Assembly: GCF_000699445.3 (NCBI RefSeq) | Contig: NC_067198.1 | Location: 3,849,301-3,913,300, forward strand | Reading direction: 5' to 3' | DNA from: Schistosoma haematobium | Taxonomy: Eukaryota > Platyhelminthes > Trematoda > Strigeidida > Schistosomatidae | DNA: 64,000 bases | Part shown: in pieces, positions 1 to 64,000 of the stretch | How positions within the stretch are numbered: position 1 is the stretch's first letter | Layout: each line of letters opens with the position of its first letter | The notes under the pieces: model-generated | The model's input: only the letters and a program-made list of their open reading frames with translations | The model's database searches: none | Told to the model about the DNA's origin: nothing | Program-made: the position numbers and the translations under genes

Positions 1-265
1 AACCGGGTTAGAGCATTAAACATTTGCTTTTTGTCCTCTTAGTTTTGTAAACAACACCCCCACCATGAGAAGGCAGTGAGTAGGAATTTCCTGTCAGTGG
101 CTGTATACGTGTGGCCATGTGAGAGCGTTTCGAGAGGTAGAGCTGACTCTTCCCACCCCCGATTCACCAGGGCATTCGGCGACAAGCTTTAAGTTGCAAT
201 AACACCAAGTCATAGTGTAGATTTTGACCTACTACTTAGATATATAGGTAAACGAAATTGAACAA
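1..265 (-). repeat. Family C AAAT-tailed retroposon, window-edge copy
   Basis: The reverse complement matches the first part of family C (ggtacggccga..., ggccacgcgtatacagcc, ggcgctttaaccggg). About 90 bp beyond the usual family start, up to about 265, is also shared with the copy ending near 46350. This suggests a longer variant of the family. Confidence 0.7.
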
Positions 266-275
266 TTTAATGTTG

Positions 276-955
276 AAGCCTACTACCGCTACACTATTTG
301 TCTTCATCTGCATTTGTTCATGTGTGTGGGATAGAAGTGCTTGGTCTTTGCGAATTCCATTCATTCAGTTCCATCCAACCTGTCCATTGTTTTTCGTGTT
401 TCTACTCACATGTGGAGGTCTTCATAATCCACCACCAGAAGAAAGAAAAAGAGGGAGAGTACGCAGCCTTGTCTCACTCCGGTTCTCACTTGGAATGCGT
501 CTGTCAGCTATCTTTTATGCACCACTTTGCAGTGTAGTTTATTGTATGAATTCCGAATGATGTTGAAGATTTTCTCAGGTACACCACTGTGTTGAAGAAG
601 GTTCCATAAAGTCATTCTATCCATACCGTCAAACGCTTTCTCACAGTCAACGATGTTGATGTGTAGTGACAAGTTCCACTTAATTAATTGTTCAACGATG
701 ATCCATAGTGTCGCGATTTGTTCTGTGCACGACCGACCCATACGGAATCTAGCTTGTTGATTTTGAAGGTAAGCGTCTACTGAGTCTTTCACCCTGTTCA
801 GTAACACTGTTAAAAACTTTCTCTGGTATCGATACTGCTGTTATGCCTCTTTAGTTTCCCCATTTGCTCAGATCTCCTTTGTCTGGTATCTTGATGAGGT
901 ATTGTTCTTCGACATAAGGGAAGAATGTCTTGCTATTTATTTTCGTTTGGCTCTA
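276..955 (-). mobile_element. RTE-like LINE family B, reverse transcriptase fragment
   Basis: Read on the minus strand it encodes parts of a non-LTR reverse transcriptase: GRSCTEQIATLW, DCEKAFDGMDRMTLWNLLQH, GVPEKIFNIIRNSY. Frameshifts and stops break it. It lacks the 3' tail and abuts a family C copy. Confidence 0.8.
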
Positions 956-1347
956 GTGCATACCCTTTGAATATATCTACATACAAAACTACACATGCCG
1001 CAAATCATGCAATTCATATGTATATGCATACACAATGGGCATCCTCTTCACGATGCCTCGGAGTAGGGTCTTCGCGAATCCAGGTTACAATAAAATAGTA
1101 GATTAGTTTGATCTCCACCGATTACCTAAGTTAGCTAATAAGGTGGCCCTCATTACCTAGCAGCTTCACATAGAAACCCTAGGCCAGATTTCACTGCCTT
1201 ATTCAATTGTACTAAGAACAACACTCAAGATGAAATCGTTGTGTTTGTTTGAAACAATTTGAAGATTTCTAGTATTCCTCAATTGCGTTGATAGGTTTGA
1301 TCAAAAGTCTTATTAAAATTTACTTCCACGAATTATTTATTCTATAG

Positions 1348-1552
1348 ACAAGAAAAACAGTACATCATTGATCAATGGCAATATCTTCGTCCAGGAGATT
1401 TTGTTCGTTTACATACTAATGATATAATTCCAGCTGATATTTTATTATTAGCTACATCAAATAGTACCGGAATTTGTCATATTGAAACATCAAATTTAGA
1501 CGGTGAATCTAATTTAAAACAACGTGAAATTATTTCCAATTTGTTGAATAAA
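1348..1552 (+). CDS. ATP10-like exon 1 (window numbering): actuator domain
   Basis: Acceptor ...ttctatag at 1341-1347 and donor gtaagt at 1553. One base completes the preceding codon, then 68 codons follow in phase. The translation contains the P4-ATPase actuator signatures [37 protein letters not shown] and NLKQRE. The DGES glutamate corresponds to the dephosphorylation loop (TGES in other P-type ATPases). A serine in the fourth position is common in class V. Exons coding for the N-terminus and TM1-2 must lie upstream of the window. Confidence 0.93.
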
Positions 1553-4500
1553 GTAAGTTAAAAATAAACCATTTAGATATAGATTTAATTTACAATTACC
1601 AATTCTATTATCTAAACTTAATGTAAGTTAGTTTTTTAAGTATGAGAGTGATCAATTGTAGTCCTAAATAACAATGGGAAGATACAAGCAAGTGGCTATC
1701 ATGACTCAGTAGCTAAGTGGATAACACGATGAAGTTGGAAGCGAACGGTACTGGATTCAAGTCCCGGGATGAACATCAACTCTGGGATGCAGATACATCC
1801 AATTGATGAGTCCAAAATAGGACGAAGTGTCGCACATTCTGGATTCCACTGCTAACCACTATCCATCTTTACTTAAAAATAACTTGTGACTTAATGCTAT
1901 ATCGAGGCAATCCGCACAGTCTTCACATATGCCAACAAAAGACTGATCAATTGCAGTCATAAATAACAGTGGGAAGATACAGGTAAAACAGCACCAAATG
2001 AATTTGGGTTATTGTTTTGCAAGGCTGTGTGAAGGAATTTAATAGTTACATCAAATGTTATCATAAGTTTCTAACGTCTCAATTTCATGTGGGGTTAGTA
2101 AGATAACTGTAGGTTAGTGTAAAATATCTTCCCCTTTGAATGGAAATTGTTACTTTAGGAATGGGCTGCATCAACACTTGAACTAAGGATAGGGAGTGAA
2201 GTAGTCGAACGCGTCGACAACTTCACTTATCCTGGAAGTTTGATCAGCCTTAATGGGTTGGTGTCTGACCAAGTCTCTATACGGGTTCAAAAAGCTTGTT
2301 TGGCTTTTTCAATATACGTCACCAATGAAGAAGGCGAGATATCCGTCTATCAACTAAAGAACGAGTATGCTTCGCTACAGTTCGTTCTGTTCTACTTTAT
2401 GGCTGCGAGTCGTGGCCGTTAGTAGTAGAAGATATTCGTAAGATACTAGTATTTGATCACAGATGCTTTAGAAATATTGCTGGCATCTGCTGGGACTATC
2501 GGGTAAGTAATAGTGAGGTTAGACGCAGGGTATTGTGTAATGATGGTAAATCAGTCGATGAGGTTGTGAATCTTCATCGAGTGAGATGGTTGGGCCACGT
2601 GTTACGTATGCCTGAACACCGATAACCACGACGTGCAATGCTAACCGGTGTTGGAGATGGTTTGACGAAAGTCAGGGGCGGCCAATTCAAAATGTGGCAT
2701 CAGTGCTTGAAGTCACTAACTTCTAGTCTGAGTCATGTTGGTAGATGCAGACTACTTGGTTGGGGTCCTCGTGACTATCGTAACCAAATGTTGGAGACTC
2801 TAGATGGCACAGCTGAGAATCGATCACAATGGCGTCGGTGTATACACTCTTTGTCTTTCATTAAACCGTTAGATTCTAATTGTCTTTTCCTTCTACCAAC
2901 TAATTCTTTCTCCCTGTATCATATCCTAACATTTATTTATTCATGATAACAATCTAAACTCAATAATCTACACAATCATATACTGATATTTATGAGTTAT
3001 CATTTGAATTCATCTATATTACAATGAGTGTTCTGGATTATGCAATCTGTCATCAAATAATGCTCATTATTACAATAAGTAACCTAGTGTATTGTGTTAA
3101 TAATGATGAAATCATAGTAGATTTAAACTAACGAATCCTGACTATTTGCACGTCGAAATCCCCCTAAGTATTTCAGCAAGTATATCAAGAAATTTGTTTA
3201 AAACTAACATCTCTCATTGATGATTTATCATGATAGTTTTATGTAAACAGTAAATTGTTATTTGTCATATATATCTTTATTTATTTATTTATTTATTTAT
3301 TTACTTCCAAGGATGAATTTTCACCATTGACATTCCTTTATCCAATTGAAGTAGAAGCTCCAAGTCCTGAATTATATAAATTCCATGGGAAAATGTAAGT
3401 TATTATCATATTAATCTAACTTGATATTTGTTGTAATAATAGTTAAATAGTTCAGTTTATAACCGAAGATTTTATCTGTTTCATCAATTTGATATTCTTT
3501 AATGAGTTTACTTTATTAGAAGGTGAATTATTCACTTATTGTTTGAGATCAATCTGATGACATCAGTTCAGGTTGACGAAAAAAATAGGGTAATTGAGAT
3601 AGTGGAGAAAGTTTGTAGCTCAGATGAATGATTTTGATGAAGTTTTGTTCTCTGAGCTGGATGGTTTGGTCATGGAGCTTTCATTGTTCTTCTGAACGAC
3701 ATCATCAGCACAAACTTCAGGTAGAAGTCAACTCTATATTTGTATAAGTACTAGTGTATTTCCACTATCTATTTTAAAGCTTGTCATAATTCAAATTAAT
3801 ATGATTTAGATATATAATGTGTGATTGATGACTGACTCGTAACTTAACTATATAACATTACAAACTGTCAAGAATAAGATTTTAAAACCAATGAGGACAA
3901 AAGTAAGTTGAAGTCGTATTTTGAAAACAGAAAACCAATAGAAGAGTAATTTCCAGTTCACTGACTTTAAAGTCATTTATTTTTAACGAGAAATTTAGCA
4001 TATGATCAGGAGTATGAAAATGTTTCACTCATTAAATACCATAATATATCTGTAGTTTTTGATCAAGATCATAAAACAATTGATGTTTGACCACCATTAA
4101 AAGTCTGGAAGCACTGGACGGTTGTTTCATCCCATTGTGGGACTCCTCAGTAGTGTGCATTCACTATCCCACGGCCGTCCAGTGCTTCCAGGTTTTCAAT
4201 GGTGGTTTGACATCAATCGGTTCATGATCTCAATCAAAAACGTAACAATTTCCACAACCCTATACTGATCTGTAGTTTTAACTAAGAAATAAAGTTCCTT
4301 ATTGATGTGTTGGGAATGTTGGTAAAAGCCTTATATTTGTATTGCTATTTTAAAAATTTGAATATCTTGTTTTCGTGCCGAAAACGCCCATTTCCACCTT
4401 CATGTCCTATTTCCCACTTGGAAGGATCGTAAACGCAATTGGTTCGTTGTATCTCTTAGTATGCTATTTTGTAACACTTCCCAAGGACATTCTTATGCTG

Positions 4501-7500
4501 TGCATATTCGCTTGATTTGTGCTTGTTGTTGGTTGTTCGTGCTTCTGGCTGCTTCTGGAATATATCTGCTTATTTGAACGTGGATTTATCACTCTAGTTA
4601 GCGGTGCTGGGATGCGTCGGAATAGCTAGCTTATCTGTTATTGTGTCACAGAGTCTTCATTCCGTTCTCAGATTAGGTGAACTTGTAATCTCTTCAAACA
4701 TAGCATGATATACGTTCAGTGTTCTTATGAATATGATTATGTTTTTTTCCTTCTTTTGTCCTTGAAACGATGGATGAACATTTTACTCAATTTATCGAAT
4801 TTGGTTGGAAGAAAGCTAGGGGCGGCCAGACCAAAACATGGCACGAATCCATGAAGTCACTGATAAGTGGACTGAGCCATGTTGGTAGGTGTAGACTACC
4901 TGGTTGGGATCCGCGAGATGATAGCAACCGATGGTTAGAGATCTTGAATGAAATGGCTCAGGTGCATCCACTCTTTGAGTTCTCTTAAATTCTAATCTTC
5001 TGAATTCTTTATGTCGCTTTTTTCTCTTCCCAAATTTATTTCACTGGATTATACTTCTTGAATAACATCTTCAAACCCTAATCTTTACGATTACTGCTTA
5101 TACGCTATTGCGATCATGAACCGATCTAAGTTAGATCACCATTTAAAACCTGGAAACACTGGACGGCCGTGTCGTCGTAGTATGGAACTGTTCAGCAGTG
5201 AGCATCAACGACTCATTGGTCTAGAGGCTAGGCGATCGCGCACGAGACCGAAGATCCGAGGTTCGATTCCCTTGCCTGAAGTCATGGATGCGCATTGCTG
5301 ATGAGTCTCATACTAGGTCGAAACAGACATCTAGTGCTCCCATGTTTTCAATAGTGGTTTTACTTAAATCAGCCCATGATCTCAGTGGATATTTTACATA
5401 CTTTGATGAATAAGTTTGATTTTGAAACTCGAAAAGGAAGCTTAGTGACCAAGAGAATGATTAACATATTCAATACAGTAATTAAGATTATTTGTCATAA
5501 ATATGCTTTGGTACGGCCGAGAAGGGGTAGAGTCAGCTCTCACTCTCGAAATACTCTGATATGGTTACACGTATACAGCCACTATCAGCGAATTCCTATT
5601 CACTGCTTTCTCGTGGCGGTGATGTTTGAGAAATTGAGAAGACGAAAAGCAAATGTTCAATGCTTTAACTAGGTTGGTGGATATGGAGAGTCCACATAGG
5701 GAAGTTGGAAAACTCTGATTTCAAACCAATGATGCACATGGAATCTAGTATCCTGAAGCATCAAATGGCGTATGAATCAATCAATGGTCATCGGCTATCA
5801 TGTGACTGCATCTCCTAAGATTGTTCCACTGACTTGTAGATCAGACCTTTAGATTGAAAGTTTTATATGTGGAATCCGAAGAAAACCACCTAGTTCGGTC
5901 TGGGTACCCGAGTAGTATCCCAGCCGTCACACAAATCGAATGACGAAGTGTGGCACATATTTATTTGTTACCTCCTTGTACCAATGTTTATATGTTTAAA
6001 TAAATAAATAAATATTATCAGAAGGGGTTTGTGGAGATTTTAGAAATTTGACAGATTGAAATCATGAGTCAGTTGAAGCTAGGCCACCATGAAAAACCCG
6101 GAAGCACTGGACGGCCGTTTCGTCCTAGTAGGAGACTCCTCAGCAATGCGCATCCACGATCCCGCACCCCGCGTGATCCATAGTGGTCTAGCTTCAACTC
6201 ACTCATGATTTCAATCTGTGAAATTTCCAAAATCTCCATAAACCCCTTCTGATAATAATCATCTGCTTACTAGTGACTGACTTCAAGAGATGCTCCTGGA
6301 GTTCTAGTGGGAACCCGTTACCAGTGGAGTTCAATCAGTTCTGTTGTGAGATATCAGCTCACTGAAGACAATGGTATACGGTGGAGCAACCTCGTGGATT
6401 GGTTGAAGTTAGACATTAACACCGTTGGACGCCGGCCCAGTGGTCTAATGTTTAAGTGCTCACGCGCGAAACCAGTAGGTCGTGTGTTTGAATCCCGCGC
6501 GGTGCGGGATCATGGATGCTCACTGCTGAGGAGTCTCATACTAGGACGAAACGGCCGTCCAGTGCTTCCAGGTTTTCCATGTTGATCTAGCTTCAATTGA
6601 CTCATGATTTTAATCTGTGAAATAAATAAACATATATATTAACTCATTTTTATTTGCTTAATTTTATTATATTTCAATCAGGTTAATATTAATAGCAATT
6701 TTGTTTTATATAATATGTATAGAATGTAATTATATATTAACTAGTGTCTTTTTATTTGTTCTACTATGATTTTCTTTTCAAGTATACTACCAGAAATACG
6801 TATTCCTATTCACAAGAATAATATGTTACTAAGAGGTTGTGTATTACGTAATACGGACTATGTGATAGGTATTGTTATCTATGCAGGTAAGTTTCATGTT
6901 AATATATCTATGTGTTAATATAATTATATACATATCAATAATCATTTTTTAAGTAGTCATGTTTACTTCTCATAAAGTTTTATTCCAAATATGGTGAGTT
7001 AATTAAATATCGTTTACTTTAAGTCCTGGCCTAAATAATTCACGGAAAAGAAAATAATCAAAATATGACATCTAAACACCAACAGAAGTACCATTTATCT
7101 TATATTCTTTTAGTTATTTAGATGAGACTATAATCTATGGATGATCTATGAGCGATGCTAAAGTGATCTTGAGATTGTCTACCTACTTACTAGGACTAAA
7201 TGAGGATTATAAAGCTGTTTGTACAATAAGGATTATGATTCACAATTGATGGTTAGAGTTAAGAATTAGATTTAGGGTTTTCATTACGATCTGACATCAA
7301 TTATAATACCAAGACTCTATTTAGCCAAATTGGTGAATGAATTTCGCGACAAAGCCTAAGACCTGTTATTGTAAATTTGATTAGTTCGTCCATAAACTAT
7401 AGTCTTGCCGTTATCTGTTGATAACACTTTCCTCATCTAAATTTCCAAGGGTTGAACTTTTACCGGGAGATTCACTTTTTCACCTAGAATATGCCGATGA

Positions 7501-10500
7501 CATAGTTTTATTTGGTGAAGACGCTGACAAAATTCATAGTCTTCTGACCACTCTAAGCGACAATGCAAGCATGTTCGGGATGCGATTCTCCCCCTCGAAA
7601 TGCAAAATGTTGCTTCAGAATTAGGTTGCATCGACACTCGAACTAATGATAGGGAGTGAAGTAGTTGAGCATGTCGACCGCTTCACTTATCTTGGAAGTC
7701 TCATCAGCCCTTGTGGTCTGGTGTGTGACGAAATCTCAGCACGGATACAGAAGGCTCGACTAGCTTTTGCCAACTTGCGTCATTTATGGCGTAGGCGAGA
7801 TATCCGTCTATCAACCAAAGGACGTGTTTACTGCACAGCAGTTCGTTCCGCCCTACTTTATGGCAGTGAAACATGGCCGGTAAGAGTAGAGGATATTCAT
7901 AGGTTACTAGTATTTGATCATAAGTGTCTTCGAAACATTGCTCGTATGTCCTGAGACCATCGAGTAAGTAACGCAGTTGTTAGGAAACGGGTACTAGGTA
8001 AGGATGGAAAATCAATTGATGAGGCAGTGAAACTTGATCTGTTGAAATGGCTGAAACACGTGTTACGTATGCCCATCGACCGACTGCCTCGACGTGCTAT
8101 GATTTACGGTGTAGGTTGGAGGAAAGCTAGGGGCGGCCAGACCAAAACATGGCACATGTCCATGAAGTCACTGACAAGTGGACTGAGCCATGTTGGTAGG
8201 TGTAGACTACCTGGTTGGGATCCGCGAGATGATAGCAACCGATGGTTAGAGACCCTGAATGAAATGGCTCAAAATCGTTTGCAATGGCGCAGGTGCATAC
8301 ACTCTTTGAGTTCTCCTAAATTCTAACCTCCTGAACCCTTCTTGTCTCTATTTTTTCTCTTTCCAAATTTATTTCACTGTATTATACTCCTTGAATAACA
8401 TCTTCAAACCCTAATGTTTCCGATTACTGCTCATACTCTTACCGCCTCTACCACTACGGGATTTGAATCGACAACAGCATCTCTGTGCTAATGTGATATG
8501 GCAACTCGAACTGATGTACGTACGTACGAAGTTCTACTTTGTTACTGACTGACTGACTGATCTGTTGATAAAACATTTTTTATACAATAGAATACTTCTG
8601 CTTTTAACTGGCAATGAAAAAGATGTTTCCTTACAATTAAGCCGTACTAAGCTAAGTTTCGATATGTTTCCCAGGGGTTTCTTGTTTTTTTTCAACTAAT
8701 TTTATGATGATGTCAAATAAATTTTAAGCAATAATTACTGTAGAATTGAATAATCACTTAGTAGTGAGCAATGGGATGTTTGTTTTGGTCAATAGTTCTA
8801 ATGGAATTCTATCTATAAATTTACTACATAGCCACTAGTCTAAGTGGATTGACATCGCATGCAATTTCTTTTAAAGAGTGTATACACGTAACATTATTTA
8901 CTATTCAGTGATTAGTTAATTTGAACATCGCAGTTCTATGAGAGGTCATTTGCTGATCGAATATCTTGATAGTAATATCTCAAACTATAGAACTGGATAA
9001 GACAGGTTTGAATCCTACGGGGAATGTTAGTTTTTTCAAGGTTCCAAGGATGATCAAAATAACTTAACATGAAACCCAAATCCAGGGTTTCCTCCCGACT
9101 ACCTCCAAATATCAAAATTCTTTCTATTCTTGGTGAAACGGTTTTATAGATATTTGTTTAATTAGTAGGTTGTATTCGCCATAGATTGATTTCAGTTTGG
9201 ATACCACTGAAAGTCAGGAAGAACTACCTAATTGTTTTGTCTTGGTACACATACACTTTCACCAGTGGTCGAATTCAGGACCTTCAGGTTTCACACCAAA
9301 CGCCTAACCATTAAAACCACTAGGTTGTCGACATCCAGTAATACAATTCCAACTTCCATGAACTTGCCTTATAGCACGGTTATAATCTAATGTCAGTGAT
9401 GATTGTTTGATTGCTAACATGTTTAAACTCCAACAATAACAACTCACAAGAACATCACGAACATCTTAAAATGAATCATTTGTTCTTCTAATCTGTTAAT
9501 TCCTTATTGTACTTCAATGGTATACGGACAACGTTTGCTCCATTCATGACGAAAATATTGTCAGTTTGACTCATATGACTAATATTAGGCATAAATAAAT
9601 GTGGCATAACTATCTTAAAGCCTGAGAGTTTTGAATATCTTAATGGGCATACATATTTGCCTAACTCAAAGATTCTATTTTATTCATTGTGATGAGATAA
9701 TTCTTAAATGATCCTAAACTGGGATAAACAAATGGTGAATACTATTTAGATTTATGTAACTATTTGAGATTTAAAAAGGATTTTTGGCATGGATTTAAAT
9801 TGATTGGGCAACTACAAAAGAGATCGAGGCATCTGACATTCGTTTCCTTTCATTTAAGATACCATTGTAGTGTTCATTCACAGTGTGGTAAATATGGAAA
9901 AGCAACTTAAGTTAATTTTAATAAATATTTCGGAAGATACAATATAAATTTCTAATCCAAAAAGAAGTCTACAGTTTCCAATTTTAAAATGTGCTTAAGA
10001 GCAATTATAAACCACAACATAGCAAGTACATTAATATATCGTGATTAAGAAGCATCTTTTTCACTTACGCCTCTTACTCCTAATGCAGCATAGGCCGCGT
10101 ACCAGCATTCTCCAACCCTCTCTGTCCTAGGCCTTCTTTTCTAATTCCATCCAATTCTTGTTCATTTTTCTCATATATGTCTCCGTTTCTCGGTGTAATG
10201 TGTCCTTTGGTCTTCCACTCCTCATTTGGTCTTGGGGATTCCATGTGAGAGCTTACCTTGTGACACTGTTGGGTGCTTTCCTCAATGTGTGTCTTATCCA
10301 CTTCCAGCGCTTCTTCCTGATTTCTTTCTCTTCTGGGATCTGGTTTGTTCTCTTTCACAGTAGGTTCTTACTGATAGTGTAGTGTCTGGCCAACGGATCC
10401 GAAGTATTTTGCGTAGACAGCTGTTAATAAACATTTGTATCTTGTGGATGGTGGCTTTCGTAGTTGTTCAAGTTTCCACCCCATACAGTAGAACTGTCTT

Positions 10501-13500
10501 GACATTTGTATTGAAAATCCTGACCTTGGTGTTGGTTGACAGTTGCTTCGAGTTCCAGATGTTCTTCAGTTGTAAATATGCTGTTCTTGCTTTCCCGATC
10601 CACGCCTTCACATCTGCATCAGATCCACCGTGTTCATCAATGATGCTGCCCAAATATGTAAAGGTTTTTACATCCTCCAAATCTTCTCCGTCAATTATGA
10701 TTCTAATGGTGCATTTTGTATTGTATCGGAGAATGTTGCTTCTCCCTTTGTGTATATTGAGACCTACTGTTACTGAGGCTACTGCTACACTGTTTTTTTT
10801 CTCCTGCATTTGTTGTTGCGTGTGTGATAGAAGAGCCAGGTCATCTGCGAAGTCTAGATCGTCCAACTGCATCCTAGATGCCCACTGTATGCCGTGCTTC
10901 CATTCAGATGTTGATGTCTTCATGATCCAGTCGATCACCAGGAGAAAGAGAAAGGGTGAGAGTGGGCAACCTTGCCTAACACCGGTCTTCACTTCGAACG
11001 ACTTTGTCAACTGTCGTTCATGCACAATTTCGCAGTTTAATCCATCATAGGAATTGCGTATAATGTTGACTATCTTCTCAGGTGTGCCGTAGTGTCGAAG
11101 AAGCTTCCATAGTGTTTTCCTGTCCATGCTATCAAATGCTCTTTCGTAGTCAATGACGTTGATGTAGAGTGATGAATTCCATTCAACCGGATGTTCCACA
11201 ATGATCCATAGAGTTGCGATTTGGTCTGTACACGATCTATCCTTACGGAATCCTGCCTGTTGGTCTCGAAGTTGGGCGTCTACGATTCAGAAGTATAGAG
11301 TATTTGTATTCATTGTATACTGAACAAATGACTATAATCAAACATATTCGGTCTCGTAGTGAGTACATTTCAATTCAATAAGAGGATCCAGGTAATCACA
11401 CTTTCAAATATCAATAATTTTATGACACCACAATCATTATCTAGGATTATTAATGGGCCTCTCTTTTCATTCAAAAATGAATTGACATGTTTTTCCCTTG
11501 AGAGTTGTAAACGTTTCAGTGTTATGAGCGCCGTTAGCTCCGATATTGAGCACTTCTGTGGAGTTCGAGACTTGGAATAAATGAGTATGCAACATTTTTT
11601 GTTGTTGACATTAAACATTTGTACAGATGGAGTTGAACTTTAGTATTGACCATGTTTACATCATTCAAAACTTTTCAAATTCTATCACTGGGTGAATATT
11701 TTGAACTAAAAACCTGAACATTGTATATGTAAGTGATTAATATATGAAAAGTATTTAATAATAGCCTTGTCTACTTCCCAGCTTTGATGGAATTCTGTCA
11801 GTTATATTACAATGTGGACATTGCATAGTCAATCATTTTAAAACATTTAATGCTAAAAGAAGTCAGTCATAGACCATTAAATGCTATGGTACGGCCGACG
11901 TTGGAAAGAGTCCTCTCTCTCTCTTGAAATGCTCTCACATGGCCACGCGTATACAGCCACTGACAGGAAAATCCCACTCACTGCTTTCTCGTGGCGGAGG
12001 TGTTGTTAAGGAAATTTAGAGGAGAAAAGAAAATGTCCGGCGCTTTAACCGGATTGGTGAACACGGAGGATACACCTAGGGGAGTTGAAAAACCCTGATT
12101 CCAAATCAATTGCTCTAGGATCTTGAAGGAACAAACGGCGTATGAACCTATTGTTGGTCACCGGCTACTATGTGGCTACGTCCTCTGACGTTGCACCACT
12201 CCCTTATAAATTAGACTTTTATTTCAAAGGCTCGTGGAGTGGCCCTCTAAAATAACGACGTGCTTCGATTTGGGCTCCCGGGCAGTATTCCAGCCTTCAC
12301 ACAAATGAATGATAACTACTACTGACCTCATTGTTATTGTGTGGCGCATATGTATTTGTTGCCTCCTTCTACCACTATTTATGTGTCCAAATAAATAAAT
12401 AAATATAATAAACAACTCATCAACAACATTTTTAACTGTAATCGTAATTGCTGTAGATTTGAGTCTCATACAGAACATAATTCCTTTCAAGATTGTCGAT
12501 AAATCACAATGACAGTTGACAATAGATACAAAATCAATCCTCATCGATTTTTTCCTATTGACCTCCAACTACTTAACAACAATCTTTGATTTCAATAAAG
12601 AGATCATTTACTTTAGAAATATTACAATTAAAAGCTGTAAAACAACCCTCAAAGCAATAAAATTAATGGGTCTTACAACCTGCTGTTTTTTTTCTTAAAA
12701 ACAAACAAACAAACAAATCGTATCATTTATTATTTATTATAGAAAAGTCAAAAGGTTCGAAGTTACTAGGTAGGTAGGTAGGTAGGTATTTATTGATTTT
12801 TACTTGACTTTCATTTCGATGTTCTCTGAACTTTAATGCTTAATCTATAGAGTATTTATCAATCGATTTTGTAATTTAAGTTCACGATCAATTGATTTTC
12901 TCTCTTGGGTTGTATCAAAGTATGTGAGCAGACAAATCATATCATTTCCAAGTCAAAAATGATCTCTCTTTTATTATTTTATATCATATGCTGGGTTTAT
13001 TTTGACAACCACTAGAATCAAGAAATATTAGACAGCTGTTTCATCCTAGTTCGAAACCCAACAATGGGTAAGAGGTCGACTCCCTGACTTTCAAGCATCG
13101 AGGTGAACGTTTAAGTTTTATATTACTGAGTCTGCATTCAATTTGTTTACATTTTTAATTTTAGTCAGTTCACGATATTGTACAATTATCATCCATTGTC
13201 ACTGATCTTATCAATGCTTGATGATAACAAACTTAAAATAATATCCGATTAACTGTGTTATAACTGGTCGCCGATGATTGTTGTGTCGGAAAAACGCTGA
13301 TCACTTATACTAGGGACCTCTGCAATTCCCACGACGTGAATGTAGTAACACAAAGACTGGTATAAGTCAAGATTTATTAGCTCCAAAACATTATGACGAC
13401 GATGACCCTAGTCTAAAATACACTCATTTATATATTGATTGTACACCCATTTTGATTAATAAATAGGATGAAATCAGATATATGAAAAATACTTAGAGTT

Positions 13501-15383
13501 ATAACAAATCACATACAGAGCATAGTTCATGTCAAGTGAATACAAGAATATCGTATATTATAGAGAATAAAAAGATCATATGGGAAAAAAAAACGAATAC
13601 TCCACTGAATGATCATCACATTGAATCAGAACGGAAGTAATTTTGAACCAAAACTCATAATGAGTAAATGAGTCCAAAACTGGCTTTTCTTTCCATCATA
13701 TCAAACTGACAGCCATCTTATCAGTCATCATAGGTATGTAGTGGTAATATACATTTTTAAATCAAAAAAGAATTTTTTCCTTCTGGTTAGCGTTTTTTTA
13801 GCGAGTTATTTTTCTACGGGATAGGGTAGCTAACCCTATGCCCAACCCTCCTCCTTTATCCGGTCTTGGGACCGGCAGTAGCCCTCGGAGGGACTCCAGG
13901 CGGAGTTAAAAAGAATTTTACTCAATAAAATTTTCTAATGTTTATATTCTATTTAAGGTTGTGAAACAAAGGCAGCTTTGAATAATTCTGGTGTTCGATT
14001 CAAAAGAAGTAAACTGGAAAAACAAATTAATTTAGATGTTATATGGTGTGTACTTATTCTAGTTGTAGTCTGTGTCACTGGAGCTATTGGTAAGTAAATG
14101 GTGACAGGCATAAGTTTACTTTATTTCGATAACTCACACAATTGGGATAATAAGTTAATTGTAAATACATTAATAGTTTATAGCAATAATATCATAATTT
14201 GTATGACTGACCAGAAAACATGATGATATTGCAAAATGTTTGTTTATCATTAAACCATTAAATGGGAAGTGACCATAAGTTTCATATATCTGCGTTAAAG
14301 GTTTATATTGAACCATTTCGATCATCCTTCTTTGTTGAATGTGTCGGGGAGTTCCAAAATATGCTTACGAAACATCTTATCTAACCAGTGTTGAATAGAA
14401 GCTTTTAGAAAACAAAGAGCCATGGGTCACATTTTTGATTGGATGTTTATCTACGCTACTATTATATTCAGTATGTTTCTTCTTTAGGCTGTTTAATTCT
14501 ATCTAAACATAGCTATGCTTAAATATAGGTATTATTATGAGATATTAAAATATTTTATTTGATTACTGTAGAAAGTAATTACTTATACTCTATGTTATCA
14601 GTATAGGAGATTTCTGGAGAGTGTAATATTTTCACAGTTGAAATCATGAGTCGATCTAAGCTAGACCACTATTTAATATCTGAATGCACTGGAAAGCTGT
14701 ACTCACTAGTGACTAGTTTCATAATGCAACTCTTGGACTTCCAATTAGAATCTGTGACCAATGGAGTTCAACTATGTCGGATGTGAGATAGTTATCCACC
14801 TCAAGTAATGGATGAAGGGTTTGACAAGATCATGACGTGATTGAAATTAGACATGAACACGATTGGACTGTGATTGAGGGGTGTAGATGTTGATCGTTCT
14901 CGGATGAAACTGAAAGTACTGAGTTCGATTCGCTTATGTGGGATCATGTATACACACTGCTGAAGATTTTGTTACTAGGACGAAATGGTCGTCCAGTACT
15001 TCAAGGTTTTCGATAAGAGTCTAGCTTAGATTAACTCGTAATTTCAATCGTGAAAATATACTGTATGTGTTGAGATGGTAAAGATTAATCACTTAGAAAC
15101 ATGAAAGCTTTACGTGAATAAATCACTGAGGATACAGAAAGTATTTTCAAAAAATCGTATTTTTTGTTTTTGTTTTAGGTAGCGCTGTTTGGCATCAGAA
15201 TTTACCAGGCGATGATGTATTGTTCGTTGCACTTGACAGAAATTCTTCAACTTCAACACCTGCTTATCAAGGTTTTCTCAATTTTTGGAGATTTGTAATC
15301 ATTTTTCAAGTGAGTTAATCGCATTAGACAAGTTTAAGTAATTATTCATAACAATATGTAAAGAAAGATTGACAACAAAAGCG

Positions 15384-15429
<46 letters not shown>

Positions 15430-18400
15430 GCTAATAAGAACAACCTGAACAGAAAGGATGGTATCCAGCTAGCAATTACTTAACAAATGTTCGTTAATAA
15501 GTAATTGAACTCTCTTTACCCAACATGTTTATTCCAACCATCAACTTACACTTTTATTTTTACTTCTAACTCAATCTTATACATACTTACATACACACAC
15601 ACACAATCATTCATTCATTTATTTTCACATTGTGAACGTTTCACATGATCCACATATCATTGACTCATGTTATCCTATTTACTAAAGTCAACATATAAAT
15701 ATGATTGGATTATCCCAGTATAAATTTGGTTTGATTGTTACAACGCTATATATTTCTTTGATAATCTTGATTTCGACTATTACTCTGAAGAAGTTCAGAC
15801 AAGTTTATTGGACGAAACATTGGAATTATTTAAATTTCAATCGCTAAGATTATTTAAAATAAAATTTTCATATATATATATATCATGAATTCTCTATACT
15901 CGGCGCCCAATTTTCGTCAAACTCTTCGTTTGAATATTTTAATTAGTCTTTGAAATAACTTTCAAATTTATCGAATTTCTGTAATTCAGCCGTGACCAGT
16001 GGAGCTAATCCTTGTCGGGTAGAAACAGATGTCTACTTCAGTACAATGCAAGATGGTTGCGCAATTTCGTGGATTGGTTGGGCTTAGAAATTAACACTGG
16101 ATGCCGACTCAGTGGTACAGTAGGTTAGGCGTTCGCGCGCGAGACCGAAGGCCCCGGGTTAGATTCCAGCGAGCGGGATCATGGATGTGCACTGCTGAGA
16201 AGTCCCACAATGGGACGAAACGGTCGTCCATTGCTTCCAGGTTTTCAATGGTGGTCTAACATCAATCGGTTCATGATCTCAATCAAAGCTTAACAATCTC
16301 CACATCCCCTATACTGATAACGAAAAATATAGTTTTAGAAAGTCAATTTCACACTTCAGATTTGAATTGTATTCAAGTCAACGCAGGTTGTGCAACCGGG
16401 CCGTAGTATTATTGTGGTGAATGCTACTCACAAGATTGCTTACAAGTATTTTTTTTAGTGGAACGTCACTTGGTAGTTGTAATAGACGGCAGCCGTAGTG
16501 AAAACTTTCAGGAGATTGAAAAGCGCCAGCGTAGGCAGAATACTTTAGAGACTTGAATAAAAGCAAGAGAAGACAATCTAGAACCAACTCGGATTGCATG
16601 ATACAATAGGATACCAATGGATGCACATATTGCATAAACATTTTGTGGTTTCACTACATAAACATTCCTTCTACCCAGTGTCTTGTCCTACATTATCGGA
16701 TGAACTTTGGGAAATCTGAAACTTTCTCGGATATTTTTCGGATTATTATTACTTATATCTTCATTGTATCAATTATTAGATAAATTTATGGTTGGATTTC
16801 TATAATACTCTTACTTAAGCTTTCGACTGTCGCTATACATTTTATTATCCCTTAGTTATTTTTAATTATATATGCGTTTCCTGGTTAGATACTGAATTAG
16901 TTGGGACTTGAGGACCAATAAGTGTTAGGTCCTTGGATATGGTTCATTGATCGGTATATCAGTTCTTGTAATAGAAGGTAACCGGCCCTACTGACTACCA
17001 TAGATTGCTGATAACAAGTAGTATTTCTAACCTTTTCAGAAGTGTATAGATAATAGCTGAGTATAAGACTTAAATTAGTTGGATGATCATTTTCATTAGT
17101 ACTATTCCTTACATGAAATTAATAGAAATTAGAATCTTAACCAATATATGTACCTTTCATCGTTCAACCTTTTCATCTTAACTTATTCAATCTTTTTATA
17201 TATATAGAGAGTTCTTAATCTTGAGGAGTTTCAGAAAAGAAGAAAACACTCTTCTTGTAATTTGATCTTATCTATGCTAATAAAAGAAACTAACGGAAAT
17301 GGCTATTACAAATTAGTCACAGAACGTTCTAATTAATAACTGAAAAACATACACAGTAAATAACCTAACATGTAGGCTCCGCCTATAGACATTTTGATTA
17401 CTCCTGCGGCTGTGGTCGAAACTGTGAATTCATGTTTTGTCGTATATGAAATCCTTCAATTTCAATTATCATTCAATATTTTAATATTCGTTTTCAGATT
17501 CTGTGGGCAACATTCCACTATTCAAACGCCTGTTATTCCTCATGGAGGAGCATAGGCCGCCCACGAGCACTTTCCATCCAATTCTGTCCTGGGCAATCCT
17601 TTCCAGCTCTTTCCAGTGGCTATTCACCTTAACCTCCTAGGCTTGCTACATATGTTTCTGATTTAAAACAGAGAATCAATAGACGATGGTGATCATTTAT
17701 AACCAGAATTTAAAACTAATTTCTTGATAAAGCATCTTTGAGTCAACATCAATGTTGAGCACTTATAAACTATTTATTCTGTGGATTTATCTACGGCTAC
17801 AATTTAATGCTTTACATTTCTAACTCCAGTTGATTTCCCATATTTTGTGACCACTTTTTTTTCATTTCTATTGGTGAGTAACTGCCTCATATCTAACATG
17901 GTTAGACTCTAGTAGTCATACCTTCCCACTAGGACTAAAGGTTAAATCTCCTATGCGTCGTAGATGCTCACTGCTGAGGAGTCCCATACCAGGACGAAGC
18001 AGTTGTCAGTGCTTCCTGGTTTTCACTGATGGCCTAGTTAAGATCAGCCCATGATGTAAGGTATTAAACTCTATAATCTCCCCGACCACCTTGTATTGAT
18101 AATAACAAACGTTATTTTAGGCCTTAGTGTTTGTTAAATACAATCGATTAGACTGGAACGGGGTCACTTGTTCAAGCGAATTAACACCTAAACACATTTC
18201 TGTTGATGTTGGATGACTAGAGAGAATTGAATTTCGTGATAGTTAGCCCTTATCAACTTGACAAACCTATCTTATTAAAGGAAGTTTCGCTTCTCTTTGG
18301 AATCAAACACTTCTTACCCAATGTTATAGGTGAGTGGTAACATCTACTGTAATACAAATTAAAACGGATTCGAATGATCAGGGAATCATTTCACGCCGTG

Positions 18401-21400
18401 CTGACGAATGTCAACCACCTCAAATCCTGTTTAATTTTTCCCATTGACTAATTCCTACCATTTAACATTAATTCGATTATGTAGACAAATTCTTCTAATT
18501 CAATGGATATATTGATTACTAATTTAATCATTTGTCTTTCAACTATTGTGTTATATGCTAAATCTTACTTCGTCTATTTTGTTTTTGATGTATGGTTAAT
18601 ATCATTAACTTTTCATATAAGAAGTGTGATTTTAACTGTAAAAATACTGCAATCTCCACAAAATCCCCAATGCTAATAACAATCATTTGCTCACTAGTGA
18701 CTAGTTTTATGATATAACTCTTGGATTTTCAGTGAGAATCTGTAACCAATGGAGTTCAACGATGTCGCATCTGAGCTAGTTATCTACCTCGATCAATTGA
18801 TGGAAGGTTGGACAAGATCATGAATTGATTAAAATTAGACATGAACACCATCGGATACCGGGTGATTGGTGTAGATAGATGTTGAACGTTCTCATATATG
18901 ACCGAATGTATTGAGTTCGATTCGCTTATGTAGGATCATGTATTGACTCTGCTGAAGAGTCTCATGCTAGAACGAAACATACAGGTTTTCAATAATGGTC
19001 TGGTTAAGATCAGTTCATGATGTAAACTATGAGAACTGTATAACCTCCTCAAAATCCCCAATACTAATAACAAAAAAAATTGACCTGGAGTTAAATGACA
19101 TTGACCTGGTAGATTGGTTACTAATTTAAGTATTTTTTCTATTCTATTTCTCTACTCCTGTTTATTATAATATTTATATAGTATTGTATTGTTTGTTTGT
19201 TTTTCTAATAGACTATTATACCGTTACCATTGTATGTAACAATTGAATTTGTTAAAATGCATCAAGTATGGCATATGAATAATGATTTACAATTATATGA
19301 TAGTAATTTAGATAGACGTATTGAAATACGTACATTTAATATTCCTGAAGATTTAGGTCAAATTGAATATGTATTCACTGATAAAACAGGTACATTAACA
19401 GAGAATAAAATGGAATTTAAACGTGCTAGTATTAATGGAAAAGATTATCATACAGATGATGGTTAGTTGATTTATGATTTATCATTTATTATAATTGAAT
19501 ATGTTTTTCCTTTAATTGATCTGATCTATTTTTATCAAAATGTCATGAGTCAATTGAAGCTAGACTATCATGCAAAACCTGGAAGTACTGGGCGACCATT
19601 TCGTCCTATTATGAGACTCCTCAACAGTGCGCATCCATGATCCCGCCTTGTGAGATTCGAACCCAGAACCTATCGGCCAGGACGAGACGGTCGTCTAGTG
19701 CTTCCAGACTTTCCGTGGTGGTCTAGCCTTAATTGAATCATGATCTCAACTATTAAAATTAATATAATATCAGTAATATATATGTATAACAATATTTTGT
19801 TGATGTAACTAGTTAGTTTGATAACTGATTGCAAATTCTTGTTTTTAACTTAGAGACCTTTAGCTTTCTTGGAAAACATGATACAATTTAAGCAATGAGT
19901 TAGAAACATGGTGTTTTAATCTTTGACTTCAGTAAACTTCAGAATTTCGAGAAATCTGTTTTCCAAGCTATTTACATAACCATACATGAGTATTATCAGG
20001 TGATTAGGTTCTGTATAGATGTATTTTTTCAAGATACTTTGAACATAAATCACATCATCAGTTGGACTTACAAAAGTTACGTAAAATCTGTGATAATTAG
20101 TCGGGTTATGTACACATTATTGTAAAACCAATAAGACTAAAGATAGCGGCTACTGGATTTTAGCGCGATAGTGAAAAATATGATAACGAAAAAGCTTTTA
20201 TTTAACTGAATACTAAACAAAACCTACCAATATTTATAAGCAAAGATAGATGGTGGCTAGTAGTGAAATTCAGAACGTGTGTTTCAACCTATTTGGGACT
20301 CGTCATCTGGATGTATCTGCACTTCAAAGTTGATGTTCATTCTTGGACTTGAACCCAAATAGGACGAAACGCGCGTCCTGGATTCCATTGCTAGCCACTA
20401 TCCATCTTTGCTTATAATGCTTGTGACTTAAGTCAATATCGAGGAAATTCGCACAATATGCACATATACCAATATGAGACTGATCAATTGCAGTTCTGAA
20501 CAACAATGGGGAGATACATGTAAACAACACTAAGTGAATCTAACAATATTCAGTTTCTGTGATTTTTAAAGATTGATAAACATGATTGAACTAAGGAATA
20601 GGAACCATGGTTTATCAATTTGTGAGGGTAATTTAAAAAAGGTTTCGCTATTTTAAGATCAAAGAATTGACTGCGTAATTATTCGTCTGTATTAATCACA
20701 AGGTATTCATCTATTTCATCTCGAACCAATGCTCTACCCAAACTCCTGACCCTAAAACCTAATCCTGAATCTTAATCTGAATTAAAACGTTTAAACCAAA
20801 CCGTAGCTTGTTATAAGTATTTTATGTAATAGATTATTCTTATTATTATTATTACTTGCATTCTGATTGACTGAAAAAATTCCCTGAAAGTCGATAGTCA
20901 AGTATACTTTTGCCAAAAAGTGTAATGAACAAGTTTCTATACAAAAGTATTACCAAAATCTGTATATGAATAGGGGGATGATAGAGATGATAAATAACCA
21001 TAGACTCATTGTCTATTAAAGATTACTAATTAAATTGTATGATATTTTTAAGAATTGAAGAGGCGCTAAAATAACCTTCAGCTTTTTAATACAATAAACA
21101 TCCAAATAGAGTTTATCGAGTATACTCCTCGGCAGTTCGTTTTGTTTTACTTTATGGCAGCGAAACGTGGCCATTAAGAGTTGAAGATACTCGTAAGCTA
21201 CTAGTATTTGACCACAGATGCCTTAGAAATATTGCTGGCGTCTCCTGGGATCACCGAGTAAGTAATAGTGAGTTTAGACGCAGGGTATTAGGAAATGATG
21301 GTAAATCAGTTGATGAGGTTATGAATATTCTTCGACTGACATGGTTGGGCCACGTGTTACGTATGCCTGAACACCGATTACCACGACGTGCAATGCTATC

Positions 21401-24400
21401 GGGTATTGCAGATGGTTGGAAGAAAGTTAGGGGCGGCCAAACCAAAACGTGGCATCAGTGCTTGAAGTCACTAACTTCTAGTCTGAACTATGTTGGTAGA
21501 TACAGACTACTTGGTTGGGGTCCGCGTGACTATCGTAACCAGTGGTTGGAGACTCTTGGTGACATGGCTCAGAATCGATCACAATGGCGTCGGTGCATAC
21601 ACTTTCTATCTTCCCTTAAACTAAGAGATTAAAACCACTTCATATCTTTTATTCTACTAACTAATTCTTTCTTCCTGTACTATATCCTTATATGCAATCT
21701 TTCTCTTATATATTACCACCTTTGACCTAACCACTCCTATGAATCCAGTGTTCATCTTGCTGTGCTAATGAGGTATGGCAACCTGGACCGATGCATGTAT
21801 GTACCTGGTCCTACGTTGTAGCTGACTGACTGACTGACAAATAGAGTTTATGAGTATGATATACTCATCAAACATATTTAATACAATCATTGAAGTGATT
21901 CGTAAACTTAATTAAGGTAATACAAGCACTGAGATATTGCTTTTTCAAAAGTAATAAACCAAGATTTTCTTAATCTGAAGCTTGTATTATTGCTTCATAC
22001 CCCGCAATATTAGACAAAGTATCTTCTAATCAGCTAGACGTAAACCGCTACATATTTTATATGATCAGTTAGTTAAGCATTTATATTTCTCTCCATTTCA
22101 TCTACTTTCTACAAATATTTATAATCTCTCACTTTAATGTGTCTTAATATCAGAAGGGATTTTTGTGGATATTACAGTAATTTCAATGGTCGAGATCATG
22201 AGTCAGTTGGAGATAGACAATTATCGAAAACCTCGAAGCACTGGACGGCCATTTCATCCTATTGTGGGACTTCTCAGCAGTGCGCATCCACGACCTCGCC
22301 TCGAGAGATTCGAACACAAGATCTATTAGTCTCGCGCGCAAGCGCTTAACCACTAGATCACTGAGCCGGCATCTAACGATGTTAATATCTAACCTTGACT
22401 TATCCATAAAATTTGGCGACACATTCATCATTGTCATCAGTGAGTTCCTATCTCACAACAGACCTGGTTGAACTCCACTGGTAATTGCTTCTCACTAGAA
22501 CTCCTCTTGAAGCCGCCAGTCACTAGTAAGCATATGTTGATTAACATCAGAAGGGATTTTTGTGGATATCATAGTAATTCCAGTGGTTAAGGAGTCCCAC
22601 AATAGGACGAAACGACCGTCCAGTGCTTCCAGGTTTTTCATAGTGCTCTAGCTTCAATTGACTCATGATCTCAACTGTTGAAATTAATGTGTTTTGTTAA
22701 GTAATCCTGTTGTATTTTAAGTTCACTTTAAACTAATACCCTGTATTTTTTTCTGTTGCATATCATAGGTGATTATCATGAAAATAACGATCAATTCAGT
22801 AATCATTCTTCACCAGTACGTTGTTTTGCACTATCAGGGTGGCTTTTTTACGTTTTAGCTTTTGCACATATTGTGTAGACACTAACTACATCAACAAATC
22901 AATTTCTATTGTTTAAACACTGAGTAGTTAATAATGGGTTGTAACACAATAGTTATTTCCACCTTCAGTATTAATTTATTAATGAAGATTGGTTATTCCT
23001 AGTTTCGGGTACAATTCATGAAGTACTATAAGTGATATATGGATACATGGTATTCAAAAATTTATGGTTTATCGATTATATATCTGTGAGATATGGTCTT
23101 TAGCGACCTGCATTGTTGTTTAAACACATAAGAAAATTAGTACAAAGGGCTACCAAAATATATATGCTCCACACAAACTCAATGATTTGTGCATGGGCCG
23201 GGATACGCCATGACTGCCCAAACCGAAACAGGAGGTTTTGTTAGGGTGCCACTCCCTAGGTCTTTGACGAAGAAGTGTAATCCGAAAAAAACAGTGGATC
23301 GTCCGGAACATCAGTCTCATGGTACCTGATGACCAAGAATAGGTTAGTACACTATTTGTTTCCTTAGAGTACTGCTGCCTATATGCACCATTGGTTTAGA
23401 ATTATGATTTTCTGACTCCTCTAGATAGATCTCCATCGTACCTACCAATCCGGTTTAAGCACCGTGCAATCACTTTTTGTCTTCTCGATTTCATAAATAA
23501 CACACCAGCTGTCTGAATCATGAAAAGTTTGTAAGTATGTGAATAAATATTAGGTTTTCACTTTTCAAATCACACGAAAATTTGTAGATAAGATAAGATT
23601 GTTAATGATTTTGTCAATTTCACTATCTATCTGTTATAACCATGTATGGTGTATAATGAAAAGTGTCTTATCACTTACACAACAAAATGTTATACTGTAG
23701 TGAACAAGAAGACGGCTGGGGACAATCAAATTACAGAACATCTCACTAAAATTTGAGAACAATACAGTAAATACTTAATTTGAAAAATATCAATCCATTG
23801 TCTGAAACTTGACTGTCTCTTCTACAAATATCAGTCCATCGTCTCAGATTTCATTGCTTGTGCATTTTCATATCAATTGCTTTCCGTTCTCATACTTTCC
23901 TTCTTAATCTTCTACGGAAATACATTCTATTTCTGACCATAGTTATATACTACTTATATGGATATAAGTAGTTCAAACTACAGTACATCTACCAAGAAGA
24001 AGGGATTTATTTGTGTTCCTGAAATGTAAATGTAATTATTTCTAGTTGCCGTCTTTAAATAAAGAACTGAAATTGATATGTACTCCAACTCAAATCAATA
24101 CCTAACGAATAAATACATATTAAGTAAATTAAATTTACAAAGACCCTTAATCAAAACAACCATAAATGAACAATCATACCAATTCCATAGTATAAATTGT
24201 GTAAGTGACTTGAAAGTTCATAAAACTACTTTAATGATAAAAAAAAATATTTCATGAATTATCAAGTATATAAATGTTTAGGTCATTTTTTAACTAAGAA
24301 CAGAATTTGATTACAGGTAGTTACATAATACAAATAGTGTAATAAATGAAATCGATATATTCAAGGCAAATGTGATAGAATACTCTTCAGACGATATTGT

Positions 24401-27400
24401 TGTTTGATTCCTTTTTAACATGAATCATTTCTGTATGCCAAAACACTTTTCAATTACATTTTACACTTAGTTCTAACTTTCGCATGACATCATAAGTTGT
24501 AATAATAAATAATAGTTGTAGCTTAACTTACAACTATGTCCCATACTAGGACGAAACAACTCTTCAGTGCTTCCAGGTTTTCGATGATTATCTAACTTAG
24601 ACAGGTTCCTGATATCAATAAATTTGAACAATCTCCACAATCCTATACTCGAAATGTTTATTGTTATTTAATAGTTACAAAAACGCCGTCTGTAGCTCTT
24701 CTAGTGTTACGGCCGTAGTGGGGAACCCCAACCCATAGAAAAATATCTTGTTAGAAAACGCTAACCAACTCAAATAAATTAAACCATCTAAACTCCTCCC
24801 TTCGAGTTGAAAATAATAATTATGACACCTAATGATGAAAACAGGGATTCCTAGGAAGTCATAAGGCTGATACCCTTCTAACGACCGGAGCAACAATTAA
24901 TATGGGTACATGGGATGTCTGGACAATATAGGGGACCGAAAGGACCAGTCAGATAGCAGAGGGAATGAGGAGATACAAATTAGTGGTGCTCAAAATCAGT
25001 GAAACCCATTGGACCCAAGCTGGACAGCAAAGGTTAGGTACGCAAGAGATGCTATTTTACTCCGGTCACAAAAATGCAAATACTCCGCACACTTGAGGAG
25101 TTGCTCTGATGCTATCCAAAGAAGCATGAAATGTACTTATTGGGTGGGACAAGATTCAAGAAAGGAAAAACAAGGAGACAGCAATTAACAACAGCCGAAC
25201 AACAAAAGTCAAGGCACAGACCGAATACATAGAAGCAAATAAGCACGTGAAGAGAAGCATTAGAGCTGACAAGCAAAAATATATGGAAGACGTAGCAGTG
25301 ACAGAGTAAAGAACTGCAAGAGAAGAAAATACGAAACAGTTATATGACACAACAAAGAAACTGGCACAGACGTATAGCAAATCAGAGAGATCGGCCAATG
25401 ACAAAGAAGACAAGCCAATCACTGAGATTCAGGAAGAGGGGAGGAGATGGGTGGAACACTTCGAGGGACCCTTGAATAGATCAAATACATTGAATCCACC
25501 GAATATCTAAGCAGAACACACAGACCTCCATATGGATATGATGGTAAAGATTAAGGCTAAAGAATACAATTCGCCGAGATTTAGAAACATGCATAAAATG
25601 GATGATTAATAACTGAAACGAGCTGGAGGAGATCGCTTAGGATAGATTTGGATGGAGAATGCTGGTTAGCGGCCTTTGCTCCTTCACGAATGGTAACAGG
25701 GGTAAGTGAGTAAGTAAGTAAGTAAATAATAGTTATAAACTCTAGTTATTCAGATTGCAGTGAATGAACACTTGGTGAGAATAACCAATTTCTTATTTAA
25801 TGTAAAATCATAAAGTAACTTGGTAAAATACAAAAACCATACATTAAGTACATCATTTCCATTAGTTTTCTTTTTCGTAATTTATAATTCCTTCAATTAT
25901 ATTTTTTCATTTCAAATTCTTTGTATTCTCTTCAGTTCGATTTTCTTAGTCTTCTATTCTTAGTCATTCTAGTTCCAATTAGTGTTACATACTACTTATA
26001 TTTGTCAATATAAGTAGCATACACTACATGATATTACTATTATATTTATTCTATATTCTGTACTTATTTTCAGAAGCATATTGTAACAAATTTAAATACA
26101 TTACAGAGTATATTAGAGAATAGAACAATTTTTTCTTATCATCAAAAGACTATCAATAATGATATGGAATATTCTGATCATAGTTCCAGGAATTATTATT
26201 TCAATACTGATAAAGAAATAAATAATATTGAATTTATTACAATACAACCATCTAATGAGATACCATCAACTAGTCATATTCAAATGGATGATACTAATAC
26301 TCCATCTTACTATTTATCTCATTCTATATCATCACCATCATCTCAACAAAACAATTTAAATATTGAAAAACAATCGAAAATGAATGAAAAATCTGATCAT
26401 TTATTAAATGAAAAATGTAATTCTATAGAAAACAAATCAAAACCATTAGATAATCAAGTTTTGTTAAGTGAAGAAATACGTATTCAAGATTTTTTCTTAG
26501 CTTTAGCTATATGTAATACAACTGTAGTGTCTGTTACAAAGAATACTCCAACAATGGTAAGTTAACTTGCATTTCTTTATTATATTATATTATATATCTG
26601 ATAAATGATATTTCATAGAAGTTTACAGATTCTTTGCTTATTAACATTGGTAATAGCCTTCAACAAACTAATCTTACTTACTTACTTATTTACGCTTGTT
26701 ACTCCCAGTGGAGCATAGGCGGCCGATCGGCATTCTCCAACCCATTCTGCCCTGGATCTTGCTTTCTAGTTCTATCCAATGTTTGTTCATTTTTCTCATA
26801 TATGTCTCCGTTTCTCGGTGTAATATGTCCTTTGGTCTTTCACTCCTCATTTGGCCTTGAGGATTCCATGTGAGAGCTTGCCTTGTGACACTGTTGGGTG
26901 CTTTCCTCAATGTGTGTCCTGTCCAATTCCAGCGTTTCTCCCTGATTTCTTTCTCTTCTGGGATCTGGTTTGTTCTCTTTCACAGTAGGTTCTTACTGGT
27001 AGTGTAGTGTCTGGCCAACGGATCCGAAGTATTTTGCGCAGACAACTGTTAATAAACATTTGTATCTTGTGGATGGTGGCTTTCGTAGTTGTTCAAGTTT
27101 CCACCCCATACAGTAGAACTGTCTTGACATTTGTATTGAAAATCCTGACCTTGGTGTTGGTTGACAGTTGCTTTGAGTTCCAGATGTTCCTCATTTGTAA
27201 ATATGCTGTTCTTGCTTTTCCGATCCACGCCTTCACATCTGCATCAGATCCACCATGTTCATCAATGATGCTGCCCAGATATGTAAAGGTTTTTACATCC
27301 TCCAAATCTTCTCCGTCAATTATGATTCTAATGGTGCATTTTGTATTGTATCGGAGAATGTTGCTTCTCCCTTTGTGTATGTTGAGACCTACTGTTACTG

Positions 27401-30400
27401 AGGCTGCTGCTACACTGGTCGTTTTCTCCTGCATTTGTTGTTGCGTGTGTGATAGTAGAAGAGCCAGATCATCAGCGAAGTCTAGATCGTCCAACTGCAT
27501 CCTAGATGTTCATTGTATCCCGTGCTTCCATTCAGATGTTGATGTCTTCATGATCCAGTCGATCACCAGGAGAAAGAGAAAGGGTGAGAGTGGGCAACCT
27601 TGCCTGACACCGGTCTTTACCTCGAACAAGTTTGCCAACTGTCCCCCATGCACGATTTTGCAGTTTAATCCATCATAGGAATTGCGTATGATGTTGACTA
27701 TCTTCTCAGGTGTGCCGTAGTGTCGAAGAAGCTTCCATAGTGTTTTCCTGTCCATGCTATCAAATGCTCTTTCGTAGTCAATGAAGTTGATGTAGAGTGA
27801 TGAATTCCATTCAGTTGTTTGTTCCGCAATGATCCGTAATGTTGCGATGTGGTTGGTACACGATCGATCCCGCCTGTTGGTCTCGAAGTTGCGTGTCTAC
27901 GGATTCCTTCATTCTGTTTAACTATACTCTGTATTGGCTGGCTTCTCATGAATATTTTTTTAGCATAGAGCTGTGGAGATTGTTAAATTTCATTGAAATT
28001 ATAATTGATTTAAGTTAGATCGGCATTGAAAACCTGGAAGCATTGGATAAATGTTTCATTTTCATATCTACTCACCTACAATGTCGCTTGCGATCGCTCA
28101 ACACTGAGTTAGCACACAACGATGCTATTATGTAAAATTTATCAATCCATGACATTGTGCGATCATCTTCCATTGTCTCTGGTGAATAACTACTTCACAT
28201 CGGACAAGGATTTACTCCACTAGTCATAACTTCACATTAGAACTCCGCGAATTTTCTTCTCGAGATTACTCACTACAGTGCACGTGATAATAATACAGGA
28301 TTGTGGATGGACACTGATGGTTAGTCCCATACTTTGGCAAAACGGCCGACCAGTATTTACATGTATAAAATGGTTGTCTAACTTAGATTGGTTTATGATT
28401 TCAATGAAATCTCCATAAACATTTTACTCATGTTTCCACAGTGTTTGTCAACCTGTTAGGATAATTATTTTTTAAATGAGAGAAACTTCAAAGATTACCT
28501 GATTACGTGTTTTTATTAAGAATGAAAGCTTCTAAAGGTTTTTTGGTCAGAGGATGCTGTGCATTATCAACATACTTGATCTTGCATGGTTACTAATTAA
28601 TTGAAGTCGCAACTGGAATCTATTGTAAGTTAATACCTTGGTTTTAAGGTAATGAATAATTCATCATCAGGCTAGAATATATTGGGTTTCTCGCTGTAAA
28701 GCCGTCACTTGTCACTACTTTGTAATCTCAAACTAAAATGAAACATTTGTCTAGCACTATTGTTTAAAGCCATTGTTTAACTAAAATTGGTTTGTGTTTA
28801 TTATCGTTACCTTCTATATTGCTTACTTTGAAATATATATTACTTGTTTATAAATAAGTAGTTCAGATGAGAATTCAATTTATTTTATGATTTATGTTAA
28901 TTTCGAGATATACGATCGATTAATTGACTTCATGAGGTAACGAAATCCGCTAAATGATCAATCGTCATTGTAGTTACATTCAATTTGATTGTTATTGTAT
29001 CCAGAACTTGTAAATTTTTGAATAGAACTAGGTACTGTGTTTCTGCTTACGTTGAGTAACGGTTTTATATGCGTTCAACTGATTACTATTTTGCTTCGGA
29101 TTCCTGAACTCATTACTTGAATTTTTATGTTTTCCGTTGCTTTGCTACTATTATGACTGTATGTAGAATTAAGTTAACCTTTGTTTCTTAACTTTATTTC
29201 ACTGAAGAAATCAAAATTGCTCACAAGAAATTCGACCAATATTTTCTCTCACCAAACATCCGTTAATAATTTTAGCATGAAATCCTTAAGTAGTATCTTT
29301 AATTTGAGCAACGACTTGCGAATATGACTCAGGATCTGATTATTTCTACAGGCGTTTTTGAAAGGATTCGTTAAGTTTTAATTGAGATTAGATTAAGTAA
29401 CTTTTCTCTATCAGAAGTGGTTTTTAATAGTTGAGATCATGAATCAATTGAAGCTCGACCACTATGGAAAACCTGGGAGCAAGGCCGTTTCGTTTCGCCC
29501 CTTCAGATTCGAACCCAAGACTTCTTAGTCTCGCGCTCGAGCGCTTAACCCTTAGTCCACTGAACGGGCATCCAATGGTGGTAATGTTTAACTTCAACCA
29601 ATCCACAAAATTGAGCTGAAATTATAATTGAAATTTTTAAACTGTCGACCTCAATCACCAGTGTTATAATGCTGTAGTTAATAGATGATTATTTGAATCG
29701 AACGTTCAATCTCTGAGATTGATGCTTTTAGTGTTACTCGTTGACAAGTTTGATCAATCTCAACTATTAACAACAAAAGCTTCTTGTAAACGGCTATCCA
29801 ATGCTGACTAGTATTGGGGATGGTTGGAAGAAAGTTAGGGATGGCCAAACCAAAACGCGACATCATTCCTTGAACTCACTAGCGTCTAGTCTGAGCCATG
29901 TAAGTAGATGCAGACTACTTCGTTGGGGTCCACGTGACTATCATAATCAATAGATAGAGATGCTGGATGACATGACTCAGAATCGATCACAATGGTGTAG
30001 GTGTATACACTCTTTGTTTTCCCTTAAATTGAGATTAAAATCGCTTCATATCTTTCTTTTCTAGAAATAATTCTTTCTCCATGTACTATATCGTTATGCA
30101 CAATCGTTCTTTTATATGTTACTAGCATTATTATATTAACTACTTTTATAAATTCGATGTTGTTGGAGTGGTCGAGAAAATTGCTTGCAAAAGGCAAGCA
30201 AACATCATGAAACACTAAGAAGCGTTTCACCTAATCAGCGTTCACTTGAAGTTTTAGCCAAAAATATCAAGGAAGTGAAACGTCACATGCAGAGGGTCTG
30301 ATTGGCTGATTGCTACATTGCTATGTTTAGTAGCATTCCAGAATCTTCGAGCAACCCAAGGATACCTAAAAATATTATAGAAACCCTATATTTTTTGTGT

Positions 30401-31292
30401 TAAAATGAACGTTGGAGTAAACTACTTCTCGAATATTTTGAGTCTTTTCTCTCCTGTTCAGGTTGCTGTATAGTTCTAGCTTGGGGTTTACAGAATAGCT
30501 TAGGAAACGAATATAGCGTTCAATCCGCAAGACATATCGGGTGTTCATGTTGTTGTGCTAATGAGGTGTGGCAACTTGAACCGATGCATGTAAGTGCCTG
30601 TTCCTACATTCTAGCTGACTGACCGATTGTAAACGGATATTAGGATTATATCTGAACAAAATATGAGTCATTTTATATAAACAAACTATTTTTCATACAC
30701 AATTAATTTACATAATAATAATAATTTCTTTATTATTATTTTTTTCTCAAAAAAATTCAGTTTCAAGAACCACCTCCACGTCGTAAAGGATTTCGTGATT
30801 TCTTTCGTTCTGGTAAATTCAATTCAGTTACATATCTACATCAGAAGTTACGCAAAACTAAACAGCAACAACAACAACAAAGTCAACCTAGTACAACACT
30901 ATTAGGTAAATCTAACATCATAATAAAAGATAAAATAGATAATAATAATGATAATCATCATTTATCACGAGTTAAACAAACAATTAACTTATCTAATCTA
31001 TTTTCAAATAAATTACGTTCAACTAAAATTGATAAAACAAATACTCAATCAGACAAATTGAATGATCATCATCATCATCATGATCATAATAGTAACATAT
31101 CTTCTAATCTCTTAGTTACTAACAATATAAATCATAACACCATAATTAATCATACTAATCTTATTAATCATGAAGAAACTAGTCAAGAAACATTTATCAT
31201 GGATGATTCTATTTCTACTAAATTAGATGATATAGAAATACAATCAATAAAGACTAATGAAAATTATCATAGAAATGAAATCAATCAAATCG

Positions 31293-31324
<32 letters not shown>

Positions 31325-31669
31325 CAATTATTAAAAATCAATAATATCAATATTAATTCAGCTAGATTATTTAATGAATTCACGAAAGATAATTATTATA
31401 AAGAATCTATCTTGTATTATTATTCAAGTCGTTGTTTACCACCAGTTATTGAAGCATTAAATTTAGATATAATATTCAAAAATTCTAATCATATATTAAA
31501 TAATAATAATATACAAATGAATATAGAAAATAAAAAATTTATTGGACATTGTATATTACCACAATATGAAAATAATCATTTAAGTTCATATAATAGTAGT
31601 AGTATATCCATGGATGAATTAAATTTACATCATTCTTCAATTTATATACAACAATCAGGTAAGTTCTAT

Positions 31670-31715
<46 letters not shown>

Positions 31716-32995
31716 CCTCAAATGCCTTGGTACGGCCGAGAGTGGGGACAGTCCACTCTCCTTCTCGAAATGCTCTCATATGGCCACGCGTATATAGCCT
31801 CTGCCTGGGAAGTTCTACTCACTGCCTTCTCGTGGCGGGGAGTTGTTTACGAAAATGAGAGGACGAAAAGCCAATGTGTGGCGCTTTAACCGGATTTCAA
31901 ACTAATGGTGCACATGGGCTGGCTCCAGTATCCTGAGGGAACAAATGGTGTATGAACCAACTGTTGGTCACCGGCTTTCATGGGACTGCATCTCCTCACG
32001 ATGCTCCACTGCCTTGTGGATCAGACCTTCAGGTCGAAGGCTCGGGATGTGGCCCCTTAGGGAAACCATTTGCTTCGGTTTGGGCACCCAGGCGGTATCA
32101 CAGCCCTCACACATATCAAATGGGATTTGTGTGGCGCGTATGTATTTGGAGCCTCCTTGTACCAATATCTATGTGTTAAAATGAATAAATAAATTATTAC
32201 TAATAATAATAATGTATTGTGAAAATAATAATTACAAAATTCACGCAAGTTTATAATCAGTCAGTTACAATGTAGGATCAGGTATATATATGCATTGGTT
32301 CAAGTTGTCATACCACATCAACACAACAAGACTAGATGTTAGTGACTTCAATAAATGATGCCACATTTTGATTTGGCCCCCCCCCTAACTTTATCCCGAC
32401 CGTCTCTAACACTATCATTGTGCGTTGTAGTAATCGATGTTCAGGTATACGTAACACTTGACTCAATCATCTCAGTCGATAAAGATTCACAATCTCATCA
32501 ACTGATTTACCATCATTCATTAATACTGTACGTCTAACCTCATTATTCTTTGTAATTCCGAACAGATTTGTTTCTCTTACCGATTTCACGCAAGTTTATA
32601 ATTAGTCAGTTACAACGTAGGAACAGGCATATATATGCATCGTTCCAAGTTGTCATACCGCATTAACACAACAACATGAACACTGAGTTTATAGAAGTAG
32701 TTAATTCAGTGATGGTGGTAATGTATAAAAGAAGGATTGTATATAAGGATATAGTGCAGGAAGAAAGAATTAGTTGGTAGAAAGAGAGGTATAAGACAAT
32801 TAGAATCTAACGGTTTAATGAAAATTTCATGCAATTGGTTCAAGAACAAATATTGGTGCAGAATAGTATGAATTCATATTATTTCAAGGTTTCTCGTCAG
32901 CTGCTTACAAACCAAAAAAATGTGATAGAATTTTTACATTGAGATAGAGTGAGAACAGTTGACATAGATAAGTGTAAATAACTGGGTTACAATAA

Positions 32996-33066
<71 letters not shown>

Positions 33067-36000
33067 TAGAACAGGTCAGAGGTCAAAAGGAATTAATTCG
33101 GGTTGGGTGGTGTAATAATGGAATTGAATAATCATAAGATAGGTTACGTAATAATAATTAAATAGAATATGAAAAGTTAAGATAATTTAGGAGGATCAGG
33201 TGGTGGAAATGTGTGAATAATAATGTGGTTTAAGAATTATGTAATAGGGGAGGAATATAAATATTTTAAAATAAATAAAAATAAAATAATTAAAAAATAA
33301 TAATAATAATAAACGGTTACCAGGGTAGTGATAAGTTTATTAAAGTCTCTTTTTGAATGCATAAGTCAGGTTTAAGTTTTTTGATCATAATGGCTTCAGC
33401 CAAACGGAGGGTGGTCGTACTTCTTTGTTTATTGATAATTTTGAAAGCATGAGGAATGTCGATGGTGTGCCCGGTGTCAAGTAGATGTCGAGCTATTGCG
33501 CTGTTGAAAGCCTTAGTCCCACACAGCCTCAAGTTTTTTGGAACATGCTCAGACAAAGAGTGTATGCACCTACACCATTGTGATCGATTCTGAGCCATGT
33601 CATCCACTATCTCTAACCATTGATTACGATGGTCACGCGAACCCCAACGAAGTAGTCTGCATTTACCAACATGGCTCAGACTAGACGTTAGTGACTTCAA
33701 GGAATTGTTAGGTCCCGATAATTATAATGAATGGTAACTTTGGGTTCCTTTTATGGACCAATAATAAATGTATATTTTCATCGTATAATTGTTAAGTAAC
33801 TAAACTATTCATATTCATATTCCTCTTATTATAAACTTTATTTTGACCTATGAACCATCATTATACGTTTTACCATTCTTGAGTTATAACCAGTACATTA
33901 ATTACTACCTCCCTCATTCACAGCCACATCTGGCTAATTCTTGTACAAATATTGTTTCATATTTTATTGATACATTGTGGTCTGTTTGATTGGTATATAA
34001 ACTCAGTATGTTTGAAATATAAGGATTCGTATTGCAGATGCTGAGACTGGTGTTCTGGACTTAATTGGCTGGGCTAGGCGGAAAGTAGGACCAATCAAGT
34101 CTCTAGGCTGCTCATACGGGTTTACGCGTCATTGTTTCGATCGATAAGTCACTACTCTCTAATCGGCGGTCACAAGTTATAACAGGAATGATGCCACATT
34201 TTGATTTGGCCCCCCCCTAACTTTATCCCGACCGTCTCTAACACTATCATTGTGCGTTGTAGTAATCGATGTTCAGGTATACGTAACACTTGACTCAATC
34301 ATCTCAGTCGATAAAGATTCACAATCTCATCAACTGATTTACCATCATTCATTAATACTGTACGTCTAACCTCATTATTCTTTGTAATTCCGAACAGATT
34401 TGTTTCTCTGACTTGTAAGCACAGAAATTGTTAAAACCTCATAAATTCCAGATCTTTCTTGTTCAGTTCATACATTATTTATGTTAAAACACGAATTTCC
34501 CTGATTTCAATACATTAAAGTATTAGGTTACGAAATATATTTGATTGAATTCTTCTTTGTTATATCTCATATTATAATGACCTTATTCTAAGACTGTTTT
34601 TAATATATTTTTTGGAATGTATTAATAAAATGGCATAGTGAATACGTTCTTGAATTTGTTAGAACTTAAGTTACTAGAAAATCTAAGAGAAAAAAATTTA
34701 CATCAATCATTCAATCAGTTACAGTCAGCGTAGAACATTGTACAAAATGTATCGATCCAAATTGTCATATCGTATCAACACAACTTGATGGAACTGTCAA
34801 AATCAAAGTAATGAATGTATCACTGACAGTAAGGTGGATTACAACCAAAATATGCGATTAGTGAAGAAAGAATTAATTCTTAGTATAAAAGGTTGAAAAA
34901 ATTTCTATGTCTACAGAAAACAACAGTAGGTTTTTTTTTCTTGGGCTGTTGTTATGTTGGTTAACTTGAATGCTACTACTGATTCGTCTTACTCGGAACG
35001 GAACGAAGAATCAAGGATTCAGAGACTCGATAGGCTATACTCGTCCGTTGTCTCCGACTTAACTAATTCGATCCAGAAGCCTTGGTAAGATGTAGATAGT
35101 CTATTCTACAGACGACCAGAAGATACCAGGTCCATCAAGCACACAAATCAAGCGTATTTATACAAAATATATATATAATCGATATTGCCACTGAAATATT
35201 TAAACATTTAATCGATAAGTTCGTCAATCGACTATGTGCATGGGTGGTAAGAAATGCCAAAACATACATCTGTATACAAGTTCAACAAAGATAAAATTAC
35301 AAAATATGAGTTTTGAGGATCTAACGTCCCCGACAGCTGTGATGACAGGAAAGTAATTTTATGACCCCTTTCTCTAGTCTAATTATCTATTAGTTCACCT
35401 ATATGACCAATAATATCGGTGACTTATTGATCAATTGAAATATCTAACAATAAACCACACCCAATGCGTTAATGCTTTTTTTATCCTTGAGCTCCTTCTA
35501 ACCTAGTGGCTAATCAAAAGACGAAATCAGAAAGCAGACCAGTTCTTTATTGTACGCCATAAGTGGAAGAGAACTGAATAATATATCCGTAATAAGTTAT
35601 TGGTGACTTGAGTAAAGTACAAAATATAACGAATATTTATGTACCATTCAAAAACTTGTAAGCAGGAGAATATGGAAATACAACAATTTAAGTATTTAAT
35701 AATAGAAAGGCGAAAATCAAAACAATACTTTCAGGTATGATAGTTTCGAAAGTTCAACTTTCCTAGTTATCGCGCCGTCCCTGACCGGGTAGTCTATACG
35801 TACCCGTATGGGTCAGACTAAGAGTCAACGATTTCGGGAACTGATACCACGTTTTCATTTGGCCACCCCTAACTTACTTCCGCATCAGTTCGCATTCTAC
35901 GTCGAGAGAGGCAGTGGTTAAGCAAACGTACCATATCTCAAACATCCCGGTCAATAAAGGTTCACAACCTTATCCCCTGATTTGCCGTCTTTGCTTAGTA

Positions 36001-39000
36001 TCCTCAGTCTTATCTTTTTATTCATTTTTTAAACACATAAACGTTGGTACAAGGAGGACCAAACATATGCGCCACAAGTCAAATGATTTGTGTGAGGGCT
36101 GGGATACTACCCGGGCGCCCAAACCGAGGCAGCTGGTTTCCCTAGAGGGTCACTCCACAAGCCTTTGACCTAAGGGTCTGATCCTCAAGGTGGTGGAGCA
36201 ATGTCAGTAGATGCACTCCCATGGTAGTCGGTGACCAACAATGGGTCCATACATATGTTAATAACAGACTGACCAATTGCAGTCTTAAACCTCAATGGGA
36301 AGATACAAGCCAAACAATACCAAGTGAATAAGTCCATACGCTCAGGATTCTGGAGTCCATTTCCACCATTGGTTTGGAACCAGGGTTTTCCAACTCCTCT
36401 AGGTGGATCTTCCATATCCACCCACCCGGTAACAACTCCGGGCATTCGCTTTTCGTCCTCTGAATTTCTTTAACAACGCCTTCACCGTGAGAAGGCAGTG
36501 AGTAGGACTTCCCTGTCATTGTTTGTATGCACGTGGCCATGTGAGATCATTTGGATAGGGAGAGCTGACTCTCTCCACTCTCGGCCGTACCAGGGCATTT
36601 GGGGGCATCCTGAGTCTAATCACATCATTTCCCATCTAATCGTTTCATGTTACGCTAGAAATGCTTCAAAGATATTACTGACAAGTACTCCTATTTTACT
36701 TTCCATTACTATCAATATTTTGATTTTCTAGCTTCAAAAAACTTTATAATTAATGATAATTTCATCAACTTTTCCCACATTGACTTTGTCGTCTAGTTGG
36801 ACTATGATAGTAGTAACACTTTAGAAATGAGTATTTACTTCATATTTATGAATGCCAACTATTTCAAACGCTGTTTAGCTAAAATGTAGTAATTCGGATT
36901 TTATAATAAAAGTTTAACAAACATTAATCATATTTTATAGAATTCTGACATTTCCTATATGTATTCAACACCCATTGTAGTGAATGAGAACACAAGTGGG
37001 AACAATCGAATGTATTTGAATACAGAATTACAGAACATCTTAATAAATACTTCCTTTGCAAAATGTCCATCAATCGTCTCAGACTTCATTGTTTGTTTTT
37101 TTGTTTCCACACCAGTCATTCTCTGTTCTATCTTGTTAACCCTCTGCTGCCAGGCCAGGTATTTCACTTTCGATTGATGTTACATACTATCTATCTATTT
37201 ATCTATCGACATCAGTATCACACACTGTTATGTCTTGCTGATTGGACGCTATATTCGTTCCGAAGCTATTCTGATAACCCGCACGCTAGAACTATACAGA
37301 GACCTGAACAGCGCAAAGTATGAGAGAAACACTTTACTCCAAGGTTTGTTTTTGTACAGAAAACATGGGTATTTAACGTTTGTTAAATCAACATCATATT
37401 TCGGCCAATCGGTTAACGATATATTATGCTACTGACCAATAGGTAGCACGCCATGTTGGAATTCTAGAGTACTCCATCATGCTCTGATTGACTAGGACAC
37501 TTTGGCTCCTTTTGGGCCTCTGGAGGCTCCGTTGAAGTTCTCCGAAAGCCGACACACCACACCAGTATCTATGTGATTATTTGATCAAAGTCTACATGAG
37601 TTTGTCAGTATTTTTTTTTAACCATATCTTTCTATACTATAGATTTTGAATCATTAGAATCAGCTAATCATCGTTTCGATCTGAATAAAGATATTAAATT
37701 AGATAACCAACATGATAATGATGAAAATCTCACTATGCTCAAGGATTTAAAACTCAATCTTGTCAAGGAGAAAAGTGTTCAAAATGATAAAAATCAATTG
37801 GAAGAAGAATTAGAAATAAATACAGCTAGAACTCTTACAGTACGTATACACAATGGTAGTTCATTTGAGTTACCTATTGAATCTGATATTTATGCACAAA
37901 CTCCATCTGAATTAAAACAATGTCCATTATCAGATAATACTTTATTTAATTCTTATGAATCTGAAAGTCCTGATGAAATATGTTTAGTAAAAGAGGCATG
38001 TAAACGAAATTACAAATTATTACAACGTGGTGTTGACTTCATATTATTATGGTTACCAAGTAAGTTCATGTAATACAATCTCATTTTATTATTTTTTTTA
38101 GAATTAAAATTTTAATGTTGCTATACTGTACAACAACATGGAAACAATTTAGAAAATTTCAAAAATAATTTTGATATTTAGAAAATTTAAAACAAATAAC
38201 GGGAACCATGAGAAATTTGTGACATTCCAAATGTGTATATCAAAACTAAATGTTGTTATTTACATTCACTCACCTGACGTAGTTTATCGTCTTAGCGCCC
38301 AAATGCCCTGGTACGGTCGAGCATTGGGAGAGTTTGCTATCCCTCTCCAAAGGCTCTCACATGACCACGCGTATATAGCCTCTGCCTGGGAAGTCCTACT
38401 CACTGCCTTCTCGTGGCAAGGGTGTTGTTTACGAAATTGAGAGGACGAAAAACGAATGTCTGGCGCCTTAATCGGGTTGGTGGACATGGAGAGTCCACCT
38501 AAGGGAGTTGGAAAACACTGGTTCCAAACCAATAGTGCACATGGGCTCCAGTATCCTGAAGGAACAAATGGTGTATGAACCAATCGCTGGTCACCGGCTT
38601 CCATGAGACTGCATCTCCTGACGTTGCACCACTGCCTTATGGATCAGACCTTCAGGTCGAAGGCTCGGGGAGTGACCCCTTAGGGAAACCATCTACTTCA
38701 GTTTGGGCACTCGGGCAATATCCCAGCCCTCACACATATCAAATGAGATTTGTGTGGCGCATATGTATTTCGTGCCTCCTTGTACCAATATCTATGTGTT
38801 AAAATAAAATAAAAAATAATCGTCTTAGTACAAACTAAGGTGATCGATTTCTGTTATCAAATTTGTTTTTCAAAATGTCATTAAGTCCCACCAAACTAGT
38901 TCTACTCACTACATTCATATGGAAAAAACTTTTCTCAAAAAAAAGGATGAGTTAGAAGAAGATCACTGATGGTTAGTTAGATCATATTGGTTGGTACTGA

Positions 39001-42000
39001 AGATCCTTAATAAAGATATTAAAAACTCTAACTCCAAATCAACGATTTATGTCATCTCTATGATCCTATAAGATCTAGCTTTCCAGTTGCTCCATTTGAT
39101 CACTGGTAATCATGGGGATTTAGATGATGACATAACATCATCACCTTCTAGATTTCACATCTTCAGGCCAACTAACCCAGAATTAAATAAGTTGATTCAT
39201 TATTAGTGGATTAGATAGTACTGAAACTATTATATAAGCTATAATAAACATAAATTAACATTATGGATGACTCAATTTACAAACATAAAATCCATCCTTT
39301 TCAATTATTCATTATAAATAAACCTACTCTATGCCACTTTGTATCTGTGTATCGTTTCATTTTTACATCCTTCACTTAAGTTTTTATTTTTAAACCCTAT
39401 ACTAATAACACAGTCTCTTATAGTTTGATACATTGAAATGTTCAATCTAAGTGTGAAGTTAATGTTAAGAGATTGTATTCTTCCCTTAATTCTGAAAATC
39501 CTACAATGGATTATACATAAAACGAGAAATAAATTCTATTACTAAACGAATAACCTTAACTAATTTAATAGTGAGGTAGAGAATTGAAAAGTGAGTGAAC
39601 TATTGAGCAATTACTATTCATGGATTAAATGACGAAGATAGTCTTTTGTATCTTTGTAACTATGTCCACCTTTTTTTTTTGGCAAAAAAGTAACTCGGTT
39701 AATTTATTCCCGGTACTCTATTTGGCGTTCATTCTTTACAAATCTAGCATGAATTCAAACAAACCATCGTGCAATCCACTATCTGATATATTCATGATCG
39801 CTTTTCTTGCTACAAAGCCTTTTAAAATTTACTACATCCTCTAGTGCATGGTTAAGTAAACATATATATATGGATGCAGTCTTAACAAAGGAAAGGGAAC
39901 TCTCGCCGATGTCTCCGAGGTTGGTTGCGTTACCATACTGGGCGCACGCGGAACCAAATGCCCGACACATATCAATCTCGGTGGTCAGAGTCTGGAATAT
40001 TAACCCGATTCCTTTTCGCTACAAGCGGCTGAGATGCAACAATACTTTGCAGTTTACTGAACAAAGCCCGCGAACAAACACTATCAGGCACCCCGTCTCT
40101 ATTCCAACTTACCGGACCATGGTCAACTACTGTTCCCATGGAACCCTTCTCCACCTCGGCCTTCTACATGAGTGAATCACACTTAAAGTCAACTAAACTG
40201 ATTAACTCAACATGTTTTATCCTATGACCCGTTAAATATCTCGTGACGAATTCGTCATTCAGAATACCGATTTCTATGACTATCCCTGTGGTAAACCAAC
40301 GATGTGTCAACTAACGCTAGCAGCCTTGAGTCAACTCTGGTCCTCCATGTGTTAACTTCTTGCCTAGCCTAGTCTAGCTCAGCCTATTCAGTCCATAACA
40401 CAAATATCAGTTTCCGCTATATGATACTCATATTTCAGACATTCGTGGTTTATATACAGCCAAACTTGACCGCATTATGTCATAAAATGAAAAATAATAA
40501 TTATACAAAATCATGACAAAAGTAACTGTGAGTAAAGAGAGACTGTAAGTAATAGATAGAGAATAAATTAGGAATAGTCAATCATTTAATAGTAGTTAAC
40601 GGATCAAACGAGATCCATATAGATATTTCAATAGATTATTTAATTGTAATTATATGTAATTTCAATGATTAAGATCATGAGTCAGTTGAAGCTAGATCAC
40701 CATGGAAAACCTGGAAACACTGGACGGCCGTTTCGTCCTATTGTGGGACTCTTCAACTACTGAAATTACTATAGTACCCACAAAAACCCCTTCTGATACT
40801 AATCAACATATGCTCACTAGTGACTGGCTTCAAGAGGTAGATCCTGGAGTTCTAGTGAGAAGCACTGACCAGTGGAGTTCAACCAGGTCTGTTGTGAGAT
40901 AGTAAATCACTGAAGACAATGGTAAATGTGTTGCTCAATTTCGTGGATTAGTTGAAGCTGGACATTAACACCGTTGGATGTCTGTTTAATGGTCTAGTGG
41001 TTAAGCGCTTGCGCGCGAGACTAATAGGTCTTGTGTTCGAATCTCTCGAGGCGAGGTCGTGGATGAGCACTGCTGAGGAGTCCCACAATAGAACGAAACG
41101 GCCGTCCAGTGTTTCCAGGTTTTCCATGGTGGTCTAGCTTCAACTGACTCATGATCTTAATCACTGAAATTACTATAATATCCACAAAACCCATCTGATA
41201 TAATTATATGCCTTTATACTGTTTTTTTTCTTATTTTGCTTCGCTTTTTTATTGTATAGAAGATGGACTTGTTTGTATACATGTACTACGTATTCTACCA
41301 TTTGATTCAAAAAGAAAACGTATGTCTATTATATTTCGTCATCCATATACAAATGAACCAATTTTATTTACAAAAGGTGCAGATTCATCAATTATGAATC
41401 GTTTAGATAATACAGGTAAATTAATATGAATAATTCTATTAATATCAGTGTTATAGAGAATTTAATGAGTTTCTCTTTTTAACATAAGTTGTTGATATTA
41501 TCAAAACAAAGATTAAAGTAATGGTATATTCCAGAACCAGTTTATAGTTATATAATATACTCTTGTGGGTCAGGGTAATTTTACATTGGTTTTCAGGAGA
41601 ACCAGACACCATCCAGACTTTCATGTGACAACTCAAACACTACAGCTCAATCCTGTTTAACAAGAGAGTCAGACACGGCCCAGGCTTCAATTTTATAGCC
41701 CGAGCAGTACAGCACAATCCAGATTCTCAGGAAAACCAGACACCATATAGGCTTTAACACTACAACCTAAATAGTACAGCCCAATCCTGTGGCACAGCCA
41801 CACAGGTACCAAGCACTCTGGTGGACCATTCGTACCATTCATATACACATTCACGTCATATGTATAGTTATTCCGATCGACGATCACGTCAATCAATTAT
41901 ACACAGCACGAACAGGCCAAAGTTGATTTATTCCGCTTACACAACAGTCAAACTCATTAATGATAGCAATGGCGACATACCTTACAGTGTCCCAATGGCA

Positions 42001-45000
42001 ATGGCCATTGAGAACACTGAAAAGCAACCACCAATATAAATGAAATCGGTTAACTAGCAAACCAATTTCGTGCATGAATAGTCAGCAAAACTTGCCAAAG
42101 CAATGCTGAACCATCCATAATACCGTTGGTGAACCTCCAGTCTCATATGAGACCTTTAGTTCTACGTAGCCATATAGCTTATACTGCATACAACACATGT
42201 GTGGGGTAGTAAGCGAAATGGCCCAACCTGAAGCGTTAGGGTTTAAATAACGCTTAAAACCCATTGTCTGGTATTGGGATACTATTACTAGACCACAAAG
42301 ATCATTGTTGTCGCATTTGCGAAATTTTCATTTTTCCGACTTTTCAGATCCTGAGTTAGGGGTAGTATCCCTAGAACCAACTTGTAGATCATCATTATTA
42401 TTGTAGAATTATTCTCTTTATTATGAGCTTTTGATTGACCTATAAACTACTATCATAAAATTTACTATTCTTAAATTATTTTGATTGAGATCATGGACGG
42501 ATTGATGTTGGACCACCATTGAAAACCTAAAAGCACTGGACGGCCGTTTCGTCCTCCTCAGCAGTGCGTATTCACGATCCCACACGCTGGACTCCATTAT
42601 TTGGAGTTAGATATTAACATCGTTGGATGCCTGCTTAGTGGTCTAGAGGTTGATTGTTGCACGCAAGACTGAAAGCCTTGGGTTCGAATCCCTCTGGCAG
42701 TATCATGTATACGCACTACTGAGGAGTCCCACAGCAGGAAGAAACGGCTATACAGTGTTTCCAGGTTTCCAATGGCGATGTAACATCAATCGGTTCACGA
42801 TCTCAATCAAAAACTTAATAATCTCCACAACCCTATACTGATATTCTTAATTCGTTGTCAGTCTTATTTACAATATCGCCTATTCACAGGCACTTTTGGT
42901 TCGTTTATGTATAATTTTTATTTTTCATTTTATGGTATAGTGCGGTCTGGTATTCCTATGTATAAACTAAGGCTGTTTAAAATGTAAATATAGTAGTAAT
43001 TATTATTATTTCCTTATAAAAGCCTGAACCGGATCGCCAGGCGAAACCTTGGATCGACTTGAAATTCTTTTGCTGAGATTTTGAAAATACATTCTTCCTC
43101 TTTAATAGTAGTAATTAGTTGCTGACTTTTGAACTCAAGGTAGGATATAAAAAGAGGGTTGCGAATAACGGACCAGTGGGAACTTAACTGTCGGTTTGAG
43201 GTCATTAATGCTGGTCGTGCGTGTAGTCGGCTAAGTTAGAAACACTAAACTATAGGATAAATAGCAGGTGCGAAATAGACCGAATTGTCATGTGATATTT
43301 GTCAATAGCCACAACAGGTATTGAACTCAGGATCCTATCGCTTCACAGCTTGGACGTCACATGCATACCGCTGAGTTAACATCCAGTGATTCAGACATCT
43401 AGTGTTAATCAGTTATGAATATGACACAATGATCATATAGTCCATCGATAATGACCATCTTTGTTCCGATACGGCTGAACTAATTTATAAGTCGCCGCCC
43501 ACATAGTATATGTTTTTGTATTTAAGTTGATTGATTATTGGTAGTTACGATTGTTTCGAAACAGTTATCACTTTTTGTGGACAGTGAGGACGAATATTGT
43601 TCACACAACACGCGCATAGTTTTCGTACAATATATTTCAAATAACTGGATAAGGTCACGTATGCATCTCCCTTATTTATATATAAATCAGATCACAAGTC
43701 AGACATGATTGTGATTTGAAACTGGTCAATTGTTGAGGATATTCGTAGGTTACAAGCATTTGTCTTCGAAGCATTACTCTCGTACGTTGGGACTAGTGAA
43801 CACGTAATAATACTAGGCGAAGACAACAAATCAATTAATAAGATTGTGAATCATCATCTATCGAGGTGTTCGGGACTTTACTACATAGATGAAGCTCTCT
43901 AAAGGTCAAGTTAACAATACAATATAATAATATAATGATAATAATTTAATCAGCACATTATTCACTATTCAGTGATCAGTCAGTTATAAATAGATCTCAG
44001 TCGTGCCCTGGATAGCTCAATGCTAACGTCTGTGATTGTGAAGCTGAGTAACATGAAATCGAATCTATCAGGGGACATCATTTCGTTTAATATTACAAGG
44101 ATGTCTTGCTGATGAGTGCCAAATAACACGAAACCTGGGTTCGGCGTTACTTGTCAACTACATCCAACTCCTACCTTGTTTTCATTGTATTCTGAGCCCA
44201 GTTTTATTACTTTCTACTAGCTTCTTGTACTTCCTTTTTAAGTTCTGTCGCTGGATCCCTACAACAGACTGCTCAATTTTCAGCCCATTCGAACTCTGTT
44301 CCATTTTTAGAAGGTTAATTATCTTCTATGTTCGGATGAGCGGCACCAATAAATTGGCTAAAGCCTCTATACTATCCCTCTATCACAATGCTCATTTTAG
44401 GGAAATCTTTCATAATAAAAATGTTGATGCTTCGTAAAACAATTCGAAAAATTGAACGGCTACGGCTTTGGCTTCTTGTTAACTTCCTGACCTAAATCTC
44501 TTCAAAATAATTTTTTAATACTCTGATTTCTTCTTTACTCTCTATATCGAATGGTGACTCAGAATGTCAAGAGTAGGTATAAATTCTATGATTTGTACAA
44601 AATCTAACGCTGTTAGCTAACGAATTTGCAAGGTAAAATCTTTATATATCATATAAGCTGTTGAAGGTTTGTTAATTGATCTTGTCTCTATCATAAACAT
44701 CAGACCAAATTGGAACATGAAATTTTCTTTAATTGTATTTGAGTCTACTCATGAAATGCTAAATATTCATGATCAATCATAATAGTTGATGGACTCAAAC
44801 TTATGTACAGTTCATTCAGTTTGTTAAAGACTGGCACATACGAATTCATACTTTTGTCGTTCACTGGAATGTAAATCGAAAAAATAATTATATTAAATTT
44901 TGTAACTTGAGTTGTTTAGGTCTAAATGAACAAAGGCGATGAATTCTGGAGTGTTTCATTTGTATATCAAACAATTCCAGATTCTAACTTGTAGAAAAGA

Positions 45001-48000
45001 TTCTCTCTTCTCACAATGGCCTTATATTCAGAAGATAGATTTAAAGGCATTCAATGAACTTGGATTCAGTAAGAGTGCTTGACATTCATGGCATAAATGC
45101 CAAATTGTCAGCTTCATCGTAATCACAACTGTAAATTGAAGTGATAATGTATATAAAACAAAACAGACAGACGTGTTATTTCTGTTGATGAATGCTCAGT
45201 GTTTACCGCGAAGTTTCAAGGTTTTAGACTTGACCTCTGCCGGAGTAGTAAATGGTCATTATTGAGGAGTTCAACACATGGATGAAACAACCATTCATTG
45301 CTTTTTGGTTTTCAATGGTTATGTAAAGAAAAATCAATCATTCAATTGGAAATGTTTTGTGTAGCTTCTCAAGTTCTCATCATTAACTTAATTGACTTTT
45401 TGATTTCTTTTATAATCTATAAACTTTCTTGTACCTTAAAGAGGAAGAATGTATTTGTAAAATCTCAGCTATTTCAAGGATATTTCCTTGAAAAAGCTTG
45501 GATCAGACTGCTAGGCGAAACATTGGATCTACTTCAAAATTCATTCGCTGAGATTTTACAAATACATTCTACCTCTTTAATGTCTCATACTAACTTGGCG
45601 CCAAAATACTGTGAAACTATTCAATCAAATTTAGACGAAAGTTCTTATTTCTTGTACCTTATTTCTATATATCTATATACATGTGTATAACTAATAGATT
45701 GAATCCTGTTTTTTTTTCAAGGATTGAATTCACGTGAATTAATAACTGCTACACAGGAACAAATCGATCATTATTCACGTTTGGGTTTAAGAACATTAGT
45801 TATAGCTGAACGAGTAAGCATCATTATAATGTTATATTGATTTGTTTGGTTAATGTCTTTTGTGATGATTTTGTTTTTAGTCTATACTGAAATCACTTGT
45901 TGAATCCACAAGCCTTCTACATTTAAGTCTGATCCACAAGGTAATGGAGATGCAGTCTCATGGTAATCAGTGACCAACAGTAGTTTCATACATCATTTGC
46001 TCCCTCAGGATCCTGAAGTCCATGTGGACTATTGGTTTGGAATCAGTGTTTTCCAACTCCCCTAGATGGATCCTACGTGTTCACCAACCCAGTTAAAGCA
46101 CTAGATATTCGCTTTTCGTCTTTTCGATTTCGTAAACAATACCTCTGCCCCAAGAAAGTAGTGAGTAGTACTTACTTGTCAGTGGCTATATACACGTGGC
46201 CATGTGAGAGGATTTTGAGAGGGAGAGCGGACCCTCTTCACCCTTGACCGTACCAAGGCATTGGAGGCGAGCTTCGAGTTATAATAACACCATGTCATAG
46301 CGTAGATTTTGACCTACTACATAGATAATATAAATAAACGAAATTGAGCAGTTTAATCAAACAAAAAAAGTCATTTAAGCAACTAACTGATTGGATCAGA
46401 ACAGTTTTTCCTAGGTATAGATCTCGATTTTAACTGAACTTTGCTAGTTACAATAAGTTAACTAATCACGACTGCAAGATATACGTTCTGATTTATCAAC
46501 CCATTGAATCGAAAGAATTCTAAATTCCAACTATAAGTTTCATCTTGATAATTCAACGTAGTCATGAAAACAAAGAAATGTAACTAATCAGGTCTATGTG
46601 AGCATTATGCAACACATTCAGATGAAAAAATATATATATGCAAATCAAATCCAAACATCTCTTTCTTAAAACTTCTAGACAAAGCTATCATTCACTCACA
46701 TTACTTCTAAATTTATCTGCCTTCAGTTAATTGACAATATAGGTAGTTTTCAAGTATAAGTAGTATACACCACAATAGACCCAATGTAGTTATTCGAGGA
46801 AGTCGCACTTCTAACCATTAGTTTACCACCTAATATCTAGTTGGTTCCTATTGAAGTATACATTAAATTCGATGACGATCTATGTAATACTCTCGAGGGT
46901 ATTTTATTATTATCGGACGTGATCATGTACCCTAATGATCATTTTATCACATCAAGAGATTTATTGTTTGGATGCTTTTCAGAAAATGCTTTTCATTGTC
47001 AGGAAAAGTCAACGTTGTATATTACCATACATATTAATAAAGTAGTGTTCACTTTGAACTTAGATTAGTGGAAAAAAAACGAAAATAAAAGATGATTAAA
47101 CACGTATATTATAATGTGTAGACTTTTAAAAGTATGCACCATCGATCACTTGTGGATATAAATACATACTCCTGGTAATACACCAAATATATCCCTGTTC
47201 AGCTCTTGATTAAAACTTTTTACCTACAAATAATTTTCTTCCTTATAACTTTTATTATCCACTACTCTTTGGTGACTTTTTTTCAAGACGAGTGTTTCAC
47301 ATCAACTACCTAATTGTGAACGAGAATAAATGGTAACCGTGACATTTCGACGGGTAGATTCCTAAATGCCTCAGTAGTACTATAACTTTAGAAAATCGGA
47401 AATATTGTAGGTTCAACAATGTATGGAGTAGTGAATGTATGCTCTCATAGAGTCGGGAATTAGTCAGAATAAACTGTCTTATTTATATAACGGATGGTTT
47501 TAAAATACCTTTTCCCTCTCTCTGAGGTATACTACGATAATACGTCAATACAATAACGAGACCAGATCATGTTATATCAGATCCAGGATTCACAACCCAG
47601 AATAGGGAGCCAATATTAACACTAAATAATACTTTATTCGACACAGTTACACTCAATCACACTCAGTGAGTCTGGAGTTGAAATCAATAAGCGGAAAGGA
47701 AATTATTTATTGAATTGTCCATAGGCCTAAGTACGTGTTTGTCCACTTACAGTGACCAATCATATTTCACTTTCACTACTACATATCACTTATACCAATA
47801 AGTGTTCTGCAATCTGATGAATGATATATCTTGAATGTTCCAACTACTATAAAATACTTTTTGTTAATTTTCTCCTAACCTATTGTTTTATAACAATCCC
47901 TCGATTCATGAGTTTGCTCTGTCCGGACATTTATTCCACCGAAATATTAACAAATATTTTTTTAATAGTTGAATTCATGAGTCGACCTAAGCTAGATCAC

Positions 48001-51000
48001 CACTGAAAACCTGGAAGCATTTGACGGCTGTTTCGTCCTAGTATTAAATTCATCAGCAGTGGGCATTCACGATACCACAGGCGCGAATTGAACCCAGGAC
48101 TTTTGGTCTCACGCGCGAACGGTTAAGCTCTATATCACTGAGCCAGCATCCAATCATGTTAATGCTTAACTTCAATCGATTTATGATCTTGCCCAACCTT
48201 TCATTCATTGCTTGCGGTGGATAACTATCCCATATCCAAAATGGTTGAACTCTCACGTTAGCGCACGAGATCTAAGGTCCTGGATTTAAGTCCATTTTGA
48301 TGCGTGGCCGTGGATGCGCATTGCTAAGGAGTCCCATACTAGGATGAAATGGGCATCAAGTGCTTCCAGATTTTCAATGGTGGTCTAGGTTCGATCGAAT
48401 CATGAATTCAACTATTAAACATTACTACAATCTCCACAATCCTCCATTCTGGAATTATTTTTTTATAAAAAGATTTTATATTGTAATCACCTTATCTTGT
48501 ATTTCAAGTAGCAAAACAACATACAATACTGATTTGTTTTGGACGGTTTTGCGAAGTGATTATTCAGACAAATTTAACAAACTGTACCGTCTACAAAAGT
48601 GCTCGAATTCAAATTGACAAACCCTACTATAGCTCGTGAAAAGTATCAAAAGAACTTATATCATACAAGAAAATCTTTAGTCCGAATTGAAAAAAAAGGA
48701 AGTAGCCAGACTTTTAGAATTCCTGTGATGAAATATGATTGTGTATCTGCACCATTTTTGTGGGTTCTTAATTGATTTCTCACTTACGCCTGTTACTCCT
48801 AATGGAGCATAGGCGGCCGACCAGCATTCTCCAACCCACTGTTTCCTAGATCTTCCTTCCTAGTTTTATCCAATGTTTGTTCATTTTTCTCGTCTGTCTT
48901 CATTTCTCGGTGTAATGTGTTTTTTGGTCTTCCTCTCCTCATTTGGCCTTGAGGATTCCACGTGAGAGCTTGCCTTGTGACACTGTTGGGTGCTTTCCTC
49001 AATGTGTGTCCTATCCACTTCCAGTGCTTCTTCTTGATTTCTTCCTCTTCTGGGATCTGGTTTGTTCTCTTTTACAGTAGGTTGTTGCTGATAGTGTAGT
49101 GTCTGGCCAACGGATCCGAAGTATTTTGCGTAGACAACTGTTAATAAACATCTGTATCTTGTGGATGATGGCTTTTGTAGTTCTCCAAGTTTCCACCCCA
49201 TACAGTAGAATTGTCTTGACATTTGTATTGAAAATTCTGATTTTAGTGTTGGTTGACAAACAGTTGTTTTGATTTACAGATGTTCTTTAATTGTAGATTT
49301 CTACTAAGGTCATTAACCAATTATATTCTATTATCCTGAACTTGTGCAGTATCTATATCAGTTTTTATCTGTTTACAGGTTTTCTGCTTATAGGATTATT
49401 GCCATACAGTTCATTACAAATATATATCAGTTTTTTACCAGTCTTTTCTTTGCAACAGTTATTGACAGAAGATGAACTTCATGAATGGTTAAAAGAAGTC
49501 TATGAAATAGAAACTGGAGATGAAAATTCAACAGAAGCCATGATGATAATGATGGACAAATTAGAGCGTAATTTTATTCTTTTAGGTAAGAAAACAAAAT
49601 TTATTTATAAACCTAACTTTTGTGTGACCATTGTAATTAGTACAAATTTTAATTTTCTAAGAATGAGGATTAGTACACTCTAAACTTTGTTGGAATTATT
49701 GCAACAATCAGGAACTGTACATAATTTCTTAGAGTATCGGTATAAGATATGCCAGCTGTAGTCTTTGACTTATCAACTTTTATGATTACTTACTTACTTA
49801 CGCTTGTTACTCCTCGTAAGGGAGCATAGGCCGCTCACCAGCATTATCCATCCAACCCTGTCCTGGGCAATCCTTTCCAGCTCTTTCCAGTTGTTTTTCA
49901 TCCTTTTCATATCTGATTTCATTTTCCGACGTAATGTGTTCTTTGGCCTTCCTCTTTTCTGCTTCCCTTCAGGATTCCAAGTTAGGGCTTACCTCGTGAT
50001 GCAGTTTGATGATTTCTGTAATGTATGTCTTATCTATTTCCATCGTCTTTTCCTAATTTCCTCTTTAGCTGGAAGTTGGTTCGTTCTCTCACATAGTAGG
50101 CTGTTACTGATGGTATCCGGCCAATGTATGTTGATTATCTTGCGTAGACAACTATTTATAAATACATTTACCTTCTTGATGATGGTTGTAGTAGTTCTGA
50201 AAGTTGCGGTTCTGTATAATAGAACTGCCTTGACATTGGTATTGAAGATTCTAACTTTGATATTGGTTGAAAGTTGTTTTGTGTTCTATATGTTCTTCAG
50301 TTGTAAGAATGTGACCCTTGCCTGTCCAATCCTCGCATTTAAGTCTGCATCAACTTTTATAAACAATAAGAATTTGATTATGACATCAGCTTTAACAGAT
50401 AGATACATTTTTCATCAGCGATGATCATATTTTATGCGTGGCCTCCAATTAAAACAGGATATTTTTTGCTTCTAATAATTTAATTGGGTGGTATTTTTCA
50501 TAAACTAACCTCAGTTTAAGTGCGGTCAAGTGATTACCGATTGTTTTAAAAGTTCTGGTTTCGATCCTTAGAGGGGTCTCATGTGCGCAATGCAGATGTG
50601 TTCCAAACCATGATAAAATAGCTACTGAGTGTTCCCTAGTTTTCAGTGAGATCTTAACTGAATTCAATTTGTAATGAATTCCACTTACAAATTAAACCAA
50701 TCTTCACATAACACTTCATTAGTATTTATCGTTTAATTTTGAAGTTTCTTGTTATACTTTCTCAATACTGTTTGGAGAACTCATTTCTAATGAACAGTTC
50801 ATAACTAGATCATGTTTAGATCACCAGTTGGGAGATTTCAATTTTCATTAATATTACAAATGAGTAGCATTTTTTCTGGTTAGCGTTTTTTAGCGAGTTA
50901 GTTTTCTACGGGATGGGGTCGCTAACACCATGGCCAACCCTCCTCCTTCATCCGGGCTTGGAACTGGCAGTCGTCTCAGAGGGGATCCAGACTAGCATTA

Positions 51001-54000
51001 AATTCTGAAAAATCAGTTTCACCCTATTTGAAACTGAAATATTAACCTAGTATTCACATTTAAAACTTGATGGAGTCAATCACTATAACTCTCATTTTGA
51101 ACCTTGTTGGGAACATGAACACTATAATGCATAAATATTCAATCGAGAATTTTAAATAATTATTATGTAAAATATTATTTATGGCTTAAAAGCATCTAAA
51201 TCAATCTGTTGAGTTTCACTTGCTAAACGTTTAACCATCGTTTCAAAGTTCAGATAAAATCTCATTAATAACAAAAATTTTCAAAGATTATTTGTTAAAA
51301 TTCTATCAGTGTCCGAATTATTTAGACACTAACACCGTTGGATGCCGGCTCAGTGGTGTAGAGGTTAAGCGTTTGCGTGCGAGATCCGAGGTGTTGGATT
51401 CGAGTCCCGAGTATGGGATCGTGGATGCGAATTGCTGAGGAGTCCCATATTATGACGAAATCGTTGACTCGAAGTTACCCCTGTTGGCCTCCAATGGACA
51501 GATTTATCGAAAACAAATGACCCGACTGTTCGTTGCGTCTGCAAGCTGCTAAAAACCATCGGAAATGTAAACCACAGCCTTTTGGACCCTGGGAGAGACT
51601 TCACTCAGATTTCGCTGATGCAGTCCCAGGTGTTGTTTACGAAATCGAAAAGACAAAAAGTGAATATCTGGTGCTTTAACTGGGTTGGTGGACATGGAGG
51701 ATCCATCTAGGGGAGTTGGAAAACACTGATTCCAAACCAATGGTCCACATGGGCTTCAGGATCCTGAGGGAACAATTGATGTATGAAACTATTGTTGGTC
51801 ACTGGTTACCATGTGACTGCATCTCCTTACGTTGCTCCACTGTTTTGTGGACTGGACCTTTAAATCAGAGGCTCCGGGTGTGACCTCCTTAGAAAACTAC
51901 CTATTTCGGTTTGGGCACCTGGACAGTATCACAGCTCAACCACACATCAAATGACTTGTGTGGCGCATACGTATTCGGTGCCTCTGTGTGCCAATATTTA
52001 TGCGTTTAAATAAATAAATAAATAAATAATGTTGCTAGTTATTGTGGATGCATCTAGGCAATGGCCAGAAGTATATAGTATGCCTACCTGTACAGCCCCA
52101 GAAACAACCATCAAGTTGTCTACTTTGTTTAGTTGTTTCAGAATTCCAGAGACCTTAGTGACAAACAATGGTTCACAATTCATTTCGAACTCATCCAAGT
52201 ACTTCTGTGGTATTGATGGAACGACACATCTACGCTCTCCATCCTACTATCCCTAATCGAGTGGACGGGCAGAACGCTTTGTCGAGATGCGAAAGTTTTC
52301 ATTACTTTCAATTTTAGCGTTTCGTATAAGTCCATTAATCCTATGCCGTTTGCTGATGTTTCTGTTTCAAGTTTTATGTCTTTTCCTTTGACGTTGCGAT
52401 GGTTAATGTGTAAATCTTGACTTAGTCTACAGTTAAAGTCGTTTAGTATTATTATAAAGTGTCTATTTACTCTTACTTTTTTAATCGCTTGTTGAAGTTT
52501 TTGGTAGAATTGTTTCTTTCTGATATCTTCATTAGAAGACTCAGTTGGTGCATAACATCCTATGAGACTGATGGTTCGATTTAAGTTCTTACAGTGTACT
52601 TTAATAGTAGCTATTCTACCACAATATCCATACCGAATAATCTTATGTAGTCTCCAGCCATAGTTGCTCTGACTGACGACACGTCGTACCTACACAAGAT
52701 AACAATCGAAGACCACTACAACCATCTGCTATTGTGCTTGAATGATTAGACAGCTCGGCTGGCGACAACCAGTGGATTCGCAGAAGACAATCCACTATCT
52801 CGTAACTGGGAGACTCCGGAAGAATGGTTTTCTGTACCTGAGTTCATTCAGCCTTTAGGGTCAAAACTTCACACTCGATTTTACCTCCTCACTTTGTATA
52901 ACTATAGAAAGCGGGTAATATATATAGACATGGAGGTTCAGATGCAGACGTAAAGGCGAGGATTGGCAAAGCAAGGGCCGCATTCCTACAATTGAAGAAC
53001 ATATGGAACTCAAAACAACTTTCAACCAATATCAAAGTGAGAATCTTCAATACGAACGTCAAGGCAATTCTACTGTATGGAGTTGAAACTTGGAGAACTA
53101 CAACAACCACAATCAAGAAAGTACAAGTATTTATAAATAGCTGTCTACGCAAGATACTCAACATCCATTGGCCGGATACCATCAGCAATAGCCTTGTGTG
53201 GGAGAGAACAAACCAACTTCCAGCTGAAGAGGAAATTAGGAAAAGACGATGGAAATGGATAGGACATACATTACGCAAATCGTCAAACTGCATCACGAGG
53301 CAAGCTCTAACTTGGAATCCTGAAGGGAAGCGGAAAAGAGGAAGGCCAAAGAACACGTTACGTCGGATAATAGAAGCAGATATGAAAAGGATGAATTACA
53401 ACTGGAAGGAGCTGGAAAGGATTGCCCAGGACAGGGTTGGATGGAGAATGCTGGTGAGCGACCTATGCTCCTTCACGAGGAGTAACAGGTGTAAGTAAGT
53501 AAGTAATATAAGTGAATCAGATGGAAGACCATAATAACTGATTTAGTGGTTTTTTTCACCCTAAACGCTGTAGTATTATTCAACCATCCATTCCGAATTT
53601 ATATAACATTATATCCTTATTTTGAATTACAATCTCCTAGGTGCTACAGGTATAGAAGATCGTTTACAAAATGGTGTACCAGAAACTATTGACGCGTTAC
53701 GTGAAGCTGGTATGCATGTATGGATGTTAACAGGTGATAAACAAGAGACTGCAGTGAATATTGCTCGTTCGGCTAATCTGATTACACCACAACATAGAGT
53801 AATGTATATTAATTCACGTTCAGAGGTATGAGTTTATTAACAACATGGTTGTTTACATTACATGGTTTTCATATTAGTGTTTAGACACAAATTAGTTGAA
53901 ATTAGACATTAACACCGTTGGATACAGGCTCAGTGCTCTGAAGGTTAAGCGTTCGCGTGCGAAATAGGAGGTACTAGGTTCGAGTCCTGAGTGCGGGATC

Positions 54001-57000
54001 TTGGGTGCGCACTGCTGAGGAGTCCCGTAATAGGACGAGACGACCGTCCTGTGCTTCCAGGTTTTCGATGGTGGTCTAGCTTCAATTGACTCATGATCTC
54101 AAACATTGAAATAAAAATCTATCTGAACTTTCATTTCATCTACATAATCCTAAAGTTAAATGTTATCCTAGTAAACTTCTAATCATAATAATATTTATAC
54201 TATTGAATTATATATATGAAATATGGAAATCCTTCCAATTCTCTATCCATACAACATCAATTAAACAAAATAACGACAGATTTTCAACTCAGAAGAGTTG
54301 TATGTAAAATGCTTAGTTGTTGATATTATTTGACAACAGGACGAACATTTCTAACATTGACTCATCGTGAATAATGAACGAAGATAATTAGTTTTTTTCC
54401 ATGTATTATTAGCTACTCCTAAGTTGAATAGACCACATTTTGCAGAATCGTCATTTAACTGATGAGATAAGGAGACCTTTAACATTGGTTAAAAACAAGG
54501 AGTACTCATGATATACAGATTTAGATCACTAAATTATTATAAATCTCCAGTAGATCTCAAGAACGTCATGTTAAGTAGTATTTATAGACACAATACTTCC
54601 TTTTCATTCTAATCGCTTGATACCGTGCCAAACATACACACACGAAAATTCATGTTTGTTGATCTACTTTAACAGAGCGATAATATTCAGAAAACTAAAG
54701 TGAAATGTAAAGTGGTGGTTGGAGATAGTTGACAAGAAATACTACTTGACCTAGTTTTCGTGTTATTTGCCACTCATCGGCAATGTGTACCTGCAATCTT
54801 GAGGGCGGATTTGATGCTCCCGGGTTTCTGACGATTTCCTCTAACCACCATCACTACCTTACATCTCAATGTAATTCACGTGATTTCAGATTACAACTTG
54901 ATCAATAAAATTTTATAAGCGCTGAGAAGGATTTCACATCCATTACATTGGTCAATACTTAGTGATCAAGAAGTTATAAAGAATTCCTCCTCAACTAATC
55001 ATATTAATAATGAAGGAAAATGTTAATTAGTTTGCCAGTTCGGGTTTGTTATATTTAGAGCTTATAATCTTGATATGCCGCGTATAACTTTAGCACTCGA
55101 ACTCTAGAACCCTCTCAAGTCGCAAATGAGAAGACAGAAGACAAGTAAAAGGAATGTTTTCCCAACCAATGTCAATTATGATACAAAACTGTTAGGTATT
55201 TATAGTTTCTAGTAAAAATGAAATCATCATTATAGTTATCCAATTCACATACAGGGGGTTTTTAGCATTATCCAATAGGGAAGGTACATGTAGTGAGTCT
55301 GGAATATTCGTCCAAAAGATGATTGGACGGAATATCATCGGCTCTTTCTCAGGTTCTTAGAGCTTCCTCGGGTTTACCTGTGGACCGCCCTCACATGATT
55401 ATATGATGAAAAGACGAAGATGATCAGAATTATGCAATATATATCAAAGCAATATATTTAGAATAATCTGATCACACATATACTTGTATATGTTATGAAA
55501 AAATAAAAGATCAACTAGACGAATGAAAGGTTAAGGAGATTTTGATGGAATTTTGTTCTCTGAGCTGGATGGTTCGGTCGTGTATTTGCGGATCCTGTGG
55601 TGTGCATCCGTTATCATTAGGTGTACCATTTTTCTTCCACTTTGTTCAGCTATCCTCCATCCTTATGGGCAGTTGATTGGAGATCTATATCTTACACATA
55701 TTGGTAGAGCATGCTGGCGAAGACACTCGTGGAGAAAATACAGTTGTTCTTGAGTGGAAGCCTGCCTTTTGGCGAAATTCTCCCCCTTTTTCAAACAACG
55801 AGAAGCGTATTACGTTCATATGATTTTGTGATGTTGGAAAAGATTTCTAGCTCAGGTGGATGATTTTGACGGAGTTTTGTTCTCTGAGCTGGATCTTTCG
55901 GTCAAAGAAATAAAGATATGAGGGAAAATAATATGATAAAACAATGGAAAACACACCATGCTCTATAATAAATCAATATTAACAAGGTTGAACAAGCTTT
56001 TTGAATACACAAATAGGGTTTGAATTTTCGTACGACATATACACCCTAGACAATGTTTTTTGTCGAAAAACTACCAATTCTGAATTAAGATCAATTTTAT
56101 CGTCTACTTTACTTATGTGTTTCTCAATAGAGGAAAATGGATGTTTATCATCTACTCTCATTGAATCACTTGCTCTTATTTGGTTCTTTAACAATTTTGG
56201 TACATGTTCAAAGACCCCTTTCTTGTAAATCTCGACTACTCTTCCCTAATTATGTTTAGACACAGACATGTAAATGTGATGCAATTAATTACATGTAATT
56301 TAGGTGTTTGGTAAAGCATAAACCTTGTTTATTCAATGATAATGATTTTTACTACATAGTACGTTTTACCAATAACTGGTTTGAGCCTTTGTTTCAACAC
56401 AAGGCTATTTGACTTACATCTAAATGGTAGGGTGATGTAGGTAGGCTAAATCGGTGCTAAAAGTATAGGTCTCACCTTATGTGGCCTATCAATCGATTTA
56501 TGCCTGTTAGGGTATAATCACTGTGCATTAAAGTTTTGTTTAATATCCGCATTCTCAATAATGTCATATGGTTAATCCTATTCAGTAAGCACTTTACCAA
56601 GCTTTTTTTGTACTGAACTGTACAACAACTATTAAAACTAAGATACTAATCTGTCCAAGTTGGCTTTCTAAAAACGAGTTATTTTTGTTTGAACCATCTT
56701 CTTTTCTACTTTTAACTGCATCTAGGATAGGAATCTGGTTATTCTTCTATTCACATGATAGACTGATTTGGTTTTGCTGTGTTAAATTTATTCAACAAAC
56801 AATTTGCATCTTCCGTCTTATTTTAGATAACTAAATTATCATCCTTATATCTCTTATAAAGGCATATTATTTTACAATAGGACTGACCATTACAACTCCA
56901 TCAATCTATTGAACATCTTTGCTTTCAAATGTGATTTCTACTTTGTCAGTGCATTTATAAATATTCTTAATAAGTATATATGTGATAAGATTGTTTGAAA

Positions 57001-58600
57001 CGTATTGTGCTAATATGTTACATAGTTCTGATAATCTTTGTCTTCTTATTATACTACCCAGATTTATCAAAGGGACTAATTGTTTTGGTATGTGTTTACA
57101 TTATTCTGTTATCGTTGTTAAGGCTAGTATATATTGTCATTTGTGCGTCCTGTGAGGATTGCCTTGATATTGTTCTTTGTCATAAGACTTTATAAAGTTG
57201 AATTTTTACAAGTAACGTAATCCTAAGCGTGCCTTTCTTTTGAAATACTGAGCAAAACGATCGTAAATCTCATCATCCAGCTACATTTAAAACGACCCTG
57301 GAGCATTGATTGAAGTTGAAACAGTGTACTACTAGATCCCAACCCACTGATTTGATAACTAATAAATCCCCACATGACCTGAGGATCGTACTTTCGGCCT
57401 CCGAAAGGGTCCGGGTTGTGCATCCCTGAGTAATCTCATACTTGAAAGAAACACCTGTTCAGTGGCTCATAACTTTCAGCGGTACGCTAATTGAGATTAT
57501 GAAACCATAAACAGCACCTACAATTTATAAGAATTTTCACAAAATCACTTCACTGAAAATAGTTATTTTATTTATTCGGACACAGAAATATTGGTACAAG
57601 GAGGCACCAAATATATATGCACCACACAAATCATTCGATTTATATGACGGCTGGAATACTGCCTAGGTACCCAAAGCACAGCAGCTGGTTTTCGTAGCCT
57701 TTGACCTAGAGGTATAATCTGCAAGCTGGGGAAATGACGTTAGGAGTTGCAGTCTCATGGTAGCCGGTGACTAATAATAGGTTCACATGCCATTTCCCCC
57801 CCATGATCCTGGAGCCCATGCCCACCATTTGTTTTGCAATAAGCGTTTTCCAACTCCCCTAGATGGATCCTCCATGTCCACCAACCCAGTTAAAGCACCA
57901 GATATTCGCTTTTCGTCTTCTCTATTTCGTAAACAACACCCCAGTACCACCAGAAGGTAGGTGAGTAAGACTTCCGTGATAGTGGCTTTATACGCATGAC
58001 TATGTGAGAGCATTTGGAAAGGGAAAGCGGAATCTCCCTAACCTCGACCGTATCAGGGCATTTGGGGAGGAGGTGTGGAATTTTTGTTTCTCATTTCCAA
58101 AATTTTGATGTTTAAATAATATCACATTCGTCATAATGACTAATTTAATATTAATCAAGGTTTACAAACTATACACTTGTTCATATATCATTAGACATTA
58201 ACACCGTTGGATACTGACTCAGTGGTCCAGTAGGTTAAACGTTCGCGCGCGAGACTGAAGGCCCTTGGTTTGAATCCCGCTAGCGGGATCATAAATGTGC
58301 GCTACTGAAGTGTCCGACAACAGGAAGAAACATCCATCCAATGTTTCCAGGTTTTCAATGATGATCAGTTCATGATCTCAATAAAAAAAATCATATCTTA
58401 TTAGTTTAATTCACTATTTTAACTAGTCAATTTATTTCACGTAAAATTATGTGATCCCTTTCTTATTATTTTTTAGGCTCGTATAGAATATCTTTTAAAT
58501 TCATATTTATACAATATTATTAGTGGACAATTATGGGATTGTTCTAATGAATTAGATGATAAACTTGAAAAATTTACTAATCCACGTTATTCTAATTCTC

Positions 58601-58631
<31 letters not shown>

Positions 58632-61600
58632 CAATAACAAAAATCATCAAACTAATCATAAATCTAAAAGAAAATCTAATCTACATCGATCATTTTCACA
58701 TTCACCACATCGTAGTCGTACTATACATCGTGTACGTATTATACCTACACAAAAACCATCTTCATTACCACGTGATATTACTTATTTTCATGAATATAAT
58801 AATACTACTAATAATAATAATAAAAAAACAAAACAAAAAAATTTTTTTAATTTTTCAAAATTTCTTAAATATTATCGTTTGTTGACAAGACAACAACATC
58901 ATCCTAAACGTAAAGTAACTAATTATAAAAGGCATAGCAACAATAATCATAATATGGATAATTATATTCCATTAGCTTTAGTTATTGATGGTGAAAGTTT
59001 AAATTATGTATTAAATAATGAAAGAAATAAATCACAATTTATTAAATTATGTGATATGTGTACAAATATTATATGTTGTCGATCAACTCCTGGACAAAAA
59101 GTAATTTCATGGATTTATTTTGATGTTTGTTTTTATTTGTATTTTTCCATTGTTATTTAAGACTGTAATGAATCAGTTTCTTGTTGGAATACAGTGGTCT
59201 TGAGTGTTGTTAGAGGTATAAGGGTGGTTATCACTTCCCGATTGCCCACACCGTGGAAGGTTTTTTATGGAGGGACATGAAAAGGAAATTGGATTAGAGG
59301 TGGTCTTAATGACCTGAGAGCGTGACCGAAGTGCAAAAGGGACAACTGCTTGAGGTCGGTCACACACGACCTTTTTATGAGTAATTTTTGTGTTATCCGT
59401 GGGATAAGGCGAAGTGTGCATTTTTAGGGTCGATCTTTTCTAACCCCACCCCTTCTTGTGGTAATGCAGCACCGCTGTCATGCTGGTTATCTGAAGGAAA
59501 TACCTTACTGTTGTCACACCTTTGTACAGTGAGCAGTACAACTTCGCTTTCAGACCTTGGGTTTGCTGCTTTTAGTCTTACCGTTCTTCAACCGACCCGT
59601 GTGGTATGGCAGGACCTTGAGGAACGATTGTTGTAGCCAGTATAGCTTGGTTGTTTCATCACGATAGGCAAGCCTGACCACCACGTCAAGGTAGCAACAA
59701 CGGCTCAGAATCGATTGCAGTGGCGTAGGTGTATACACTCGCTGTCTTCCCTTAAACTAAGAGATTGAAATCACTTCATATCTTTCTTTCTACGAATTAA
59801 CTCTTTCTTCCTGTACTATACCCTTATATGCAATCTTTCTTTTATATATTACCACGATTACTGAATTAACTACTTTTATGAATCCGGTGTTCATCTTGTT
59901 GTGTTAATGAGGTATGGCAACTTGGACCGATGCATATATGTGTTTGATCCTACGTTGTAGCTGACTGACTCTCTTGTTGGTATATGTGCATTCTGTGTGG
60001 ATTGTCTCAGTTTAGCCTTAAGTCACAAGTTTTTTTTTAAAGTAAAGATGGATAGTGACTAGCAGTTTAATCCAGGATGCGAGATAATTGGTCATATTTT
60101 GGGACTTGTCAGCTGGATGGATGTACCTGCATCTCAGAGTTGATGTTCTTTCTGGGACTCGAAACAAGTACTGTTCGTTTCAAATACTATCACGTTATCC
60201 ATTTAACTACTGAGTCCTGATTTTGTTTCTTTAATTGGTTCGAAAGTAATTATCACCATGATTTAAACTTTTTAAAGTAGTTAATAATTGTTTGCTTTCT
60301 TTACATTGCTAAAGTTGTATGGATTTGATTTTTGTTGTTGTTGGTTGGATATACTTGGAAAGTTTTAAAGTAAGAAAAACTCATCTTTTTACCATGGTGT
60401 GTAAGTATAATATCAATAAACTTGCTCTTTATGAAGTGTGATCTTTCGAAAGTAAAAGATATCTGATCATATAGTGCGATCACTGAATAAGTCATGCTAT
60501 AGTCATACAGTGGATCAACAAATAGATAACGGCAATCGTCTATGATAATTATCCATAGACAACAGTTTATTCTTGTCAAGTAACAACTTTTAGAGTGAGT
60601 GTTACATCCGCTTGGATTATCATTTATACTTAAAAACGAGAAATCATTGCAATTCCTATGATGCGAAGTAAAAACACTAAGACTGATACAAGTAACGATT
60701 CATTAACTCCGAAACATAACAACGACCATGATCGAAAATACATTTATTTATTCATTGATTGTACACTCATTTTGATTGTTAATTAGAACAAAATCATATT
60801 TATGAAAACTACTTAGAGTTATAACACTTGAACTGATGATGTGACGTGTAGTGAAATAGTTGAGCGCTTCGACCATTCCAGTTATCTCAGGAGTCTTATC
60901 AGGCCCTTTGGGTTTTATGAAGAAATCTACCGTCTGTTTCGACGCACGACAATGGGGGATGTAGGGGTAAGTTGTACGAATTAATAAGTAGTGTGTAGGT
61001 CATGTTCGGTATGACTCATCAATTAAGTACACATTGGTATTTAAGTAAGGTGTTTTCTTGTCGAAAAAAATTGATATTGTTTAATTCCTTCTAAATGAAA
61101 TGACTAAAACAGAACGTAAACGAGGGAAATTGATCTTTAGAGATCAAGCGCTTTATTCACCAAGCTACTTCTCTATTCCCTCGGATATTAGTGTTCTTAT
61201 GTATCTATGCATATTGACTATTTATTTGTTTTAAAATGTCATTAATACATACCATAATACTTTAAAGATTGTTAATGATTCAGAAGAAATATCCCTATAT
61301 CTGATCATAGACATTTTGTACTCTGTATCACTTAATAAATAAATAAATAGTAGTTGACACTTATTAAAAGTTGCAAATAATAACGTGATCAAATTGAACT
61401 AGTAAGATGCGAAATTCACTTGGTATTGTTTACTTGAATCTTCTCATTGATGTGTTAGGACTGTAACTAATCAGTTTCTTGTTAGTATATGAACATACTG
61501 TGCGTATTGCCTCGATATTGCCTTAATTTACAAGTATTCTAAGCAAAGATAGATATTGGCTAGCAATGGAATCCAGGACACGCGTTTCGTCCTATTTGGA

Positions 61601-63538: not shown

Positions 63539-63639
63539 GTAAGTGATTGTAATTTCAATGAATATTCTGTATTATTATTATTATCTTATATTATAATTTC
63601 TATATACAGTAATGTTTTAAAAGCTGTATTATAAGTGAA

Positions 63640-63915
63640 GGAGAACATAGGCCAGGCAAAACCCGATTACGACTAAACGATCATTAGAGTTACTTGGTAA
63701 AATAGAAAAACCATACTATAATAATTAATTTACAAAATGTTCAATAATTATCTTGGACTTCATTGTTTTCGCATTTCTATACTAATTACTTTCTATTCCT
63801 ATTCTTCCTTTCTTGATCTTCCCAATCTTCTGCTGCCTGACATTACATTCCTGACTCATGTTATATGCTACTTATGTCAATATAAGTAGCACGTACCATA
63901 GTATAACTTTAGGTA
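63640..63915 (+). repeat. Repeat G, copy 4
   Basis: cttggacttcattgttttcgc, ttcttgatcttcccaatcttctgc and a terminal ctacttatgtcaatataagtag stem. Confidence 0.5.
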
Positions 63916-64000
63916 TTCATTCAAAAGGGCATACATGAATAATGGTGATCATTGATATAAGGAATAACATTTTAAATAATGTGAAATATGTTCAATTGAT

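Follow-up and report, generated by a model that had tools for sequence, protein, structure and literature searches.

Foldback insertions of two hammerhead-bearing retroelements in Schistosoma haematobium, with outer ends mostly at two sites, as likely traces of Penelope-type priming from both target strands

Mobilisation of animal retrozymes by Penelope-like elements (PLEs) has been proposed from the co-occurrence of the two and from the hammerhead ribozymes that they share (PMC7229834, PMC7761336, PMC8969392), and the accessible text of the first two sources names PLEs as strong or likely candidates for the enzyme concerned. Among PLEs, Pen2a of Adineta vaga lies within a 9-bp duplication, has an inverted pLTR that falls short of the direct ones by 37 bp, and carries a 31-bp tail at one end; self-priming is proposed in the same source for head-to-head Penelope foldbacks (PMC3846280, available portion). 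A purified PLE protein of Anolis, PAc, cuts and extends both target strands at AT-rich cuts, and starts its cDNA within an AC-rich stem-loop, at two neighbouring internal positions that delimit the tail; reckoned from positions +26 and +111 of that work, the distance from hammerhead cut to start is about 85 nt (PMC11167929, available portion). The later steps of insertion were left unvalidated there, so that, with self-priming on the one side and this reaction on the other, the origin of inverted, tailed PLE copies is unsettled. The accessible part of PMC12910113 has nothing on tails, and our literature search, which was thin on subscription journals, found no description of foldback retrozymes with two-site ends.

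We have mapped two short repeats, S1 and S2, in a 64-kb stretch of DNA (hereafter the window), in 20 random 10-kb stretches (200 kb) and in targeted loci of the 400-Mb assembly, using dynamic-programming segmentation of both strands onto circular units; a segmentation with lax penalties over-split the copies and was set aside. The S2 unit, built from copies retrieved with the window copy at 41000-41200 as the similarity query, is 404 nt long, position 1 being the base directly 3' of the hammerhead cleavage site, and the S1 unit is 334 nt long. A 290-nt S1 unit was dropped because the 44 nt between tail and head were absent from it. Both are short retroelements that carry a hammerhead, and they are not PLEs, their units being too short for an RT and an endonuclease. 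The window contains nine type I hammerheads (Rfam, RF00163), and S1 and S2 account for 3.4% and 6.9%, respectively, of the 264 kb formed by the window and the random sample. The young S2 set consists of copies selected by similarity to one window copy, L061-L066 having entered through a query with the tail-to-head junction. Left out before counting were L001 (the window copy at 40649 itself), copies cut by, or near, the ends of retrieved stretches and, in the template and arm count alone, L050, a segmental duplicate of L048. L062 and L063 (both A/B by segmentation, see below) are absent from the young S2 duplication count, as are L064-L066, and the S1 counts use a filtered set, the unfiltered list having contained matches on S2 ribozymes. 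The features of the window are collected in Table 1.

Table 1. Copies of S1 and S2 and other features located in the window
Feature	Position	Strand	Outer ends (left/right unless stated)	Target duplication	Remarks
S1 copy without foldback	1641..2005	+	unit 96 to 165		about 360 nt, longer than one unit
S2 foldback	4060..4267		left arm at B (unit ~57); right arm at A (..CTATACTG) by the duplication	ATCTGTAGTTTT, 12 bp, 4048-4059 and 4268-4279	
S2 foldback, old	5112..5382		both near B	none	
S2 foldback	6016..6619		inverted arm from A; forward arm from B	AAATAAATAAAyAT	forward arm 451 nt, more than one unit
mir-3492 microRNA precursor match	7679-7756	-			86.8 bits
Dispersed repeat, ~450 bp	10064-10523				
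S2 foldback, old	14591..15056		A / unclassified end	TATACTsTATGT	
Fragment akin to 3' region of the L013 PLE (PLE-C)	15421..15930	+			
S2 foldback, old and weak	17874..18100			none	additional to the copies of the initial annotation
S2 foldback	19543..19771		both B (48, 76)	none	inner ends 315 and 388
S1 foldback	20235..20539		B (46) / A (167)	CTAmCAATATT	score 8, below cut-off
S2 foldback	22143..22683		one A arm, one B arm	TTAATGTGT	arm lengths 463 nt (A, over one unit) and 95 nt (B)
Dispersed repeat, ~450 bp	26675-27148				
S2 foldback, old	28009..28418				the copy at 27985; 54-nt gap inside left arm unassigned to the unit
Fragment akin to 3' region of the L014 PLE (PLE-B)	32842..32925	-			
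S2 foldback	40657..41200		one B arm, one A arm	TAATTATATG	B arm stops inside the hammerhead; A arm is 446 nt long
S2 type I hammerhead	41067..41112	+			RF00163, 50.4 bits
S2 foldback	42475..42841		B / A	TATTCTTAA	
S2 foldback	47965..48452		B / A	AAwTATTTTTTTA	
Dispersed repeat, ~450 bp	48783-49241				
Dispersed repeat, ~450 bp	49786-50252				
Dispersed repeat, ~450 bp	53040-53506				
S1 foldback	61412..61740		A (165) / B (37)	best repeat 7 bp only	
S1 type I hammerhead	61665..61709	+			RF00163, 47.4 bits
Dispersed repeat, ~450 bp	62744-63182				

All 12 copies (ten of S2 and two of S1) that the initial annotation had described as foldbacks begin at the left with 3' sequence in reverse and carry it forward at the right. 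They map to 4060, 5112, 6013, 14591, 19543, 22137, 28009-28418, 40649, 42482 and 47960 in S2 and to 20228 and 61412 in S1, which for some copies differs by a few bases from the limits in Table 1. The polarity is the same wherever opposite arms lie side by side: 40 head-to-head and 0 tail-to-tail pairs were found at the S2 loci examined, and 13 and 0 at the S1 loci (the pair at L021 is weak), while a reversed null run on the window and the 200 kb of random sequence (264 kb) gave 0 adjacent pairs. Foldbacks are common, with 22 in S2 against 30 single arms of at least 90 nt in the window and random sample. Many are flanked as a whole by target duplications. Fourteen of the 19 young S2 foldbacks reach the cut-off, a score of 9 or more, which only 0.7% of shuffled flank pairs do; in the search that covered S1 and the older window copies, 4% of shuffled flank pairs pass the same cut-off. 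The young S2 figures come from a search that replaced a strict first one, in which overlapping ends were missed. The S2 duplications measure 9-14 bp, to which an 18-bp AT repeat at L026 has to be added, and those of S1 measure up to 16 bp. Four of the 19 (L044, L045, L046 and L051) have no duplication of at least 7 bp and, in the window, a flank search found none of that length for the copies at 5112, 17874, 19543 and 28102. The three duplications quoted in the initial annotation, around the copies at 4060, 40657 and 22143, are exact, a different 9-bp repeat being preferred for the last of them under wider limits. The flanking of whole foldbacks by duplications bears out its proposal that the inversion arose during insertion. 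The targets are AT-rich: the three target bases beside the A end are all A or T in 16/20 cases (7.8 expected), and those beside the B end in 13/14 (5.4 expected).

The two arms of a foldback, which had been thought to share the same 3' end, do consist of inverted and forward 3' parts, but they mostly end at different sites, one at A and the other usually at B. Where the duplication is clear, S2 arms stop either at CCATTG| (site B, unit ~60) or at CCCATCTGAT| (site A, unit ~93); the two sites are 33 nt from each other, give or take a few bases, B being nearer the ribozyme. In S1 the outer ends fall at about 31-52 (B) and at 163-168 (A), so that B is some 125 nt nearer the ribozyme. With windows for A and B that were defined after the data had been seen, each of the 20 foldbacks above the duplication cut-off (14 of S2 and six of S1) has exactly one A arm, and 17 of them are A/B. 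For the young S2 foldbacks above the cut-off the figure is 13/14 (binomial p 0.0009 against 50%), the remaining one being A/other (L061), and the 13 include L026, whose duplication falls in the AT repeat. Six of the 13 S1 foldbacks pass the cut-off, four as A/B and two as A/other (L007 and L024:1819). Among the older S2 foldbacks of the window, five lie above it, and those at 4060, 6016, 42475 and 47965 are A/B, that at 14591 A/other. When the duplication filter is removed, 14/18 young S2 and 10/13 S1 foldbacks are A/B. In the window and random sample, where old copies are noisier, the 22 S2 foldbacks divide into 12 A/B, three B/B, two A/A and five not fully classified, the copy at 4060 being counted there as B/B by segmentation although its duplication makes it A/B. 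The exceptions among foldbacks without a duplication of at least 7 bp are L046 and L051, both A/A, and L044, with ends at 81 and 97; L045 is A/B.

The same two sites emerge when arms are counted singly. Of 118 S2 arms of at least 80% identity, 100 end at A or B (58 and 42, respectively), as do 57 of the 60 foldback arms in this set, and six of the seven single-arm copies above the cut-off end at A. We infer that the A primer is obligatory and that the B primer is optional, lying usually yet not always at B. B arms also differ from A arms at their other extremity: 16 of the 42 stop inside the S2 hammerhead (unit 360-404), against one of the 58 A arms, perhaps because the RT stalls there or because joining is preferred at this place. 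Site A of S2 is predicted to lie in an AC-rich loop on a weak stem-loop (-2.3 kcal/mol), whose stem, judged by eye, is not kept in all of 17 aligned sequences. Two S2 arms in different flanks, at L051:482 and L057:482, both run from unit 77 to 99 over 427 nt.

S1 and S2 have likely been moved in trans by a Penelope RT-endonuclease that would have primed head-to-tail RNA from both cut strands, which is the most economical mechanism and a reading that we draw from the insertion footprint, as we do the link to a PLE enzyme as such. One-sided ends, inverted arms, short duplications and AT-rich targets correspond together to the published PLE signature, which makes a PLE enzyme the best explanation of these copies. 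The templates would be transcripts of at least two units, or circles that arose when such transcripts were cleaved by the hammerhead and ligated. The endonuclease would cut the two target strands 9-16 bp apart; the 3' end of one strand would then start a cDNA at site A, and the 3' end of the other would usually start a second cDNA at site B, on the same RNA or on a sister. Joining of the two cDNA ends, at junctions where 0-4 nt are shared, followed by repair, would yield a foldback with its tails outwards, and extension of the A primer alone would yield a single-arm copy. We have counted against this mechanism the length of the S1 tail, the A/A and A/other cases, the young foldbacks that lack a duplication, the weakness of the stem-loop at site A of S2, the variants that arms do not share, and the finding of PMC11167929, within its available portion, that the start site is alike on both strands.

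What kind of RNA served as template can be judged in part from how far the arms read. Among the 100 S2 arms at A or B, 91 cross the hammerhead cleavage site, two stop within 3 nt of the cut and seven stop before it, and 28 of 34 S1 arms cross the site; thus, the ribozyme of most templates was uncut or had been ligated again. Fourteen of the 100 S2 arms and six of the 34 S1 arms read on into the upstream unit, and for S2 this indicates that those templates were head-to-tail. The A arm of the foldback at 40657 crosses a tail-to-head unit junction. A genome query with the tail-to-head junction returned 3179 first-look candidates, and the 40 that were scored had 96-99% identity. The initial annotation had invoked a multimeric or circular RNA, primed at its tail from both target strands. 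The outer ends fit priming near the RNA tail from both strands, and the arms that over-read the unit indicate that some templates were indeed multimeric or circular, but a foldback alone needs no circle: two primings on one linear RNA, or on two, would duplicate the 3' end as well.

A circle is nevertheless tentatively suggested by the lengths of the A arms, which terminate five times more frequently at 340-470 nt than at 100-340 nt (bootstrap 3.1-8.5), at no single sharp 5' position. Termination near one 404-nt lap fits a circle, and it also fits unit-length transcripts or varied 5' ends of the RNA. Circles made by the ribozyme may be the direct templates of a Penelope enzyme, the two halves of the enzyme cutting both strands and starting, on one retrozyme RNA, two cDNAs at two fixed sites that each run for about one lap; we regard this as possible, at somewhat under even chances. 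We think no less and no more of the variant in which the same enzyme primes at the same two sites on linear multimeric transcripts alone. The over-unit arms require no more than a linear dimer, hammerhead mutants insert normally in vitro, and unprocessed RNA has been suggested as the main substrate (PMC11167929, available portion), whereas the rise in A-arm termination near one lap is what would be seen if the RT met its own start on a circle. At L048, 18 of 186 positions differ between the two laps and no variant is common to them, a result that gives no evidence of a circle. One and the same S2 copy, about 590 nt long, seems to be present at L048 and L050, in the same flank and about 20 kb apart on contig C7, apparently by segmental duplication.

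In LINE-1 twin priming, two cDNAs are made from both target strands, the second priming being internal and scattered, so that the 5' part is inverted; foldbacks, duplications and short junction homology are likewise among its products. S1 and S2 might have been inserted in this manner, following a nick by a LINE endonuclease and priming of the second strand at a chance complementarity on the SINE RNA, and the foldbacks, the duplications and the 0-4 nt shared at the foldback junctions (a raw count) are compatible with it. We nonetheless consider it improbable. Scattered second primings would be expected, as against 57/60 foldback arms with an end at one of the two sites. Poly-A is absent after site A in the arm ends examined, and the arms, which overlap, both contain the 3' end. 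S2 thus shows neither the scattered second priming nor the A-rich or simple-repeat 3' end of a LINE-dependent SINE.

The inner ends bear on two other questions, whether the foldbacks were inherited and whether a strand primed on itself. They differ from copy to copy, as had been stated initially: no inner-end pair recurs among the listed foldbacks. Within a foldback, the median offset between the inner ends of the arms is 138 nt for S2 and 79 nt for S1, with 0/40 and 0/13 offsets of 10 nt or less. These observations argue against the inheritance of one master foldback, the circumstance that would have spoken against the original interpretation, and against snap-back priming. In the latter, proposed for the Penelope foldbacks of Adineta (PMC3846280, available portion), the nascent strand folds and primes on itself, so that near-equal inner ends on either side of a small palindrome would be expected; moreover, the arms of S1 and S2 start at two different sites, and we regard self-priming as a very poor candidate here.

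In three of the 16 foldbacks compared, the arms have private variants in common, namely ten at L029, six at L045 and five at L026 (0.45, 0.43 and 0.16 expected), which indicates that a single source RNA, or that RNA and its sisters, gave rise to both cDNAs. The arms of the other 13 share 0-2 private variants, and those of L007 differ at 13 sites with 0 shared variants. At L044:314-907, head-to-head S2 arms carry 15 and three variants, respectively, and have no duplication; they are probably two separate insertions. An origin of the foldbacks after insertion, by recombination or by nested, separate insertions of two copies, would fit L044 and may fit L046 and L051 (A/A, no duplication), but in view of the duplications around whole foldbacks in 14/19 young S2 cases, the private variants shared by some arms and the 0 tail-to-tail pairs among 53 adjacent pairs, we regard it as hardly credible in general.

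PLEs themselves are present in this genome. A scan of the retrieved DNA, translated in six frames, for an RT motif pattern gave three PLE-like RT sequences. L028 has a frame of 672 aa with an RVT_1 match (3.7e-8) and a GIY-YIG match below threshold (0.0094; both Pfam), and relatives in other schistosomes; a Pfam GIY-YIG search of the genome gave a single short frame, L049, of 81 aa. Of the three PLE foldbacks inspected, one has a clear duplication. This foldback, at L024:9153-9982 and of the L014 family by its 3' end, lies within AAGTyATACTTA and has a right arm 31 nt longer than the left; one-sided extensions are also seen in the L013 element and in a foldback that stands alone at L028:8063-8286 (all by eye). 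No obvious similarity between the tails of S1 or S2 and those of PLEs was seen by eye. A further dispersed repeat of about 450 bp (L014:3649-4100) is common to many random loci.

S1 and S2 are small and abundant, so that a large number of insertions could show where each of the two cDNAs began. The two families thus offer a direct test both of what mobilises retrozymes and of how inverted PLE copies originate, and they argue against self-priming. Were RNA circles the direct templates of a Penelope enzyme, each foldback in the genome would preserve the trace of a Penelope retrotransposition and of the copying of a circle into DNA.

S1 and S2 resemble the metazoan non-LTR retrozymes in having a type I hammerhead in the unit, and units that fall within about 170-400 nt (334 nt in S1 and, at the upper bound, 404 nt in S2) and stand head to tail, as the over-unit arms attest. 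Like S1 and S2, the retrozymes described by Cervera and de la Peña (2020; PMC7229834, available portion) have units of a few hundred nucleotides and duplications that exceed the 4 bp seen in plant retrozymes; the word "inverted" has 0 occurrences in the main text of that paper, and inverted copies are not described there under that word. S1 is also like SMalpha of Schistosoma mansoni (W36.2_W001, 335 bp) in its length, its hammerhead and its SINE-like nature, a likeness by description, and the accessible part of the source (PMC8490949) makes no mention of foldbacks whose ends fall at two sites. From PLEs, S1 and S2 differ in the absence of an ORF for a telomerase-like RT and a GIY-YIG endonuclease, for which 334 and 404 nt are too short, and in their full hammerhead, that of PLEs being minimal (PMC7229834, PMC7761336, available portions). 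The start of PAc, about 85 nt past the cut, compares with S2 sites 60 and 93 nt past it, and is alike on both strands, unlike the A/B split of S2 and S1 (PMC11167929, available portion). In their insertions, S1 and S2 come closer to PLEs. Their foldbacks are head-to-head inverted terminal copies inside one duplication, as in the PLE signature. The targets of both are AT-rich, with duplications somewhat longer than the 8-10 bp given for Adineta in the accessible text. The one-sided tail of about 30-40 nt has its counterpart in the 33 nt of S2 (13/14), and in S1 the tail is again one-sided, at about 125 nt much longer than published. Outer ends at two fixed sites resemble, in sum, the published Penelope tail signature and point to a specific enzyme.
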